From Traorella massiliensis (lineage in GTDB: Bacteria; Bacillota_I; Bacilli_A; Erysipelotrichales; Erysipelotrichaceae): a DNA stretch of 64,000 nt. The notes beneath the pieces were generated by a model. That model saw nothing but the letters and a program-made list of their open reading frames with translations. It made no database searches and was not told where the DNA came from. The position numbers were made by a program, and so were the translations under genes. Positions within the stretch are counted from its first letter, which is position 1, and the number at the start of each line of letters is the position of its first letter. The stretch is taken from contig NZ_LT629968.1 in NCBI RefSeq assembly GCF_900104665.1, positions 124,001 to 188,000 of the forward strand. Direction: 5' to 3'. This document shows, piece by piece, positions 1-64,000 of the stretch.

Positions 1-542
1 GTGAAGTGGCCTATATAGATACTTGTGAAGAGGTGAAATCAGTTGGCAATGGAATTACTACACCAAAAGATATGAACCATTTGCGAGAAGCTCAGAGCGT
101 GTTTTATGTTCTTTGTGAATCAATAGCTTCACGTGCTAAAGAAATCGGTATGGCCGGCAGATGTATCAGCATTCAGCTTAGAGATACTGATTTAAAAAGC
201 TTTACCCGTCAGAAAACATTATCTAGGGCAACGAATTTAAGTGATGAAATGATGATTGTAGTGATGGAACTATTGAGAAAAAATTATGATTTCTCTAAAC
301 CGTTAAGAAGTGTCAGTGTTTCTCTTTCCCATTTACAGCCAGAAAATGAAAAAGTACAGCTATCTTTATTTGAGGATGAAATACATCTTCAAAAACAATA
401 TCATCTTGAAAAAACGATCGATCAGATTCGTTTGCGATATGGTTTTAAAAGTATAAAGCGCTGCAGTATGCTTTTAGATAAAGAATTGAGTGATTTTGAT
501 CCAAAAAATGATCATATTATTTTTCCTGTAGGGTATTTTTAA
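1..542 (+). CDS. Y-family DNA polymerase (DinB/UvrX-like), C-terminal part
   Basis: The reading frame is open from the left edge, so the gene begins outside the window; the GTG at 6 is just an internal valine codon. What remains (about 180 residues) matches the thumb and little-finger region of Y-family translesion polymerases: the VKSVGNGITTPKDM stretch is typical of UmuC/DinB proteins from Firmicutes, followed by the DNA-binding little finger with LSLF near its end. The polymerase palm with its catalytic acidic residues is not in view. It shares one base with the next small gene, so the two are probably translated together. Such polymerases act in error-prone bypass of DNA lesions. Family assignment is good; the subtype (DinB versus UvrX/UmuC) is uncertain. 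Confidence 0.82.
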   Translation, partial: EVAYIDTCEEVKSVGNGITTPKDMNHLREAQSVFYVLCESIASRAKEIGMAGRCISIQLRDTDLKSFTRQKTLSRATNLSDEMMIVVMELLRKNYDFSKPLRSVSVSLSHLQPENEKVQLSLFEDEIHLQKQYHLEKTIDQIRLRYGFKSIKRCSMLLDKELSDFDPKNDHIIFPVGYF

Positions 543-781
543 TGTTGTATAAAAGATATGTCGATGTAGTTGCGTTGATAGATAAACAGGGTAAGTTAAC
601 CCCTTTGATTTTAAGATGGGATAATGGGGTTCAATATCCGATCGATCGGATATTAGAAGTTCGTAAAGCTGTAAGTGAAGTAGGAGGTAGTGGTATATTA
701 TACCGCTGTCGTATTCAAAATCAGGAAAGAAAACTGTTTTATGAAAAAAATCGCTGGTTTATTGAGAGTACAAAACCTTAG
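542..781 (+). CDS. Small hypothetical protein linked to Y-family polymerase
   Basis: A 79-residue protein whose ATG overlaps the last base of the polymerase stop codon, which suggests translational coupling. It has no signal peptide or membrane segment. It is rich in charged residues and carries an R-W-D-N-G-V-Q-Y-P segment of the type seen in small conserved proteins encoded directly after UvrX/DinB-like genes in Firmicutes. I do not recognise a catalytic motif. A role alongside the polymerase (accessory or regulatory) is inferred only from position. Confidence 0.6.
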   Translation: MLYKRYVDVVALIDKQGKLTPLILRWDNGVQYPIDRILEVRKAVSEVGGSGILYRCRIQNQERKLFYEKNRWFIESTKP

Positions 782-823
782 ATATGTAAATAAAACAAGG
801 ACAAATCTTTAGTAGCGTTTACA

Positions 824-851
824 TTGACAATATTTGGAAACGAGTTATACT
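824..851 (+). promoter_or_regulatory. Sigma-A-type promoter of ferritin gene
   Basis: A consensus -35 box TTGACA (824-829) and a -10 box TATACT (846-851) are separated by 16 bases. The ferritin ATG follows 23 bases after the -10 box, with an AAGGAGG ribosome site in between. No clear Fur or PerR palindrome is visible over the boxes. Confidence 0.75.
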
Positions 852-874
852 AAAGGTAATAAGGAGGTAAAACG

Positions 875-1390
875 ATGTTAAATGAAAAAGTAAGTTCTTT
901 ATTGAATGATCAGATCAATAAAGAAATGTATTCTGCCTATCTGTATCTTGATTTTGCCAACTATTATAAGAATAAAGGATTAGATGGCTATGCGAACTGG
1001 TATGAAATTCAGGCAAAAGAGGAAATGGATCATGCCATGTTATTTATGAAGTATCTACAAAATAATGACTATGAAGTGACTTTAGAAGCAATTGCTAAAC
1101 CGGATAAGGTGTTAAATGATTTTGGAGATGCTTTACATGCAAGTCTTGAACATGAACGTTATGTAACTTCATTGATTTATCGTATTTATGAAGCAGCCTC
1201 TGAGGCGAAAGATTATCGGACGATGCAGTTTCTAGACTGGTTCATTGATGAGCAAGGTGAAGAAGAAAAGAATGCTACAGATATGATTACGAAATATGAA
1301 TTGTTTGGAAAAGATCCAAAAAGCCTGTATATGCTTGATAATGAATACAAGTCACGTACTTATTCAGCACCTTCTTTAACGCTGGATTAA
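875..1390 (+). CDS. ftnA: Ferritin, non-heme (FtnA-like)
   Basis: This 171-residue cytosolic protein has the usual length of bacterial ferritin and its four-helix-bundle ferroxidase residues: an E-M-Y-S-A-Y-L-Y helix near residue 17, E-E-M-D-H-A near residue 50, and D-E-Q-G-E-E-E near residue 127. It would oxidise Fe(II) and store it as a mineral core, limiting Fenton chemistry when oxygen or peroxide enters. A strong AAGGAGG site lies 8 bases before the ATG. It is monocistronic, with its own promoter upstream and a two-way terminator downstream. Nearby genes for CoA-disulfide reductase and (at 54 kb) desulfoferrodoxin fit an anaerobe that must handle oxygen stress. Confidence 0.93.
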   Translation: MLNEKVSSLLNDQINKEMYSAYLYLDFANYYKNKGLDGYANWYEIQAKEEMDHAMLFMKYLQNNDYEVTLEAIAKPDKVLNDFGDALHASLEHERYVTSLIYRIYEAASEAKDYRTMQFLDWFIDEQGEEEKNATDMITKYELFGKDPKSLYMLDNEYKSRTYSAPSLTLD

Positions 1391-1403
1391 TAAAAAAAAG
1401 AAA

Positions 1404-1437
1404 GTGAATGATTCGAAAATGATCATTCACATTTTTT
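1404..1437. terminator. Bidirectional intrinsic terminator
   Basis: The arms GTGAATGAT (1404-1412) and ATCATTCAC (1422-1430) are perfectly complementary, with A-rich sequence on the left and a T-run on the right. It therefore serves both ferritin (+) and the convergent CoA-disulfide reductase gene (-). Confidence 0.85.
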
Positions 1438-1441
1438 TATT

Positions 1442-3130
1442 TTAATTGAAGTTATAGCTTGTTACAATGGGGATTCTATTTAATGTCTTATCGTTAAAAT
1501 ATTCATAGAGACAAACACCTAGAAAACTACCTGAAATATTATAAACATTTGTATAGCCAGCGCCTTGTAATGCCATTACTGCATTATAGCTTCTTTGACC
1601 GCTTCGACAATGCAGATAGACAGGACGATCTTTTGGAATTTCATTCATACGTTTTCTTAACTGACTAAGAGGGATATTGATAGCTGTGATAAGATGGCCA
1701 TTGGCAAATTCCTGTTCTTCACGAACATCGATAATATATGCTTTAGATTCTACCAGTTCTCTTACTTTGTCCACATGTACCTGATGAAAAGCTTTTTCTA
1801 ATAGATTGCCTGCGACAAGTCCTGCATAATTGACAGGATCTTTGGCTGTTGAGAAAGGTGGTGCATAACAAAGCTCAAGGTCTTTTAAATCATCGATGGT
1901 TCCATTGAATTTGATAAGTGTTGCGATCACATCAATTCTTTTTACAGCCTCACCTTTAGATATTGCTTGAGCTCCCAGCACTCTTCCGGTAGGTATTTCA
2001 AAAAGCAGTTTTAGATGCAATGGATAGCTTTGAGGCATGATCCCCACTTTATCTTGGGGAATGATATAGACAGAATCATAGCTGAATCCTAAAGCCTCAC
2101 ATTGGGCAGCATTTAATCCTGTACAGGCAGCCTGATAGTCAAATACCTGAATGCAGCTAGAACCGATATAACCATGATTTCTTACAGAGCGGCCATAGAT
2201 ATGATCGGCAGCCGCACGTGCCTGTTTCTGAGCAGGACCGGCAAGTGAGAGCATCATTGGCTGATGAGTTAAAGCGTTGAATACCTCAATGGCATCACCT
2301 ACAGCATAGATATCTGGATCACTTGTACAGTAATTAGCATCTACTTGAATCGCACCTCTCTCATTGAGTGAAAGTCCGGCATTTTTCGCAAGCAAAGTAT
2401 CAGGACGTACCCCAAGAGCTAAGATAACCGCTTCACTTTCAACAGTTTTTCCTGATTCCAGAAGTACATTGGATCCTTCAAAACCAATGGCTCTATCGTT
2501 TAGTATCAGATTGACTCCCTTATCCATCATTTCCTTATGAAGGATCTGAACCATGTCATCATCATATGTACGTAATATCTGAGGCATTGCTTCAATGAGT
2601 GATACTTCATATCCGGCATGAATTAAGTTCTCACATACTTCAACACCAATAAACCCACCGCCAAGAACAGCGGTTTTTCTTATCTTATGTTCTTTTAGAA
2701 AAGCATATAATTTTGATACATCCGCAACATTTTTAACGATAAAAGTGTGAGCCTGATCAATTCCTTTTATATTCGGAATGATAGCGCTGGCTCCAGGTGC
2801 AAGAATCAGCTTATCATAATCTTCTTCAAACTCTTCATTATTAATTAGATTTTTTACTTTGACTTTTTTTTCATCTTTTTCGATTGAAATCACTTCATGA
2901 TTCAAACGTGCCTGAATATTATATTGATGAGCAAATTTTTCAGGTGTCATCATGATTAGTTTTTGATCACTATTGACGCAATCACTTAAACGATAGGGAA
3001 GTGCACAATTTGAAAAAGAGACATGAGGTCCTTTCTCAAACATGATGATCTGTGCCTGTTCATCAAGACGTCTTATACGGGCAGCAGTACTAGCACCGCC
3101 TGCAACACCGCCAACAACTACAATTTTCAC
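1442..3130 (-). CDS. CoA-disulfide reductase with C-terminal rhodanese domain
   Basis: A 562-residue flavoprotein of the CoADR-rhodanese class. The N-terminus has an FAD-binding VVVGGVAGGAS motif, then S-F-S-N-C-A-L-P-Y with the single redox-active cysteine C42 typical of CoA-disulfide reductases and NADH oxidases. A second nucleotide-binding motif AVLGGGFIGVE lies near residue 155 and an FAD contact DIYAVGDA near residue 270. The last 100 residues form a rhodanese domain with active-site L-H-C-R-S-G-Q-R-S. It would use NAD(P)H to reduce CoA disulfides or persulfides and handle sulfane sulfur. The start is GTG, placed 7 bases after AAGGAGG; an ATG between them is out of frame. It converges with ferritin and shares its terminator. 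Confidence 0.9.
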   Translation of the reverse strand: MKIVVVGGVAGGASTAARIRRLDEQAQIIMFEKGPHVSFSNCALPYRLSDCVNSDQKLIMMTPEKFAHQYNIQARLNHEVISIEKDEKKVKVKNLINNEEFEEDYDKLILAPGASAIIPNIKGIDQAHTFIVKNVADVSKLYAFLKEHKIRKTAVLGGGFIGVEVCENLIHAGYEVSLIEAMPQILRTYDDDMVQILHKEMMDKGVNLILNDRAIGFEGSNVLLESGKTVESEAVILALGVRPDTLLAKNAGLSLNERGAIQVDANYCTSDPDIYAVGDAIEVFNALTHQPMMLSLAGPAQKQARAAADHIYGRSVRNHGYIGSSCIQVFDYQAACTGLNAAQCEALGFSYDSVYIIPQDKVGIMPQSYPLHLKLLFEIPTGRVLGAQAISKGEAVKRIDVIATLIKFNGTIDDLKDLELCYAPPFSTAKDPVNYAGLVAGNLLEKAFHQVHVDKVRELVESKAYIIDVREEQEFANGHLITAINIPLSQLRKRMNEIPKDRPVYLHCRSGQRSYNAVMALQGAGYTNVYNISGSFLGVCLYEYFNDKTLNRIPIVTSYNFN

Positions 3131-3213
3131 TTCATTTCCTCCTTAAAATCTTAAGCTTTTTTGTATTTTAATTATATTCTAAAGAAAAATAACGTGTCAA
3201 CGGAAATACCCAT

Positions 3214-3243
3214 TAAGAAAAAAACAGTGATGAACACTGTTTT
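3214..3243 (-). terminator. Intrinsic terminator of HAD phosphatase gene
   Basis: The stem AAAACAGTG (3221-3229) / CACTGTTTT (3235-3243) is followed, on the minus strand, by a T-run (plus-strand A-run at 3214-3224). It ends transcription just after the HAD gene. Confidence 0.78.
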
Positions 3244-3253
3244 AGAAAATATC

Positions 3254-3964
3254 TTATTTTACTTCAGGAAGTTCTTCTACAAATTTAAGGAAATCAAGAC
3301 TGCTTCCTTTCCATTTGCAATTAATTTCAAGGTTATCATGATTCAACATATAATCTTCTACAAGAAATAATGGTACACCTAACGTTTGAATAGCACCATC
3401 TTCTTTGACATCGTTGCCAACCATCATACATTGATGAACGTCAAGGTGCTGACCTTCGATAACTTCTTTATAATAATCAACAGAAGGTTTACTGAAAGAA
3501 GAATTCTCATAAGTAGTGATCCATTCAAAATCATTCGGATCAAGCCCTGCCCATTGTGTTCTTTTTAAAGTTGCGATACGTGGGAATAAAGGATTTGTAG
3601 TTAGATATAAACGATAACCTTTTTCTTTTAAAATTTTTACGGCTTGAATCATATTTTCACTTTGAATACCACTATTGATCTTATCAAAAACATTCTCATA
3701 GAATTCATAGAATTCAGGCTCAATTTCATCTTGATCAATCTTTGTGATCTCAACAAATGTTTTCCAAAAAACTTCTTCATTTGTATGACTGCCATCATTT
3801 TTCACCATTGCCATCGTGCCTTTTAATATTGCATCAAGAATCATCTTTCCATCACGGTTCTTTTCACTCATTGTCTGGGCAAGCAGACCAAAATATTTTT
3901 TAGTAAATTCTTCTATATCCATAGGAAGCAGAGTACCATCTAAATCAAATAAAATCGTATTCAT
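3254..3964 (-). CDS. HAD-superfamily hydrolase
   Basis: A 236-residue soluble protein with HAD motif I D-L-D-G-T at the N-terminus (nucleophile aspartate about residue 7), motif II threonine in L-Y-L-T-T-N near residue 115, a lysine in S-F-S-K-P-S-V-D, and motif III G-N-D-V-K-E-D. The helical insertion after motif I gives a C1-cap phosphatase, similar to phosphoglycolate-phosphatase-like or nucleotidase members. The substrate cannot be read from sequence. The start at 3964 is preferred because AAGGAG lies 9 bases upstream; the earlier in-frame ATG at 3973 directly abuts that site. It is a single gene with its own terminator. Confidence 0.85.
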   Translation of the reverse strand: MNTILFDLDGTLLPMDIEEFTKKYFGLLAQTMSEKNRDGKMILDAILKGTMAMVKNDGSHTNEEVFWKTFVEITKIDQDEIEPEFYEFYENVFDKINSGIQSENMIQAVKILKEKGYRLYLTTNPLFPRIATLKRTQWAGLDPNDFEWITTYENSSFSKPSVDYYKEVIEGQHLDVHQCMMVGNDVKEDGAIQTLGVPLFLVEDYMLNHDNLEINCKWKGSSLDFLKFVEELPEVK

Positions 3965-4023
3965 TACTATCATCTCCTTATTCTTACTTGTCTTATTATA
4001 ATGGTTTTAAATCTATTTGTATA

Positions 4024-4064
4024 GAAAAAATGACAGGAAAGACGTATCATCTTTCGCTGTCATT
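4024..4064 (-). terminator. Terminator of nrdD-nrdG
   Basis: AATGACAG (4029-4036) pairs with CTGTCATT (4057-4064), extended inward by GAAAG/CTTTC. The minus-strand transcript then reads a T-run (A-run at 4025-4030 on plus). The stem overlaps the nrdG stop codon. Confidence 0.8.
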
Positions 4065-4551
4065 CTGTAAATAAAACAATCTTATTTTCTTTTAGTGATG
4101 CTGCTACATCAATAACTCGCTGGTTTGAAGAGCCTCGCCATTTTAAGCGAAAATCATGAAGCTCATCTTTATATAATCCGTCAACAAGTACATCAATATA
4201 CTGGAGAACTTCTTTATCTTTTAAGTCTTCATACTGATATCCAGTCCATGACCAAATGGATTTAGCTGGATATTTTTCTTTAAAGGCTTTAGAAAGGGCA
4301 CAGGTTCCTTCAATATTGGCGGGATGCATCGGTTCGCCACCTAAGATAGATAAACCAACGATATTGTCAGATTCAGCTAAAAAGAGCACTTTTTGAATCG
4401 TTTGTTCATTAAATTCATTTCCACCTTGGAAATCATGGGTTTCAGGATTAAAACAGTTAGGGCAGTGGAAAGCACAGCCTTGCATGAATATGGAAACCCT
4501 GACACCTGGACCGTTGGAAATGTCCATTTTTCTTATTTTCGCATATCTCAT
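4060..4551 (-). CDS. nrdG: Anaerobic ribonucleotide reductase activating protein NrdG
   Basis: A 163-residue radical-SAM activase. The C-A-F-H-C-P-N-C cluster gives cysteines C26, C30 and C33 (CX3CX2C), which bind the [4Fe-4S] cluster; N-G-P-G-V-R-V-S and the L-G-G-E-P segment are the usual SAM-binding neighbours. It cleaves S-adenosylmethionine and installs the glycyl radical on NrdD. Its ATG lies one base past the nrdD stop codon, so the two form a tight operon, as is normal for class III reductase. Length and gene order match the family. Confidence 0.95.
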   Translation of the reverse strand: MRYAKIRKMDISNGPGVRVSIFMQGCAFHCPNCFNPETHDFQGGNEFNEQTIQKVLFLAESDNIVGLSILGGEPMHPANIEGTCALSKAFKEKYPAKSIWSWTGYQYEDLKDKEVLQYIDVLVDGLYKDELHDFRLKWRGSSNQRVIDVAASLKENKIVLFTE

Positions 4552-4552
4552 A

Positions 4553-6706
4553 TTATGCGTCCTTATTGTCTATATGAAGTACTCTTTCTTTGATTTCCTG
4601 GGTTCTTCCTTTGTTCCAGAAATTGCTGCCGATATAACCGCAAGTTCTTCTAGCGACATTAAGTTTATCGTGATCACGGTTACCGCAGTTTGGACAATAC
4701 CATTCCATATTGTCGTCGATCAAAATCTCACCATCATAACCGCATACCTGACAATAATCAGATTTCGTATTTAATTCCGCATACATGATATTGTCATAGA
4801 TAAACTGAATAATTTGAAGAACAGCATCGATATTGTTTGTTAGGTTTGGTGTTTCCACGTAAGAAACAGCACCTCCTGGGCTCAGTTTCTGGAATTCGCT
4901 TTCTAATTTTAGCTTAGTGAAAGCATCGATTTCTTCAAATACCGGTACATGATAAGAATTCGTAATATAATCACGATCTGTAATACCACGGATCTTACCG
5001 AAGCGATCTCTTAAACATTTCGCAAATTTATAAGTTGTTGATTCAATTGGTGTACCATAGACACTATAATCAATATTTTCAGCTTCTTTCCATTCTTTGC
5101 ACTTGTCATTCATCTTCTGCATGACTTCTAGACCAAATTCTTTTCCTTTACCATTGTCAGTATGACTGTGACCGGTCATATATTTGACACATTCGTAAAG
5201 TCCGGCATAGCCTAGAGAAATCGTTGAATAACCATTATGCAGTAAATCATGAATGCTAGCACCTTTTGGCAGTCGAGCTAAAGCTCCGTGCTGCCAAAGA
5301 ATTGGCGCAGCATCAGAAGTGATGTTACTTAAACGCTTATGACGGATCTGTAAAGCACGGTGGCATAATTCCAGACGTTCCTCAAAGATTTTCCAGAAAA
5401 GTTCTGGATCTTTTCCGCTAGATAATGCGACATCGACTAAATTGATCGTAACGACACCCTGGTTGAAACGTCCATAGTATTTTGGCTTGCCATTTTCATC
5501 AGCATATGGTGTTAAGAAAGAACGGCATCCCATGCAAGGATAGCAGGCAGCATTACCATTTTTGTCAATTTTTAATTCTTTCATGACTTTTTCAGAGATG
5601 TAATCAGGAACCATTCGTTTTGCCGTACACTTAGCAGCAAGCTCGGTCAGATACCAATATTTGCTTCCTTCTGTGATATTGTCTTCTTCAAGAACATATA
5701 AAAGTTTTGGGAAAGCAGGTGTAATGTAGACATTCTTTTCATTTTTCATACCTTGCATACGCTGCTTGAGCACTTCCTCAATGATCAAAGCTAATTCTTC
5801 TTTATATTCTTCTGTTTCACCTAAATAAAGACAAACACTTAAGAATGGTGCCTGACCATTGGTCGTTGTCATAGAGTTGATCTGATACTGGAAGGTTTGT
5901 ACACCATCAGTAATTTCTTTTGCCAGATCCTCTTTCGCAAACTTAACTGACATTTCTTCATCAAAACCACGATTACGATATTTTTCTAAATAACGTTTAT
6001 AACTTTCTCTGACAAAAGGCGCTAAATGTGTCATCGTGATCGTAGCTCCACCATACTGGCTGGAAGAAACAGCAGTGATCAGCTGGGTTGCGATCGTCAT
6101 CGCTGTAAGGAAGCGATGTGGTTTTTCAATCATGACACCGTTGATGTTTGTGCCATTTTGAAGCATATCTTCTAAGTTGATCAAATCACAGTTATGTAAC
6201 GCATTCTGTGCAAAGTAATCAGCATCATGGAAGTGAATGATCCCTTCATCATGGGCTTGAACGATATCTTCAGGCAATAAAAAACGACGTGTGATATCCG
6301 TGCTGGTAATTCCTGCAAGATAATCTCTTTGAGTTGTAACAACCTTCGCATTTTTATTGGAATTTTCACTGTTCCAATATTCACTTTCTCCTTCTATTAA
6401 TTCTTTGATCGCTAAATCAGTTGTATTTGCTTTTCTAACTAATTCACGAGTATAACGATAAGTGATATATTTTTTTGCCAAAGCATATTTTCCTAAAGCC
6501 ATTAATTTAACTTCAATGATATCTTGAATATCTTCTACTAAAATTCTTTTCTTATTTAAACTTTCAATATATTTGATGATTGCATTGATCTGTTCTTCGC
6601 TAACACGATCATCCTCTCTTACTTCCGCATTGGCTTTACCAATAGCAATCGCAATTTTTTCAGGAAAATAATCGACAACATGTCCATCTCTTTTAATAAT
6701 TTTCAT
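4553..6706 (-). CDS. nrdD: Anaerobic ribonucleoside-triphosphate reductase NrdD
   Basis: A class III ribonucleotide reductase of 717 residues. It has an N-terminal ATP-cone (from M-K-I-I-K-R-D-G to about residue 90), the large glycyl-radical barrel, and a C-terminal zinc site C-Q-V-C-G ... C-P-N-C-G followed by the radical loop R-R-T-C-G-Y-I-G-S-N-F-W. It makes dNTPs without oxygen, with formate as usual reductant. The frame is open upstream to 6895, but the start at 6706 is chosen: it has a GAGGTAC-type ribosome site, and translation then begins exactly at the conserved ATP-cone. The longer N-terminus would overlap the divergent regulator. It is followed immediately by nrdG. Confidence 0.95.
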   Translation of the reverse strand: MKIIKRDGHVVDYFPEKIAIAIGKANAEVREDDRVSEEQINAIIKYIESLNKKRILVEDIQDIIEVKLMALGKYALAKKYITYRYTRELVRKANTTDLAIKELIEGESEYWNSENSNKNAKVVTTQRDYLAGITSTDITRRFLLPEDIVQAHDEGIIHFHDADYFAQNALHNCDLINLEDMLQNGTNINGVMIEKPHRFLTAMTIATQLITAVSSSQYGGATITMTHLAPFVRESYKRYLEKYRNRGFDEEMSVKFAKEDLAKEITDGVQTFQYQINSMTTTNGQAPFLSVCLYLGETEEYKEELALIIEEVLKQRMQGMKNEKNVYITPAFPKLLYVLEEDNITEGSKYWYLTELAAKCTAKRMVPDYISEKVMKELKIDKNGNAACYPCMGCRSFLTPYADENGKPKYYGRFNQGVVTINLVDVALSSGKDPELFWKIFEERLELCHRALQIRHKRLSNITSDAAPILWQHGALARLPKGASIHDLLHNGYSTISLGYAGLYECVKYMTGHSHTDNGKGKEFGLEVMQKMNDKCKEWKEAENIDYSVYGTPIESTTYKFAKCLRDRFGKIRGITDRDYITNSYHVPVFEEIDAFTKLKLESEFQKLSPGGAVSYVETPNLTNNIDAVLQIIQFIYDNIMYAELNTKSDYCQVCGYDGEILIDDNMEWYCPNCGNRDHDKLNVARRTCGYIGSNFWNKGRTQEIKERVLHIDNKDA

Positions 6707-6732
6707 AATATGTACCTCTTTTTTTATGTGTA

Positions 6733-6801
6733 AATATAGTTTAGCACAATAGAAAAAGATATACTGTTGCATTTGCAACAATATTGAATTCGTGCTAATA
6801 T
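6733..6801. promoter_or_regulatory. Divergent promoters with shared palindromic operator (nrdD / crp-type gene)
   Basis: A near-perfect dyad TGTTGCA-TT-TGCAACA spans 6765-6780. To its right, TTGCAA (6774-6779) and TAATAT (6796-6801), 16 bases apart, can serve as promoter of the Crp/Fnr-type gene, with the dyad overlapping its -35 box. To its left, TATATT on the minus strand (6733-6738) can be the -10 box of nrdD with a poor -35 box, which places the dyad about 45 bases before the start of transcription. That geometry fits activation of nrdD and repression of the regulator by the same protein. The boxes are read directly; the regulation is inferred. Confidence 0.6.
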
Positions 6802-6824
6802 TTTTATAAAGGTGAGTGAAAACG

Positions 6825-7454
6825 ATGGCTATTAATGTATTTAAAAAAATAAATTCAGAAGATAAATCAATGCTGTTAAAAAATTTAGAGGCCAACCGAG
6901 TTTGTTTAAAAAAAAATGAAAGTCTTTCTACGACAAGGTTAAATCAGGTAATAGGGATTATTAATGAAGGTTATATACAGATTGTCAAGACAGATTATTA
7001 CGGTAATAATATCATCATAGAGGAATTGTATAAAGATTCTGTATTTGGCAGCAGTATCTCTTTTTCAATTAATGAGGGATGTGAGATTCTGGCAAAAGAT
7101 GACAGTGAAATTCTTCTTTTTGATGTAGCAGCCGTTCGTAATCTTTCAAATGATAAAGAGTATCACTATCAGTTTTTATTGAATCTCTCAGAAATATATA
7201 TGGGAATCATTACTCAGCGTAATGAAAGAATACGTATTTTAACGAATAAAACAATACGAAATAAGCTTTTAGAATATTTTGATATTCTTTCTAAAAAAAC
7301 AGGTTCAAGAATCATTCATCTTCCCTTTTCATATACCGATATGGCTGATTATCTCGCAGTAGATCGCAGCGCGATGAGCCGTGAATTAAAAAAGTTAAAG
7401 GAAGAAAAAATCATTGAAGTAAAATCACGGAGGATAACGTTGTTGAATAGATAG
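6825..7454 (+). CDS. Crp/Fnr-family transcriptional regulator
   Basis: A 209-residue regulator with an N-terminal cyclic-nucleotide-binding-like beta barrel, a long dimerisation helix around residues 105-140 (I-T-Q-R-N-E-R-I-R), and a C-terminal winged helix whose recognition helix is D-R-S-A-M-S-R-E-L-K-K-L. There are only two cysteines, so it lacks the four-cysteine Fe-S motif of true FNR. The effector is therefore unknown. The ATG at 6825 is chosen because AAAGGTGAG lies just upstream; the GTG at 6816 is part of that site. It diverges from nrdDG across a shared palindrome, so control of anaerobic nucleotide reduction is a reasonable inference. Confidence 0.88.
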   Translation: MAINVFKKINSEDKSMLLKNLEANRVCLKKNESLSTTRLNQVIGIINEGYIQIVKTDYYGNNIIIEELYKDSVFGSSISFSINEGCEILAKDDSEILLFDVAAVRNLSNDKEYHYQFLLNLSEIYMGIITQRNERIRILTNKTIRNKLLEYFDILSKKTGSRIIHLPFSYTDMADYLAVDRSAMSRELKKLKEEKIIEVKSRRITLLNR

Positions 7455-7608
7455 ATGGAATCTCATGGGTGAGCGTAGAACGTAAGCCTCATTTACAAAA
7501 TCGAATGCAAAGTGTTAAAAGAAATGATTTATAATTTTCTAATAATTTTTACAAAAAGTGGGAAAAATGAAGATTGAATGCATATAGAAGAGTAGGAGGT
7601 ACTCTTTT

Positions 7609-8525
7609 ATGAAGCAGAAAATCTTACTTGATCAGCATTTTAAGAATATCTTAAGGAACAAGCTGATCCTTGCTTATATCATGAAGGACAATCTTGATGA
7701 ATATGCAAATTCCTCTATCAGTGAAATCATGAAATGCATCGAGCCTCAAGGAGATGTCCCTTTGCATACGCATCTTATTTCTGGACATCGCAATGAGAAC
7801 AATGAAGATGATGTCAGTGTTGTCTTCGATTCGCTTGTCTATGCATCCCTGCCCCATGATGATAAAAGAAAAATCGCCATGATCATCAATCTGGAAGCAC
7901 AGGGTGAACTGAAAGGAAGAAGCCATGTCTTAAGCAGGGCCAACTACTACAATTCCCGCAATGTATCGATGCAGGTGAATGAGTTCTTCGACCATGCACA
8001 GTATGACGATATCGTAAAGGTCGTATCGATCTGGATCGTGTTCAATGCCCCCAAGCATAAGCAAAACTGCATCAACCGTTACCGGTGGTGGAGGAGCATA
8101 TTATCGGGAATGCGTGCGAGGAGGAAAAATATTTTGATAAGCAGCAGATCCTTGTGCTATACTTAGGGTATAAGGAAAGCGAATATATTTCGATGAACAT
8201 CCTAAGGATATTGGCAGATAATGGGATGGACTATGAAACAAAGAATGAGGCATTAGAGAAGTACGATATAAGGCTTAAGGGAGGACTGGCAAAGGAGGTA
8301 AGAAGCATGTGTGATTATGGAGATTATGTAGAGAAGATGGGCACAGAGAAAGGAATTGCTCAGGGATTACAGAGAGGAATATTACAAGGCAAGGAAGAAG
8401 AAAGACTTGTGTCACTTAGTTCACTGATGAAGAATATGAAAATTGATTTGCATGAAGCCATGAAGTTATTGAATATTCCTGAAAGTGAATATCATAAGTA
8501 TATGAAATTAATGAATCATTCGTAA
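7609..8525 (+). pseudogene. PD-(D/E)XK nuclease-type transposase (Rpn-like), frameshifted
   Basis: Two overlapping frames make one gene. The first (7609 to about 8090) holds the nuclease core: D-S-L-V-Y-A-S-L near residue 80, N-L-E-A-Q near residue 98, and R-A-N-Y-Y-N-S-R. The second frame (from about 8061 to 8525) gives the normal C-terminal half: H-I-I-G-N-A, the helical region, and the Q-G-L-Q-R-G-I-L-Q-G-K-E-E-E tail typical of Rpn/YhgA-like proteins. The switch needs a -1 (or +2) shift around 8061-8090, where the run GTGGTGGAGGAG is a likely slip site. A strong AGGAGG site precedes the first ATG. I read this as an inactivated or error-bearing copy of a mobile gene; base use is richer in G+C than its neighbours. 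Confidence 0.7.
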
Positions 8526-8616
8526 ATGTTTCTGGTTTTTAAGATATCGTGAAACAAATTCTCATAAGGAGGGTTTGTTTTTTTTGCGTTGCTGGCAATG
8601 ATTTTTATTTCATGTT

Positions 8617-8641
8617 AAACTCTATATATACTTTAGAGTTT
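8617..8641 (+). promoter_or_regulatory. Dyad upstream of merR-type gene
   Basis: AAACTCTA (8617-8624) and TAGAGTTT (8634-8641) form a perfect 8-bp inverted repeat with TATATA between. It ends four bases before the GGAGGA ribosome site of the MerR gene. The inner pattern ACTCT-N11-AGAGT matches the operator at 9522-9542 in spacing, suggesting autoregulation. Confidence 0.6.
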
Positions 8642-8653
8642 TTTGGAGGATTT

Positions 8654-9538
8654 ATGAAAGAAGAGTTATTATCGATTGGCAAAATGGCAAAATTGAATCG
8701 TGTGTCGATTCCAACATTACGTTTATATGATGAAATAGGATTATTGAAACCACGTTATGTTGATCCGGATAGTGGTTATAGATACTATGATATTCATCAA
8801 AATGCACGATTGGATATGATTGCATATATGAAAGAATTAGGTATGAGTCTTTCGGAAATTGCAGAGGCCTTTCAAAAGGAAGATTTAGATATGATTGAAT
8901 CTTTACTAGTGCAGAAGAGTGAGCAGATACATGAACAAATGCGTCAGCTAAAAGCTCGTCATGATGCAGTTGATCGAGCAATTATGTCAATAGAGCGCTA
9001 TCGCAAATCGCCATCTACCGGTACGATATCACTTGAATTTATCGATCAGCGTTATATTTGGGGAATTCCTTGTTCTTCTAATTTCTACAACAGTGATATT
9101 AGTGGTTATGAAAAAGTATTGTTAGAATTGCGCTCTGCTTTAGAAAAAAATGAATTTCGACAGATTCATTCTTATAATGTCGGTACTTCAATTACCAAAG
9201 AGGATTTTATTCATGAGCGCTTTGTTGCTAACCAAATATTTATTTTCACCAATCGTCATGAACAAAATTCTTATGTACATTTACAAGTAGTAGAGAGTGG
9301 TATGTATGCCTGTATATATTTAGATCGTTATGATGATGAAATGGCTTATGCGAAAAAGTTAAAACAGTTTTGTGAAGAGCATCATTATCAGATTGCCGGA
9401 GATTATATCTGTGAGATCATGACTGAGTTTAATGTGTTTGACAGCGAACAGCGAAGCATGTTTATGAGGCTTCAAATTCCGATTAGTTTCACAAAAGATA
9501 AAAAATTCACAAATTCTATTGACTCTCACCTTGGATGA
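8654..9538 (+). CDS. MerR-family transcriptional regulator with GyrI-like effector domain
   Basis: A 294-residue activator of the BmrR/TipA type. The N-terminus has L-S-I-G-K-M-A, then T-L-R-L-Y-D-E-I-G-L-L-K-P, the wing S-G-Y-R-Y-Y, and a coiled dimer helix with E-Q-I-H-E-Q-M-R-Q-L to about residue 110. The remainder (about 120-294) is a GyrI/effector-binding-like beta domain, so it likely senses a small hydrophobic or cationic ligand. The start at 8654 follows GGAGGA by 3 bases and begins the protein just before the HTH; the 35-residue upstream extension overlaps the operator. The next gene has a MerR-type promoter overlapping this gene's stop codon, so the dehydrogenase is the probable target. 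Confidence 0.88.
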   Translation: MKEELLSIGKMAKLNRVSIPTLRLYDEIGLLKPRYVDPDSGYRYYDIHQNARLDMIAYMKELGMSLSEIAEAFQKEDLDMIESLLVQKSEQIHEQMRQLKARHDAVDRAIMSIERYRKSPSTGTISLEFIDQRYIWGIPCSSNFYNSDISGYEKVLLELRSALEKNEFRQIHSYNVGTSITKEDFIHERFVANQIFIFTNRHEQNSYVHLQVVESGMYACIYLDRYDDEMAYAKKLKQFCEEHHYQIAGDYICEIMTEFNVFDSEQRSMFMRLQIPISFTKDKKFTNSIDSHLG

Positions 9539-9549
9539 TAGTTTACACT
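9519..9549 (+). promoter_or_regulatory. MerR-type promoter with 19-bp spacer
   Basis: TTGACT (-35, 9519-9524) and TACACT (-10, 9544-9549) lie 19 bases apart, the long spacing that MerR proteins correct by twisting DNA. The spacer holds a dyad, ACTCTCA (9522-9528) and TGATAGT (9536-9542), with one mismatch. The pattern ACTCT-N11-ATAGT resembles the dyad before the merR-type gene. Confidence 0.75.
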
Positions 9550-9599
9550 AAAGTCATAAGGAAAACTCCTGGTTGTGATCAGGAAAAGGAGGTTAATTT

Positions 9600-10625
9600 A
9601 TGGAAAAAATTAAAGTAGTTCAGTATGGTTGTGGAAAGATGGCGAAATATACGCTTCGTTATCTCTATGAGCATGGTGCTCAGATCGTTGGAGCCATCGA
9701 TGTAAATCCTGCAATTGTTGGTCAGGATGTCGGTGACTTTGCAGGTCTTGGTGTTAAGACGGGTATCCTTATTTCTGATGATGCTGATAAGGTGCTTGAT
9801 GAATGTGATGCAGATGTGGCAATCGTTACCCTGTTTAGCTTTATTAATGATATTTATGATCATGTTGAAAAATGTGTATCACGTGGTATTAATGTGATCA
9901 CAACTTGCGAAGAAGCCATCTATCCCTGGACGACAGCAGCAGCTCAAATCAATCGCTTAGATGCTTTGGCAAAAGCAAATAACTGCACGATTACGGGATC
10001 AGGAATGCAGGATATTTTCTGGATCAATAGCGTAGCAATGATTGCAAGCGGCTGTCATAAGCTTACCAAGATCAAAGGAGCTTATAGCTATAATGTTGAA
10101 GATTATGGCTTGGCTTTAGCAAAGGCTCATGGATGTAATCTGACAAAAGAAGAATTTGAAGAAAAGATTGCTCATCCAACAGAATTTGAACCTTCATATG
10201 CATGGAATGCCAGTGAAGCTCTTTGCAGCAAGCTTGGATTAACGATCAAATCAATCACTCAGAAGCATGTACCATATACAAGTGATCATGATGTATATAG
10301 TGAAACTTTGGGTGAAACAATTAAAGCTGGTAAATGTATTGGTATGTCAGCAGTCGTAACGATCGACACAATGCAGGGCATTACGATTGAAGAAGAAACG
10401 ATTGGCAAGGTATATGGACCAGAAGATGGTGATATGTGTGACTGGTGGCTGACAGGCGAACCTGATACAGAATTCCATGTTGTTAAACCGGCAACGGTTG
10501 AACATACTTGTGCAACAATCGTCAACCGTATTCCATCATTATTAAAAGCACCTAGCGGATATGTAACTTGTGATCAGCTTGAACCGCATTCATATTTGAC
10601 TTATCCGATGGAATTCTATAAATAA
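9600..10625 (+). CDS. DapB-like NAD(P)-dependent oxidoreductase (2,4-diaminopentanoate dehydrogenase-like)
   Basis: A 341-residue cytosolic enzyme with an N-terminal Rossmann motif [15 protein letters not shown] after beta-2, and [10 protein letters not shown] in the dihydrodipicolinate-reductase-like fold, followed by a long C-terminal substrate domain. This arrangement matches the family that includes 2,4-diaminopentanoate dehydrogenase of ornithine fermentation, but no other ornithine-pathway gene is nearby, so the substrate stays open. The start has a strong AAAGGAGG site. Expression is probably induced by the MerR protein encoded just upstream. An imperfect terminator follows. Confidence 0.75.
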
Positions 10626-10641
10626 TAGATAAATAAAAGGT

Positions 10642-10681
10642 AAAGGCGTTGACTTAAGAAGAATAAGTTGACGCTTTTTAT
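10642..10681 (+). terminator. Terminator after DapB-like gene
   Basis: The imperfect stem GCGTTGACTTA / TAAGTTGACGC (two central mismatches, loop about 7 bases) is followed by TTTTTA and T-rich sequence. Confidence 0.65.
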
Positions 10682-10722
10682 TTTATTTGAAAAGATTATT
10701 GATTTTTCTTAGTTATGTTTCA

Positions 10723-10748
10723 TTTTTGTAATGTTAGCTCTCACATGT
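10723..10748 (+). promoter_or_regulatory. Candidate response-regulator site before bce-type operon
   Basis: TTTTTGTAATGTTAG (10723-10737) lies about 55 bases before the response regulator gene. GTAATGTTAG recurs at 12463-12472 and TTTTTGTAATG at 12479-12489, between the kinase and the ABC genes. The sharing suggests a binding site for the encoded response regulator. Confidence 0.45.
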
Positions 10749-10793
10749 TGAAAAATAGTTTGTAAATTATATAATTAAATGTGAGGTGGAAGC

Positions 10794-11471
10794 ATGGATA
10801 AAATGAAGATCATGATTGTTGAAGACGATGCTTTTTTAGCTACAGAATTAAAGGAATATTTATCAAAATGGGGATATGATGCTATTTGTGCAGATAAATT
10901 TGAAGATATTTTGGGAAACTTTGTTTCTATAGGTGCACAACTAATATTAATGGATATCAATCTTCCTTTTTATGATGGCTTTTACTGGTGCTTTAAGATA
11001 AGAGAATTTTCTAAGGTGCCAATTTTATTTATCAGCAGTCGCAATGACGATAGAGATAAGATCATGGCTATTGCACAAGGTGGGGATGATTATATTGAAA
11101 AGCCATTTAATCTTCCTTTATTGAGAGCTAAGATCGAAGCTATCTTAAGAAGAACGTATCAATATAAGATAAAACAGAAAATCTATTTAAAAGAAGATTT
11201 GCTTTTTGATGAAGAAGCAGGTTGTTTGTATTATAAAAAACAAAAAATTGAAGTAACGAAATCAGAAAATATCGTTCTGCATGAGTTAATTGAAAACCGT
11301 GGTTCTATTGTAACTCGTGATGCCTTGATGGATGCTTTATGGAATACGAATGAATTTGTCAGTGATAATACATTGAATGTTTTGATGTCCAGGCTTAGAG
11401 CTAAATTAAAAGAGATAACAGATGTTGATGTTATCCTGACAAAGAAAGGACAGGGTTATTACATAGAATGA
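10794..11471 (+). CDS. OmpR-type response regulator (BceR-like)
   Basis: A 225-residue response regulator. The receiver domain has I-V-E-D-D at the N-terminus, phospho-acceptor aspartate in L-I-L-M-D-I-N-L-P (about residue 54) and lysine in Y-I-E-K-P-F. The C-terminal OmpR winged helix ends with N-T-L-N-V-L-M-S-R-L-R-A-K-L. The stop codon overlaps the next gene's ATG. The gene order regulator-kinase-ATPase-permease is that of Bce/Bra/Vra modules, which sense and resist cell-wall-active antimicrobial peptides. GAGGTGG precedes the start. Confidence 0.9.
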   Translation: MDKMKIMIVEDDAFLATELKEYLSKWGYDAICADKFEDILGNFVSIGAQLILMDINLPFYDGFYWCFKIREFSKVPILFISSRNDDRDKIMAIAQGGDDYIEKPFNLPLLRAKIEAILRRTYQYKIKQKIYLKEDLLFDEEAGCLYYKKQKIEVTKSENIVLHELIENRGSIVTRDALMDALWNTNEFVSDNTLNVLMSRLRAKLKEITDVDVILTKKGQGYYIE

Positions 11472-12451
11472 AATATATAAGAAAGGTGAGTAAATATCTA
11501 TTATTGTTATTATTTTTAGTGGTATCCTATAATCTATACTATATCTTTTTGATTCCTCAAAGTGATCTGCAATCCTTGATCTATATTGATATCGTGCTTG
11601 CTGTATGTGTACTTCTCATCCTTTTTATAGATGCTTATGAATTTTATAAAAAGGAAAGAAAAAAACAAGAATTGCTTTTATCTGAAGAAATTATTTCCTC
11701 GGAAATGGAAGAGTATGAGAATGTAGATATTGCTTATCATGATGAAAGGATTTATCAACAGTTGCTTGATGAGCAGATTGAAATGAATCATAATCTTGAA
11801 GATTATATTGCGAAATGGTGTCATGAAGTAAAGCTTCCTTTAAGTGCTTTAATGATGATGAATGAGAAAAATACTTCTGAATTAAAAGATCAATATAAAG
11901 AACAGTTAGAAAAGATCAATATGTATTTGAATAATGCATTAGTAGGCTGTAAAGTTCAAAGCAATCTTTATGATATTCAAATAAATAAGCTTTGTTTACA
12001 GAATTGTATTCATACAGCCATTAAAAATAGTCGATATTTTCTCATAAAAAATCATTTTGATATACAGATTGAAAATGTAGATGAGGAAGTATATTCAGAT
12101 AGTGAATGGCTGACTTATATTTTAGATCAGCTTATTAGTAATGCGATTAAATATGCTTCTGATGAACCAAAACTTCATATCTGGTGTGAAAAACAGCAGG
12201 AATGTATACATTTGTATTTTGAAGATAATGGTGAAGGTATTCGTGATACTGATTTACCACGTATTTTTGAAAGAGGATATACAGGCAGCAATCACCATAA
12301 TGGTCTTTATAAATCGACAGGGATGGGACTTTATATGGTGAAACTGATGATTGATAAACTAGGACATGAAATTGAGGTTGATAGTGAATTTCATCACTAT
12401 ACTCGTTTTCATATTACCTTTAGAAGCAATGCGAAATTTTTCAATCTCTGA
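11468..12451 (+). CDS. Intramembrane-sensing histidine kinase (BceS-like)
   Basis: A 327-residue kinase with two N-terminal transmembrane helices (about residues 10-30 and 38-55) and almost no extracellular loop, as in BceS kinases that take their signal from the partner permease. The H-box is W-C-H-E-V-K-L-P near residue 118, the N-box Q-L-I-S-N-A-I-K-Y-A, G1 D-N-G-E-G-I, and G2 G-M-G-L-Y-M-V. It overlaps the regulator gene by 4 bases. Expected role: phosphorylate the upstream regulator when the Bce-type transporter engages a peptide. Confidence 0.9.
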   Translation: MKYIRKVSKYLLLLLFLVVSYNLYYIFLIPQSDLQSLIYIDIVLAVCVLLILFIDAYEFYKKERKKQELLLSEEIISSEMEEYENVDIAYHDERIYQQLLDEQIEMNHNLEDYIAKWCHEVKLPLSALMMMNEKNTSELKDQYKEQLEKINMYLNNALVGCKVQSNLYDIQINKLCLQNCIHTAIKNSRYFLIKNHFDIQIENVDEEVYSDSEWLTYILDQLISNAIKYASDEPKLHIWCEKQQECIHLYFEDNGEGIRDTDLPRIFERGYTGSNHHNGLYKSTGMGLYMVKLMIDKLGHEIEVDSEFHHYTRFHITFRSNAKFFNL

Positions 12452-12452
12452 G

Positions 12453-12500
12453 TTACAAAAAAGTAATGTTAGAGATTGTTTTTGTAATGAGAGCGTAAGT
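12453..12500 (+). promoter_or_regulatory. Inverted and direct repeats before bceAB-type genes
   Basis: TTACAAAAA (12453-12461) is inverted to TTTTTGTAA (12479-12487). GTAATG occurs at 12463 and 12484, which lies 21 bases (two helical turns) further on. The motif is shared with the region before the response-regulator gene. A -10-like TATAAT follows at about 12531, so transcription of the ABC genes probably starts here. Confidence 0.5.
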
Positions 12501-12549
12501 ATTTTTTCTTTTCACTCATTTATAATAAGTGTGTAAGGAGGAATGACAA

Positions 12550-13305
12550 ATGAAAAAAGTGCTAGAAATTAAAAATCTGGTGAAAAACTATGGAACAAGA
12601 GGTTTTCAGAGTCGGGTCTTAAAAGGTATTGATCTTATGATTTATCAGCATGATTTTATTGCTGTTATGGGACCGAGCGGTTCTGGTAAAACAACATTAT
12701 TAAATCTTTTATCAACGATTGATAAACCAACACAGGGTTCTATATTTCTAGATGGAGCAGATATTACCCGTTGCAGCAATACCCAGCTTTCACAGATTCG
12801 TAAAGATAAGATAGGATTCATTTTTCAGGACTACAACTTATTAGATACGATGACTTTACAAGATAACATTGCTTTACCACTATCTTTAAATGGCGTATCG
12901 TCCAAAGAATGTATTCAAAAAACCAAAAAGCTGGCAGAAATGTTTGGGCTTAAGGAGCATTTGAATAAATATCCTTATCAGCTTTCAGGTGGGCAGAAAC
13001 AGCGAGGAGCGACCTGTCGGGCACTTATCAGTGAACCAGAAATTATTTTTGCGGATGAACCAACAGGAGCCTTGGATTCCAAATCAAGTCGTGATCTTTT
13101 AGAATGTCTAAAGATGGTGAATGATAATGGACAGGCAACAATTGTGATGGTAACCCATGACGCCTTTAGTGCCTCTTATGCGAAAGATGTTTATATCTTA
13201 AGTGATGGGATGATCAAATGTAAGCTGACAAAGGGAAATGATCGCAAGGAATTTTATGATCGTATTATTGATATGCAGGCTTCCATGGGGAGTGATTTTT
13301 CATGA
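12550..13305 (+). CDS. ABC transporter ATPase (BceA-like)
   Basis: A 251-residue ATPase of the MacB/LolD class, with Walker A G-P-S-G-S-G-K-T, Q-loop F-Q-D-Y-N-L-L, signature L-S-G-G-Q-K-Q-R-G, Walker B I-I-F-A-D-E-P-T-G-A-L-D and switch H in V-T-H-D. It powers the large FtsX-type permease encoded next, with which it overlaps by 4 bases. The signature has K-Q-R-G in place of the common Q-Q-R-V, a known variant of BceA-type proteins. Start follows GGAGG closely. Confidence 0.92.
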   Translation: MKKVLEIKNLVKNYGTRGFQSRVLKGIDLMIYQHDFIAVMGPSGSGKTTLLNLLSTIDKPTQGSIFLDGADITRCSNTQLSQIRKDKIGFIFQDYNLLDTMTLQDNIALPLSLNGVSSKECIQKTKKLAEMFGLKEHLNKYPYQLSGGQKQRGATCRALISEPEIIFADEPTGALDSKSSRDLLECLKMVNDNGQATIVMVTHDAFSASYAKDVYILSDGMIKCKLTKGNDRKEFYDRIIDMQASMGSDFS

Positions 13306-15185
13306 GCATGTTGAAACTGGCTTTTCAAAATTTTAAGTCAAGCTTTAAAAGTTATCTTTCTTTGATCATATCGCTTTCCTTTACCATCATGATTCTTTGT
13401 AATTTTATGAATCTGGTAGATTCAGGTATCTTGAATCAATTAGGTGAAAGCAATGCGAGAAATGTTGAAATCATCATTCAGGTACTCTCTTTTGTGATTG
13501 GCTGTTTCATGCTTTTCTTTGTATGGTATTCAACCAATGTGTTCTTAACCAAGAGAAAAAGAGAAATTGGTGTTTACGTGTTTATGGGATTATCCAATCA
13601 GAGAATTGGTAAGCTTTATGCAATCGAAACGATTTTTATTGGTTTGACTTCACTGATATTAGGAATTGGTTTTGGGGCTTTGACATCACAATTGTTTATG
13701 ATGATCCTGATGCGTATTTCAGAAATTACTGTTGAAATTCATTTTCAGTTTTCTTTGCAGGCAGGATTAACGACGACATTGATTTTTGGTTTGATCTACT
13801 TGCTGTTTGTTATTAAAGGTTATGTAAACATTGTTAGAAGCAGTGTCTTGGAGATGGTATCAGCCAATCGTCAAAATGAATATGTGAAACAGAAAAAAGT
13901 AATTTTAGTATTCAAGGCGATTGCAGGTGTTGTGATTCTTGCATTAGGATATTATTTGGCTATCAAGGAAGCAGGTATGGAGGTCATGGGAAATGTCTTT
14001 ATTGCTGTTGTACTCGTTGCAGCCGGAACTTATTTGCTTTTTGGAGGTCTGATTCCAGTTATTTTTCAAGGCCTTGCTACTCATAAACGATTTTTATATA
14101 AACATGAACGAAACCTCTGGATCAATAATGTGATCTTTCGGATTCGTAAAAATTATCGTACTTATGCGATGGTTTGTGTTTTGATGGTTTGCTCAGTGAC
14201 AGCTTTGGCTTTTGGATTTGCGATGAAAAACAGATATGATGGTATCGTTCATTTTGAAAATACTTATACGTATCAGGTGTTAAGTGATGACTCAGGTTAT
14301 CGTCAGGAGTTTGCGACATTGATTGAGAAAAACAATGATATTGATGTTTCTTCAGATATTGAGATTTTGGCGATTGATTCTACTTATACAGATAATCCTT
14401 ATTCACAGCCTTATGCTCTTTTAGCTTATTCTCAAATAAAAAAAGTGGCTGAAGAAACAGGAATGGACTTTGATTTACAAGAGCCTAGCGATGATGAATT
14501 TATTTCTTTGAATCATTTATATCTGATGTCATTAACCAATGATATGGTCGCAGATATCAATACGATCAATGGTCAAGAGTATCGATCGATTGCTGCTATA
14601 GATACGCCTTATTTAGGCTATATGCAAGAAAATATGGATTATATGATCGTTAATGATCATGTATATGATGAATTGCAGGTTTATGGGCAGAAGATGCATC
14701 TGTATAATTATAAGATCGCTGATGCAAGTAATTTTGAAGCTTCTGTAGAAGATATCCAGTCAAGTGAGCATTGTTTAGGATTAGTGAAGATCGATCCTGA
14801 AAGAGAAGAGATTGCCTGGATCAAAATCTTATATAGTGTATCGATCTTTATGTTTATGGTTTTTGTATTTGCAGGAGGCTGTATCTTATTTATGAAACTA
14901 TATAATGACGCCTTTGAGGAAAAAGAGCGTTATGCAATCTTATTAAAGCTTGGTATCAGCAGAAAGTCATTGAAAAAATCAATTGCGGATGAATTGCTTT
15001 TTGCTTATGTTGCTCCATTATTAGTTATGAGTATTTCTTCATATTTCTCAGTAAGAGCTTTAGGTAATCTGATGCAAACCTCTTTATTTTCAGTGTATCT
15101 TGTAAGTGTTCTTGTCATTATTATTTTCTTTATCTTCTGTTATTTGCTTTCACTTTTGATTTATCGTAAAAATGCAGGAATATGA
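13302..15185 (+). CDS. ABC transporter permease (BceB-like)
   Basis: A 627-residue membrane protein with the ten-helix BceB plan: two helices, an FtsX-type four-helix block, then a large extracytoplasmic domain of about 200 residues (around 315-520), and three C-terminal helices with a K-E-R-Y-A-I-L-L-K-L-G-I coupling segment. It would free lipid-linked cell-wall precursors from antimicrobial peptides and signal to the kinase. Slightly shorter than B. subtilis BceB (about 646). Followed by a terminator at 15192. Confidence 0.9.
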   Translation: MSMLKLAFQNFKSSFKSYLSLIISLSFTIMILCNFMNLVDSGILNQLGESNARNVEIIIQVLSFVIGCFMLFFVWYSTNVFLTKRKREIGVYVFMGLSNQRIGKLYAIETIFIGLTSLILGIGFGALTSQLFMMILMRISEITVEIHFQFSLQAGLTTTLIFGLIYLLFVIKGYVNIVRSSVLEMVSANRQNEYVKQKKVILVFKAIAGVVILALGYYLAIKEAGMEVMGNVFIAVVLVAAGTYLLFGGLIPVIFQGLATHKRFLYKHERNLWINNVIFRIRKNYRTYAMVCVLMVCSVTALAFGFAMKNRYDGIVHFENTYTYQVLSDDSGYRQEFATLIEKNNDIDVSSDIEILAIDSTYTDNPYSQPYALLAYSQIKKVAEETGMDFDLQEPSDDEFISLNHLYLMSLTNDMVADINTINGQEYRSIAAIDTPYLGYMQENMDYMIVNDHVYDELQVYGQKMHLYNYKIADASNFEASVEDIQSSEHCLGLVKIDPEREEIAWIKILYSVSIFMFMVFVFAGGCILFMKLYNDAFEEKERYAILLKLGISRKSLKKSIADELLFAYVAPLLVMSISSYFSVRALGNLMQTSLFSVYLVSVLVIIIFFIFCYLLSLLIYRKNAGI

Positions 15186-15191
15186 ATAAAT

Positions 15192-15218
15192 AAGCGTTGG
15201 TGAAAACTGACGCTTTTT
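15192..15218 (+). terminator. Terminator of bce-type operon
   Basis: AAGCGT (15192-15197) pairs with ACGCTT (15210-15215), followed by TTTTAT. Confidence 0.72.
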
Positions 15219-15256
15219 ATGACGATTTTGTCATGTAAAATCAATGGTTGATACCA

Positions 15257-15284
15257 TTGACATCTTAGATAGAAGTGTTATAAT
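15257..15284 (+). promoter_or_regulatory. Consensus promoter of ATPase-trkA operon
   Basis: TTGACA (15257-15262) and TATAAT (15279-15284) are both perfect, with a 16-base spacer. The -35 box sits in the right arm of a perfect hairpin, TCAATGG / CCATTGA (15241-15260), which may be an operator. Transcription would start near 15291, leaving a leader of about 215 bases. Confidence 0.82.
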
Positions 15285-15289
15285 CACCG

Positions 15290-15416
15290 TTGATTGAATA
15301 AGTGGTGGAGGCTGTCATAAAGCAAGAAATTGCTTTATTTATTCAATTAGATATAAATAGTGATTTTATATATCCTTTTATTTATCTACAGACAGCCCTA
15401 GCATGTCTGTTTTTTT
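15290..15416 (+). ncRNA. Structured leader RNA with terminator; riboswitch-like attenuator candidate
   Basis: P1 is ATTGAATAA (15293-15301) with TTATTCAAT (15339-15347), extended by wobble pairs. Inside it lies a perfect 9-bp hairpin closed by a GAAA tetraloop, ATAAAGCAA (15317-15325) / TTGCTTTAT (15330-15338). GGCTGTC (15310-15316), also inside P1, is complementary to GACAGCC (15391-15397) downstream, which would form a pseudoknot. GACAGCC overlaps the left arm of an intrinsic terminator, ACAGACA (15388-15394) / TGTCTGT (15404-15410) plus seven T. The two pairings exclude each other, as in a transcriptional switch. The ligand is unknown; the cation pump downstream suggests an ion or nucleotide signal. 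I do not recognise a known class. Confidence 0.6.
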
Positions 15417-15507
15417 ATATGCAGATGTTGGGCGGTGAGGTATATTGAGTGTTGATATTTGATATGTGAATGAATCATGATAAATATTTTTGATAGGAGA
15501 AATGAAT

Positions 15508-18336
15508 ATGGAGAAACAAAAAAATGCCAATACAGTGAGTATGGATGTCAAAATGAAGATCTTGTATGTTGATCCCGTCGAGGCTTGTAAACTGATGGAC
15601 TCCGATATGAGGGGTCTTTCTTCACAAGAAGCTTTAAAACGATTGAAAGAGTATGGAAAAAATGAAATTATTCAAAAGAAACCAGAAAGCATGGTGAAAA
15701 AGTTTTTTGCTAATTTTACTAGTTTAATGGCACTGCTTTTATGGGGTGGCGGTATCATGGCAATCATATCAGGATCGCTTGAATTAGGAATTTCTATTTT
15801 TTGTGTAAATTTGATTAATGGACTTTTTTCATTTGTTCAAGAATTTAAAGCAGAAAAAGCAACGAATGCTTTACAAAAGATGCTGCCTGCTAATGTGCGA
15901 GTAGTTCGTGATGGAAAAGAACAGAAGATAGAGGCAGGAGATGTAGTGCCCGGAGATATCATGATATTGGAAGAGGGCGATAAGATTAGTGCGGATGCTA
16001 GAATTTTGAGAAGCAGTGATTTTAAAACAGATCAGTCGACTCTTACTGGAGAGAGTGATCCAATTCAAAAGAGCAGTGATGCTATGAGACAGGAATGTAG
16101 TTATCTTGAAGCAGATAATATGATCTTTTCAGGTACTTCGGCAGCTGCCGGAACATGTAGAGCACTTGTTGTATCGACGGGAATGAATAGTGAATTTGGT
16201 AAGATTGCAAATCTTACTTCGAATACAGAGAAAACCTTGTCGCCTCTGCAGAAGGAATTAAACATATTGACAAAGCAGATTGCCCTCATTGCTTTCAGCA
16301 TCGGGCTTGTCTTTTTCATCGTGGCTGTTTTCTTTGTGAATGATCCGGTAATGGAAGCCTTCTTGTTTGCTTTAGGAATGATTGTTGCTTTTATTCCGGA
16401 AGGACTGCTGCCGGCAGTTACCCTTTCGTTAGCTTTGGCAGTACAAAAAATGGCGAAAGAAAATGCACTGGTAAAAAAGTTATCAGCTGTTGAAACTTTG
16501 GGTTGTACGAATGTGATATGTTCAGACAAAACCGGAACATTGACACAAAATGAAATGACGGTCAATCACTTGTGGATGATGCGTTCAGAATTAAAGGTCA
16601 CGGGTGAAGGATATGTGCCAAAGGGTGAAATACTTGATGGTGATATTGTCGTGAGCGTTAAAAATAGTTATGATCTGGAACTTTTGCTGTGTGGAGGTGC
16701 TTTATGTACAAATGCTAAATTAATAGCCCCTAGTGAAGGCAATGATCGTTATACGGTATTAGGAGATCCGACAGAGGCCTGTTTGAGCGTAGTAGCTCAA
16801 AAAGGCGGTGTCAAACTTGATGAAATGGCAAGACATTATCCACGTATCATGGAATTGCCGTTTGATTCAAGAAGAAAGCGTATGACAACGATCCATCAGC
16901 TTAAAGATTCTTTTGAAGGTGGACATCGTATTGCTTTTGTCAAAGGGTCACCTAAAGAAGTTATGGAATTGTGCGAACGTTGTTTCGATGGATCAAGATC
17001 ACGTGCTATGAATGATGCTGATAGAGAGAGAATCATGGAAGCAAATGATCGATATGCAAGAGAGGGTTTAAGAGTATTGGCAGTTGCCTATCGTCCTTTG
17101 CGTAAAGAGGATGATACCTTGCCTGATTCAATTCGTGAATATAACAATGAGAATATTGAAAGAAGTCTTACTTTTATAGGTTTAGTAGCCATGCAAGATC
17201 CGCCAAGAAGTGAGGTAAAAGATGCTGTTGAATTATGTCATCATGCAGGAATCAAGATTATTATGATTACTGGTGATTATGGCTTGACGGCAGAAAGTAT
17301 TGCCCGTAAAATTGGTATTATAAAGAGCAAGGATGCTCAGGTGATTTCAGGAAGTGAACTGGCAGAAATGGAGGATGCTCAGTTAAAGAAAGCACTTGAG
17401 GGTGAAGTTGTCTTTGCCCGTATGGCTCCCGAGCAGAAATATCGTATCGTCTGTACATTGCAGGAAATGGGAAATATTGTTGCTGTTACAGGTGATGGTG
17501 TAAATGATTCTCCGGCGCTTAAAAAGGCAGATATAGGTATTGCCATGGGTATTACTGGTACGGATGTAGCGAAAGAAGCAGCAGATATGATCTTAAGTGA
17601 TGATAACTTTGCAACCATTGTACGTGCTATTGAAGAAGGAAGAACTGTTTATAATAATATTCGTAAGTTTCTTCGTTATATTTTTGATAGCAATACACCG
17701 GAAGCAGCAGCTTCAGTGGTTTATTTGTTATCAGGAGGATTCATACCTTTGCCATTAACGATCATGCAGATCTTAACGATCGATATTGGGACAGATATGG
17801 TACCGGCATTAGGATTAGGTGCAGAAGCTTCAGAGGCTAGTGTGATGTATCAGCCGCCACGTTCTTCTAGTGAACGTCTTTTGAATCGAAATGTGATGTT
17901 TGTAGGGTTTATATGGTATGGTCTTATAGGTACGTTGTTTGCACTTGGAGGTTATTTTCTGGCAAATTATCTACACGGATGGCCTGTGCTGGAATTGGCA
18001 GGAGAAGGAAGCAGAGTTTATGCAGAGGCTACTACAATGATGCTGGCAGGAGTGGTATTCTCGCAGATTGGTATGGTTTTAAATGATCGTACGGATGTAG
18101 AATCAGTATTTAAAAGAGGTTTATTTTCAAACCGCTATATCAATATTGGAATTGTAGTTGAAGTGATTCTTTTATTAGCACTCATTTATATTCCATTCTT
18201 TAATGGTATTTTTAATACAGCTCCAATTTCATTGATTGAATGGCTGTATCTGATTTGTATTCCATTTATTGTTTTTGGAATAGAAGAGTTAAGAAAAGCA
18301 TTTTTGCGTAAGAAAAGAAAGGAGCAATCAAAATGA
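15508..18336 (+). CDS. P2-type cation-transporting ATPase
   Basis: A 942-residue P-type ATPase with the actuator T-G-E-S, phosphorylation site D-K-T-G-T-L-T (aspartate about residue 340), K-G-S-P in the nucleotide domain, and G-D-G-V-N-D-S-P-A-L hinge. Helix M4 reads P-E-G-L-L-P-A-V-T (about residue 297), which is closest to the Na+/K+-ATPase-like P2C type (PEGLLATVT) rather than SERCA (PEGLPAVVT). Six helices follow the hinge. Sodium, potassium or calcium could be the ion. Start 15508 is chosen over 15502 because AGGAGA lies 7 bases upstream of it. The two TrkA proteins follow without a gap, an unusual partner set. Confidence 0.85.
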   Translation: MEKQKNANTVSMDVKMKILYVDPVEACKLMDSDMRGLSSQEALKRLKEYGKNEIIQKKPESMVKKFFANFTSLMALLLWGGGIMAIISGSLELGISIFCVNLINGLFSFVQEFKAEKATNALQKMLPANVRVVRDGKEQKIEAGDVVPGDIMILEEGDKISADARILRSSDFKTDQSTLTGESDPIQKSSDAMRQECSYLEADNMIFSGTSAAAGTCRALVVSTGMNSEFGKIANLTSNTEKTLSPLQKELNILTKQIALIAFSIGLVFFIVAVFFVNDPVMEAFLFALGMIVAFIPEGLLPAVTLSLALAVQKMAKENALVKKLSAVETLGCTNVICSDKTGTLTQNEMTVNHLWMMRSELKVTGEGYVPKGEILDGDIVVSVKNSYDLELLLCGGALCTNAKLIAPSEGNDRYTVLGDPTEACLSVVAQKGGVKLDEMARHYPRIMELPFDSRRKRMTTIHQLKDSFEGGHRIAFVKGSPKEVMELCERCFDGSRSRAMNDADRERIMEANDRYAREGLRVLAVAYRPLRKEDDTLPDSIREYNNENIERSLTFIGLVAMQDPPRSEVKDAVELCHHAGIKIIMITGDYGLTAESIARKIGIIKSKDAQVISGSELAEMEDAQLKKALEGEVVFARMAPEQKYRIVCTLQEMGNIVAVTGDGVNDSPALKKADIGIAMGITGTDVAKEAADMILSDDNFATIVRAIEEGRTVYNNIRKFLRYIFDSNTPEAAASVVYLLSGGFIPLPLTIMQILTIDIGTDMVPALGLGAEASEASVMYQPPRSSSERLLNRNVMFVGFIWYGLIGTLFALGGYFLANYLHGWPVLELAGEGSRVYAEATTMMLAGVVFSQIGMVLNDRTDVESVFKRGLFSNRYINIGIVVEVILLLALIYIPFFNGIFNTAPISLIEWLYLICIPFIVFGIEELRKAFLRKKRKEQSK

Positions 18337-18983
18337 AGGTTATTGTAATTGGATGTGGTAAGTTTGGTGTTAGAGTAACAGAATATCTGGTTCGTCAAAA
18401 TCATGATGTAACGGTTGTAGACAACAATAAAGAAACTTTTCATTCATTAAGTGAGGAGTTTACAGGGAAACTTGTCACGGGTTTTGCATATGATCGAAGT
18501 GTTTTAGAAGAAGCAGGTATTGCAACGGCTGATGTATTGATCAGCTGCGCAAGTAGTGACTCAATCAATGCAGTAGTTGCCAGTCTTGCGAAAAATATTT
18601 ATCATGTACCGAGTGTTATTGCTCGAATGTATGATCCTATTCGTGCCAAGATGTTTGAATCTATGGGTATATATACAATATCGATTACTCGTTTAGGAGT
18701 AGAAAATATTATGGAATATCTAGAAGATAATAGAAGCTGGAGAATCATTCGTAAGCTGAGTGATGGTGATATCCAGCTGGTAAAAGCAAGAGTATCTGCC
18801 GGATTAGAGGGAAAAAAATTTACGGATATAAATGTTGATGGAAAAATGAATCTTATAGCATTAGAAAGGAAAGGTCATTCTTTGTTTCCTAAAGAAGATA
18901 TGATTTGCGAATATAACGATATGCTTTATTTAGCGATCCATAGAGACTATGTGTTGAAAGCCAGGGAAATCCTGCAACTGTAG
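18333..18983 (+). CDS. TrkA/RCK-domain protein 1
   Basis: A 216-residue cytosolic protein with an N-terminal RCK (Rossmann) domain, V-I-V-I-G-C-G-K-F-G and acidic V-D-N-N-K after beta-2, which binds NAD(H) or ATP, and a C-terminal TrkA-C domain from about residue 135 that often binds c-di-AMP or other ligands. Such proteins gate K+ channels and transporters (KtrA, TrkA, CpaA). Here the ATG overlaps the ATPase stop (ATGA), and no TrkH/KtrB membrane subunit is present. Regulation of the ATPase or of a distant channel is inference. Confidence 0.85.
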   Translation: MKVIVIGCGKFGVRVTEYLVRQNHDVTVVDNNKETFHSLSEEFTGKLVTGFAYDRSVLEEAGIATADVLISCASSDSINAVVASLAKNIYHVPSVIARMYDPIRAKMFESMGIYTISITRLGVENIMEYLEDNRSWRIIRKLSDGDIQLVKARVSAGLEGKKFTDINVDGKMNLIALERKGHSLFPKEDMICEYNDMLYLAIHRDYVLKAREILQL

Positions 18984-19000
18984 GGAAAGGAGAAAGTCTG

Positions 19001-19678
19001 ATGAAAATTATTATTGTTGGCGGTGGACAAGTAGGCGGATATATTGCTAGTTTACTTTTAAAAAATAATCATCAAGTAACAGTCATTGAAAATAAAGATC
19101 GTTCATTAGAAACGCTTAAAAAGAATGGATTGAATAAAGACTGTATTTTGGTAGGTGATGGAACAGATGCTTTGGTATTAGAAAAAGCTGGTATCATGCA
19201 ATGCAACGCTTTAGTATGTGCGACAGGTACAGATGAGGCTAATCTTACAGCAGCCATGATGGGCAAGTTTGAATATGATGTACCTAAGGTTATCGCAAGA
19301 GTAAATAACCCTAGAAACTCATGGCTATTTAATGAAGGTATGGGTGTTGATGTGAAAATCAATCAGGCAGATATTATTGGTCATATGATTGCTGATGAGA
19401 TGAACTATCGTTCTATCATGACACTTATGAGACTATCAAAGGGTGATTATTCTATAGTTAGGGTACGTGTAGATTATCATTCACCGAATGCCAATAAAAC
19501 AATCGCTCAACTTCAATTGCCTGCACAGGCAGTATTGATTGCTATTTATGAAGAAGATTCACTTATTATTCCTCATGGTGAGACCATGATCCGTCCAGGT
19601 CAATCTATTTTGGCCTTTGCGAATGAAGAAGCGATGAAAGAATTAAATAGAATTTTTGGTTCTGATGCTTCCGCTTAG
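19001..19678 (+). CDS. TrkA/RCK-domain protein 2
   Basis: A 225-residue paralogue of the preceding protein: I-I-V-G-G-G-Q-V-G-G at the N-terminus, V-I-E-N-K at the end of beta-2, A-T-G-T-D-E-A-N in the middle, and a TrkA-C domain in the last 80 residues ending with L-A-F-A-N-E-E. The two RCK proteins are divergent in sequence and could form a hetero-octameric ring. GAAAGGAG precedes the ATG and the gap to the first is only 17 bases, so they form one operon with the ATPase. Confidence 0.85.
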   Translation: MKIIIVGGGQVGGYIASLLLKNNHQVTVIENKDRSLETLKKNGLNKDCILVGDGTDALVLEKAGIMQCNALVCATGTDEANLTAAMMGKFEYDVPKVIARVNNPRNSWLFNEGMGVDVKINQADIIGHMIADEMNYRSIMTLMRLSKGDYSIVRVRVDYHSPNANKTIAQLQLPAQAVLIAIYEEDSLIIPHGETMIRPGQSILAFANEEAMKELNRIFGSDASA

Positions 19679-19687
19679 AATATAAAT

Positions 19688-19714
19688 AAAGGGTCTGTTT
19701 GACAGACCTTTTTT
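19688..19714. terminator. Terminator between trkA-type genes and convergent lipoprotein gene
   Basis: GGTCTG (19692-19697) pairs with CAGACC (19703-19708), flanked by AAA and TTTTTT, so it can work in both directions. Confidence 0.82.
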
Positions 19715-19729
19715 GTATTTTTTGATTTA

Positions 19730-20122
19730 TTACTGAATCCTTACTATTTTACCATCACTTTGTTCGAAGATGATATTGACATCATTAATTTGGTAGAGAT
19801 GGTGTAATAAATAGGCAATATAATAATCATTTTCCTTTGTATCAATCAAATGGAGAAGTGTTGTACTAAAATCAGGTATCGTATCTAAGTCGACTGCTAG
19901 GTATAATAAACGAAAATTTTCTAAAGAAATATCAACATCAGGATCAATATTAAAAAATTCTTTAAATTCTTCATCCGTATGCCCTTTTGGTTTATAAATA
20001 TAGGCATAGAAGTTTTCAGTGTAGATATTACGTACAGGTTCATCTAATTCCTGCATGACATATTTAGAAAAGGAGCAAGCAGTTAAGCTAATGATGAATA
20101 TAATGGATAATATCTTTTTCAT
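19730..20122 (-). CDS. Small lipoprotein, hypothetical
   Basis: A 130-residue protein that begins with a short lipoprotein signal, M-K-K-I-L-S-I-I-F-I-I-S-L-T-A-C, with lipobox L-T-A-C. The mature part is acidic and has no recognised domain. GGAGG lies 7 bases before the ATG at 20122; the upstream in-frame start at 20140 would displace the signal. It is the last gene of the long minus-strand run and converges with the trkA-type genes. Role unknown; similar small lipoproteins recur at 21.8, 22.4, 26.5 and 27.2 kb. Confidence 0.75.
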   Translation of the reverse strand: MKKILSIIFIISLTACSFSKYVMQELDEPVRNIYTENFYAYIYKPKGHTDEEFKEFFNIDPDVDISLENFRLLYLAVDLDTIPDFSTTLLHLIDTKENDYYIAYLLHHLYQINDVNIIFEQSDGKIVRIQ

Positions 20123-20164
20123 AGTAATTCCTCCAATCATTAAATAAGTTATGAAATCACAGTG

Positions 20165-20998
20165 TTATCTTTCTTCAGCAACCTCTTGAAAAGCTTCCAA
20201 AGCAATATCTTCCCAATATGTTTTGCCACTACTTACTACACTGTCATTTTCATATACATAAGCATAAATATCTATGATTAGCGCATTGGCATCCGACCAA
20301 GTTCCATTATTATCTTTTTTATTTTGATAACGGACATATAACCCACATTTTTCATTTTTAGATTTACCATTATAAACCAAGTATTCTGTAGTATCATCAT
20401 TTTCAGATAAGATACATTTTGTGGAAGTGAACTTAGCACCATAATATATTTTAAAATTTTCAAGAGGATAGTCAGAATAGATTTCATATATTGCTTTATA
20501 GCCGTCAACTATCTGCTTTTCTTCCTGAGAAGATTCAACCTGCAAATCAGATGTTATATCATCTGATACATTTTCTCTGTAGATATCATGATGTGTTGTA
20601 AGCTGGCTGTGTTCAACTTGACCATCATAATAGAGTGTTACTAGTTCATCATATTGCTCTTCACCCACCAAGATGATTTCTACACGATCATCATACCATG
20701 AAACGATCCAATTCTTTTCACTCATTGACTTCCCATCATTTGCAATTTCAAAATCTGTCTTTGAAATAATTGTCTCATCTTTTTTTAGTATCAGCTTTCC
20801 TGTCTGAGATCCAAATGACCATGCAGGAGTGCTTGTTGCTTGGAGAAGGGCTTCATATGTTCCGTTAACTGATTGAGCTATATCAACATTGGCTGATTTA
20901 AAACACTTTATGTATAAAAGACCTCCAAGTGATACAATAGCTATCATGACAAATATTCTGAATATAATTTTGCTGACATTATAATGTTTCATCATCAT
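20165..20998 (-). CDS. Membrane-anchored hypothetical protein
   Basis: A 277-residue protein with one N-terminal transmembrane segment (about residues 10-30, I-F-R-I-F-V-M-I-A-I-V-S-L-G) and a large outside domain. The domain starts with a stretch around N-G-T-Y-E-A-L-L-Q-A-T that resembles a seen-in-secreted-protein beta fold with W and acidic residues; a Ser/Gln/Glu-rich linker lies near residues 150-160. I do not recognise a family. The ATG lies next to the stop codon of the upstream YcxB-like gene, so the two are coupled. Confidence 0.65.
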   Translation of the reverse strand: MMMKHYNVSKIIFRIFVMIAIVSLGGLLYIKCFKSANVDIAQSVNGTYEALLQATSTPAWSFGSQTGKLILKKDETIISKTDFEIANDGKSMSEKNWIVSWYDDRVEIILVGEEQYDELVTLYYDGQVEHSQLTTHHDIYRENVSDDITSDLQVESSQEEKQIVDGYKAIYEIYSDYPLENFKIYYGAKFTSTKCILSENDDTTEYLVYNGKSKNEKCGLYVRYQNKKDNNGTWSDANALIIDIYAYVYENDSVVSSGKTYWEDIALEAFQEVAEER

Positions 20999-20999
20999 T

Positions 21000-21491
21000 T
21001 TACCTTTTACATTTATTTTTTAGAAATCCCTGTAGATTTTTTTCATTTGCATCATTTCTGTCGATTATAAAATAATTATTGCTTTTGGTAACTATAAGCA
21101 AGAAATGTTCACTTTCTTTCCAATTTTTAATATTATCATAACTTATATCCAAAGTTACAGATGTAGAGCAATTCATGATACTCACGCTGTTTTCTTTGAA
21201 TTCATAGATATATTCGATTAATCCTTTACTTTGAGACAATTCATCGATTCTTCTCATTTGCAGGTTGATAATATACTTAAATATGAAAAATATACCTATT
21301 GGGAAAGCAATAGCATAAAATGTCTGAAAGAATGCTCTTATATAATCATTATCAGTAATTATTGAAGAAAAAGCCTGTAAAACAAGAAAAAAGACTAATA
21401 TAATTGTACCAAATTTAATAAAATTAAGTTTTAATGCTGCTCTCACTAGTTCTTTAAGATCTTCTTTTTTTACAATCGTTTTAAATTTCAT
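21000..21491 (-). CDS. YcxB-like membrane protein, copy 1
   Basis: A 163-residue protein with two transmembrane helices (about 25-45 and 55-75) and a C-terminal domain with Y-E-F-K-E-N-S-V, S-Y-D-N-I-K-N-W-K-E-S-E-H-F-L-L-I-V, the pattern of YcxB-like C-terminal domains. It is clearly paralogous to the protein at 22686-23141 (the blocks Y-D-N-I-K-N-W and E-S-E-H-F are identical). Start 21491 follows GAGGTGG. Function unknown; YcxB-like proteins are often next to regulators and exporters. Confidence 0.75.
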   Translation of the reverse strand: MKFKTIVKKEDLKELVRAALKLNFIKFGTIILVFFLVLQAFSSIITDNDYIRAFFQTFYAIAFPIGIFFIFKYIINLQMRRIDELSQSKGLIEYIYEFKENSVSIMNCSTSVTLDISYDNIKNWKESEHFLLIVTKSNNYFIIDRNDANEKNLQGFLKNKCKR

Positions 21492-21580
21492 TACTATCCA
21501 CCTCACTTTTATATTATAACTATCAATTTATATAATTTGTTTTTTGATTGTCTGAAATGCCATATTATTGTCTAAAAATT
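21492..21580 (-). repeat. Diverged copy of the sequence at 23142-23230 (remnant of a kinase 3' end)
   Basis: The 90 bases before YcxB copy 1 resemble the 90 bases before YcxB copy 2. Both contain TTGTCTGAAATGCC followed about 6 bases later by ATTGTCT. In the second locus this stretch is the last codons of the AgrC-like kinase (residues F-Q-T-I-K-K). In the first locus the kinase is gone. This suggests a duplicated kinase-ycxB unit from which one kinase was lost. The space between 21581 and 21808 is AT-rich and I see no gene in it. Confidence 0.6.
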
Positions 21581-21808
21581 AAATGATACGATTCATATTT
21601 TAATTTTAGTGAGAATGGGAAATAAAAAAATAATTTATGTAGAAACATTTATTTATAAATTTGATGATAAAGAAAATCAAAAAGATTTAATATAAAATTC
21701 AAATATAAGAAATGCTATATATAATTGAAAAGAATGCAATAAATAGTTAAGAAAATAGTTAGTTTCTATTTTTATACTTCATATTAAATATTTTTCTTAA
21801 TGAATACC

Positions 21809-22348
21809 TTAATTAGCTGATGCAGGATGATGAATGACTTCCATGAGTTGCCACTCTGAATCATTCTTTAAACAAAAGAAAAAATCGATTCTGTCAAGAG
21901 TGTCAGAATTATCATAGGTATAGAAAATTGTAGGAACCAGCTGATCCGTATAAAGACCCTCATAATAAGTGATATAAGGATAATTAACTTTTTCAAAGCG
22001 AATAATGACCACGTCTTCATTCGTGGTATTTGTTTGCTGGTTTAAAGTGCTATAATCAGAAAGATTTAATTCAAATTCTTCACCGATAACAAAACCACTT
22101 AAGATTGAAAGAGAATATTCATTCATATTGTCTGTAAGAATTTGAAGATTATTATCTTTCACAAACTCGCTATCATTTAAGTATGTAGTTAAATCAGTAT
22201 AAGATTTTTCTAATATTTCATCAGAATAGAAATCTTCTAAATTAGCATAATATAGATCTTCTTCAATAATCTGATGAGCAGGTTCATTGTGACATCCTGT
22301 TAATAAGAAAGTCATAAATATACAAATAATAGTAGTAATCTTTTTCAT
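21809..22348 (-). CDS. Lipoprotein, hypothetical
   Basis: A 179-residue protein with a clear lipoprotein signal (M-K-K-I-T-T-I-I-C-I-F-M-T-F-L-L-T-G-C; lipobox L-T-G-C). The mature domain is acidic and ends in a beta-rich section with W-Q-L-M-E-V-I-H-H-P. No known family is recognised. It is the second of two lipoproteins that follow the YcxB-like gene; the gap to the upstream lipoprotein is 12 bases. Confidence 0.72.
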   Translation of the reverse strand: MKKITTIICIFMTFLLTGCHNEPAHQIIEEDLYYANLEDFYSDEILEKSYTDLTTYLNDSEFVKDNNLQILTDNMNEYSLSILSGFVIGEEFELNLSDYSTLNQQTNTTNEDVVIIRFEKVNYPYITYYEGLYTDQLVPTIFYTYDNSDTLDRIDFFFCLKNDSEWQLMEVIHHPASAN

Positions 22349-22360
22349 GTTTTCATTTTC

Positions 22361-22648
22361 CTACTTATTGTTAATTTTAATGTTGTTTCCATCGCTATCT
22401 ATGATTAAAGTAGGATCATACTTCATCATTTCTTCATAGATTTCATGATATTTCTTATTCTGATAATCATCTAAATATTCTTCCTTAAACTCATCCGTAA
22501 TATTTTGCTGATTTTCATCTGTGAGCCATACTTCATCAGCATACAGAGCTTCCACTAAATCGATTTCTTCCTGGGTAGCACTGTTAGTGCAGCCACACAA
22601 CATCGTACTGATAATAAATATAAATGGTAATAGTCTTTTTTTCATCAT
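22361..22648 (-). CDS. Small lipoprotein, hypothetical
   Basis: A 95-residue protein starting at the first of two adjacent ATGs (22648, 22645) after an A-G-G-G-G-G-A ribosome site. The signal peptide ends at lipobox L-C-G-C. The mature part is acidic and short. If the upstream YcxB-like gene were intact, its stop codon would overlap this ATG (TAATG), so the two were probably coupled before the frameshift. Function unknown. Confidence 0.7.
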   Translation of the reverse strand: MMKKRLLPFIFIISTMLCGCTNSATQEEIDLVEALYADEVWLTDENQQNITDEFKEEYLDDYQNKKYHEIYEEMMKYDPTLIIDSDGNNIKINNK

Positions 22649-22685
22649 TATTTCCCCCTTTTGCATTTATCTCTTAGAAATTCTT

Positions 22686-23141
22686 TTAAAAATCATATTC
22701 ATTTGCTTCATCTTTATTGATTGTAATCGTTTGTCTTGCTTTTGTGATTAAAATAAAGAAATGTTCACTTTCTATCCAATTTTTAATATTATCATAACTT
22801 ATATCATAATTAGCAGATATGGTTTGGTTTATGATATTGATGCTATTTTCTTTGAATTCATAGCAATATGTGATGATACCCTTGTTTTGTGTTATCTCAT
22901 TTATTTTATTCATAGTTCTTTTAAAGATAATATGTTTTAAGAGTGATGGATAAAAAACGATAAGTATATCTAATATCAGGTATATTAGAGCATTCACATA
23001 ACTATCTAATAAAAAACATGCAGAGGTAACAAGAATAGTTAGTATTAATAATATACGGCATATAACAAGTACAAATTTAGGAAGTGACATGTTAGATATT
23101 TCTTTTATATTCTCACTTTTTAATGTTATTTCAAATTTCAT
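22686..23141 (-). pseudogene. YcxB-like membrane protein, copy 2, 3' frameshift
   Basis: A 151-residue protein with two helices and the same C-terminal domain as copy 1 (F-K-E-N-S-I-N-I, S-Y-D-N-I-K-N-W-I-E-S-E-H-F). It stops after D-E-A-N-E-Y-D-F. The next frame continues K-E-F-L-R-D-K-C-K-R, which matches the end of copy 1 (Q-G-F-L-K-N-K-C-K-R). One missing T in the run GATTTTTAAAAG at about 22686-22695 explains the change. It lacks only about 11 residues and could still be functional. A sequencing error in the homopolymer is possible. Confidence 0.65.
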
Positions 23142-23186
23142 TTCGATTCACCGCACTTAAATATTATAACAATTATTCTATATTAT

Positions 23187-24446
23187 TTACTTTTTTATTG
23201 TCTGAAATGCCTTTTTATTGTCTGAAATATCTTTTTCAAAGAATAAGAAGTTGATGGTACATTTCAATTGTGAAGGATCATTTTCTATAAGATGATAAAT
23301 TCCATAATGATCCAGCATATCTTTTAAGTCTGTGGATAATTGAAACTCATCATTGTTAGCTGAAGTGAAAGAAAAAGATAGAATGGTTTGTTTCTCAATT
23401 TTTTTACTTATAATGTTTAATGAAGGCTGATCAGCACTTGATTGGATACATGCTTGTATTCCTGTATCAATGGCATATTTAAATATTATTTCCATTTCCA
23501 TATCGTTGCATGGAGGAAATACAGTACATTCTAATTGTATTCTTAACTGGATATTATTATTTTTTATAATATAAAGTCTATCGTTGATGATGACATCTAG
23601 AATTTTATAATTAGAATTGATCATATTGTATATATTGATAGAATCACTATAAATATCATTGATATAGTTTTCTAGTTCTGTATACTTTCCTTTCTTTAAA
23701 AGTTTCATCATATCTATAGATTGATTGCGAATATCATGAAGGAATACATTGTGTTGAGATAGTAATTGAGTCGCGGATTCATTTTCCATTTCTGTCTTCT
23801 TTAATTTTAGTTCTAACTCCGTTTCGTTTGCGATTGTAATAACAGTTTTGTAATAGATATAAATACAGACTAAATTTGAAATAAGTAATCCAATAACAAT
23901 GAAAATAAAAAAGGTCTGGTTGACAACTGCCTGGTAATAATCATCAATATTGATAATTAAAAGAACTGTTGTTAATGGAAGGCATAGTAATATCCATGAA
24001 TACTTTGGAATAGCTTTTAATGAAAAAGTTTTCCAATAGATCGATATGATATACATAAAAAATAAAAGAAATAGATTAGTGACGATGATTCCCAAGATAT
24101 ATGCAAGATCGTTTGAAACGACATTCTCTAGAAAAAATAAAGAAAAGAATCTCATGGTAAATAAGTCACAAAGGGATGAACAAATGAGATAAAACAAAAA
24201 GAAAAATGCTTTATATGCAAGAGTATTCTTAAAGAAATATAGAATGATGATATATGTACCAAACGAAAGTATAAAATTTATATGAAGACTTTCTCTTATT
24301 GGTGCTAAAGTTTTGATAAGTATCAGTAATAAAAGAGTAACTAGAAAAAGAAGATGATTTTGTTTTTCTTTGAAATGGAAAAACAATCTGCAACATAATG
24401 TGTATATTACGATACAAACGATACTTGAAACTAGATTTCCAATCAT
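23187..24446 (-). CDS. AgrC-like sensor (GHKL family), degenerate ATP site, HK1
   Basis: A 419-residue protein with six or seven N-terminal transmembrane helices (to about residue 200), a coiled linker, an H-box F-L-H-D-I-R-N-Q-S-I-D-M (about residue 240) and a C-terminal GHKL-like domain. The N-box, normally L-x-D-N-A-I-E, reads A-I-D-T-G-I-Q-A-C; the usual G-boxes are not recognisable. So it may be unable to bind ATP. Its ATG overlaps the LytTR regulator stop (ATGA), so the two are translated together. Membrane plan and H-box resemble peptide-pheromone receptors of the AgrC type. Confidence 0.8.
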   Translation of the reverse strand: MIGNLVSSIVCIVIYTLCCRLFFHFKEKQNHLLFLVTLLLLILIKTLAPIRESLHINFILSFGTYIIILYFFKNTLAYKAFFFLFYLICSSLCDLFTMRFFSLFFLENVVSNDLAYILGIIVTNLFLLFFMYIISIYWKTFSLKAIPKYSWILLCLPLTTVLLIINIDDYYQAVVNQTFFIFIVIGLLISNLVCIYIYYKTVITIANETELELKLKKTEMENESATQLLSQHNVFLHDIRNQSIDMMKLLKKGKYTELENYINDIYSDSINIYNMINSNYKILDVIINDRLYIIKNNNIQLRIQLECTVFPPCNDMEMEIIFKYAIDTGIQACIQSSADQPSLNIISKKIEKQTILSFSFTSANNDEFQLSTDLKDMLDHYGIYHLIENDPSQLKCTINFLFFEKDISDNKKAFQTIKK

Positions 24447-25153
24447 GCTGTTAGTCCCCTATTCATATAGTGAATGTAGTCTTTTCTAAATTGTTCGATA
24501 TAGATATCGGTGATGGGTAAATGTTCGCCATTTGTCATAATGATTTCGTGTTTATTGAAAGTCTGAATGTGTTCCAAATTCACTAAAAAAGCACGATGAG
24601 GCTGTGAAAAAGGATAGTCTTTAAGATGATTTGACCATTTTAATAAAGTATCATTATTAATAAATTCCTTCTTATCTACAAAATGAATATGCAGTTTTCT
24701 TGCAATCATTTCTATGTATGTGATTTCGTGATAATAGATTTTATCTTGTGAATATCTGCCATCATAAAAACCGGCATTTTGATAGAAATAATCTTTTGCT
24801 AGTGAATCTATAGATACATTAAAAGTATCCTGGGAAACTGGTTTTAAAAGATAAAGGTTTGCACTTGCTTTATATCCATCAATCAGATATTTAGTAAAAG
24901 CGGAAATAAAAATAATTCTAATATCTTTGTTTTGTTGTCTGATCTTGCAAGCTAAATCAACACCATTGGTATTATTGTTGAGCTCAATATCCATGAGTAT
25001 AAAATCATAATGATCAATAGAATCAAGAATTCTTGAATAATCTTGTTCGATATCATAAGATATTTCAATTTCTGATTTTTTATTATAGTTGTCGATTAGA
25101 TCAATTAGTTCTAATAAATCATTTTGGTTATCTTCAATAATTAAAAATTTCAT
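24443..25153 (-). CDS. LytTR-family response regulator, RR1
   Basis: A 236-residue AgrA/VirR-type regulator. The receiver has I-I-E-D at the N-terminus, phospho-acceptor D55 in F-I-L-M-D-I-E-L, and K in L-L-K-P. The C-terminal LytTR DNA-binding domain has Y-I-E-M-I-A-R-K-L-H-I-H-F, P-H-R-A-F-L-V-N-L-E-H-I and M-T-N-G-E-H-L-P-I. It lies between two AgrC-like sensors. Start 25153 is chosen since GGGGAGAAG is just upstream and the receiver begins there. Paralogous to the regulator at 41247-41948. Confidence 0.9.
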   Translation of the reverse strand: MKFLIIEDNQNDLLELIDLIDNYNKKSEIEISYDIEQDYSRILDSIDHYDFILMDIELNNNTNGVDLACKIRQQNKDIRIIFISAFTKYLIDGYKASANLYLLKPVSQDTFNVSIDSLAKDYFYQNAGFYDGRYSQDKIYYHEITYIEMIARKLHIHFVDKKEFINNDTLLKWSNHLKDYPFSQPHRAFLVNLEHIQTFNKHEIIMTNGEHLPITDIYIEQFRKDYIHYMNRGLTA

Positions 25154-25248
25154 ATTCTTCTCCCCACTATTACATAAAAAGTAGCATAAAATCGGCAATA
25201 AATCAATTTTATAGTTATTGCGATTTATTCAAATATGCTATTTTAATT

Positions 25249-26478
25249 TTATGATTGATTAAAAATAAAACTTATAGAAATCATATTTGGAGAAATTTCA
25301 GAAGAAACGAGATAGTTTAATTGCTGTTTAGAAATAAAATCATGTAAATCCTTTTCAATCTTATTTTTTATTTCTTCTGTATTTTTTGAATACGACTGAA
25401 AAGATAATGTTAAAAGTGTCATCTGATCAAATGGTTTACTGACTATTTGTATTTTTCTTGAATCAGCTTCATTTTTTAATGATTCATGAATGGCTAAATC
25501 TATTAGATAGCAAAAAAATGATTCCAATTCAAAAGAATCATAACCAAAAAAATGAGTTGTTTGTAATATAGATTTAATTTCAATTTGATTATTTTTTAAG
25601 ATAAAGAGGCGATCGTTAATAATCATATCAAGAAGATCATAATTTGTATTTATCATATTGTAGGTGTTTGCAGTATCTTGATAAATGTTTTGAATATACT
25701 CTTTTAATTCTGTAAGTTTTTGATGATCTAAAAGCTCGATCATATCTATCGATTGTTTGCGTATATTATGAAAAAACAAATCTTGCTGATTAAGTATTTT
25801 TTCGGCTGTTTCTAGTTTTATTTTTGTTTTATGTATTTTTTTATCTAATTCATTTTCGTTGATGATTTTGATCGTTGCAAGATAAAAAACATAAATACAT
25901 ATTAAATTAGAAAGAAGGAGGCCTAGCAAAATAAATACGAAATAATTTGATCTCCCAGTTACTTCATAATAATCACTGATACCTAAAATCATGAGTATGG
26001 TTGTTGTTGGTAAAATAAAGATAGCTCCAAAATATTTAGGAAGCGAAGGAAGTTTAAATGTCTTTATATAGATTGAAAGGATTTTAATGAGGAGGATTAA
26101 AAAGAAATTACTTAACAAAATACCACTAAAATATGCAATAGATTGGGTGTTAAGAACTTCTTCTTTAGAGAAAAAGAGCGTATTTATCTTAAGTGATAAT
26201 AATTCACAGATGACATTAATTAATGCATAGAAAATTAAAAGTAAAGATTTGTGAATAAAAGTCCCTTTGAAAAAAAATAAAAGAATAATACTTGTTATCA
26301 GTGATGAAACAAAATTAAGTTGAGGGTTTCCTTGTATGCTTATGATTGATTTAAAAGAAACGATGATAAGTTGAATCAAAATGTATTTTTTCTTTGATAT
26401 ATTCATTTCAAAGAAACTTTGGCAGGTTACAGAAAATATAAAGAAATTTAAAATACTAGATAATAAGTTAGCGAACAT
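25249..26478 (-). CDS. AgrC-like sensor, degenerate ATP site, HK2
   Basis: A 409-residue paralogue of HK1, with the same order: about six membrane helices, linker, H-box F-F-H-N-I-R-K-Q-S-I-D-M, and Y-N-M-I-N-T-N-Y-D-L-L-D-M-I-I-N-D-R-L before the GHKL-like domain. The N-box is L-I-D-L-A-I-H-E-S, again without the essential asparagine, and no G-boxes are seen. Having two sensors flanking one regulator is unusual; they might form a heterodimer or sense different peptides. Confidence 0.8.
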   Translation of the reverse strand: MFANLLSSILNFFIFSVTCQSFFEMNISKKKYILIQLIIVSFKSIISIQGNPQLNFVSSLITSIILLFFFKGTFIHKSLLLIFYALINVICELLSLKINTLFFSKEEVLNTQSIAYFSGILLSNFFLILLIKILSIYIKTFKLPSLPKYFGAIFILPTTTILMILGISDYYEVTGRSNYFVFILLGLLLSNLICIYVFYLATIKIINENELDKKIHKTKIKLETAEKILNQQDLFFHNIRKQSIDMIELLDHQKLTELKEYIQNIYQDTANTYNMINTNYDLLDMIINDRLFILKNNQIEIKSILQTTHFFGYDSFELESFFCYLIDLAIHESLKNEADSRKIQIVSKPFDQMTLLTLSFQSYSKNTEEIKNKIEKDLHDFISKQQLNYLVSSEISPNMISISFIFNQS

Positions 26479-26507
26479 GAGATTGTATTCTCCTATTTAG
26501 ATAGCTT

Positions 26508-27071
26508 TTATTGAATTTCATATACATGAGATTCAATGACCAGTTGATCTTGCTTACCTTGTTCAACTAAAATAAATGGGTCTGAATATATGTTAGCTTC
26601 TTTATTTTCACTTATAGTAACTTCAATAAAACCATCATAGCCCTCAAATTCTCGACGTTTAAGAATAAAGTCTTCATCTAGTTCATAAAAAGCACTAAAA
26701 TAGTTTAATGTTTCATTTAAAAAATTATCTTCTTGTAATTGGAATACCTCATATAACAAATATTCTAAACAATCTTTATCATTACACTTTGAATTAATTA
26801 AATGATTCTCTGTCCAGCTTATAAAAACTTCATTATGCCAGTCCTTGCCTTGTACATAAATAACGATTCTTCCTGTTTCATCTTCTGTTTCTGTATCATA
26901 AAGTTTAGAAGCGACTACAACACCAATTCTATCCTCATCTAATCCATATTTTTCACTGGTATATGGAGTATTTGCTAATTCGAGATTTATTGTAGGATCA
27001 TTTTTCTCATTGCTGTGACAAGCTGTTAAAACAAGTGTAGAAAGTAAGATAACTATTATTGACTTTTTCAT
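26508..27071 (-). CDS. Lipoprotein, hypothetical
   Basis: A 187-residue protein with a lipoprotein signal, M-K-K-S-I-I-V-I-L-L-S-T-L-V-L-T-A-C. The mature part is very acidic, with L-D-E-D-R-I-G-V-V-V and an aromatic-rich C-terminal half. No family recognised. It sits between the ABC/lipoprotein genes and HK2, so it could be an extracytoplasmic sensor or immunity component; that is inference. Confidence 0.7.
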   Translation of the reverse strand: MKKSIIVILLSTLVLTACHSNEKNDPTINLELANTPYTSEKYGLDEDRIGVVVASKLYDTETEDETGRIVIYVQGKDWHNEVFISWTENHLINSKCNDKDCLEYLLYEVFQLQEDNFLNETLNYFSAFYELDEDFILKRREFEGYDGFIEVTISENKEANIYSDPFILVEQGKQDQLVIESHVYEIQ

Positions 27072-27177
27072 TTTATGCCTCCTTTTATTAGGAAATCTAT
27101 AGGTTTATCATATTTGCTCATCGTTGAATAGCATGTTAAATGATAAGCTTACTTTCATTTTATTCTGTTTTTTCTTC

Positions 27178-28233
27178 TTATGTCAAAGATAATAAGGAAA
27201 TTGTCATAGTTTCACTGATATAATCCTGTTCAAATATATAGATACCATTATTCATTGCTAAAGTATTTAAATTATCTACAGAATTATAATTTATCGATGT
27301 AGTTATGATGTCAATGGAATCATAATATCTTAAGATTACTAATTCGCCTGCTTCATTATATGAATAGTAATAGTCATCATATTGAAACCAAAATAATGTT
27401 TTGATGGGAGTGTCAAGTTGAATCTTATCTTTTGTGTTACGATCAATAACATATGTATTAAGTAAATCCTGCATATTGCCGCCATCAGGTTCTGTGTAGT
27501 TTGAAACTAAAAGAATATCATCAAAAATAAGATAATGTGAATAGTGTTCTAAATAATATTCTTCATCATTGATAATTACTAGATTATCTTGGTCTGATGA
27601 ATATTCCAAGACAAGGGCATCATCATAGTAATAATTTGTTAAAGTATAGTCATCTATTTGAAGAGGCTTGCGCTCTATTTCTTTATATCCGGCTGAAGTA
27701 ATCTCATTGATGATAAGATCATTATCTTCATCATAAACCAGATATGCCTTATCGTTTTCTTCATAAACAGATAAATGCCGATAGTTACTGGTTAAATCTA
27801 CGGATTGAGTGTTCTCACGAAGAAAGGAGTAATGACCGTTTTTCTCAACATAATAGGAAGTTGTATTCATCTGATTTTCATAATCAATGATTACTTTGGT
27901 ATATACATTATATTCGCTGGTGGAAATAGAAACATGTCCATATGTTTCATCCTCTTGAATAGGATTGGTGTCTGATTCCCTATATTCCTTTGTTTCAAAA
28001 TCGTAAATACCATACCCATGTAAAATATTATATTGATCATATTTTTCAATGCAAGCACTTACTTTGCCATCAATCGTACATCCCCAAGCTGCCGTATTTA
28101 CAGGTATGTTTTCAATCGTCGAAACAGGTTCGATCGTATATCCTGTATCAAGCATATTCACTTCAATTGTTCTTTCTTTTTGACATCCTACAAGCGTAAA
28201 TAAAGCGAGTAAGCTAACTGCTATTTTTTTCAT
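27178..28233 (-). CDS. Lipoprotein, beta-rich, hypothetical
   Basis: A 351-residue protein with signal M-K-K-I-A-V-S-L-L-A-L-F-T-L-V-G-C (lipobox L-V-G-C). The mature domain is tyrosine and aspartate rich with repeated short beta-like blocks (Y-x-Y-x-x-D patterns), which suggests a beta-propeller-like fold, but I cannot assign a family. The ATG overlaps the stop of the ABC ATPase (ATGA), so the protein is almost surely a partner of that transporter. The frame is open upstream to 28332, but that part is antisense to nothing sensible and lacks a ribosome site. Confidence 0.75.
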   Translation of the reverse strand: MKKIAVSLLALFTLVGCQKERTIEVNMLDTGYTIEPVSTIENIPVNTAAWGCTIDGKVSACIEKYDQYNILHGYGIYDFETKEYRESDTNPIQEDETYGHVSISTSEYNVYTKVIIDYENQMNTTSYYVEKNGHYSFLRENTQSVDLTSNYRHLSVYEENDKAYLVYDEDNDLIINEITSAGYKEIERKPLQIDDYTLTNYYYDDALVLEYSSDQDNLVIINDEEYYLEHYSHYLIFDDILLVSNYTEPDGGNMQDLLNTYVIDRNTKDKIQLDTPIKTLFWFQYDDYYYSYNEAGELVILRYYDSIDIITTSINYNSVDNLNTLAMNNGIYIFEQDYISETMTISLLSLT

Positions 28234-28913
28234 TTTCTTTCCTCCTTGCTGATCATTTTCTTCTGATCGATCATAAGCTGAACATCTGCCATTTCCGCAA
28301 GCTTTTGATTGTGTGTCACCATGATCACACATTTCTTTTCCTCATGTGCTAATTGTAGAAATGCATCCATGATTGACTGACTGGCAGTCTGATCTAAATT
28401 TCCTGTCGGTTCATCTGCAATGATGACTTTAGATTCTGTAAGGATCGTCCGTACGATAGCTACACGCTGCTGTTCACCACCGCTTAAACTATTCACTTTA
28501 CGTTTCGCTTTCTTTTCATCAATGCCATATTTAGCTAATAATTCAACAACTTTTTTCTTATCAAGAAATGATACATTGCTTGAAATATCCATTGCTATCA
28601 AACAGTTTTCAATTGCATTCAAATGGGGAATCAAATTATAGCTTTGAAAGACCATTGATACACCACTTCGGCGATATTTATCCAGTCCGATCTCTTTGAT
28701 TTCTTTTCCTTCATAAATTACTTCACCTTCATAACGCTTATCAAGACCTGCAATCACAGAAAGAAAGGTCGTTTTTCCAGATCCGCTATCACCTAAAATA
28801 GCGTAGAATCGTCCACACGAAAAGCTGATATTACAGTCTTCAAAAATAATTCTTTTTCCATCACCATCTGGATAAAAATAATTGAGATGTTTTACTTCCA
28901 GCACGTGCTCCAT
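28230..28913 (-). CDS. ABC transporter ATPase (MacB/LolD type)
   Basis: A 227-residue ATPase with Walker A G-D-S-G-S-G-K-T, Q-loop Q-S-Y-N-L-I, signature L-S-G-G-E-Q-Q-R-V-A, Walker B V-I-I-A-D-E-P-T-G-N-L-D and V-T-H-N. It overlaps the permease stop by one base. With two FtsX-type permeases it should form a mechanotransmission complex of the MacB type rather than a classic importer. The gene order suggests work on the secreted protein upstream or on cell-envelope peptides. Confidence 0.92.
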   Translation of the reverse strand: MEHVLEVKHLNYFYPDGDGKRIIFEDCNISFSCGRFYAILGDSGSGKTTFLSVIAGLDKRYEGEVIYEGKEIKEIGLDKYRRSGVSMVFQSYNLIPHLNAIENCLIAMDISSNVSFLDKKKVVELLAKYGIDEKKAKRKVNSLSGGEQQRVAIVRTILTESKVIIADEPTGNLDQTASQSIMDAFLQLAHEEKKCVIMVTHNQKLAEMADVQLMIDQKKMISKEERK

Positions 28914-30289
28914 TAGTTCCAGCCTCCATTTCTTGATAAAATACGATCATTTAAAATCAGCATCATTGAACCTAGTACACTGATAAATACAACGGCTAAT
29001 GTTTCAATCGCTGCATACAATGCCTTTACTCCATTAAAGGACAAGGTTTGAATATTGTCATTGATATTGCTGCTGTCCAAAGTTGTACTAGTAAATTTAA
29101 GTAATTCACTTTGCAGCTCAACATTATCTTTCAGCATCATGATACTTAATTGATTGGATATGAAATACCCGATAGCGATTCCGATTAAAACAGCAACTAC
29201 ACCAATCAGCATATAAGCCAGTGCATAATGAAGAGTGATCTTAAGTTTTGATTGGCCTAGAGAATAATAAACGCTCATCTCGGCACTCTTTTTCTTTAAT
29301 AAATAATAAATACTAGAAATTAGTATCAAAGCAGTAATGATAAAAACAATGGAAAATATGACCTGATATACATTTTTTATTCTCATAACAGACTGGATGA
29401 TACTTCCGGTATTCGTTTCGGTAATCGTGAGATTGGAAGGAATATATTCTAAAGCTTCTATTTCTCGATTAAACTTTCTGATTAAGGAATCTAATTTGTC
29501 CTGAAAGCCTACATAATCCTGATAATCTTTTAGATAAAAGCAGATATGGTTAAGCGAGTAGTGATAGCTGTCGATGGTTTCATTTTGAACTTTTGTCAAT
29601 AAAAGATCATGGAGTATTTTATTTGATAGAAGAACACCTTGGGAATTCACAAATGAATCATTCTTTTCATAATAGATACTTTGTTTCTTGTGTTTATAAA
29701 TACCAATGACTTCTACAGTGATATCTTTGTGGATACCGCCATTTTCATCATCAGCTTCACCTAAGGAAATATGATCACCAATTTTTAGGGATGTTTCATT
29801 ACTAACTATAATATAAGGAACGCCTGAATCGATTTCTTCCTGTGAAAGAAATCTACCCTCGACAAGCTCGATATGATTATCCAGCAAATAATTTTCATTT
29901 GAAACACCAAACAGTCTGTATCCTGTCAAAAACCCCATTTCTTTATCATAGCCACTGTATAGATCCATTTGGATATTATAATCTGCATAATCGATTTCTT
30001 CCTCTTTCTCGACTTCTTCGATCCAAGTAATGATTCTTTCAAAGTAATCATGATGATAATCATACAGAGTGATCTCTGAACCTTCAGGTCCTACTACATG
30101 GGTATTGCCGATCTCATATCTCAAGGATAATGTATTAGCAATATTTGCTTCCATTGAATCGTCATATCCAAAGAAATGTATCAGAGATAAGAACAAAGAC
30201 ATGATCAAAAGAATAGAAAATATGATCATGGTTTCTACTTTTTTCTTTATGATTTGATTAAGTACATTTCTTAGATAATAGCTTTTCAT
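28913..30289 (-). CDS. FtsX-like ABC permease, second subunit
   Basis: A 458-residue protein with one N-terminal helix (about 18-40), a large extracytoplasmic domain (to about residue 300), and three C-terminal helices with the motif A-E-M-S-V-Y-Y-S-L-G-Q-S-K, the usual FtsX/MacB coupling region. Its ATPase follows with a one-base overlap and another FtsX-type gene precedes it by one base. A heterodimeric permease is expected. Confidence 0.88.
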   Translation of the reverse strand: MKSYYLRNVLNQIIKKKVETMIIFSILLIMSLFLSLIHFFGYDDSMEANIANTLSLRYEIGNTHVVGPEGSEITLYDYHHDYFERIITWIEEVEKEEEIDYADYNIQMDLYSGYDKEMGFLTGYRLFGVSNENYLLDNHIELVEGRFLSQEEIDSGVPYIIVSNETSLKIGDHISLGEADDENGGIHKDITVEVIGIYKHKKQSIYYEKNDSFVNSQGVLLSNKILHDLLLTKVQNETIDSYHYSLNHICFYLKDYQDYVGFQDKLDSLIRKFNREIEALEYIPSNLTITETNTGSIIQSVMRIKNVYQVIFSIVFIITALILISSIYYLLKKKSAEMSVYYSLGQSKLKITLHYALAYMLIGVVAVLIGIAIGYFISNQLSIMMLKDNVELQSELLKFTSTTLDSSNINDNIQTLSFNGVKALYAAIETLAVVFISVLGSMMLILNDRILSRNGGWN

Positions 30290-30290
30290 A

Positions 30291-31769
30291 TTAACTGTCC
30301 TTCAATAATTCTTTTGGATCAATTCTTTTGATCAGGAAAATCAAAAGAATACTTTCAAATAAACATATACCTATGATATAAACAGATGTGATCTTTATAT
30401 TATCAGTAATTGATAATGGCTGCAGGATTTCTTCATAGTGCTCAACTTCAATTTTATAGCTGCTATCATTGAACTGAACAGATTCTTCCTGAATGATCTG
30501 ATCCTGAACCAAGCGGTTTGCTACACGGACGCCGATAGTTTGAGTGACAGCGAAAGATACTGTGATTGCAATCAACGATACGATTAACATTTCAAGAATA
30601 TATTGGATGACAACAGCTTTAAATGATTCACCCAATGATAATAATATTCCAATTTCTTTCTTGCTTGTTTCAATGTCGAACAAAAGCAGGATAAATGTGA
30701 TGCAGATGCAGGCAATGAAGCATAAGGCTGAAATGTAGAATATTGATTTTGAAATAGAGAGAATATTACTGATTGAAGAAAACTGTGTTTCCATGGTCGT
30801 GCTGTATGTATATCCTTCATCAAATTTATCAGCATAGTTTTCTAAATAGTTGATAAACCCTTTAAAGTCATCAATTGTAGAGAATTTGAAGATCGTTGGA
30901 TGAACGACAAATGCACTGTGTTCTTCAAGATAATTATCATATGTTTCATTTGCGATTTTCAGCGGAGATTCGATCATTTCACCAAAAGCAAGTTCAGGAA
31001 TATAGATAGGTGATTCCAAAAAATTTGACATAGTTTCCATTGAAACACCATTTTCAGCATTGTAAACACCAATGACCGTATATGTGTGTTCCTTATAATG
31101 TACGATATTTCCATTTTCATCCTGAACAAATTCTGAAAGTACGATCTCATCACCTAGCCAGACAGATAAAACTTTTCCATCTCTATATTCTCTAAAGCCA
31201 TTTGGAATGATACAGACATGTTCACCATTGATTAGCTCATTTTCATTAAATGTTCTTCCAGCAACCAAAGTTGCAGCTTTCATTTCAATATCTTTGGGTA
31301 CGCTACTACGTACACTTTTTACATCTGATGAAATTAGCCAGAAAGTGTTGATTTGTTCCCATATTTCTTCATTGCTGATAGGTGAGGAACCTCCACTGTC
31401 ATATAGTGTTACATTATCGCCCTCAATTTTTATGGATCTGATCAAAGACCTGAAAGCTTTATTCGTTAAATTGAAATCATAGTAACTAGGAGATGTATGA
31501 GTGGCAATATCACGGATCGTTTCTTCATATTCAGCTGTTTCCTGTAAAAAAGTTTCTAATTCCATGCCTTCTTCTTGGATATTTGGATTGATCTCAGCAT
31601 AGATGTCAAATTCTCCAATAATACTGTTTTCTAATTGTTTGGAGATATTCTGGATATACAGTGAAGAAAATAACATTGAAAATAAGACAATAAAAACTAC
31701 GCATTTCAAAAAAGTCTTACTTAACTTCTTTGTGAGATCTAATTTTACTCTGCGTAGTATTCGTTTCAT
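30291..31769 (-). CDS. FtsX-like ABC permease, first subunit
   Basis: A 492-residue protein with the same plan: N-terminal helix (about 22-42), extracytoplasmic domain of about 300 residues, and three C-terminal helices with K-K-E-I-G-I-L-L-S-L-G-E-S. It ends K-E-L-L-K-D-S. It is the first transporter gene after the secreted protein, separated by 42 bases. The large outer domain is typical of MacB-type exporters that deal with peptides or envelope targets. Confidence 0.88.
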   Translation of the reverse strand: MKRILRRVKLDLTKKLSKTFLKCVVFIVLFSMLFSSLYIQNISKQLENSIIGEFDIYAEINPNIQEEGMELETFLQETAEYEETIRDIATHTSPSYYDFNLTNKAFRSLIRSIKIEGDNVTLYDSGGSSPISNEEIWEQINTFWLISSDVKSVRSSVPKDIEMKAATLVAGRTFNENELINGEHVCIIPNGFREYRDGKVLSVWLGDEIVLSEFVQDENGNIVHYKEHTYTVIGVYNAENGVSMETMSNFLESPIYIPELAFGEMIESPLKIANETYDNYLEEHSAFVVHPTIFKFSTIDDFKGFINYLENYADKFDEGYTYSTTMETQFSSISNILSISKSIFYISALCFIACICITFILLLFDIETSKKEIGILLSLGESFKAVVIQYILEMLIVSLIAITVSFAVTQTIGVRVANRLVQDQIIQEESVQFNDSSYKIEVEHYEEILQPLSITDNIKITSVYIIGICLFESILLIFLIKRIDPKELLKDS

Positions 31770-31811
31770 GATAACTCCTCTAAGAATAATTCATTTTAGA
31801 TAATTATGTAT

Positions 31812-32243
31812 TTAATCAGCTCTCACTGTATATGTAGCTGTTCTATCTTTAAATACATACATTCCGCTACTGTTAAGTATATCATATCTAAAGGAAACTG
31901 TAATATTTAAATAAGTACCTTTAATATCTGCTGTTATTGAATTTTTAACAATACCACTAGCTGAAATGTTTTGACTATCTTCTTGAGTAACATTCGCATA
32001 TACAGCATTATATTCTTTAATTAAAAAGTTATTTTCTCTGGTTACGTTAGCACCTACATGCACATTAAATATTATGAAACTTGAACTATTTATAGAAGTA
32101 ATAAACCTTTCGTCGCCAGAAACAAAATTGGTTGCTAAAGTTTCGATATTTTGTGTTGAATCATTTGCATTGACCATTGTTGTAGGAACACATAGACAAA
32201 AAGCAGTAAGAATAGAACATAGTATCGAACTAATTTTTTTCAT
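31812..32243 (-). CDS. Secreted small protein, hypothetical
   Basis: A 143-residue protein with a Sec signal peptide (M-K-K-I-S-S-I-L-C-S-I-L-T-A-F-C-L-C-V-P, cleavage probably after V-N-A-N). The mature part has no cysteine, is Asn/Ser/Thr rich and alternates hydrophobic residues like a beta-sandwich, ending T-A-T-Y-T-V-R-A-D. It opens the ABC operon, where bacteriocin genes such as lactococcin 972 types are found, but no known bacteriocin motif is seen. GAGGAGG precedes the ATG. It may be the exported product of the locus. The 220 bases upstream hold AT-rich sequence and a ATACTT-TC-AAGTAT dyad at 32427-32440. Confidence 0.72.
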   Translation of the reverse strand: MKKISSILCSILTAFCLCVPTTMVNANDSTQNIETLATNFVSGDERFITSINSSSFIIFNVHVGANVTRENNFLIKEYNAVYANVTQEDSQNISASGIVKNSITADIKGTYLNITVSFRYDILNSSGMYVFKDRTATYTVRAD

Positions 32244-32463
32244 ATTTGCACCTCCTCAATATATTATCGATATATTTTTCTCAATATCTTAAATAAAGGT
32301 ATCAATAGAAATGTTTTGCAGCGTGATTACTAACAATAGCAAACAACTTGTATATAATTGATTAATAACAAATAAAAGAATTTTACTAAATTTTATATCT
32401 AATTTTCGATTATCCGCATAAACACTATACTTTCAAGTATTTTGAAGTATAGAAAAAACTCAT

Positions 32464-32484
32464 TTTACCACGAATTTACCACGA
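32464..32484 (+). repeat. Left-end direct repeats (Int arm-type sites)
   Basis: TTTACCACGA occurs at 32464-32473 and again at 32475-32484. Similar sites appear at the right end of the element. Confidence 0.6.
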
Positions 32485-32558
32485 TTGAATGAGCCTTGAT
32501 ATGACCTATAAAATAACACCCAAAAGACATCATTACACCTAAATGGTGTCTTTTTAAA

Positions 32559-32586
32559 AAGCAGTCAATCCTAAGACTAACTGCTT
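32559..32586 (-). terminator. Terminator of dfrF, shared repeat unit
   Basis: AAGCAGT (32559-32565) pairs with ACTGCTT (32580-32586), with a T-run on the minus strand. About 38 bases here are identical to 33408-33445, downstream of the alkyltransferase-like gene. Confidence 0.75.
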
Positions 32587-32674
32587 TGTGTGTATGGATA
32601 TGAAATTGTCAAACTGGGATTTGTCTTACAACAATTTATATATGCATAAAAAGCAATATATTTATGAAAACACC

Positions 32675-33169
32675 CTAAATCCAAAATCTACTCAATTCAT
32701 TTTTCCTTACATAAAATGTTCTCGTATATTTCACTTCCTCACCAAGTGTTTCCCCTATCAAAACTTCAAAATCATTGATATCAAATTCTGGAAAGAATGT
32801 ATCTCCATCTTCAATATTTAAATCTACTTCTGTGATATACATTTTATCTACTATTTGCAAAGCTTCCTTAAATAGTCCATATCCACCAGATATGTATACA
32901 TCTCGTCCTTTAGCCAATAATAATGCATCTTCTAATGATTTAACTGAAACTAAATTATCTCCTTGATACTCTGTTGTGGTGGAAACAACAATATTCATTC
33001 TATTAGGCAACGGATGACCGATTTCTTCATAAGACTTTCGCCCCATAATAACCACATTACCCGTTGTTAACTCTCTAAATTGCTTTTGTTCTCCCTTTAT
33101 TTTCCATGGTATATTACCATTCTTGCCTATAACATTATTCTTTGACCTCGCAACAATCAAACCTATCAT
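32675..33169 (-). CDS. dfrF: Trimethoprim-resistant dihydrofolate reductase DfrF
   Basis: A 164-residue DHFR. The N-terminus I-G-L-I-V-A-R-S-K-N-N-V-I-G and I-P-W-K, the G-R-K-S-Y-E-E-I-G NADPH contact, and I-S-G-G-Y-G-L-F are standard DHFR landmarks. The full sequence reads like the DfrF enzyme known from enterococci and streptococci, which reduces dihydrofolate even when trimethoprim is present. GGAGGATG precedes the ATG. It has its own promoter (33299-33327) and terminator, both copies of those around the next gene. Confidence 0.88.
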   Translation of the reverse strand: MIGLIVARSKNNVIGKNGNIPWKIKGEQKQFRELTTGNVVIMGRKSYEEIGHPLPNRMNIVVSTTTEYQGDNLVSVKSLEDALLLAKGRDVYISGGYGLFKEALQIVDKMYITEVDLNIEDGDTFFPEFDINDFEVLIGETLGEEVKYTRTFYVRKNELSRFWI

Positions 33170-33298
33170 CTATTTCATCCTCCATAATATGATGTCGTAC
33201 CTGTGATTCCATCAAGTGCACCACATCTTAACAAACTCAAAATTATCTCGAACTAACCAGCTCGACAAATTCTAGTTTGTCCGTTTCTTCATATCCAC

Positions 33299-33327
33299 AT
33301 TATATCATTTTCATATCTGCACCACAA
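33299..33327 (-). promoter_or_regulatory. Promoter of dfrF
   Basis: On the minus strand, TTGTGG (plus 33322-33327) and TATAAT (plus 33299-33304) are 17 bases apart. The same boxes and spacing, with similar surrounding bases, occur at 34062-34090. This leaves about 130 bases of untranslated leader (33170-33298) in which I see no gene. Confidence 0.75.
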
Positions 33328-33411
33328 TAAAATTTTATGCACCGATAATCTTAGTGAACAGCTCTAACAAACACCATTTCATCACTCCAATCTGAAATTT
33401 AGGTATGAAAA

Positions 33412-33439
33412 AAGCAGTCAATCCTAAGACTAACTGCTT
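33412..33439 (-). terminator. Terminator of alkyltransferase-like gene, repeat copy
   Basis: AAGCAGT (33412-33418) / ACTGCTT (33433-33439) with T-run on the minus strand; identical to the unit after dfrF. Confidence 0.75.
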
Positions 33440-33476
33440 TGTGTATAGAGATATGAAATTGTGAAATAGAATTTGC

Positions 33477-33956
33477 CTATTTCAAATCAAAAAGAGAATT
33501 TTCATAGTCCTTTACATAGTATCGTATATTTTTACGCCCCTTTTGAATAATGGTATGTCCCTCTGCTTCTAATTTTTCTTTCTGTGCTTCAATACCATTT
33601 GGATATTTAGCATTTAATTCTCCGTTTGCTTTTAATGTTCTCCAATAGGGTGTTTCATCTTCGGAACGCTGATAACTCGCCCACGCTACAATAGAAACAA
33701 ATATACCCGCTGTAATCGGCTCTGTAAAATCTGCACCACTCAATTTTGCAAAGTGTTCTCGTATTTTTCCAACCGTAATCACTTTACCATACGGAACTTT
33801 TTTCATTACTTTGTCATAGTCAATCGGGGGAGCAAAATACATTTTGTTTCCACCATATTTCTCAATACTTTTCTGGTCTATGATAATTTGAAATTTTGGC
33901 ATATCCTTACTATCATGCAACATAGCATTAAAATCTTTTTTATCTTCATTTGCCAT
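33477..33956 (-). CDS. MGMT-family alkyltransferase-like protein without active-site cysteine
   Basis: A 159-residue protein related to the DNA-binding domain of O6-alkylguanine-DNA alkyltransferase: V-P-Y-G-K-V-I-T-V-G-K-I-R, then A-S-Y-Q-R and T-P-Y-W-R-T-L-K-A-N-G-E-L-N, and K-L-E-A-E-G-H-T-I. The family active site P-C-H-R is replaced by P-Y-W-R, so no methyl transfer is expected; such ATL proteins bind alkylated bases and pass them to other repair. Start 33956 is used since GGAGGTGG lies just upstream and contains the alternative GTG at 33965. Cargo of the mobilizable element. Confidence 0.75.
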   Translation of the reverse strand: MANEDKKDFNAMLHDSKDMPKFQIIIDQKSIEKYGGNKMYFAPPIDYDKVMKKVPYGKVITVGKIREHFAKLSGADFTEPITAGIFVSIVAWASYQRSEDETPYWRTLKANGELNAKYPNGIEAQKEKLEAEGHTIIQKGRKNIRYYVKDYENSLFDLK

Positions 33957-34061
33957 TTGTGCCACCTCCTACTTTAAGGATAGTCTGTTTCTTATTTCCA
34001 TGCAATGAGGCTGTTTGAAAATTATTAACACTTTCAAATTTGTCGCTTTCTTCATATCCAT

Positions 34062-34090
34062 ATTATAACAGTTCCATATATCCGCCACAA
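34062..34090 (-). promoter_or_regulatory. Promoter of alkyltransferase-like gene
   Basis: Minus-strand TTGTGG (plus 34085-34090) and TATAAT (plus 34062-34067), 17 bases apart. Homologous to the dfrF promoter. Confidence 0.75.
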
Positions 34091-34174
34091 TAAAAATCAG
34101 CATACCCTTAGCATTTATGGAACAAAAATGCACACTTTTTCTTTCTTCCTCTTGATTACCCCACAACAGAAAAG

Positions 34175-34237
34175 AAAAAGCCCTGTCAAGAGCCTTGCCA
34201 CCATTGGTGGTGCTTTGCACTCTTTACTGGGCTTTTT
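34175..34237 (-). terminator. Long structured terminator after XRE gene
   Basis: Outer stem AAAAAGCCC (34175-34183) / GGGCTTTTT (34229-34237); inside are AAGAG/CTCTT and a hairpin CCACCA (34198-34203) / TGGTGG (34205-34210). T-runs on both strands allow two-way termination. Confidence 0.75.
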
Positions 34238-34266
34238 GTTTGCTGTATCTTCCATGCAAGAGGAAA

Positions 34267-34938
34267 TTAAAGACCTCTGTTCCATTTCGCCTTTAGATAA
34301 TCTTCATAGTCTGCTTCATTGAAGTCTACTTGTGGAGAAGTGTCGGGAATGTTGTTTCTGTTGTCTATATCCGCAAGCTGACGAAATATCCAATCATCAT
34401 AAGGGTCATGGTATTTATACTCTTTGGGCTGTTCTCTGTATCGGTCTAACCCTCGCATTTCCTTATGCACTTTTATCATGCGTTCCAGTTTTTGACGCTG
34501 TATCAACTGCTTGATTTCCATAAGTTCTTCCAACTCCGTAACCTCATTGGTAATGTAGTTATGGATATACTGTATGAGTTTATATGCCTTGTAAAATGTG
34601 CATTCTTTTTCATCATCGAAAAATTCATTTTCAGACAGGTAATCTAAGGAAACATTGAAGTCTTGTTCCCGTTTGATAATATCCATGATATAGGGCTCGG
34701 TGTGGTCAATATACTTCCATTCTCCCGACAATAATTCATTGGGCGTTACACCCAGCACGTCCATTATCTTCTCTAACGTATCAAAGGTAGGATAATTCAC
34801 GCCACGTTCAATCTTGGAAAGGCTCTGCATATTGATACCGATTTTGTCCGCAAGTTCCTGTTGTTTCATTCCTCTGTGTTTTCTTATGGTCTGTATGTTT
34901 TCTCCTAAGAAACTGATTTTCTTTTCATAATGCTCCAT
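34267..34938 (-). CDS. XRE-family regulator of the mobilizable element
   Basis: A 223-residue protein with an N-terminal helix-turn-helix (about residues 12-66: I-R-K-H-R-G-M-K-Q-Q-E-L-A-D-K-I-G-I-N ... S-L-S-K-I-E-R-G) and a long charged helical C-terminal region of unknown function. It faces away from the mobilization genes across the hairpin region, the usual place for a repressor that keeps the element quiet. Confidence 0.85.
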   Translation of the reverse strand: MEHYEKKISFLGENIQTIRKHRGMKQQELADKIGINMQSLSKIERGVNYPTFDTLEKIMDVLGVTPNELLSGEWKYIDHTEPYIMDIIKREQDFNVSLDYLSENEFFDDEKECTFYKAYKLIQYIHNYITNEVTELEELMEIKQLIQRQKLERMIKVHKEMRGLDRYREQPKEYKYHDPYDDWIFRQLADIDNRNNIPDTSPQVDFNEADYEDYLKAKWNRGL

Positions 34939-35192
34939 AACTTAGTATAACCGCTCCTTTCGTTGCTTTTCTTGGTATTTATAAGCATATCATACTTAAT
35001 CTATATCTAAAAGTCAACAAAAACTTCTTGACAAGTAATTCTAATGGAGTTATTATCGTATTAGACAGAGTGATTAAGCACGCTAGGGTCAATCACACGC
35101 TTGAGTAAGCATATAAAATATATATTTTCACTTTGATAGCATGAATAAGCATGGACTATCAGACCGAAAATAAGGTTTCTGACTGGGGCTGT

Positions 35193-35276
35193 TCCGTTTA
35201 GCCACGAGCCTTACAAGGCTCGTGAGCGTTAAGAACGGGGCAGACACAGGAAGAAAGGGAACGCCTTTAGGCGTTC
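35193..35276. other. Hairpin-rich region, candidate oriT / single-strand origin
   Basis: Between the XRE gene and the MobT-like gene is a 460-base gap with perfect hairpins: ACGAGCCTT (35204-35212) / AAGGCTCGT (35215-35223), flanked by CCGTTTA and TTAAGAACGG (a larger outer stem), then GAACGCCT (35259-35266) / AGGCGTTC (35269-35276), and CCCG/CGGG at 35376. In Tn916 the transfer origin lies next to orf20, whose homologue is the next gene here. Nick site not identified. Confidence 0.5.
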
Positions 35277-35485
35277 GTAAAGGGCGTATATGTAACACCG
35301 CCCTGCGCATACATGTCATAGTACCTAGAAACTGTGATAAATAAAGGAAAAAACACGATTTTTACCCCGCAAAAAAACGGGAAGTACGAAAGGAGTAATG
35401 CACTATAACTACACACAAAAATTTATCCGTTAAGATTGATTACATCAGCATTGTATTTGAAACCGCAACCGCAGAAGATGTCATC

Positions 35486-36496
35486 ATGCACATTTTAGGT
35501 TTACCGACTGACATTTTCAATGTCTATCCGGCAAGCGTTAAATTCAAGACTTATCAAGCACGCTGGCAGATTGGAGATATTTATGTATCAGGGGACGCAA
35601 GAAAGACAGAGGACAACCCACAAGGGCTAGGCTGTTATCTTGTTATGACTGGCAGAGGGTGTGATGATATTTTCCGTATTCTCGACAGTAGGAATTATAC
35701 CTTTGGGGATATGTTCAAACATTGTGAGCGAAGATACGGACTGGATAATTTCCATTTCACAAGGCTTGATATTGCCATTGATGATAAGAACGAAAAGCCA
35801 TTCTTTACCATAGAGCAGATAAAGAAGAAATGCGAAAAAGAGGAATTTATCTCGAATAGTGAGGGCTACCACTTTGATGAAAGCAAGTTTGATGATTTCG
35901 ACACCGCAAAGACTGTTTATATCGGTGCTGGTAAATCGGGATTGTCTTACCGCTTTTATGACAAGGATAAGGAAGTATGTTCAAAACATAATAAGACACT
36001 TAATGAAGTCGGCAGTTGGAAACGGACAGAAATGCAACTGCGTGATGATAAGGCTCATGTCTTTGCCATGACATTCAAAGACAGACCGCTGGAACTTGGG
36101 AAACTGGCTTTCGGGTTATTGGCAAACAACCTACGCTTTGTTGTGCCAAACAGAAACGAAAGTAATAAAAGCAGATGGAAAACGTGTCGGTTTTGGGAAC
36201 GCTTTTTAGGGGCTGTGGAAGTCTTGAAACTGCAAGTACCAAAACAGCAAAATTCCCTTGAGGAAACACAGCAATGGCTCACAGAGGGTGGCGTGATTTC
36301 TGCTGTCAAAAGTTTTTATTTCTTGGAAGAACATGACGCATTAGGTGGACTGGAACGGGTGGGAACTATGCTTGATAAGGCAAGATACAGCACTTCCCTT
36401 TCCAGTAAACTGACCGCCCATTTACAGAGGATAAACCGCACCGACCTTATCCCCTATATCCAGTATGACACGAAACATGGGAAAGGGGGTATCTGA
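35486..36496 (+). CDS. MobT/Rep_trans-type relaxase (Tn916 orf20-like)
   Basis: A 336-residue protein from the ATG at 35486, of the replication-initiation-factor/MobT family: [11 protein letters not shown] metal/catalytic strand, [10 protein letters not shown], and a C-terminal W-L-T-E-G-G-V. It would nick and lead the element's transfer. The same frame is open back to 35399 without an ATG and continues with plausible family residues (L-S-V-K-I-D-Y-I-S-I-V-F-E-T-A), while an ATG at 35398 with a good AAAGGAG site is one base out of frame. So the true N-terminus is probably disturbed by a frameshift near 35417 (A5 run). It overlaps the next gene. Confidence 0.8.
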
Positions 36497-36699
36497 TGAA
36501 TAACAACGATATTCCCGTATGGGAAAAATACACCCTTACCATTGAAGAAGCGTCAAAATATTTCCGTATCGGAGAAAACAAGCTAAGACGCTTGGCAGAG
36601 GAAAACAAGGACGCTGGCTGGCTCATTATGAATGGCAACCGCATACAGATTAAACGCCGACAGTTTGAAAAGGTCATTGATAAATTGGACGCAATCTAA
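36496..36699 (+). CDS. xis: Excisionase (Tn916 Xis-like)
   Basis: A 67-residue protein with [25 protein letters not shown] as HTH and a basic tail. It closely matches Tn916 Xis in length and pattern. It bends the ends of the element and directs Int toward excision. The ATG overlaps the stop of the relaxase gene, and int follows after about 80 bases. Confidence 0.92.
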
Positions 36700-36777
36700 T
36701 GCAAATGAGCCTTGTATGTGTTATGATGAACACAAGTCATATCAAGGCTCTTTCCAACAAGGAAAGGAGCAGACACC

Positions 36778-37971
36778 ATGAAAGAAAAAAGACGGGATAG
36801 CAAAGGACGTATCCTGCATACTGGAGAGAGCCAACGAACAGACGGGAAATACTTATATAAATATGTGGACGCATTTGGAAACACAAAATATGTGTATGCC
36901 TGGAGATTGACACCCACAGACCCGACACCAAAGGGAAAACGGGAAAAACCCTCACTTCGAGAACTGGAACAGCAGATAAGACGGGATATTGAGGACGGTA
37001 TCGACAGCACAGGCAAGAAAATGACGCTTTGCCAACTTTACGCCAAACAGAACGCACAGAGGGCAAACGTGAAGAAAAGCACACAGAAACAACGGGAACA
37101 ACTCATGCGGTTATTAAAAGAGGACAAGTTAGGTGCTAGGAGCATTGACACAATCAAGCTCTCTGACGCTAAGGAATGGGCGTTACGCATGAAAGACAAA
37201 GGCTTTTCCTACAATACCATTAACAATTATAAACGCTCATTAAAAGCGTCATTCTATATCGCTATACAAGACGATTGTGTAAGGAAAAATCCCTTTGATT
37301 TCAAGTTGAGTGAAGTCCTAGAAAATGATACCAAAGAGAAAGTCGCATTGACAGAAGAACAGGAACAAGTCCTACTGTCATTCATCAAGACGGACAATGT
37401 GTATCACAAGTATTATGATGATGTGCTGATACTGTTAAAGACTGGACTTCGTATCTCGGAACTGTGCGGACTGACAATCATGGACGTTGATTTTATCCAT
37501 GAGGTTGTAGTTATCGACCACCAGTTACTAAAGAGCAAGGAACAAGGCTATTATATTGAAACGCCTAAGACAAAAAGCGGAACAAGGCAAGTGCCATTAA
37601 GCAAAGAAACGATACAAGCATTTCAACGAGTGATGAAGAAACGCCCAAAGGCAGAACCATTTGTGATAGACGGACGGGGCAACTTCCTATTTGTCAATCA
37701 GAAAGGCAAGCCGAAAGTTGCCATTGATTACAACGCCTTATTTGTCCGTATGGTAAAGAAATACAACAAGCACCATAAGGATAACCCCTTGCCACATATC
37801 ACACCACATACGCTACGCCATACGTTCTGCACAAGACTGGCAAGCAAGAACATGAACCCGAAAGATTTACAGTATATCATGGGACATTCAAATATCAGTA
37901 TCACAATGAACTGGTACGCTCATGCGTCCATAGATACCGCAAAATCAGAGGTTCAGCGTCTAATCGCATAA
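36778..37971 (+). CDS. int: Tyrosine integrase (Tn916 Int-like)
   Basis: A 397-residue integrase with an N-terminal arm-binding domain (K-E-K-R-R-D-S-K-G-R-I-L), a core-binding SAM-like domain, and the catalytic domain: arginine in G-L-R-I-S-E-L-C-G, H-T-L-R-H-T, G-H-S-N-I-S and tyrosine in N-W-Y-A-H-A. It is close to the Tn916 integrase in size and motifs. AAAGGAG lies 8 bases before the ATG. It marks the right end of the element. Confidence 0.93.
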   Translation: MKEKRRDSKGRILHTGESQRTDGKYLYKYVDAFGNTKYVYAWRLTPTDPTPKGKREKPSLRELEQQIRRDIEDGIDSTGKKMTLCQLYAKQNAQRANVKKSTQKQREQLMRLLKEDKLGARSIDTIKLSDAKEWALRMKDKGFSYNTINNYKRSLKASFYIAIQDDCVRKNPFDFKLSEVLENDTKEKVALTEEQEQVLLSFIKTDNVYHKYYDDVLILLKTGLRISELCGLTIMDVDFIHEVVVIDHQLLKSKEQGYYIETPKTKSGTRQVPLSKETIQAFQRVMKKRPKAEPFVIDGRGNFLFVNQKGKPKVAIDYNALFVRMVKKYNKHHKDNPLPHITPHTLRHTFCTRLASKNMNPKDLQYIMGHSNISITMNWYAHASIDTAKSEVQRLIA

Positions 37972-37977
37972 GAAGTA

Positions 37978-38051
37978 TTTACCACGATTTTAACCACGTT
38001 TGATAGCGAAAATATAAGAAGATAGACCTAGATATGTGAGGTTTACCACAA
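37978..38051 (+). repeat. Right-end arm-type repeats
   Basis: TTTACCACGA (37978-37987), TTTAACCACG (37989-37998) and TTTACCACAA (38042-38051) match the left-end sites. A GC-containing imperfect hairpin at about 38062-38098 follows, and 38100-38390 is AT-rich with no gene seen. Confidence 0.55.
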
Positions 38052-38391
38052 AAGCAAAATGCCCGTAGAGCCTATAAAATAAGGCTTTGCGGACATTTAA
38101 GAAGATATAAAAAGATAGTCAAAAAGACATATATAATTTATAATAAAAATACTATTTATTTGTTTGATTTTATTTCTAAGATTATTCTATTGTTCGCAAT
38201 GAAATATGATATCATAATTTCATGTCCTTTCTTGCAATTGTTAATAATTTCTACTGTAATTACTATATATCATGTAAATAAAACATAAACAATATGTTCT
38301 GCTTATCATGCACTTTTTTTGATTAAGATGCAGAAAAAAATTAACTAAATGTATAGTTGTTTTATGTTTATCTATTAATATTATAATTAAT

Positions 38392-38787
38392 TTAGTTCTT
38401 ATCAAATAAAATGGTAATACTTATAAGACCTTTATTAAAATCTTTCTTTCTGAAAAATATTCCATCATATGACAGTACTATATCATATAATTCACTTTCA
38501 AGGCTATTAGCATTAAAATCTTCCTTAAATGGAAACAACATTTGAATTAATACATGCTTATCTTTTTCTATTGATTTAATAAATAACCTTTCGTTTTTGT
38601 GGCTCAAACATTTTGTAGAAGAAATACCAAAAGATAATGGAATAGAGAATAAATCCATTAGATCATAAAGTGACATAAAATTAAAATCAGTGTACTTCAT
38701 AACTGTTTTGATATTTGTTCTATTATTATTTATTTTATTTAACTGGCTATTTAATATTGTATTTAAAACATTAGCGTCTGAATTCAA
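38392..38787 (-). pseudogene. C-terminal remnant of an AgrC-like sensor (HK4)
   Basis: A 131-residue frame that aligns to the last third of HK3 (40000-41232): N-x-I-L-N-S-Q-L-N-K-I matches S-I-L-N-Y-R-L-N-E-I, and K-Y-T-D-F-N-F-M-S matches T-Y-N-N-F-S-F-L-N. The N-box place reads S-I-P-L-S-F-G, so the ATP site is lost. There is a TAA just before the only start (TTG at 38787), so transmembrane and H-box parts are missing. I read it as a truncated gene next to the mobile element; an independently used small protein is less likely. Confidence 0.6.
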
Positions 38788-38820
38788 TTATTCGATTAAA
38801 GTTTTGTATATTATATTAAA

Positions 38821-38857
38821 ATTGCGACTTATACAATATAATTGTCACTTATGCAAT
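38821..38857 (+). promoter_or_regulatory. Tandem direct repeat, candidate LytTR operator
   Basis: ATTGCGACTTATACAAT (38821-38837) and ATTGTCACTTATGCAAT (38841-38857) are direct repeats 20 bases apart, each with ATTG/CAAT ends. The spacing of two helical turns fits LytTR regulators, which bind paired direct repeats. It lies about 145 bases before the secreted-protein gene, with TTATAT-like -10 sequence between. Confidence 0.55.
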
Positions 38858-39001
38858 TAAAATAGAATTATTGGGAAAAAGAATGTATTATATATTTAGT
38901 AAAAGATCTTTTATTATTTTCTAATTAGAGATAATTGCTCATGTGTTTTTATCTTTAAAGCTTTCTCACTATTGATTAACGTATGGAAAAAGGAGGACTA
39001 T

Positions 39002-39601
39002 ATGAAAAAATTATTTTACATACCGATATTGGTTTTCTGTTTATTTTTTAGTTGTGGAAATTCAATAAAAGCTAATGATGAATTTGAATTTATACCATAT
39101 AAACCACAAACATTATACGAAGACGAAGAGTATTCAACTGTTGTTACTTTTATGCCTGTGCTTCAATCTTTTGATGTTAATGAAGAATCTCTATCTCCTT
39201 ATGCTATGCCGGGTTATTCAATTAGAAATTTAAAACATACTAAAACTTCTATTGATGGTTATTTAGTACATCAGTCAGGCTTTAGCGCAGGTACAACTAA
39301 GCATTTAACTTTAAAATATTCTTATACAACATCAATCAGTGGGGTGTTGGCTATTGGAGGTGCTGATGTAAATATGCAGTTGGGTCTTAGTACAACTGAA
39401 ACAGTGTCATTTTCTGATACATATGAGGTCCCATGTGAGTATACACATAATGGAAAGAGTGTTTCAAGATGTGTTATTCAGTATCATCCAGTAATTGCTA
39501 CTTATACATTTGATGAATACTTTTTAGGAATAAAAAGTGGACAAGGAACCGCTTTGGTTCTTGTAGGATTGGAAGAAGTAAAAAATTTTATATATGCTTA
39601 A
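39002..39601 (+). CDS. Secreted protein, hypothetical
   Basis: A 199-residue protein with a Sec-type signal (M-K-K-L-F-Y-I-P-I-L-V-F-C-L-F-F-S-C-G, cleavage near K-A-N-D; the S-C-G could also be a weak lipobox). The mature part has an acidic N-terminal segment, then a Gly/Ser/Thr-rich beta domain (L-T-L-K-Y-S-Y-T-T-S-I-S-G-V-L-A) and two cysteines near the C-terminus. No known family recognised. The start at 39002 has AAAGGAGG 6 bases upstream. It follows a tandem repeat operator, so it may be an output of the LytTR signalling locus. Confidence 0.7.
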   Translation: MKKLFYIPILVFCLFFSCGNSIKANDEFEFIPYKPQTLYEDEEYSTVVTFMPVLQSFDVNEESLSPYAMPGYSIRNLKHTKTSIDGYLVHQSGFSAGTTKHLTLKYSYTTSISGVLAIGGADVNMQLGLSTTETVSFSDTYEVPCEYTHNGKSVSRCVIQYHPVIATYTFDEYFLGIKSGQGTALVLVGLEEVKNFIYA

Positions 39602-39604
39602 ATT

Positions 39605-39850
39605 ATGAAATTCATAAAAAGGTTATCTAACAATATTTCGAAAAGTAAATTAGATTATATTTTTATAATCATTGGTATTCTCATCATTGTAATAATAAAT
39701 GTTGCATATTCTATTATATCTAATACTAATCAAAATTTTTTGACATGGCAAGGATACATGAATGATCATATGGATATAATTTATGTTATGAGTTGGTTGA
39801 TGTTTATTGGAGGAATAATAAATATTCTTTATCAGTATGATAAGAAATAG
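39605..39850 (+). CDS. Small membrane protein, hypothetical
   Basis: An 81-residue protein with two transmembrane helices (about residues 18-38 and 60-77) and a basic N-terminus. It begins 3 bases after the secreted-protein stop. The ribosome site is weak, so coupling is likely. The arrangement (secreted protein plus small membrane partner) resembles toxin-immunity pairs, but nothing in the sequence proves this. Confidence 0.55.
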   Translation: MKFIKRLSNNISKSKLDYIFIIIGILIIVIINVAYSIISNTNQNFLTWQGYMNDHMDIIYVMSWLMFIGGIINILYQYDKK

Positions 39851-39999
39851 ATTGACTGGCTTTTATATAAATTATAATGTTAGATTTACTATTTAAGATT
39901 GGTAGGAGAAAATTGCCCTACCAATTTTTAATAATAAATTTGCATAATTTGTATATATGTAGTATATAGTAGAAATTTAATATTAGCAATATAAGTTTA

Positions 40000-41232
40000 T
40001 TATTTCATAGTAATATTGGGTTTATTGAAAGAGATGATCACTTTTAAATAATTATCTGAATCTTTAAAAGTATTCATAATACCATTATTCGTTTCTAATA
40101 TTTGACCGACTATTGACAGTTGGTTAAAGTTAATATCTTTATAGCTGTCTGAATATGAATAAATACATTTTATAAGAATTTGTTGATTGATTTTATTTGA
40201 AGATATTAACACCATTTTTTTTATTTTTTTTGTTGCTAAACATGAATCAATAGCATTATTAATTAGAGTAGCAAATAACTCGATTTCATTTTTTTTATTT
40301 AAAAAAGAAAAATTATTATAAGTAATATCACACTTGACTAGGATATTATTCTCAATAATTTCGTTTAATCTGTAATTCAGTATTGAGCTAATGATAGATG
40401 AGTTTGTATTAATTATATTATATTTTTTTAATAAGTCATTACTTAACTCATCAATTTCTTTTGATAATTCTAGATCATTAATATTTTCTGCTTTCTTATA
40501 TATTTGATTTAATTTCCATATTGTATTATGAAGAAAATCAAAGTTATTTTGATAAAGAGTGTTAATTGTATCATATTTAGACTGTATCTCTCTTACTTCA
40601 CTTTCTAACTGAATGCTTTTAATTGACTGAAAGAAAACATAGATTGTTATCAAATTAGCTATTAGTAGACCTAAAATAATCGGCACAAGTAAAGCATTGG
40701 TTCGGAAGGTAGAAAAATACTCATTTAAATTGATAAGAAGTAGTATCGTGGTTAGAGGCAATATAAAAATTAACCATATTTTTTTTGGCAACTGATATTT
40801 AATATATATATTGATAAATTTACTTAAAAGATTTAGTAAGGTATAAGTGACAATAGAAGAAAGTAATAAAGCAATGGTGTATAAGTGAGTATTTATACTA
40901 TTTTCATTTAAGCCAAAAACTAGATTCATAATATTAGCAGAAAGGACTTCGGAAAGTGTTGCAATAGAAAGAAATAAAACTAAAGTAAGGATTTTCTTTA
41001 AAGGACTACCAGTAAATATCAGAAAAACAAAAATAATATAATAAGTAATCATTGAAAAAGTCCCCATCAGTTTTAAACTAGGATAGCTTCTAGAAGATAG
41101 AATGATAATACCTATGAAGATAAAAACAGGTAATAAATATTTATTTATATTTTTTATACTAAGTACCTTCATCGAAAAAATAGTTAAATTAATTAGTAGT
41201 AAAAGATTTCCAATTAGCATGTTAATAATCAT
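40000..41232 (-). CDS. AgrC-like sensor, HK3
   Basis: A 410-residue sensor with six or seven membrane helices (to about residue 205), a coiled linker, H-box F-L-H-N-T-I-W-K-L, and a GHKL-like domain. It keeps the N-box L-I-N-N-A-I-D-S-C, unlike HK1 and HK2, but I do not see the D-x-G-x-G or G-x-G-L boxes. It lies 14 bases after the LytTR gene in an agr-type operon, so the likely ligand is the AgrD-derived peptide. Confidence 0.82.
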   Translation of the reverse strand: MIINMLIGNLLLLINLTIFSMKVLSIKNINKYLLPVFIFIGIIILSSRSYPSLKLMGTFSMITYYIIFVFLIFTGSPLKKILTLVLFLSIATLSEVLSANIMNLVFGLNENSINTHLYTIALLLSSIVTYTLLNLLSKFINIYIKYQLPKKIWLIFILPLTTILLLINLNEYFSTFRTNALLVPIILGLLIANLITIYVFFQSIKSIQLESEVREIQSKYDTINTLYQNNFDFLHNTIWKLNQIYKKAENINDLELSKEIDELSNDLLKKYNIINTNSSIISSILNYRLNEIIENNILVKCDITYNNFSFLNKKNEIELFATLINNAIDSCLATKKIKKMVLISSNKINQQILIKCIYSYSDSYKDINFNQLSIVGQILETNNGIMNTFKDSDNYLKVIISFNKPNITMK

Positions 41233-41246
41233 TGTACTAACCTCAT

Positions 41247-41948
41247 TTAAATCATAGTCTTCAAACTTTCTAGAAATGCTTCTTCTAGATTTTTTTTGTA
41301 AGTTCGAGATAGAGGGACTTTTTCTCCATTAAGTAGAATAATATCAATATCTGTTAAACTACTGATATACCTTAAATTAATCAAAAATGATTTATAAGAT
41401 TGTGCAAAATAATACGATTGTAACTTATCAATCCAATATTTTAGCGAATATGGTGTTTCTAATACTTCTCCAGAAAAAAGATGTAGATATGTTTTTCTAC
41501 CCCTATATTCTACATAAAGAATATTTTTTACATATATTTTTTTAGGATATATTTTATAGTCAGTGAACTGTACATTATTTAATAAATAATCGTTTATTAC
41601 ATCTTTTAGTTCTATGTTAAAAATATCTTGATTTATAGGCTTTAAAAAATAACGATTTGCATTTGCTTTATATCCGTCTATTAGATATTTAGAATAATTA
41701 GTAATAAAAATAAGTTTAATATCTGGATTTATTTTTCTAATATTTCTACCTATATCAATGCCGTTTTCAGTATTACCTTCAATGTCAAGAAATACTAAAT
41801 CAAAATCTATAGAATATTTATAAATTTGCTCAGAATCAGTACATATTTTTATTTCATATTGTATATTTTCTATGGCAAAAAAATTTTTAATACATTCTAA
41901 TAAATTATTCAAATCTGATACATTGTCTTCAAATATTAATATCTTCAC
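41247..41948 (-). CDS. LytTR-family response regulator, RR2 (AgrA-like)
   Basis: A 233-residue regulator with receiver I-F-E-D, D55 in L-V-F-L-D-I-E, K in F-L-K-P, and a LytTR domain (Y-V-E-Y-R-G-R-K-T-Y-L-H-L, S-F-L-I-N-L-R-Y-I, L-N-G-E-K-V-P-L-S). It is paralogous to RR1 and lies between agrB and HK3, the order of agr operons. The tandem repeat at 38821 is a candidate target. Confidence 0.9.
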   Translation of the reverse strand: MKILIFEDNVSDLNNLLECIKNFFAIENIQYEIKICTDSEQIYKYSIDFDLVFLDIEGNTENGIDIGRNIRKINPDIKLIFITNYSKYLIDGYKANANRYFLKPINQDIFNIELKDVINDYLLNNVQFTDYKIYPKKIYVKNILYVEYRGRKTYLHLFSGEVLETPYSLKYWIDKLQSYYFAQSYKSFLINLRYISSLTDIDIILLNGEKVPLSRTYKKNLEEAFLESLKTMI

Positions 41949-42012
41949 TATTTGAAATCCCCCTACAATACTGCTTATTTGTATTTTACATCAATGAATT
42001 TTATTTGACAAG

Positions 42013-42579
42013 TTACTGGATTTTGTTCTTATTTTGCTTTTTCGACAATATAAAACTTATGATAAAAAAAATAAATAGTAATGTAATTATGTTTCCAATA
42101 TAGTTGTATTTTGTGTTATATAGTATTAAATACAGAAAAATATATATTATTTCAATTAATTCCGCTCTTTTTCCATATACCTTTTTTTCTATTGCTAAAA
42201 CTCGTTTATTTGGATGATCAAGTACTCCTATTCTATTAGTCATAGTTAAACATATAATAAAAATGAAACAGCTTAATATAAATGGTATTCTTCCTATTTT
42301 GATTGCTATCATCGGTATTGATAAAGCTAGGATAAGACTTCCGATAAAACATTTTTTCATTGTTGACATATGATATCCTCCAATATATCTTCTTAGAGGA
42401 ATAAAAAGAAGAAGAAAAATAACAACATATTCACATATATCCAAAAACAATGAAATAGGAATAATAATCAATATATATTCCATATATGTTAAAAAAATCA
42501 TAAATCCGTAGTCAAAAACTTCTTTTTCCATGTTTATGCCATTCATTAATAGATATTCATAAATTCTATCTTTTTTCAT
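42013..42579 (-). CDS. agrB: AgrB-family peptide processing membrane protease
   Basis: A 188-residue membrane protein with the AgrB motif R-R-Y-I-G-G-Y-H and cysteine seven residues later; the catalytic pair is H70 and C77, the same spacing as staphylococcal H77/C84. It has five or six helices and a basic tail. AgrB cuts the AgrD propeptide and forms the thiolactone ring. Its start overlaps the upstream XRE gene by 14 bases. No agrD lies in the 64-base gap to RR2; the only agrD-like gene in view is at 45059, beyond the IS110. Confidence 0.92.
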   Translation of the reverse strand: MKKDRIYEYLLMNGINMEKEVFDYGFMIFLTYMEYILIIIPISLFLDICEYVVIFLLLFIPLRRYIGGYHMSTMKKCFIGSLILALSIPMIAIKIGRIPFILSCFIFIICLTMTNRIGVLDHPNKRVLAIEKKVYGKRAELIEIIYIFLYLILYNTKYNYIGNIITLLFIFFIISFILSKKQNKNKIQ

Positions 42580-42877
42580 TATTTGATCCTCTATTTTTTA
42601 TTTTAAATCGATTAATTACAGCTTCAATAGTTGTATAGTCATCGTCTGTTAGCTTATTAGCCGTTATTTCTTCTGGATAATTGTCAAAAACTAAATATTG
42701 TAAAGAAACGCTTGATATTAAAGATATCATTAGTAGGTGATCTACAGTTGGTGTTGAGATGCTTCCTTCCCAATTTTTAATACTTGCAGGTGATACGCCA
42801 AGTTTAGCAGCAAATTTTTCTTGAGATAAGCCAAGTAAATTCTTTCTTACATATTTTATTTTTTCTGCTATATTCAT
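42566..42877 (-). CDS. XRE-family regulator of the agr-type operon
   Basis: A 103-residue protein with an HTH at residues 5-60 (K-I-K-Y-V-R-K-N-L-L-G-L-S-Q-E-K-F-A-A-K-L-G-V-S-P-A-S-I-K-N-W-E-G) and a short C-terminal tail. It is the first gene of the minus-strand agr-type operon, with agrB overlapping it. A dyad at 42905-42930 covers its promoter, so it probably represses its own operon. Confidence 0.87.
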   Translation of the reverse strand: MNIAEKIKYVRKNLLGLSQEKFAAKLGVSPASIKNWEGSISTPTVDHLLMISLISSVSLQYLVFDNYPEEITANKLTDDDYTTIEAVINRFKIKNRGSNNEKR

Positions 42878-42900
42878 GATATTAATATTATTCCTGGTAT

Positions 42901-42930
42901 ATTATAAATGACTCATTTAATAGTCATTTA
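42901..42930 (-). promoter_or_regulatory. Promoter/operator of XRE-agrB operon
   Basis: TAAATGACT (42905-42913) and AGTCATTTA (42922-42930) form a perfect 9-bp inverted repeat. TATAAT on the minus strand (plus 42901-42906) is the -10 box; the dyad covers the spacer and -35 region. Confidence 0.65.
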
Positions 42931-42960
42931 CAGTATACTTTTCCTTTCTATCAACCCTTT

Positions 42961-42982
42961 AAACCGTGGTTGATTACGGTTT
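42961..42982 (+). ncRNA. Hairpin in IS110 upstream region (bridge-RNA candidate)
   Basis: AAACCGT (42961-42967) and ACGGTTT (42976-42982) flank an 8-base loop. The 220 bases before the IS110 recombinase carry no gene. IS110-group elements encode a guide (bridge) RNA in this position, so this may be part of one. Confidence 0.35.
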
Positions 42983-43185
42983 TGTTAATCTGTAAAATTG
43001 AATAATGTGAATGTGGATTTGTATTATTCCTTGTGGCTTGACTACTTTAAGGAGGTTCTTACCACACCTTATTCCTAAATAATGATGAGTTAGATGAGTC
43101 TTTGAATTCGTATTTTGAACCAGGTTTTGTGGTTTAAGTGTTGTGGATACCATTTTCACGTATTTTAAAGAAAGGATTTTATATC

Positions 43186-44370
43186 ATGAAATTAGTTGGA
43201 ATCGACATTGGAAAGAATAAACACTTCTTTTGTATCATGGATAAAGATACCGGAGAACTTATCGTTCACCCTGCTTCTTTCTCTAATGATAAACATGGCT
43301 TTGATCTGCTTATTCAAAATCTTAAACCTTACTCTAAAAAATCTATCTTAATTGGTATGGAAGATACCGGACACTATCATTTTGCTTTGTTGAGATTTCT
43401 TCTGGATAGAAACTTCTCCGTTGCTCTTATCAATCCTACAACCACTGATTTTTCCCGTAAAATGCAAGGTGGTATTACCAAAAATGATAAGCTCGACACT
43501 TTGACTATTTGTGATGTCCTGGATACTCCAGAACGTAAAAAGCAGTATCGTATCACGAAAGTTAACAGCTTCGATCTTTATGAACAGAAACAGTTAACCA
43601 GACATCATCATAATCTGAAGGAAGAGCTCAATGTCTACTCAAACCGCCTGCAAAGGTGTATTGATATTGTATTCCCTGAATTCAACAGTCTGTTTGATTC
43701 CAAATATAGCCGTGTATATATGGCGGTGCTTAAAACTTTTGGCAGTGCTGAAGCTATCGCTAATGCTGATATAAGAAGGATTCGTCGATGCTTTGAATAC
43801 AAAGGCAGAGGAAGACGTATTTCTTTAACCCCTGAAATGCTTAAGGATCGTGCAAAATCCTCTGTTGGAATTCCTTCATCAGCAGACGTTATTCAGATCA
43901 GACATCTGGTCGATCAAATAGAATTGATCCATGAGCAAATTACTGAAATAGATAAAAAAATAGAAGAGTTCTCGCTCAAGACAAACTCTCCTATCCTCTC
44001 CATACCAGGAATTTCTCATTTCTCTGGTACTTCTATTTTAGCGGAATTAGGAGATATAAGCAACTATTCTAATGCAAGAAAAATCATAAAGGCTGCAGGG
44101 GTGGCCCCTTACCATTACGAATCAAGTCAGTTTGCTGCACAGCATACAGCTATTGCCAAGAAAGGATCAAAGTATCTTCGAAAGACCTTGTATCAGATCA
44201 TACTGACAGTTATTCGATGCAATCCTGTATTCAAGGAATACTATCAGCTTAAGATCTCTCAAGGCAAGGGACATCGCTGTGCTCAAGGACACTGTGTAAG
44301 AAAGCTGCTTAGAGTTATCTATCATTTAGTCACTACGAATCAGCCATTTAATCCTGATTTGTTAAGATAA
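43186..44370 (+). CDS. IS110-family recombinase
   Basis: A 394-residue recombinase with N-terminal RuvC-like DEDD domain (V-G-I-D-I-G-K-N-K-H, M-E-D-T-G-H-Y, K-N-D-K-L-D-T-L) and C-terminal Tnp20 domain with I-P-G-I-S, A-E-L-G-D-I and A-A-G-V-A-P-Y-H-Y-E-S-S, which holds the catalytic serine. The start at 43186 follows AAAGGA and begins the conserved M-K-L-V-G-I-D. The element sits between the agrB operon and the agrD region. IS110 elements make no inverted repeats or large duplications, so its ends (about 42940 and 44470) are not certain. Confidence 0.92.
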   Translation: MKLVGIDIGKNKHFFCIMDKDTGELIVHPASFSNDKHGFDLLIQNLKPYSKKSILIGMEDTGHYHFALLRFLLDRNFSVALINPTTTDFSRKMQGGITKNDKLDTLTICDVLDTPERKKQYRITKVNSFDLYEQKQLTRHHHNLKEELNVYSNRLQRCIDIVFPEFNSLFDSKYSRVYMAVLKTFGSAEAIANADIRRIRRCFEYKGRGRRISLTPEMLKDRAKSSVGIPSSADVIQIRHLVDQIELIHEQITEIDKKIEEFSLKTNSPILSIPGISHFSGTSILAELGDISNYSNARKIIKAAGVAPYHYESSQFAAQHTAIAKKGSKYLRKTLYQIILTVIRCNPVFKEYYQLKISQGKGHRCAQGHCVRKLLRVIYHLVTTNQPFNPDLLR

Positions 44371-44533
44371 ATAATTAACTTCAAACAAATTTTAGAAATT
44401 CCCTTCATCAAGGTTGTTTTCATCATGCCCAAAAAGTACAAATCACTATTCACTTTTCAAAGAACAGCTCCAGCTAACATACAAAACTAGAAATTTTATA
44501 TTTTCAAACTTTTTCATCTAATTCTCTTGATTT

Positions 44534-44830
44534 TTATATAGTTAGCTCCTTTGTTAGCTCTTTATAAAGGGACCAGATAATTTTTACTTGTTCATCTGTC
44601 AATCCATTTAAACTTAAAGGCTTCTTCTCCTCAATAGTTAATAATTCATCACATCTTTTGTCTAATATGATGCTCATCCGTTTTAATGTTTCGATAGTAG
44701 GAAACTTTACTCCAGATTCCATACCGATTATTATAGATTTTTCTAATTTTATTTTTTTAGCTAATTCTTCTTCAGTTAGTCCCTTTGATTGTATAGCTTT
44801 GTAAATTCCATTTGTTGAATTAGTAACCAT
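44534..44830 (-). CDS. XRE-family regulator divergent from agrD
   Basis: A 98-residue protein with HTH E-E-L-A-K-K-I-K-L-E-K-S-I-I-I-G-M-E-S-G and P-T-I-E-T-L-K-R-M-S. Start 44830 is preferred because GGAGG lies just upstream and the HTH follows; the frame extends to 44869. It faces away from the agrD-like gene, and the gap between them has perfect palindromes. It probably represses agrD and itself. Confidence 0.82.
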   Translation of the reverse strand: MVTNSTNGIYKAIQSKGLTEEELAKKIKLEKSIIIGMESGVKFPTIETLKRMSIILDKRCDELLTIEEKKPLSLNGLTDEQVKIIWSLYKELTKELTI

Positions 44831-44842
44831 TATGTCCTCCAA

Positions 44843-44921
44843 ATATCTATAATTAGATTTTATAAGCAAAATATAGATATGTAATTGATAAAAAGATTAA
44901 AAATAGTATATCAATATACTA
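44843..44921. promoter_or_regulatory. Palindromes between XRE and agrD genes
   Basis: TAGTATAT-CA-ATATACTA (44904-44921) is a perfect 18-base palindrome. ATATCTAT (44843-44850) is inverted at ATAGATAT (44873-44880). Both are AT-rich but exact and lie where the divergent promoters should be. Confidence 0.5.
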
Positions 44922-45058
44922 AAATTATAAAAAAAGTATAGTTATATATTATAATTAAAAGTATTATTGCTTGTTATGCTAAATTATTGTTACTTAATCA
45001 TTATCAGTTTATTTTTTAGTTTAGAAGTTTAAAATAAAAGCATAAGGAGGATATGATT

Positions 45059-45208
45059 ATGAAAAATATCATTACTAAAACACTATGTAATTCATTTGCC
45101 TTTGTTCTTTCTTTTTTGACTATTTATACAGTAAATAGCACCTGTTTACTTGGACTAGGGCAAGTAAAAGAACCAGAAAGTTTAAACAAGTTTAAGAAAT
45201 TATCCTAA
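45059..45208 (+). CDS. agrD: AgrD-like cyclic lactone autoinducer propeptide
   Basis: A 49-residue peptide with an amphipathic/hydrophobic N-terminal helix (M-K-N-I-I-T-K-T-L-C ... F-V-L-S-F-L), core N-S-T-C-L-L-G-L-G, and a charged tail Q-V-K-E-P-E-S-L-N-K-F-K-K. The cysteine, followed by the conserved (Q)-x-K-x-P-E-x-L tail, is the signature of cyclic lactone autoinducer peptides of Firmicutes. A ring C-L-L-G-L is expected after AgrB cleavage. AAGGAGG lies 8 bases before the ATG. A strong terminator follows 66 bases after the stop. Its agrB is on the other side of the IS110. Confidence 0.87.
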   Translation: MKNIITKTLCNSFAFVLSFLTIYTVNSTCLLGLGQVKEPESLNKFKKLS

Positions 45209-45270
45209 TTTACTAATTCTAGTAAGTTCGTAGAAAGCACTATAGATAATTTCAAATAAATTTTGTTAAA

Positions 45271-45795
45271 TTGAATAGTTTGATGAAGATCAAACTATTT
45301 TTTAAAATAGTAGAGGAAACAAATATTTATAATAATTTAAAAAAATCAAATTTTAAAGTTTTCTATGATGATTGTAAAAAAAGAAAGAGGTTTTTCATAA
45401 AAATAGGTAATGATTTTATAGAAGTTTCGGAAGAAGTATATAAATTGTTTAAAAGTAGTTACGATAAGATTAGATATGAAATTAAAATTAAAGTAGAAAG
45501 ATCGATTATCAGTTATAAGGATATTGATCAGTCTACTTTTTTTATTATGGATAATAAAACACAGAATAATCCTATTGATAAAATATATCTTCATGATCTT
45601 GCAGAATTGGCTAAAAAAGAAATCTATAATTTGAATGATAAATATAGAGATATCGCAATTTGCATATTTTTAAAGGAGATGACGATAAAGGAAACATCTG
45701 AGTATCTTGGAATACCAAATACTACTGTTTTTGATCGAAAGAAAAAGATTCAAAAAATACTACAAAAAAAATTAAAAGAATCCGAATTTTTTTAA
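45271..45795 (+). CDS. Sigma-70-like region 4 protein (mobile-element type), start uncertain
   Basis: Up to 174 residues. The N-terminal part has a F-I-K-I-G-N-D-F-I-E-V-S-E-E-V-Y block, seen in sigma-like proteins of integrative elements, and the C-terminal part is sigma region 4: L-N-D-K-Y-R-D-I-A ... M-T-I-K-E-T-S-E-Y-L-G-I-P-N-T-T-V-F-D-R-K-K-K-I. The predicted start (TTG 45271 or ATG 45283) lies in the terminator stem and has no ribosome site, so the gene may be read only by transcripts that pass the terminator, or use a downstream non-ATG start. Confidence 0.65.
   Translation: MNSLMKIKLFFKIVEETNIYNNLKKSNFKVFYDDCKKRKRFFIKIGNDFIEVSEEVYKLFKSSYDKIRYEIKIKVERSIISYKDIDQSTFFIMDNKTQNNPIDKIYLHDLAELAKKEIYNLNDKYRDIAICIFLKEMTIKETSEYLGIPNTTVFDRKKKIQKILQKKLKESEFF
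45274..45303 (+). terminator. Strong terminator after agrD
   Basis: AATAGTTTGAT (45274-45284) and ATCAAACTATT (45289-45299) are a perfect 11-bp stem with GAAG loop and a T-run. It lies inside the predicted N-terminus of the next gene. Confidence 0.85.
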
Positions 45796-45846
45796 TATTG
45801 TTTTCATTCTTACTGGTGAAGATACGTCATCAGGAGGAAAACAAAC

Positions 45847-46005
45847 ATGAAAAATAAAAATCATTATTTATTTTACTGTACTTTATATTGGAACATCTTC
45901 AATATTTGCAGTCTTCAATGCTTCAGCAGTATAAAGAACTATATTATTGCGTACATAAATGAAATCAGTATAGTCTTTAAAGAAAATTTAAGAAAACCCT
46001 GCTGA
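45847..46005 (+). CDS. Short ORF with strong ribosome site, function unknown
   Basis: AGGAGG (45832-45837) precedes an ATG that opens a 52-codon frame rich in aromatic residues. A second frame over the same bases reads like a signal peptide (I-I-I-Y-F-T-V-L-Y-I-G-T-S-S-I-F-A-V) ending A-S-A-V-stop. A small indel in the A-run after the ATG may have broken a secreted peptide gene. Weak support. Confidence 0.3.
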   Translation: MKNKNHYLFYCTLYWNIFNICSLQCFSSIKNYIIAYINEISIVFKENLRKPC

Positions 46006-46072
46006 TAATATTTGGTGCAGAATACGTGCACCACCTTCTTTCATTTCTTTAGTGGAAAGAAAGGAGGCTTAT

Positions 46073-46552
46073 ATGTCCTATAATAAAAGTTCTGAAGAAA
46101 AGAAATGGAGAAAATGGAAAAATAATGAAGAAAAGTTATTAAAAAAATATGGGTTGTCTGAAGAAGAGATTCATGAGTTGCGTGATTATGACTGGAAACA
46201 GTTCAACGAAGAAAGACGATATAGGGAAAGACAGGTAACTGGATTTGATTATATGAATCAGATAGAATCGCCAGTAGCTTCTCTGCCTGTTCGTGATTTT
46301 CATGATATTCTGGATCAGCTTCAGGATGAAGAACTGTATGATTTCCTAAAAAAACTCAATCAGCAGACGATGGATATTCTTTATCTTAAGGTAATCGGAT
46401 ATACAGTGAAGGAAATTGCTGAAATGATGGGCTTAAAGGAAGATACTGTTCGCTACCGTATAAGGGTTATTAGAAAAAAAATAAAAAATAATCAGCAGTT
46501 TCAATATTTTGGCAGTTTTCGTCGGCTAATAAGTGAAGGGCAACCTTTATGA
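46073..46552 (+). CDS. Sigma-factor-like protein of integrative element
   Basis: A 159-residue protein with a charged N-terminus and a C-terminal sigma region 4 HTH (Q-Q-T-M-D-I-L-Y-L-K-V-I-G-Y-T-V-K-E-I-A-E-M-M-G-L-K-E-D-T-V-R-Y-R-I-R). AAAGGAGG precedes the ATG at 46073. Such genes are common in integrative elements of Firmicutes, near int and xis, as here. Its targets are unknown. Confidence 0.78.
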   Translation: MSYNKSSEEKKWRKWKNNEEKLLKKYGLSEEEIHELRDYDWKQFNEERRYRERQVTGFDYMNQIESPVASLPVRDFHDILDQLQDEELYDFLKKLNQQTMDILYLKVIGYTVKEIAEMMGLKEDTVRYRIRVIRKKIKNNQQFQYFGSFRRLISEGQPL

Positions 46553-46555
46553 TCT

Positions 46556-46823
46556 TTGAAAACTGAATACCAGTGCAATTACGTTGTTGATGTCCCAGCC
46601 CTTAGATGAGTACGCTTGCGAGAAATACTTGATCTTAAAACGGTAGCTGCCAGTAGGCCGTGAAAGGCATCAGATATAATGATACTCATATTCGTCCATT
46701 TTCAGTGACAATATCTGGGTGAGAATCCCGGAGGTGAAATTCCTGTGGACTGCTCTAGCCAGGCAGTCGGTTGCACTGCAGAAAACATATTATAAAAGGA
46801 AAGTCAGATTTATCTGGCTTTCC
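46556..46823 (+). ncRNA. Candidate structured RNA upstream of mazF
   Basis: A 300-base gap between the sigma-like gene and mazF is far richer in G+C than nearby spacers and has many short stems: TGCC/GGCA around 46650-46670, GGG/CCC and GGA/TTCC at 46715-46743, GACTGC (46749-46754) / GCAGTC (46763-46768), and a 12-bp hairpin GGAAAGTCAGAT (46798-46809) / ATCTGGCTTTCC just before the mazF ribosome site. No frame in it has an ATG and ribosome site. It may be a conserved regulatory RNA or leader. Function unknown. Confidence 0.45.
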
Positions 46824-46853
46824 ATACATAGATGTGAAAGGAGGATTCTATTT

Positions 46854-47195
46854 ATGAGGCGTGGTGAAATCTATTATGCGGATTTGAGAACCACACGTGG
46901 ATGCGAGCAGGGAGGAATTCGACCCGTATTGATTGTTCAGAATGATGTAGGAAACTATTTCAGTCATACTACGGTTATTGCTGTATTGACGAAAAGATCA
47001 CATCATAAGCCTTCACTTCCTACTCATGTATACATTGTAAGCAGAGATGGACTATACAGTGATTCAATCGTAATGGCAGAACAGATAAGGACGATTGATA
47101 AAAGAAGAATATTATCGAAGATTACTTCTTTAAATGAATTAGAGATGAAAGAAGTAGATAAGGCACTATTAAATAGCTTAGGCATATATCATTAG
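46854..47195 (+). CDS. mazF: MazF/PemK-family endoribonuclease toxin
   Basis: A 113-residue toxin with R-R-G-E-I-Y-Y-A-D-L, E-Q-G-G-I-R-P-V-L-I-V-Q-N-D, S-H-T-T-V-I-A-V-L-T and A-E-Q-I-R-T-I-D-K-R-R-I, all standard for MazF. It would cut mRNA at short motifs. No MazE-like antitoxin is adjacent: the upstream gene is sigma-like and the downstream one excisionase-like. The start at 46854 has GAAAGGAGG upstream. It may stabilise the integrative element. Confidence 0.9.
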   Translation: MRRGEIYYADLRTTRGCEQGGIRPVLIVQNDVGNYFSHTTVIAVLTKRSHHKPSLPTHVYIVSRDGLYSDSIVMAEQIRTIDKRRILSKITSLNELEMKEVDKALLNSLGIYH

Positions 47196-47291
47196 TTAAA
47201 TTTGAATTAGAAATCAGATTGTAAAAGTTACTGACCTGATATTTATTTAGATTTATTTAATTATAAATATGTAATTTAAAGGAGTTTGACT

Positions 47292-47528
47292 ATGGAAATC
47301 AACGTAGAAAATTATAACAGTGTGTTTAAGGAATATCCTGATGTAGTTGATGTAAAGACATTATGTAGAATGTTGGGTGGCATAAGTAAAAAAAGTGCTT
47401 ATAAGTTGCTTAATGAAAATAAAATTGATCATATTAAAATTGGTCGTAAATTTTATATTCCAAAGTATCATGTCTTGAGATACCTGGAAATCATCAATTT
47501 AGTCGAAAATGTACAAAATCAAAAATAG
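47292..47528 (+). CDS. Excisionase-type HTH protein
   Basis: A 78-residue protein with HTH_17-like segment V-V-D-V-K-T-L-C-R-M-L-G-G-I-S-K-K-S-A-Y and K-I-G-R-K-F-Y-I-P-K. It sits just before the integrase, the usual place for Xis. AAAGGAG precedes the ATG. Confidence 0.82.
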   Translation: MEINVENYNSVFKEYPDVVDVKTLCRMLGGISKKSAYKLLNENKIDHIKIGRKFYIPKYHVLRYLEIINLVENVQNQK

Positions 47529-47602
47529 TAAACTCGCTTTTGTTACTGGTTGATACTAAAATAATACTGCCAGTGAACGATCAAATGTTAGGAGGGATAT
47601 GA

Positions 47603-48916
47603 ATGAATAAAAAAACTGGCAAAAAGGAAGTATCTGGATATATAAAGGAAATAAATGGTATCTGGCATATCGTTATCGTTTATTATGATGTCCAAGGAAA
47701 ACGTAAATTTTCTTCAGTATCTACCAAACTAAAAGTGAAAGGAAATAAACGTAATGCTGCAAAACTGATGGAAAACTTAATTGATCTTTTTGAAACTCCG
47801 AATGAAGGAGAAAAGTTAAATCTAAAAAAGTATCTGAATAGCGATTTAGGCAAAAACAAAGTTAAACTAGAAAAAGCAAAAACAGGAAAGAAAGTAAAAC
47901 ATAAAAAAGATGAACAAAATAAATTTATACCAATTACATCAGATATGCTATTTGCTGACTTTTTGTTTATTTGGCTAAGAGCAGTAAAAAACAGCATAGC
48001 ATTAAATACTTATGGTACTTATTATATGACAGTAAATTCTAAGATTGCTCCCTATTTCAGAGAAAGGAATATTAAACTGAATGAGCTGTCTACGATAGAT
48101 TTACAAAACTATTACGCATATGAAGAAGAAGTTGAAAGGTTATCACCAAATACTATTTTGAAAAGACACAACAATATTAATCAGGCATTGAAATATGCAA
48201 TCGATTTAGAGCTGATTGAAAAAAAACCTGCAGATCGGGTCATCAAACCAAAAAAAGTAAAATTTACGGGAGGTTCTTCATATTCACAGGAAGAACTAAC
48301 AGAATTATTTAAGATATTCAAAGGTGATCCGTTAGAGATAGCAGTGTATTTTGCAGCATATTATGGGCTACGCAGAGAGGAAATTGTAGGAATCAAATGG
48401 AAGAATATTGATTTTGAAAACCATACGCTGACGATACGCAGTGTTGTAACGAATGGTCTGATTAACGGAAAAGTAATAGAAATAGAAAGAGATAATCCTA
48501 AGAACATATCAAGTGAACGAACATTTCCATTGGTGAAATTATTTGAAGACTTACTTATAAAAATGAAAGCAGATCAGGAAAAAAATAAAAGGATTGCCGG
48601 TCGAAGCTACAATCCTCGATATTTGGATTATATCTACGTTGATAAATTAGGTAATCGAATCAAACCAGGGTATATCACTCAGCATTTTAATCAACATCTT
48701 AAGAAACATGGTGCAAGACATATTCGCTTTCATGATCTCCGCCACACATGTGCAACACTAATGCTGGCGAAGGGAGAGAATCTGGTTAAAGTTCAAAAGT
48801 GGCTAGGACACTCGAACATTTCGACAACCGCCAATATTTATTCACATTTAGATTTTCAGTCCAAAGTAGATTCTGCAAATAATCTGTTGAATATCATGCC
48901 AGACAGCCTAATTTAA
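47603..48916 (+). CDS. int: Tyrosine integrase of second integrative element
   Basis: A 437-residue integrase with N-terminal arm-binding AP2-like domain, a long Lys-rich linker (about residues 70-115), SAM-like core domain and catalytic residues: G-L-R-R-E-E-I-V-G, H-D-L-R-H-T-C-A-T-L-M, L-G-H-S-N-I-S-T-T and tyrosine in N-I-Y-S-H-L. It lies next to tRNA-Leu, a typical target. GGAGGG precedes the ATG. Confidence 0.92.
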   Translation: MNKKTGKKEVSGYIKEINGIWHIVIVYYDVQGKRKFSSVSTKLKVKGNKRNAAKLMENLIDLFETPNEGEKLNLKKYLNSDLGKNKVKLEKAKTGKKVKHKKDEQNKFIPITSDMLFADFLFIWLRAVKNSIALNTYGTYYMTVNSKIAPYFRERNIKLNELSTIDLQNYYAYEEEVERLSPNTILKRHNNINQALKYAIDLELIEKKPADRVIKPKKVKFTGGSSYSQEELTELFKIFKGDPLEIAVYFAAYYGLRREEIVGIKWKNIDFENHTLTIRSVVTNGLINGKVIEIERDNPKNISSERTFPLVKLFEDLLIKMKADQEKNKRIAGRSYNPRYLDYIYVDKLGNRIKPGYITQHFNQHLKKHGARHIRFHDLRHTCATLMLAKGENLVKVQKWLGHSNISTTANIYSHLDFQSKVDSANNLLNIMPDSLI

Positions 48917-48920
48917 TGAA

Positions 48921-49015
48921 AATTGTGGTAATTTTTTTGGGGCGTAATTTTTAGATTTTTTTGCAAATTGTGGTAATTTTTAGGAAAAACCTGAAAAATG
49001 CCAAAATTGTGGTAA
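48921..49015 (+). repeat. Three AATTGTGGTAA repeats
   Basis: AATTGTGGTAA at 48921-48931, 48966-48976 and 49005-49015, between the integrase stop and tRNA-Leu. They probably are arm-type binding sites of the integrase. The core GTGGTAA also appears (inverted) in the Tn916-type element ends. Confidence 0.65.
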
Positions 49016-49081
49016 AAAAATAAAATAAAAAAAATCCTTAAAATCTTTCAGGAAGTCCGATTTTAAGGAATATTTTCAATA

Positions 49082-49165
49082 TGGTGCGCGTGAAGGGACT
49101 CGAACCCCCACGGATGAACCGCCAGATCCTAAGTCTGGTGCGTCTGCCAGTTTCGCCACACGCGC
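49082..49165 (-). tRNA. tRNA-Leu (anticodon UAG)
   Basis: On the minus strand, acceptor stem GCGCGTG pairs with CACGCGC, followed by A and an encoded CCA (49082-49084). The anticodon stem CCAGA/TCTGG carries loop CTTAGGA, giving anticodon TAG; a long variable arm (CGG/CCG) marks it as leucine. The T-loop GGTTCGAGTCC is normal. Its 3' end faces the integrase gene, so it is a likely attachment site. Confidence 0.93.
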
Positions 49166-49237
49166 ATTTGAATTGCTTTAATATTATAGCAATCCTTTGC
49201 ATAAAAATCAAGATAAATTTTATGTAGCTTTTGTAAA

Positions 49238-50933
49238 GTAAAGTGAAAAGTTAAATTCTACTTTAATATAGGAAGAGATGAATTTAATCTTTCACAAAAT
49301 TCATGTTGAATTTACTCTTTCAATATGTCATATTGAAAATGACCGGAAGCAGCCAGAATCACAAAGAAAGGAGGCCCTTATGGCTGCCACAAATAAAAAT
49401 AAACATATGACCGAAAATGAAAGAAAAATTATTGAATCAAGTATTCGTAATGGTGCCACCCATACGGCCATTGCACAAGTCATCGGTAAAGACAAGTCTA
49501 CCATAGGAAAGGAAATCAGGCTTCATCGGGTCCTGACTTATAAATGCAATCTTCCTCTGGAATGTGTGAACCGATCCAAATGCTCTCATAATCACAGCTG
49601 TAAATTGGAATGCCCTGATTATATCCGGTTTAAATGCTCACGAAGAGACAGAAGTCCCGGGGCCTGCAATGGCTGTTCAAAATTTCATTCCTGCAGATTC
49701 AATAAATATGTCTATCAGCCCGAAACAGCTCACAGAGAGTACAGGAATACGCTTGTCGATTCAAGAGTGGGCGTGAACCTGACAACAGAGGAGGCAAAAA
49801 AGATGGGCGGAATTGTCAAACCGCTTCTTGATCAGGGCCAGTCCCCTTATCAAATCATTCAGGCTCATCCGGAATTAGGAATTACTGAAAGAACCCTCTA
49901 TACTTATATCGAAACAGGCGTATTCAGTATTGTCGGAATCAGTGTTATGGACCTAAGACGCCAGGTATCCAGAAAAAAATTCAAGTCTAAGAAAGCCGCT
50001 TTAAAAAAGCGTGAAGACAGAAGATTCCTGAAAGGGAGAACCTATAAGGATTACTGTAACTATCTCTCCGAGAATGAGGACGCCAGAATCGTACAGATGG
50101 ATACGGTATACAACGATATATCAAATGGTCCATTTATTCAGACATTCAAATTTGTGAAATACGGCTTCCTGTTCGGCATCCTTCACGAAGAGAAAACAGA
50201 GGAAGCGATGGTTTCAGGCGTGAATGCTTTAGAAAATCTTTTAGGCAGCGAACTTTTCCATGAAGAAGTTGAAATTCTTCTGACAGACCACGGAAGCGAA
50301 ATGGCCGATGCAGAAGGAATTGAAAAAAAAGAAAACGGAGCAAGAAGAACCCGTGTCTATTACTGTGATCCGATGCAGTCCACACAAAAGGCAACCCTGG
50401 AAAACAATCATATTGAACTGCGCTACATTTTTCCAAAAGAAACAGATTTAAGAGCTCTGGGGCTAACATCTCAGAAAGCCTTGAATACTGCACTGTCGCA
50501 TATTAACTCGATGTCAAAAGAAAAGCTCAACGGAAAGTCACCCATTGAGCTGATGGAATTTCTTCATCCTGAACTCATGAAGAAATTCAACGATTTTGGA
50601 ATTACCAGAATCGAAAAAGATAACATTATTCTAAAGCCCTACTTATTGAAAAAATAATGAATTAAAAACCAGCTGCTTCACGGTCTTTCAAACAAAACAT
50701 AGTAGAATTTAGTCTTTCCAGCCAAAAAAATTTCTAAATTCTCCTATCCTTTATTGCGGCCTTTTTATGTTATCGTCAATAATATTATATACCTGAAACA
50801 GTAATTCCTACAATAACAAAAAGCAAATAACTATCCGTCTGTCCTGATAACTATTTCATTTTAGAAATGATGAACGACTAATTTCCACATTTTTTTGTCG
50901 CTTTTTAAAGTAGAATTTAACTTTTCACTTCAC
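49238..50933 (+). mobile_element. Complete IS30-family insertion sequence
   Basis: The ends are inverted repeats of about 27 bp with one mismatch (GTAAAGTGAAAAG... at 49238 and its complement ending ...CTTTTCACTTCAC at 50933). The 14-bp target GTAGCTTTTGTAAA is duplicated at 49224-49237 and 50935-50948. It lies between tRNA-Leu and pyrophosphatase. The 3' non-coding tail (50658-50900) has no gene. Confidence 0.88.
49380..50657 (+). CDS. IS30-family transposase
   Basis: A 425-residue transposase with N-terminal HTH (E-R-K-I-I-E-S-S-I-R-N-G-A-T-H-T-A-I-A-Q), a cysteine-rich middle (C-N-G-C-S-K-F-H-S-C), and a DDE core: Q-M-D-T-V, L-L-T-D-H-G-S-E-M and E-N-N-H-I-E-L-R-Y. Start 49380 follows AAAGGAGG; the frame extends upstream without a ribosome site. 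It seems intact. Confidence 0.92.
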   Translation: MAATNKNKHMTENERKIIESSIRNGATHTAIAQVIGKDKSTIGKEIRLHRVLTYKCNLPLECVNRSKCSHNHSCKLECPDYIRFKCSRRDRSPGACNGCSKFHSCRFNKYVYQPETAHREYRNTLVDSRVGVNLTTEEAKKMGGIVKPLLDQGQSPYQIIQAHPELGITERTLYTYIETGVFSIVGISVMDLRRQVSRKKFKSKKAALKKREDRRFLKGRTYKDYCNYLSENEDARIVQMDTVYNDISNGPFIQTFKFVKYGFLFGILHEEKTEEAMVSGVNALENLLGSELFHEEVEILLTDHGSEMADAEGIEKKENGARRTRVYYCDPMQSTQKATLENNHIELRYIFPKETDLRALGLTSQKALNTALSHINSMSKEKLNGKSPIELMEFLHPELMKKFNDFGITRIEKDNIILKPYLLKK

Positions 50934-50953
50934 GGTAGCTTTTGTAAATCGAA

Positions 50954-51442
50954 TTATTTATCTAAATAAGCCTTTCTGCAATCCTCAATTAGTTGAAGAG
51001 CCTCTTCTTTTCCGTGATATTCGCCTACCGTTACTTCGATATCTTCTAATGTTTTATAGTTTTCAAAAAAGTTATGAATTTCTTTTAAAGTAAAAGAGGA
51101 AACATCTTTTAATTCCTGGACTTCATCGTAACGTGGATCACAATCGATAACTGAAATCAGTTTATAGTCCTCCTTACCATTATCGATCATCGTTAGATAG
51201 CCTACAACACGGCAAGGAACGATACAGCCAGGATATGTTGGTTCTGTGCCAATAATGAGAATATCCAGTGGATCGCCATCAGGTGCGAGGGTATTCTCAA
51301 TGATTCCATATTCAGTAGGATAACCCATAGCTGAATAAAGCACACGATCTAATCTGATTTTACCGGTTTTCTTATCAATTTCATATTTGTTTCTTGAACG
51401 GAATGGAATTTCCACAACCGCTTCTACAACATCATATTTCAT
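50954..51442 (-). CDS. ppa: Inorganic pyrophosphatase, family I
   Basis: A 162-residue enzyme with the family I signature D-G-D-P-L-D, V-D-x-D-P-R-Y near I-D-C-D-P-R-Y, and N-K-Y-E at the start. It hydrolyses pyrophosphate to drive biosynthesis. The IS30 lies just after its stop codon (about 6 bases from the target copy) and may affect its transcription end. Confidence 0.93.
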   Translation of the reverse strand: MKYDVVEAVVEIPFRSRNKYEIDKKTGKIRLDRVLYSAMGYPTEYGIIENTLAPDGDPLDILIIGTEPTYPGCIVPCRVVGYLTMIDNGKEDYKLISVIDCDPRYDEVQELKDVSSFTLKEIHNFFENYKTLEDIEVTVGEYHGKEEALQLIEDCRKAYLDK

Positions 51443-51565
51443 AATTTCACACTCCTTGAATTATTATAACATATTCATCTGAATTTTTATAATATCAAAA
51501 TTGTTATAAACTTTGCATTCATCAGATTTTATGGTACAATACTGCTCAAAAGTGAGGGTGATATT

Positions 51566-51919
51566 ATGAGCAAAGGTATTGTTCGTTTTGTTTTAGAACT
51601 TATTTTAGGAGCAGGTGTGATCATGCTGATGAGCTATCTTTTTGATGGCGTATATGTTCGTGATTTTTCGATAGCCTTTTTAGTAGCTATTGTATTATCG
51701 TTATTAAATAAGTTTGTGAAACCTATTTTATCGGTATTGGCTTTACCAATCACGATCATGAGTTTAGGACTGTTTCAGCTGGTCATCAATGGAGTGATTT
51801 TATATTTAGCTGTGATGGTGTTAGAACCTGATTTTCAAATTGCATCATTTGGTTTAACCATTTTGACAGCAATATGTATATCTATATTATATAGTATCTT
51901 AGGAATTGGAAAAAATTAA
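51566..51919 (+). CDS. Phage holin-family/YvlD-like membrane protein
   Basis: A 117-residue protein with four transmembrane helices and conserved N-K-F-V-K-P-I-L-S-V-L-A-L-P-I-T-I-M-S-L-G, the pattern of the PF04020 (holin family 4 / YvlD) proteins. Despite the name, it is usually a chromosomal membrane protein of unknown role. A good terminator follows. Confidence 0.85.
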   Translation: MSKGIVRFVLELILGAGVIMLMSYLFDGVYVRDFSIAFLVAIVLSLLNKFVKPILSVLALPITIMSLGLFQLVINGVILYLAVMVLEPDFQIASFGLTILTAICISILYSILGIGKN

Positions 51920-51944
51920 AGCATCCTTTAGAGATGCTTTTTTT
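51918..51944 (+). terminator. Terminator after YvlD-like gene
   Basis: AAAGCATC (51918-51925) / GATGCTTT (51933-51940) and TTTT. Confidence 0.85.
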
Positions 51945-52046
51945 AATAAAGATAGAAAAAAGTATTGAATATCTGAAAAATACTTTCATATGACTACCAT
52001 TTATCCTCAGAATCAAGTATAATGTACTAAGCTAGAGGAGGAACCT

Positions 52047-52865
52047 ATGTTAACAACACAAGAGTTGAAACAGCATTCTGTAAATATTCGAAAGAATATT
52101 ATTAAGATGGTAACAAGTGCGCAGAGCGGACATCCGGGAGGAAGCCTGTCAAGTGCAGATATGATCACCTATTTATACTTTAATGTCATGGACATTAATC
52201 AAGATAATGTAAAAGGAATCGATCGTGACCGTTTTGTCTTAAGCAAGGGACATGCGTCACCACTATTATATGCGGTATTAAGTGAAAAAGGATTTATCGA
52301 TGAAGAGGAATTGATGACTTTTAGAAAAATCAATTCAAACTTACAAGGGCACCCGAATATGCTTTCCGTAGATGGTGTTGACATGTCGACAGGTTCTTTG
52401 GGACAGGGAATTAGTGCAGCTGTAGGGATGGCAATGGCGAACAAACTGGATCAGAATGATCACCGTATTTATGCCTTATTGGGAGATGGTGAAAGTCAGG
52501 AAGGTCAGGTATGGGAAGCCGCTATGGCAGCTGCTCATTATAAACTGGATAATTTGTGTGTGATCTTAGATTACAATGGTTTGCAAATTGATGGCAGTAT
52601 ACATGACGTCATGGATCCATCACCATTAGATGAGAAGTTTAAAGCATTTGGATGGCATGTCATTGAGATTGACGGGCATAACTATGAAGAAATAGGAAAA
52701 GCCTTTGCACAGGCAAAGACGATTAAAGGACAGCCGACTTTGATCTTTGCCCATACGATCAAAGGAAAAGGTGTATCATTTATGGAAAACCAATCTGCAT
52801 GGCATGGAGTGGCACCAAATGCAGAACAATGTGCATTGGCATTGAAAGAACTGGATGGTGAGTAG
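52047..52865 (+). CDS. Transketolase, N-terminal subunit
   Basis: A 272-residue protein with the thiamine-diphosphate half of transketolase: S-G-H-P-G-G-S-L-S, L-S-K-G-H-A-S, G-D-G-E-S-Q-E-G-Q-V-W-E-A and N-G-L-Q-I-D-G. It works with the C-terminal subunit in the non-oxidative pentose phosphate pathway. Split genes are common in anaerobes. Confidence 0.93.
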   Translation: MLTTQELKQHSVNIRKNIIKMVTSAQSGHPGGSLSSADMITYLYFNVMDINQDNVKGIDRDRFVLSKGHASPLLYAVLSEKGFIDEEELMTFRKINSNLQGHPNMLSVDGVDMSTGSLGQGISAAVGMAMANKLDQNDHRIYALLGDGESQEGQVWEAAMAAAHYKLDNLCVILDYNGLQIDGSIHDVMDPSPLDEKFKAFGWHVIEIDGHNYEEIGKAFAQAKTIKGQPTLIFAHTIKGKGVSFMENQSAWHGVAPNAEQCALALKELDGE

Positions 52866-52866
52866 G

Positions 52867-53814
52867 ATGTCAAAAATAGCGACTAGAGAAGCTTATGGAA
52901 AAGCTTTAATGAAATTAGCACAGCAAAGAGATGATATTGTTGTGTTAGATGCGGATCTGTCAGGATCGACAAAATCAGGAAGTGTTAAAAAAGTAAAACC
53001 GGAAGTTTTCTTCAATATGGGAATAGCGGAAGGAAATATGATGAGTGTAGCAGCAGGGTTAGCAGCAAGCGGCAAAACCGTATTTGCCTCCAGCTTTGCA
53101 ATGTTTGCATCAGGAAGAGCTTTTGAACAGATTCGTAATAGCATCGGCTATCCTTCATTAAATGTGAAAATATGTGCAACACATGCAGGTTTGAGCGTAG
53201 GGGAAGATGGTGCCAGTCACCAATGTATAGAAGATATGGCATTGATGCGTGTAATTCCGGGTATGAAGGTTTTTCAGCCAGCGGATGCGATTGAATGTGA
53301 ACAGCTGATTGAAACGATAGCGGATATCAAGGGACCATGTTATGTAAGAATGAGTCGCTTGGCTACAGAACAAGTACATGATGAAAGTTATCAATATGAA
53401 TACGGAAAAGCCGATGTGATCCAAGAAGGCAAAGATGTTTTAATCATTGCTAGCGGTTTGGAAGTGCTGGAAGCTGTAAAAGCCAGTGAATTATTAAAAG
53501 AAGAAGGGATCATACCAACAATTTTAAACATTCATACGATCAAGCCATTAGATGAAAAAACGATCATTGAAATGGCACAGAAGCATTCGATTATCCTTAC
53601 AGCTGAAGAACATTCTGTTATTGGCGGCTTAGGAAGTGCGGTAGCTGATTGTTTATGCCGTAACTATCCTGCTAAGCTGACGATGATCGGAGTTCAGGAT
53701 ACTTTTGGAGAAAGTGGTAAGCCAGCTGAGTTATTTGACAAATATGAAATAGATGCACGACATATCGCAAAGAAGGTAAGGGAAGCATATTATGGAAACA
53801 ATCAAACTAGATGA
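52867..53814 (+). CDS. Transketolase, C-terminal subunit
   Basis: A 315-residue protein with pyrimidine-binding domain (A-E-G-N-M-M-S-V-A-A-G-L-A, F-A-S-S-F-A-M-F) and a C-terminal transketolase domain (T-A-E-E-H-S-V-I-G-G-L-G). Start 52867 has a weak GTGAGTAGG site and lies one base after the N-subunit stop, so coupling is likely. The tail overlaps the next short gene. Confidence 0.92.
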   Translation: MSKIATREAYGKALMKLAQQRDDIVVLDADLSGSTKSGSVKKVKPEVFFNMGIAEGNMMSVAAGLAASGKTVFASSFAMFASGRAFEQIRNSIGYPSLNVKICATHAGLSVGEDGASHQCIEDMALMRVIPGMKVFQPADAIECEQLIETIADIKGPCYVRMSRLATEQVHDESYQYEYGKADVIQEGKDVLIIASGLEVLEAVKASELLKEEGIIPTILNIHTIKPLDEKTIIEMAQKHSIILTAEEHSVIGGLGSAVADCLCRNYPAKLTMIGVQDTFGESGKPAELFDKYEIDARHIAKKVREAYYGNNQTR

Positions 53815-53947
53815 TGAAGATTTTGGTGAATTTAATGATTTGATGGAAGAATATGAAAATCTGATTGAAGAATTTAAAGAAAAAAATCAGGATATTGCCA
53901 TTCAAATCGATGAAACATTGAACGAAAAAAAAGCGAGTCAGGATTGA
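53792..53947 (+). CDS. Small acidic protein overlapping transketolase gene
   Basis: A 51-residue protein rich in Asp and Glu (M-E-T-I-K-L-D-D-E-D-F-G-E-F-N-D-L-M-E-E-Y). It overlaps the transketolase stop by 23 bases in another frame, with an A-A-G-G-T-A-A-G-G-G-like site upstream, and ends in a good terminator. Probably a helical protein of unknown function. It is not a shadow, as it fills the space up to the terminator. Confidence 0.55.
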   Translation: METIKLDDEDFGEFNDLMEEYENLIEEFKEKNQDIAIQIDETLNEKKASQD

Positions 53948-53959
53948 TTCGCTTTTTTT
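53928..53959. terminator. Bidirectional terminator
   Basis: AAGCGAGTCA / TGATTCGCTT, a 10-bp stem with loop GGAT, A-run before and T-run after. It separates convergent genes and overlaps the stop of the small acidic protein. Confidence 0.85.
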
Positions 53960-53963
53960 ATGC

Positions 53964-54347
53964 TTATAGAGTTGTTTTCCAAAGACCGTGTAAATTGCAG
54001 TATTCATAAACGGCTACAACACTTTCACCTTCTGCTAATTTGAATGAAGCCGTTGGTCCTTCATTAGGATTTAGATATTTTTTCATACCACCTAAATTAG
54101 TTTGTACATAAATCCACTGAATATAATGTTCTGGAAGCATTGGATGATCTACACTGCCAACACGAACAACGACATTATCTTTTTCAACATTTACAACAGG
54201 CACGTGCTTTTCTCCTGCTCCATCACTTGTATTAGGTACTAGCTCATGCATGTTTTCACCACAGCAAACAATAGGAACACCTGATTCATTGATCATTTCT
54301 ACAATATTGCCGCAGTGATTACATCTAAAAAATTTTACATCTTTCAT
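53964..54347 (-). CDS. Desulfoferrodoxin (superoxide reductase)
   Basis: A 127-residue protein with N-terminal FeCys4 site (C9, C12, C28, C29) and C-terminal superoxide reductase iron site (E-K-H-V-P-V, D-H-P-M-L-P-E-H-Y-I, C-N-L-H-G-L-W). This is the two-iron class. It reduces superoxide to peroxide without making oxygen, typical of anaerobes. Confidence 0.95.
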   Translation of the reverse strand: MKDVKFFRCNHCGNIVEMINESGVPIVCCGENMHELVPNTSDGAGEKHVPVVNVEKDNVVVRVGSVDHPMLPEHYIQWIYVQTNLGGMKKYLNPNEGPTASFKLAEGESVVAVYEYCNLHGLWKTTL

Positions 54348-54479
54348 AATTCTTGTTCCTCTCTTTCAACTTCATTATAGTCTCTTTCATTCGCATATGC
54401 AAGCAGATGACACTTTAGAAATATAACTTGATGAGAATAAGCATAAAGATATAATAAAAGATGACTACAGGAGGACTTT

Positions 54480-55187
54480 ATGAAACTAAAATTAGAGGGA
54501 ATTCAAAAAAGTTTTGAATCAAAAGAAGTTTTAAAAAATATTACCTTTGAATTTGAAGAAGGAAAGATATATGGACTTCTTGGAAGAAACGGTGCAGGAA
54601 AAACGACACTTTTCAATTGTATAAGTGAAGATATTCCTTATGATAAAGGAGAAATGAAAATCATTGAAGATGATCAGGAAAGAAAACTTATGGCGGATGA
54701 TATAGGATATGTATATTCAACACCACAGGTTCCGGATTTTCTAACAGGAAGAGAATTTTTAAATTTTTTTATCGACATCAATCGTTCTAAAATAACGAAT
54801 TTAAAAAGCATTGATGAATATTTTGATTTAGTAGGTATTGAACCGGAAGATCGGGATCGTTTATTAAAAGACTATTCTCATGGTATGAAAAATAAAGTAA
54901 TGATGCTTGTGCATATTATCTTTAATCCAAAGATCCTTCTTCTTGATGAACCGCTGACAAGCTTTGATGTTGTTGCAGCTGCACAGATGAAACAGCTTTT
55001 AAAAGATATATCAAAAGAACATATCTTAATTTTTTCTACACATATCATGGAATTGGCTTTAGATCTTTGTGATGAGATCATACTTCTGACACATGGCGAA
55101 TTAGAGAAAATCGATCGTCAGGGAGAAAATCGGGATATGTTTGAGGATATGATCATTTCTAAATTAAAGGGTGAAGATGATGAATGA
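54480..55187 (+). CDS. ABC-2 type transporter ATPase
   Basis: A 235-residue ATPase with Walker A G-R-N-G-A-G-K-T, signature Y-S-H-G-M-K-N-K-V (degenerate), Walker B I-L-L-L-D-E-P-L-T-S-F-D and H in F-S-T-H-I. It overlaps the permease gene. Substrate unknown. Confidence 0.9.
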   Translation: MKLKLEGIQKSFESKEVLKNITFEFEEGKIYGLLGRNGAGKTTLFNCISEDIPYDKGEMKIIEDDQERKLMADDIGYVYSTPQVPDFLTGREFLNFFIDINRSKITNLKSIDEYFDLVGIEPEDRDRLLKDYSHGMKNKVMMLVHIIFNPKILLLDEPLTSFDVVAAAQMKQLLKDISKEHILIFSTHIMELALDLCDEIILLTHGELEKIDRQGENRDMFEDMIISKLKGEDDE

Positions 55188-56739
55188 GTTTGTTTATTCA
55201 TTTCAGTTAAAAAATGTTTATCGCACAAATTCTTTTCTATATTATTTAAAACGTTTTCCATTGATCAAACGTTTGATACCAAACGATATTTATGCGAAAA
55301 AAGGGTTAAAGACCTTTGCGAAATGTTTAGCTTTTCTTTATGAATTTGCGACATTATTTATCTGGAAGTTGCTTTATTTGTTTTTAATATTTACAATTCC
55401 ATCGATGATGATGGAAACATCTGTTGATTTGGCTGCTTCTTTTCATCTTTTCTTCTTCATGACATTGATTGGAGGCTTGTTGAATACATCACTCTTGAAT
55501 CCTACCAAGGATAAATATTATGCAATCTGTCTGATGAGAATGGACGCTAAAAAAATAGCTTTGAGTGAATTTCTTTATTTCCAGTTAAAAAATTTAGCTG
55601 GAATGGGGATTGCGGCGTTTTTAATCCAAATGTTTATTCCGCTTGATTTTATTTCTTGTCTCAGTTTGTCTTTACTGGTCGTTGCATGTAAATTCATTAT
55701 AGCTGGCTTGCTCTTAAAAAAGAGTCAAAAGAAAGTTTATAATGAAAATAAAGGAGATATCTTAAAACTTGTTTTATGTCTGATCTTTCTTGGGGCAGCC
55801 TTTGTACCATTTTTCTTTTCAATGTATATGTCGATGCAGATATACTATATTTTATGTGGAATCATGCTGGTTGTATCTTTAGCAGCAGTAGCTTATTTAT
55901 ATAAGTTTGAAGGATATGCGTCTATTTATAAAGAATTATTAAAACCGGATAATATTGTTTTTGATCTGGCACAGGTCCAAAAACAAGGAAATAAGGTTTT
56001 CACAGAGAAAATTGAATATGAGCATATTACTACTTCTAAGAAAGGATATGCTTATCTTAACCAGATTTTTGTACAGCGTCATAAACGATTACTGACAAAA
56101 ACTGCGAATCGAATCGCTCTTGGTTCATTAGCAGTAATCGTTTTTCTTTTGCTGGCGGTTATTTTAGTAGAGCCTGTAAGAATCGGCATCAATACTTATC
56201 TAATTAGTTTTTTACCTTATTCATTATTCCTTATGTATTTGATCAATCGTGGAGAATCGACTACTAAGGCGATGTTTATCAATTGTGACAATGCGATGCT
56301 TCATTATCGTTTTTATCGTCAGCCTTCCGCAATACTTGGAATGTTTAAAGAACGTTTGCAGAGCCTGATTCTTATCAATCTGCGTCCGGCGGCTGTTATT
56401 GCATTGGGATTGACTTTATTATTAGTAGTAAGCGGTGGCAGTACAAATGTTTTTGATTATGTTATATTACCGGTAACGATTATTTGCTTATCCATTTTCT
56501 TTTCAGTTCATTATCTGGCTCTTTATTACTTGCTTCAGCCGTATAATAGTGAAGTAGAAATGAAAAATCCATTGTATACAGTAATAACAGCCTTTACTTA
56601 TTTTGTTTGTTATGCTTTTATGCAACGAATTGATTCACATTATTTTGGTATATGGGTCATTGGTCTGACCATTGCTTATATCATTATTGCCTTAATCCTG
56701 ACTTATCGTTTAGCTTCGAAAAGCTTTCGACTTAAGTAA
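55177..56739 (+). CDS. ABC-2 type transporter permease
   Basis: A protein of about 520 residues with about twelve transmembrane helices in two halves and a cytoplasmic middle region (about residues 255-305). It begins near 55177/55180, 6-9 bases after AAAGGG. It works with the ATPase encoded just upstream, probably as an exporter. No family name is clear. Confidence 0.82.
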   Translation: MMNEFVYSFQLKNVYRTNSFLYYLKRFPLIKRLIPNDIYAKKGLKTFAKCLAFLYEFATLFIWKLLYLFLIFTIPSMMMETSVDLAASFHLFFFMTLIGGLLNTSLLNPTKDKYYAICLMRMDAKKIALSEFLYFQLKNLAGMGIAAFLIQMFIPLDFISCLSLSLLVVACKFIIAGLLLKKSQKKVYNENKGDILKLVLCLIFLGAAFVPFFFSMYMSMQIYYILCGIMLVVSLAAVAYLYKFEGYASIYKELLKPDNIVFDLAQVQKQGNKVFTEKIEYEHITTSKKGYAYLNQIFVQRHKRLLTKTANRIALGSLAVIVFLLLAVILVEPVRIGINTYLISFLPYSLFLMYLINRGESTTKAMFINCDNAMLHYRFYRQPSAILGMFKERLQSLILINLRPAAVIALGLTLLLVVSGGSTNVFDYVILPVTIICLSIFFSVHYLALYYLLQPYNSEVEMKNPLYTVITAFTYFVCYAFMQRIDSHYFGIWVIGLTIAYIIIALILTYRLASKSFRLK

Positions 56740-56881
56740 AGGTGTACGCATGCAGGTGCATGCGTTTTTTTTCATGAACTATTGAAATTTAATTCATGAT
56801 TTCTCATATTTTCAGAAAGAGTTGAAAACGTCTGATAGAACGTGATAAAATAGGGAATAATCGGGGGAGGGGTAAAAGTCT

Positions 56882-57808
56882 ATGATTTATACATGTACAT
56901 TAAATCCTGCTCTTGACAAAATGGGATATGTTGAAAAAATTCAGCTGAATCAGATGAATCGTCTGACACATATCGAAAATGATGCAGGAGGCAAAGGAAT
57001 CAATGTTTCAAGAGATATCAAGGCTTTAAATCACAAATCAGTTGCTGTTGGTTTTTTAGGTGGTTCTGCAGGAACCTTTATTGAAATGCTTCTGCGAAGA
57101 GAAGACATTGATCATCATATGATAGAAATACTTGGTAATACACGAACAAATTTAAAAGTATTTGATGAAAATGGTGTCAGTGAATTTAATGAGGAAGGAC
57201 CTTTTGTGTTGAATGATGAGCTGGAAGCGCTGTTAGACTTTTTTAGAAGTCATCTTGATGAAAGATGTATTCTTGTGATCAGTGGTTCAATGCCAAAGGG
57301 CTGTGGTTTAGATACATATAAAAGGATCATTGAAATTGCAAAAGAAAATGAGGCTTTAGTTTTTTTAGATACCAGTATGAAATATCTATTACCATCTTTA
57401 GAAGCACATCCGGATATCGTAAAGATCACGAGCGCTGATCTAGCAAAATTAAATCATATTGATGCTCGTTTAAGTGAAGAAGAAATTGCTTCAATGGGAC
57501 GTAATTTTATCCGTCAGAATTGTGAAATGTTATGTGTGTCTCATGAAAACCAGGGGATTTATTTAATTACGAAAAATAAGATCTTGCATTGTACACCAAT
57601 GGATTTAGAAATTAAATCAAAGGTAGGTGTTGGTGATGCTTTTGTAGCCGGTTTTGTTGTAGGACTTGAAAACGGGTTAAGAGATGAAGAGGTATTGCGT
57701 CTGGCAGGGGCTAGCTATGCAGCGGCTTCTCAGCGTTCCAATGCCCACCCTAAAAATTATGAGGAAGTGCATGCATATTTAGATCAGATCATCATTGAAA
57801 GAGTATAA
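56882..57808 (+). CDS. PfkB-family sugar-phosphate kinase (1-phosphofructokinase type)
   Basis: A 308-residue kinase with L-N-P-A-L-D at the start, G-G-K-G-I-N-V-S-R, and the ATP/catalytic motif V-G-V-G-D-A-F-V-A-G-F, matching FruK/LacC. It phosphorylates fructose-1-phosphate or tagatose-6-phosphate. No PTS or aldolase gene is near, so the sugar is uncertain. Confidence 0.9.
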   Translation: MIYTCTLNPALDKMGYVEKIQLNQMNRLTHIENDAGGKGINVSRDIKALNHKSVAVGFLGGSAGTFIEMLLRREDIDHHMIEILGNTRTNLKVFDENGVSEFNEEGPFVLNDELEALLDFFRSHLDERCILVISGSMPKGCGLDTYKRIIEIAKENEALVFLDTSMKYLLPSLEAHPDIVKITSADLAKLNHIDARLSEEEIASMGRNFIRQNCEMLCVSHENQGIYLITKNKILHCTPMDLEIKSKVGVGDAFVAGFVVGLENGLRDEEVLRLAGASYAAASQRSNAHPKNYEEVHAYLDQIIIERV

Positions 57809-57827
57809 TTAAAGAAATGTTGCATAA

Positions 57828-57858
57828 AAAAAAGGCTGGATATCGTAACCGGCCTTTT
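57828..57858. terminator. Bidirectional terminator
   Basis: AAAGGCTGG (57831-57839) / CCGGCCTTT (57849-57857) with A-run and T-run, between convergent genes. Confidence 0.83.
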
Positions 57859-57860
57859 GT

Positions 57861-58412
57861 TTATAAAACCTCATTTAAAATCTTATCCATCATGAAACGT
57901 TTGCTTCGGTGAATGGCTTTTTGTACATATTCACAGCCATTAATATAGCCGTTAACGTACGCTTTTTTATAATGGGAACTGCGTAGTTTGATTTCTTTGA
58001 TTTGTGCTTTGATACGCTTTTCTAAGTCATCTAAATTATTTGTATAGCTATCTAAAAGCAATTGAATATCATGTAATGCTTCCTGATGACCTTCTTTAAA
58101 ATAGCCACGATATTTGATTTCATATTCAACGCTAGAAATAGCTTCTCTGACATATTCAAGACGAGAAGAATATTCTTTTAAAAATTTAGAAAAGTGAGGC
58201 TTGCTGCCTTTTTTATCACGAAACTCACCATCAACAAACTCAGAAAAATTATTGTAGCCATTGTTTTTTAAAGAATCCTCAATGGTTTCAGAGATATTTT
58301 TAGAAATGTTATTAACACTGCTTGAAACTTTTTGAGCGATTTCTTCTCCATTGATCTGTGAGAAGTAATTATCAATAGTATCAAAAAGGTCCTTATTGTT
58401 ATTCTTGCTCAT
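57861..58412 (-). CDS. Helical hypothetical protein
   Basis: A 183-residue soluble protein, mostly helical and charged, with no membrane segment. Its start overlaps the upstream XpaC-like gene by 4 bases. It may form a complex with the XpaC-like proteins. Family not recognised. Confidence 0.7.
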   Translation of the reverse strand: MSKNNNKDLFDTIDNYFSQINGEEIAQKVSSSVNNISKNISETIEDSLKNNGYNNFSEFVDGEFRDKKGSKPHFSKFLKEYSSRLEYVREAISSVEYEIKYRGYFKEGHQEALHDIQLLLDSYTNNLDDLEKRIKAQIKEIKLRSSHYKKAYVNGYINGCEYVQKAIHRSKRFMMDKILNEVL

Positions 58413-59260
58413 GCTACTCCTCCATAAACGCTTTTTACCTGGTCTTTGTTCATTTCATCAACAACCAGACCATCTTTCTTTAAAAGATTCTCTAAAACAC
58501 TCATATCGACATTTAAATTCAATTTTTCTTCATCAAATAATGAACGGGTAATATTTTTTATAGCTTCATTGACTAAAACCAATGTTTGATTTAATTTCTT
58601 CTTTAAGGCAGCAGCTTCATCAGTTTTGCTTACTTTGCAGTAATTGTGAAGAATATCTAAAAGGATAGGTAAATAATATTGATCCAGCTTATGGATTTTT
58701 TCGTTTTCCAAAGGGTATTCTAGTAATAGTTTTTGAAGATATTTAAGCTGATTGGAACAATTATAAAGCCCTAATGAGATTTCTTCATCGGTAATATCGA
58801 TGTTATAAGAATCAATGGCTTCAATCGTATTTTCAAAAGGTAGTGCCTGTTTTTCTTTTGATATTTCTCTTTCAGGCATTTTGACTTCTGTATTTATGAT
58901 ATTTGTTAATAATGCTTTATATCTATCATCATATTTTTCTTTAAAGTCAGATAAAGCACATATTCTTTCAGAATTATAATACACATCAATATCTGAAAAT
59001 TCATGTCCATTTTTAACAAGCTGTATATGACCATTCAAATCTAAAGGATTGCTGATTTCTAATTTTTTTAATACATTTTTTTCTAACTTCCGATATTTAT
59101 TAAATTGCAGTGATCTTGGATAAAAATCAAAGATCAGGCAGATCGTAATCACAACAGGAATCAAAGAGATCAGATCATGATCTAAAATGCTTAAATAGTC
59201 ATTGAGTGTCCCATATATGACCCACATTATGATAATAATAGGAATTTTATATTTTCTCAT
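58409..59260 (-). CDS. XpaC-like protein, copy 2
   Basis: A 283-residue protein with two N-terminal membrane helices and a long helical domain ending S-L-F-D-E-E-K-L-N-L-N-V-D-M-S-V-L-E-N-L-L-K-K-D-G-L, the C-terminal pattern of XpaC (5-bromo-4-chloroindolyl phosphate hydrolysis family). Usually XpaC is next to TelA; TelA is absent here. Confidence 0.75.
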   Translation of the reverse strand: MRKYKIPIIIIMWVIYGTLNDYLSILDHDLISLIPVVITICLIFDFYPRSLQFNKYRKLEKNVLKKLEISNPLDLNGHIQLVKNGHEFSDIDVYYNSERICALSDFKEKYDDRYKALLTNIINTEVKMPEREISKEKQALPFENTIEAIDSYNIDITDEEISLGLYNCSNQLKYLQKLLLEYPLENEKIHKLDQYYLPILLDILHNYCKVSKTDEAAALKKKLNQTLVLVNEAIKNITRSLFDEEKLNLNVDMSVLENLLKKDGLVVDEMNKDQVKSVYGGVA

Positions 59261-59270
59261 GCTTCCACCC

Positions 59271-60161
59271 CTACTTTATTTTCTTATATAATTCTTCCAT
59301 GGATAAAGTCAGCTGATCGTCAATCAAGCCATCTTTTTTTAATAAGTCTTCTAAAACATTCATATTGACATTCATATCAAGCTCATCTTTCTCAAACAAG
59401 CTGGAAGTAATATTTTGAATAGCTGTATTTACTAGATCGATCGTTTTTATCAGATTTTCTTTGGATTGCTTAGTATCACCATTTACTTGGGAAATCTTGC
59501 AGTATTGTTCAAGAATATCTAATAAGATCGGCAAATAATGCTGATGGAGCTTTTTGATCTTATCGTTTTCTTGAGGGTAATCAGCGAGCAACTGCTGAAG
59601 TTTTTTTAAATGGAAACTGCACTCATCCAAAGCCTTTGAAATAACTTCATCAGGAATATCTTCATTAAGATTATCAATTTTCAAAATTGTATCATTGAAT
59701 AATTGAGTATTTTTATCTTCCTGTTTTATCAGTTCCTGATTTACATTTTGAACAGAAGCATCATTGAATATCTGATATACTTTTTCTAATAGGATCTGAT
59801 ACTGGTGCTCGTAATTTTTCTTATATTCGTTAAGAGAACATAATTCTTTATCTTTATAGACAATAAAAACATCTTTTAAGTTTTTGCCATTTCCCAGAAG
59901 CTTGATATATTTGCTGACTTTAACCATATCGCTACTTTTCACAAGCAATAATAAGGCTTTTTCCATTTCTTTATTTTTGAGACGTTGATTGTATTCATCA
60001 GGATGTATTTTCTTTTCTATAAAATTTATGATGATTTTCATAATAAAAAGAATGAGCAAAGCAATGAAAAGATTCATAAAAAGATCTATATTATCGTTGA
60101 CCATTTCTAAGACGGTTACGACAATAATGAAAAGAAAATAATAATTCGTTAATTTTTTCAT
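59271..60161 (-). CDS. XpaC-like protein, copy 1
   Basis: A 296-residue paralogue of the next gene, with the same two helices and the same C-terminal motif (S-L-F-E-K-D-E-L-D-M-N-V-N-M-N-V-L-E-D-L-L-K-K-D-G-L). The two arose by tandem duplication. Function is unclear; the family is linked to envelope stress. Confidence 0.75.
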   Translation of the reverse strand: MKKLTNYYFLFIIVVTVLEMVNDNIDLFMNLFIALLILFIMKIIINFIEKKIHPDEYNQRLKNKEMEKALLLLVKSSDMVKVSKYIKLLGNGKNLKDVFIVYKDKELCSLNEYKKNYEHQYQILLEKVYQIFNDASVQNVNQELIKQEDKNTQLFNDTILKIDNLNEDIPDEVISKALDECSFHLKKLQQLLADYPQENDKIKKLHQHYLPILLDILEQYCKISQVNGDTKQSKENLIKTIDLVNTAIQNITSSLFEKDELDMNVNMNVLEDLLKKDGLIDDQLTLSMEELYKKIK

Positions 60162-60224
60162 ACAATCACCTCCTCTATTATAAACGAAAACGATTTAAAA
60201 AGAAATCGGCGAAATTGCCGATTT

Positions 60225-60938
60225 TTAAAAATTACTTTCTGCCATAGGACGTAAAATCAGGTCATGAACGACACCGTCATCAATTTCCATCGTATCAACA
60301 AGTACCTTTGCAAGTTTTTGGGCATTGAGATAATCAGGGCGATCAAGTTCTCTGAAATTCGTATTGATGCCGCCTGGATAGATAGCGCTGACTTTGATGT
60401 TATCTTCACGAACCTCTTTCACAAGAGCTTTATGAATGGCTTTCATGGCTTGTTTAGTTGCGGTATAAGCGGCCATGTTGACATTATCATAAAGACAGGC
60501 GCTAGAAAGGATGTTCATGATCAGTCCCTCTTTCTTTTCTTTCATTTTAGGAAGAAAAGTCTGTATAAAGGCAAGATGAGATACACAGTTTAAATCAAAC
60601 ATATAACGTAATTCATCCAGATCGATTTTTTCAACGGGAGCCTTTCTTACATTGGCCCCGGCATTATTGACCAGAATATTGATTTCCTGAAAGGTATCTA
60701 ATACATGATTTGCAAACTGGATACATGCCTGTGAATCGCTGGCATCGAAGCAGGCAGCAAGTACTTTGATTTCAGGATTGATATCGTTGATTTCCCGTAT
60801 GACGCTGCGTAATTTTTTCTCATTTCTGCCACATAGGGCCAGCTGTGCAGGAGTGCGATGAGCAATCTCTAAAGCAATAGCTTTTCCAAGACCATCGCTG
60901 GCTCCGCTAATGAAGATCTTCGATTGTTGGTTCAACAT
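60225..60938 (-). CDS. Short-chain dehydrogenase/reductase
   Basis: A 237-residue SDR with S-G-A-S-D-G-L-G (cofactor), N-N-A-G-A-N-V, serine in I-L-S-S-A, and Y-T-A-T-K catalytic motif. It overlaps the upstream DUF975 gene by 32 bases. Substrate unknown. Confidence 0.9.
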   Translation of the reverse strand: MLNQQSKIFISGASDGLGKAIALEIAHRTPAQLALCGRNEKKLRSVIREINDINPEIKVLAACFDASDSQACIQFANHVLDTFQEINILVNNAGANVRKAPVEKIDLDELRYMFDLNCVSHLAFIQTFLPKMKEKKEGLIMNILSSACLYDNVNMAAYTATKQAMKAIHKALVKEVREDNIKVSAIYPGGINTNFRELDRPDYLNAQKLAKVLVDTMEIDDGVVHDLILRPMAESNF

Positions 60939-61686
60939 ACTCTGTTTCTACCTCGCTTTCATCATCGATCGGTGCTAAATATCCATCATCGATCGCTTTA
61001 TCTCTTAAGAAAATATAAGCTTCACATAAAGTTGCTTCCTGATAAGGAGTGACATAGAAGAGGGCAAGACCACAGGTAACGATGCCTAATAGATACCATG
61101 GCAAGAAGGATATTTCAAGAATAAATATATCTAGTTTGACACCTTTTGTCAGCATCTTTGTCATCTCAAAGACTTCTGATGAATCCATGTTTGGATTTTC
61201 AGCTAAGATATACGGAATCATATAATACTGATAGGCTTTATAGATACCTGGGATGACAAAGAGCAATGTCCATAGGAAAGTATAAATATCTCTCAGTAAC
61301 ATGATCTTGACGACATTAAGATAGGTCTTACTGGTAAACATGGAAAACAGCACTTCAAAACGTCTAGGTTCCTGACGATTTTCCACAAAGAAGCGGTTCA
61401 TACCAACTTTAAGAGGATTGGAAATGAAGATGGAATAGGCCAGTGTTAATAGAGATATAATCACGGCTAAGGAAGTAGAGATAGCTACTGTGATGAAATC
61501 TAAAGAAATCACATAATAATCTCCCAGCCCCATTCTAAAATAGTACTGTCCTGTTTCTAGATTGACTACTGTTCCAAAGTTGGAAGAAGTCAAAAGGGAA
61601 AAAACAAGAAAGGTGCCGATGACGATCCATATATTGCGATGAATGCTGTCTTTAGCACGCTGTTTTAATTCAGCTCGTATAAACAT
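60907..61686 (-). CDS. DUF975 family membrane protein
   Basis: A 259-residue protein that starts R-A-E-L-K-Q-R-A-K-D-S and has six or so membrane helices, with V-I-P-G-I-Y-K-A-Y-Q-Y-Y-M-I-P-Y-I-L-A, the hallmark of DUF975. Role unknown. AGGAGG precedes the ATG. Confidence 0.87.
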   Translation of the reverse strand: MFIRAELKQRAKDSIHRNIWIVIGTFLVFSLLTSSNFGTVVNLETGQYYFRMGLGDYYVISLDFITVAISTSLAVIISLLTLAYSIFISNPLKVGMNRFFVENRQEPRRFEVLFSMFTSKTYLNVVKIMLLRDIYTFLWTLLFVIPGIYKAYQYYMIPYILAENPNMDSSEVFEMTKMLTKGVKLDIFILEISFLPWYLLGIVTCGLALFYVTPYQEATLCEAYIFLRDKAIDDGYLAPIDDESEVETEYVEPTIEDLH

Positions 61687-61917
61687 GGTATTCCTCCTTG
61701 GGTTACTATATTATGTATTATAACTGATTCTAGAAGAAAAGAAATCAAAAATAGCTTTTTTGTAAGAAATATTATATTTTTTTTCGAATCAGACATAAAA
61801 AATGATTATTTTAAAAGGAATATAGAGAAGATTTAAAAAACATAAAAAAACTAAAAAATTTCTTTTAAAATAAACTCTTTAGGTCTATAATAGAATAGGA
61901 AATTAAGGAGGATTAGC

Positions 61918-64000
61918 ATGACAAAGAAATTTATGTCAATGGATGGTAATAACGCTGCGGCGCATTGTGCGTATGCGTTTACAGAAGTTGCAGCGATTTA
62001 CCCTATTACACCATCATCAACTATGGCAGAAGTTGTTGATGCATGGGCCACTCAAGGCCGCAAAAATATTTTTGACAGCGTCGTAAAAGTTGTAGAAATG
62101 CAGTCAGAAGGCGGAGCTGCCGGAGCTGTTCACGGTGCTTTACAAGGAGGGGCGTTGTCTACTACCTTTACCGCAAGTCAGGGCTTGTTATTAATGATTC
62201 CAAATATCTACAAGATGGTAGGTGAATGTCTGCCAGGCGTAATTCATGTGGCTGCCAGAGCCATTGCCGGACGTGCTCTTAACATCTTTGGAGATCATGA
62301 AGATATTTATGCATGCCGTCAGACAGGTATCTGTATGCTTGCCAGTCATTCCGTGCAGGAAGCAATGGATTTAGGAGGCGTTGCTCACTTATCTGCTATT
62401 AAGGCGCATGCACCTTTTATTCACTTCTTTGATGGATTCCGTACTTCTCATGAAATTCAGAAAGTAGAAGTAATGGATTATGAAGTGTTTGATCGTTTAT
62501 TAGACAGAGAGGCATTAGCTTCTTATAAAGCAAATGCTTTGAACCCGCATTCAAATCCGGTAACTCGTGGTGGTGCTGAAAATGATGATATTTTCTTCCA
62601 GGGAAGAGAAGCTCAGAATGAGCATTACGCAAAAGTTCCTGATATCGTAGCTGAATACATGAAAGAGATTTCTAAGGTTACAGGACGTGAATACGCACCA
62701 TTTACTTATTATGGAGCAGAAGATGCTGACCGTATCATCGTTGCAATGGGGTCAGTAACAGAAACGATTAAAGAAACAATTGATACTTTAGTTGCTAACG
62801 GTGAAAAAGTTGGTTTGATCAAAGTTCACTTATATCGTCCATTCTCTACGAAGTATCTGAGTGCTGTTTTACCTTCTACAGTTAAGAAGATTGCCGTATT
62901 GGATCGTACAAAGGAAATGGGTGGCCGTGAACCTCTATATCTAGATGTTCTAAATGCATTGAAAGATCGTAAAGAACTTACGATTACCGGTGGACGTTAT
63001 GGCTTAGGTTCTAAAGATACAGCTCCAAATCAGATCAAAGCTGTTTATGATGAACTGGCTAAGGATGCACCAAAAGATGAATTCACGATTGGCATCAATG
63101 ATGATGTTACACATTTATCATTACCAGTAGATAAGGATTTTGAAGTAAAGACTGATTATACTTCCTGCTTGTTCTATGGCTTAGGATCTGATGGTACGGT
63201 AAGTGCTAATAAGAACTCAATCAAGATCATTGGTGACCATACAGATCAGTATGTTCAGGCTTACTTTGCTTATGACTCTAAAAAAGCGGGCGGGGTAACT
63301 CGTTCTCACCTGCGTTTTGGAAAGTCACCAATCAGATCTACTTATTACATTAATAATGCAGATTTCATTTCTTGCTCATTGGATGCTTATGTATTCAAAT
63401 ATGACATGGTTAGCAACCTGAAAAAAGGCGGTACATTCTTATTGAATACAACATTCCCAAAAGAAGAACTGGAAAGCCATTTACCAAATCGTTTATTAGC
63501 TACTTTAGCGAAGAAACAGGCAAAATTCTATATCATTGATGCGACTAAGATCGCTCAGGAAATTGGTATGGGCAGAAGAACAAATACAATTCTGCAATCT
63601 GCTTTCTTTGCTTTGAATACGCAGATCATGCCTTATGATGAAGCAGTAACCTTGATGAAGGAAGCTGCTAAGAAATCTTACTCTAAGAAGGGTGAAGATA
63701 TCGTATTAGCAAACTATAAGGCAATTGATTCTGGTAAAGATGGACTTGTTGAAATTCCTGTTAAGCCTGAATGGGCAGATTTGAAATATGATTCTGGAAG
63801 AAAGCCAATCGGTGATGAATATTTCGATAATCATGTAGCACCAATCAATCATTTGGAAGGCTATGATCTGCCAGTAAGTGCCTTTACAAAATATAACTTG
63901 TTAGATGGTTCTATCCGTAACAATGTTGCTTATGAAGAAAGAAGAACGATTGCGGTACAGGTACCTACTTGGGAACCTGATAACTGTATCCAGTGTGGTT
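61918..64000 (+). CDS. nifJ: Pyruvate:ferredoxin (flavodoxin) oxidoreductase, 5' part
   Basis: An ATG at 61918 after AAGGAGG opens a frame of about 694 residues that runs off the right edge. It starts M-S-M-D-G-N-N-A-A-A-H, then Y-P-I-T-P-S-S and the domain order I-II-III of homodimeric PFOR; the last bases begin the ferredoxin domain (D-N-C-I-Q-C-G). The enzyme makes acetyl-CoA from pyruvate in anaerobes. The promoter region is AT-rich (61690-61917) and no other gene is seen there. Confidence 0.95.
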   Translation, partial: MTKKFMSMDGNNAAAHCAYAFTEVAAIYPITPSSTMAEVVDAWATQGRKNIFDSVVKVVEMQSEGGAAGAVHGALQGGALSTTFTASQGLLLMIPNIYKMVGECLPGVIHVAARAIAGRALNIFGDHEDIYACRQTGICMLASHSVQEAMDLGGVAHLSAIKAHAPFIHFFDGFRTSHEIQKVEVMDYEVFDRLLDREALASYKANALNPHSNPVTRGGAENDDIFFQGREAQNEHYAKVPDIVAEYMKEISKVTGREYAPFTYYGAEDADRIIVAMGSVTETIKETIDTLVANGEKVGLIKVHLYRPFSTKYLSAVLPSTVKKIAVLDRTKEMGGREPLYLDVLNALKDRKELTITGGRYGLGSKDTAPNQIKAVYDELAKDAPKDEFTIGINDDVTHLSLPVDKDFEVKTDYTSCLFYGLGSDGTVSANKNSIKIIGDHTDQYVQAYFAYDSKKAGGVTRSHLRFGKSPIRSTYYINNADFISCSLDAYVFKYDMVSNLKKGGTFLLNTTFPKEELESHLPNRLLATLAKKQAKFYIIDATKIAQEIGMGRRTNTILQSAFFALNTQIMPYDEAVTLMKEAAKKSYSKKGEDIVLANYKAIDSGKDGLVEIPVKPEWADLKYDSGRKPIGDEYFDNHVAPINHLEGYDLPVSAFTKYNLLDGSIRNNVAYEERRTIAVQVPTWEPDNCIQCG

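Follow-up and report, generated by a model that had tools for sequence, protein, structure and literature searches.

Do the 15 genes that follow one another on the minus strand from 32243 to 19730 of the window (the whole 64,000-nucleotide stretch of DNA analysed) form one system, and what would such a system do? The initial annotation had proposed that they make, sense or resist a peptide or a secreted protein. The genes it named were all found in place, and Pfam supported the assignments to FtsX/MacB_PCD, ABC_tran, LytTR with Response_reg, and YcxB. A weakly supported promoter-like site precedes the first gene, which encodes the secreted protein SP143, and a single strong terminator-like site closes the run.

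32409..32436, minus strand: best candidate for a promoter ahead of SP143 (weakly supported)
19688..19712, unstranded: hairpin resembling a bidirectional terminator, closing the run

The promoter scan found the region no richer in such sites than shuffles, no RNA elements were found, and LytTR-type direct repeats were absent upstream of SP143, the window holding fewer of them than shuffles. An 11-bp sequence repeated in tandem ahead of SP143 (32463-32484) was rejected as a regulator site; the genome has one other copy, away from the cassettes. Plasmid origin was likewise rejected (0 relatives of FtsX2 or HK1 among 72,556 plasmids).

The run begins with a secreted protein, two permeases and an ATPase.

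31812..32243, minus strand: SP143, small secreted protein, putative bacteriocin-like effector; signal peptide with AxA-type cleavage
30291..31769, minus strand: FtsX1, FtsX/MacB-type permease, 4 TM (PF02687 2.5e-09, PF12704 5.8e-06)
28913..30289, minus strand: FtsX2, FtsX/MacB-type permease, 4 TM (PF12704 1.3e-07, PF02687 1.4e-06)
28230..28913, minus strand: ABC ATPase (ABC_tran in Pfam; best NCBIfam model TIGR03608)

This core, a small Sec-secreted beta-rich protein followed by two FtsX proteins (FtsX2 is a paralogue of FtsX1, with 24% identity) and an ABC ATPase, is one among several cassettes of this kind in the genome and recurs across Erysipelotrichaceae. Searches of the genome, from which the genome-wide counts are taken, yielded four secreted proteins of this type (SPs; C6, C7, C8 and C9), each encoded directly upstream of an FtsX gene in an FtsX/ABC cassette, and SP143 was recovered by the SP profile alongside the paralogues on C6, C7 and C9. 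The SPs are highly divergent (11-24% identity to SP143), and their common descent therefore rests on the profile, on where their genes lie and on a common architecture. When ten SPs were used for a blind profile search, seven further groups came up at E<1e-7, and in five of the seven the next gene encodes an FtsX permease, compared to ~1 in 117 background genes. A secreted protein of 110-170 aa was found directly upstream of 9 of 60 FtsX/ABC cassettes, compared to 6 of 429 other genes (p ~1e-5). Some SPs adjoin BlaI/BlaR1-type genes, an XRE-membrane protein or a lone lipoprotein rather than FtsX. The distant orthologous locus L092 keeps the order SP-FtsX1-FtsX2-ABC, with an ATPase that is 63% identical.

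The mature part of SP143 (~117 aa) is predicted to contain six beta strands, the same number as in lactococcin 972. Its structure model is weak (pLDDT 59.4), and no match stood out when this weak model (pLDDT 59) was compared to PDB folds with Foldseek and VIA-align; the lactococcin 972 structure was absent among the matches listed, which bears on neither side. No solved homologue of SP143 was found, and for the bacteriocin models no SP among those scanned reached a cut-off. The BLB8/JUQZ-1 family (NF053514) is similar, being a secreted antibacterial protein (PMC11747845) of a size close to that of SP143. However, SP143 does not match NF053514, and two SP paralogues match it weakly (E ~0.004, ~17 bits compared to a cut-off of 40 bits), with every score less than half of that cut-off and perhaps due to the signal peptide.

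The gene order was also compared to lactococcin 972-type loci (lcn972-orf2-orf3, streptococcin B scbABC, and Lmo2776 with lmo2774-2775), which encode a small Sec-secreted protein, then one or more FtsX-like membrane components and then an ATPase of the TIGR03608 type. Here, and in L092 and L190, the secreted protein, FtsX-type membrane protein(s) and ATPase follow in this order on one strand. The differences are as follows: SP143 has no match to TIGR01653 or PF09683 (and the whole genome none to TIGR01653), and its mature form is larger (~117 residues, compared to 66 for mature lactococcin 972); in place of one 670-aa TIGR01654-type protein there are two separate 4-TM FtsX permeases, which match FtsX and MacB_PCD instead of TIGR01654 or DUF1430 and whose profile comparison with the lactococcin 972 membrane partner was not significant; and the ATPase, with 191.7 bits against TIGR03608 (the lactococcin 972 group ATPase), falls under the cut-off of 254.85. 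Lipoproteins, YcxB proteins and duplicated receptors are extras of the present locus. The only true lactococcin 972 gene found among 316 genomes of the order (Erysipelotrichales) is that of L190, which reads RR(LytTR)-HK(GHKL)-lcn972-TIGR01654-like-TIGR03608 on one strand, the lactococcin 972 gene immediately following those for a LytTR regulator and a kinase of the AgrC type; its ATPase scores 272.7 bits against TIGR03608 (cut-off 254.85). The membrane partner of true lactococcin 972 shows a weak FtsX-like stretch. The streptococcin B family consists of Sec-secreted beta-sandwich proteins whose B/C genes are predicted to serve immunity and transport, and pneumococcal scb is controlled by peptide quorum sensing (PMC11796350); the orf2-orf3 genes of lcn972 are regarded as immunity genes (PMC4055356). 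Judged by its sequence, the present locus resembles a lactococcin 972-type bacteriocin system without belonging to it. The earlier statement that no system with this set had been described holds for the exact set within the literature searched, but the core would work like a described kind of system.

The reading we favour, to which we give an even chance, is a bacteriocin-like locus comprising a putative toxin with ABC self-protection, accessory immunity through lipoproteins and YcxB proteins, and an agr-derived regulator, likened to the lactococcin 972 group. SP143 would be exported via Sec, trimmed by signal peptidase and act as a small beta-rich (probably beta-sandwich) effector that may kill competing, probably related, bacteria, while FtsX1, FtsX2 and the ATPase would together make up a single ABC complex of the MacB type, shielding the producer and perhaps assisting release of the effector. 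A more specific and more tentative proposal treats the SPs as bacteriocins with a beta-sandwich fold, secreted via Sec, that make up a new and rapidly evolving family found largely in Erysipelotrichaceae. Their partner would be a heterodimeric FtsX/FtsX/ABC complex for immunity, and at the present locus they would answer to an agr-derived receptor pair that lacks ATP-dependent kinase activity and steers the LytTR regulator otherwise. If this is true, common gut commensals would carry an unrecognised secreted antibacterial protein family missed by current bacteriocin models, and the FtsX/FtsX/ABC partner next door would be a ready genetic handle on it.

FtsX/MacB transporters are also used in resistance, and the locus could instead be an envelope-stress or antimicrobial-defence module with no toxin. 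In it the ABC complex would clear away peptides of foreign origin or binders of lipid II, SP143 and the lipoproteins would serve at the surface as decoys or sensors, and the switch would be the AgrC-like/LytTR pair. The duplicated lipoprotein and YcxB genes look protective, and most FtsX/ABC cassettes of the family carry no secreted protein. However, the protein encoded first is highly variable, secreted via Sec and placed where lactococcin 972 loci have their bacteriocin, and the permease consists of two 4-TM FtsX proteins rather than a single large one of the BceB type; we regard a pure defence function as unlikely.

The bacteriocin-like reading assigns control to a receptor block within the run; an agr-like locus lies farther along the window.

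25249..26478, minus strand: HK1, AgrC-like membrane protein; H-box His kept, N-box Asn lost
24443..25153, minus strand: RR, LytTR response regulator (PF04397 1.8e-13, PF00072 3.9e-12)
23187..24446, minus strand: HK2, AgrC-like membrane protein; HDIRN H-box kept, N-box Asn changed to Thr
40000..42579, minus strand: agr-like locus HK3-RR3-AgrB3 (AgrB PF04647 2.4e-24)

HK1 and HK2 are duplicates (38-40% identical) that gave no match to an HATPase, GHKL or HATPase_c_5 domain in Pfam, confirming that the two sensors are degenerate; the Asp and Lys of the RR receiver are intact in the alignment. The degeneracy is not special to this locus but a trait of the whole local AgrC-like family, in which 1 of 11 members has an ATP-binding-domain match (the L190 kinase, used as a positive control, matches at 3e-19). 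The block is similar to agr (AgrB-AgrD-AgrC-AgrA) in that AgrC-like receptors with the phospho-His stand beside an AgrA/LytTR-type regulator that keeps its phospho-acceptor Asp, but the locus has no AgrB or AgrD, and two receptors with no recognisable ATP-binding domain face one regulator. In the LytTR Regulatory Systems HdrRM and BrsRM, which are tied to bacteriocin genes and sometimes ABC transporters, a non-kinase membrane protein governs a LytTR regulator (PMC6193735). The present block is likewise a LytTR regulator beside membrane proteins with no recognisable kinase ATP-binding domain, but its regulator has a receiver domain with the phospho-Asp, and its membrane proteins are still laid out like AgrC and still have the His. 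On the bacteriocin-like reading, HK1 and HK2 cannot bind ATP in the usual way and so probably gate the regulator by phosphatase action, phosphotransfer or binding rather than by autophosphorylation; the regulator would control the gene set, including the cassette. AgrC-like receptors of this kind, kept beside a phosphorylatable LytTR regulator throughout a bacterial family, raise the question of how they signal. The sole AgrB of the genome (42058-42567 of the window) lies ~16 kb from HK1 and HK2; HK3 is ~31% identical to HK1, relatives of HK1 and HK2 adjoin AgrB elsewhere, and HK3-RR3-AgrB3 is a possible source of their signal.

The remaining genes encode five lipoproteins, one anchored protein (P14) and two YcxB proteins; the initial annotation had noted five small lipoproteins or anchored proteins.

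27178..28233, minus strand: LP5, lipoprotein of 351 aa, beta-propeller by prediction; 4-nt overlap with the ATPase stop
26508..27071, minus strand: LP6, 187-aa lipoprotein with lipobox
22686..23141, minus strand: YcxB1, YcxB-like membrane protein (PF14317 9.2e-06)
22361..22666, minus strand: LP11, small lipoprotein
21809..22348, minus strand: LP12, 179-aa lipoprotein
21000..21506, minus strand: YcxB2, duplicate of YcxB1 (PF14317 8.2e-09)
20165..20998, minus strand: P14, protein of 277 aa, membrane-anchored at its N-terminus, assigned to no family
19730..20140, minus strand: LP15, lipoprotein

The lipoproteins had no match above cut-off in Pfam or NCBIfam, and their membership of known families was rejected. 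The AF2 model of LP5 (pLDDT 79.3, pTM 0.76) found beta-propellers as its best Foldseek matches. YcxB1, with the shorter C-terminus, and YcxB2 are 39% identical as proteins, and their tandem duplication shows 69% identity over 617 columns. Lipoproteins (including LP5) and YcxB proteins would act at the surface or in the membrane as additional immunity and accessory factors, which may multiply through duplication and be easily lost.

At the corresponding chromosomal site, a sister species (L159) keeps only lipoproteins, namely the 3' end of LP6 and copies of LP11 (85% identical), LP12 (80-86%, interrupted by a stop codon) and LP15 (~80-87%); the site has neither the HK-RR-HK block nor YcxB2-P14, homologues of LP5 sit elsewhere, and no FtsX1/FtsX2 orthologue was found in that species. 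For a candidate deletion of the HK-RR-HK-YcxB block there, the scar is weak: 1 of 300 shuffles reached its score when the 3' end of YcxB1 was compared, and 14 of 300 when the whole YcxB1 gene was. The HK-RR-HK block is not conserved beside FtsX1/FtsX2 in the other genomes sampled. Gene order is therefore not conserved for the full set, as the sister species, L092 and these genomes show; the SP-FtsX1-FtsX2-ABC core is kept in L092, and the locus is a mosaic rather than one conserved unit. The proposed role in making, sensing or resisting a peptide or secreted protein accordingly fits the recurrent cassette resembling the lactococcin 972 group, but not the whole run as one system.

This mosaic might be an unrelated patchwork, with cassette, receptor block and lipoprotein array lying side by side in a variable region of low G+C (24-28% over ~21-27 kb, compared to 35-40% in most flanks) and not acting together. 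In the sister species the lipoprotein array stands without HK-RR-HK, members of the LP5 family and SP cassettes occur apart elsewhere, and mobile-element genes follow beyond the run at 35-49 kb. The run had been called near-continuous, which is correct for most neighbouring genes (overlaps or short gaps) but not at gaps of 106 nt (LP5-LP6), ~95 nt (HK1-RR) and 302 nt (LP12-YcxB2), the last ending in an HK2-tail relic carried along in the YcxB duplication. Against a patchwork, 15 of 15 genes share one strand and one strong terminator-like site, a second RR-HK pair of the same family adjoins a second SP cassette in this genome (C6), and the one lactococcin 972 locus of the order likewise has an RR-HK pair; we regard it as improbable.

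Least probable is a transporter like LolCDE or MacB that extracts or releases the five neighbouring lipoproteins (with LP5 as a predicted beta-propeller) and SP143 and builds a surface structure rather than a weapon: FtsX2 has a weak match to lolCE (1.4e-05), and for the ATPase LolD comes second among the models, but these scores are 24 bits compared to a cut-off of 362 and 165 compared to 308, the sister species keeps lipoproteins at the site with no FtsX1/FtsX2 orthologue found, and the lipoproteins are missing from distant orthologous cassettes.

The window corresponds to C8:124001-188000 in a 2.6 Mb genome, probably that of a Traorella species, as its close relatives in named collections are uncultured Traorella (Erysipelotrichaceae). 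Fifteen minus-strand genes follow one another from 32243 to 19730: a small Sec-secreted protein (SP143), the permeases FtsX1 and FtsX2, an ABC ATPase, LP5, LP6, HK1, RR, HK2, YcxB1, LP11, LP12, YcxB2, P14 and LP15. The run is closed by one element:

19688-19712, bidirectional terminator-like hairpin

Both permeases are of the MacB type with four TM segments each, and the ATPase matched best, among 18,950 NCBIfam families, the lactococcin 972 group model TIGR03608 (191.7 bits versus a cut-off of 254.85), followed by LolD (164.8). RR carries receiver and LytTR domains, P14 is membrane anchored, and no family was assigned to the lipoproteins LP5, LP6, LP11, LP12 and LP15. YcxB2 is a tandem duplicate with which a relic of the HK2 tail was copied (69% identity over 617 columns), now lying within the largest gap of the run; the AgrC-like receptors HK1 and HK2 are also duplicates (38%). 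A perfect 11-bp tandem repeat, TCGTGGTAAAT TCGTGGTAAAA, is located upstream of SP143 (32463-32484), with one further copy in the genome (C7:262209, one mismatch).

The core cassette, consisting of the secreted protein, both permeases and the ATPase, was found repeatedly. In the studied genome, three more FtsX/ABC cassettes have a small secreted protein encoded immediately ahead of an FtsX permease gene:

Contig C6, secreted protein of 154 aa
Contig C9, secreted protein of 143 aa
Contig C7, secreted protein of 147 aa

The same order was observed in a distant Erysipelotrichaceae cassette, L092, where a 150-aa secreted protein precedes FtsX1, FtsX2 and an ATPase with 63% identity. Overall, a secreted protein of 110-170 aa lay directly upstream of 9 of 60 Erysipelotrichaceae FtsX/ABC cassettes (one of the nine being a permease fragment, with the genuine secreted protein one gene further upstream) versus 6 of 429 other genes (p ~1e-5), a test that is partly circular because the idea came from part of the same set. 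The independent test was a blind search of 316 genomes of the order with a profile built from ten of the secreted proteins; it returned seven further groups at E<1e-7, and in five of them an FtsX permease gene comes next (background ~1/117):

L160, L162, L166, L167 and L168, FtsX permease next
L161, BlaI/BlaR1-type genes next
L163-165 and L170, XRE-membrane protein next

At class level, full-length profile matches were almost wholly confined to Erysipelotrichaceae, with one new full-length match (L196) followed by a lipoprotein gene. Regulators combining HTH and TPR parts, the layout of peptide-sensing Rgg/ComR-type proteins, adjoin several of these cassettes or secreted proteins. The C6 cassette is broken up by insertion sequences, and a secreted C39-like cysteine peptidase (L064 8496-9182; PF13529, 3.4e-13) is encoded immediately upstream of its 154-aa protein. 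A weak profile match in another family of the order (L171 6263-6715) is a different secreted 150-aa protein adjoining membrane and ABC genes.

The AlphaFold2 model of SP143 (ten-row alignment; six beta strands, pLDDT 59, pTM 0.50) is compatible with a small beta-sandwich, too weakly to assign a fold. LP5 was modelled with 28 strands (pLDDT 79, pTM 0.76), and Foldseek placed beta-propellers on top (142 matches with E no higher than 1e-3); three tandem LP5 homologues occur in the sister genome at a different site.

The secreted protein family is apparently undescribed. Three defining features of lactococcin 972 loci (bacteriocin model, TIGR01654/DUF1430 membrane partner and TIGR03608 cut-off) were tested and none was found; the locus is thus not a member of this group and is best read as a working analogue. 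Only one gene in the 316 genomes, at L190, scored above the lactococcin 972 cut-off. In this locus (L190 4328-9271), the sole true lactococcin 972 locus found in the order, the gene is preceded on its strand by genes for a GHKL kinase and a LytTR regulator; downstream are a TIGR01654-like membrane protein (93.6 bits, under its cut-off) and a TIGR03608 ATPase above its cut-off, showing that LytTR/AgrC-type genes do occur beside such loci in the order. A second RR-HK pair stands beside the C6 cassette, separated from it by insertion sequences. Pneumococcal streptococcin B, which is related to lactococcin 972, is controlled by competence and ComR-type regulation (PMC11796350).

The receptor pair is unusual. 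In an alignment of eleven Erysipelotrichaceae AgrC-like receptors, the H-box His was invariant, HK3 of the agr-like neighbour was the sole receptor to retain the N-box Asn, and G-boxes were not visible; the Pfam GHKL domain was detected in one of the eleven, while the L190 kinase, of the same general type, matched GHKL at 3e-19. The partner regulators retain Asp8, Asp50 and Lys104. Since AgrB adjoins several of these pairs (L023, L027, L031 and window 42013-42579), and the one in the window is the sole AgrB of the studied genome, HK1-RR-HK2 is a receptor set of agr descent that has no AgrB to itself. The LRS class (PMC6193735) offers one published precedent for a membrane protein devoid of kinase function holding a LytTR regulator; however, LRS regulators have no receiver domain, whereas RR has one. 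Erysipelotrichaceae agr-like loci (window 40000-42870; L023, L027, L031) often comprise an HTH protein, then AgrB, a LytTR regulator and an AgrC-like receptor. What remains of another AgrC-like receptor, 131 aa of its C-terminal part (38392-38787; related to the C6 receptor, 35%), lies beside a secreted 209-aa protein (38972-39601).

At the same chromosomal site in the sister-species genome (G058; flank 84-87% identical, corresponding to window 5.8-15.2 kb), LP6 (3' end alone, at a contig edge), LP11, LP12 (interrupted by a stop codon) and LP15 are retained at 80-87% amino-acid identity, HK1-RR-HK2-YcxB1 and YcxB2-P14 are absent, and no FtsX1/FtsX2 orthologue was seen in that genome. Conserved gene order, on which the initial annotation had made its reading of the locus depend, therefore held for the core cassette but in part gave way for the full run. 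The lipoprotein array at this site (L159, contig C50) is decaying, and the site has no counterpart of the P-type ATPase and trkA genes found at window 15490-19678 either.

Alongside the observed gene content, recurrent cassette, motif loss and mosaic state, we infer toxicity, immunity and regulation. In the most likely mechanism, Sec-secreted SP143 would act extracellularly, with related bacteria as its probable target, and the FtsX/FtsX/ABC complex would shield the producer, with the lipoproteins and YcxB proteins adding protection or tuning specificity. Two receptors seemingly incapable of kinase action would gate the LytTR regulator, which would in turn set expression; the input may be the signal of the agr-like neighbour (40-42.6 kb) or SP143 itself.

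Integrated mobile elements adjoin the locus: a rolling-circle replication initiator with a Tn916-type integrase (35486-37971) and, within 47603-49165, a second integrase close to a tRNA-Leu (49082-49165). A dihydrofolate reductase gene (32675-33169, within 32556-33466) is surrounded by 58-nt repeats (32556-32613 and 33409-33466; 93% identical), and a 68-nt repeat pair (81%) is found at 33265 and 34028; the repeats of this region look like tandem gene units with common terminator and promoter sequence.
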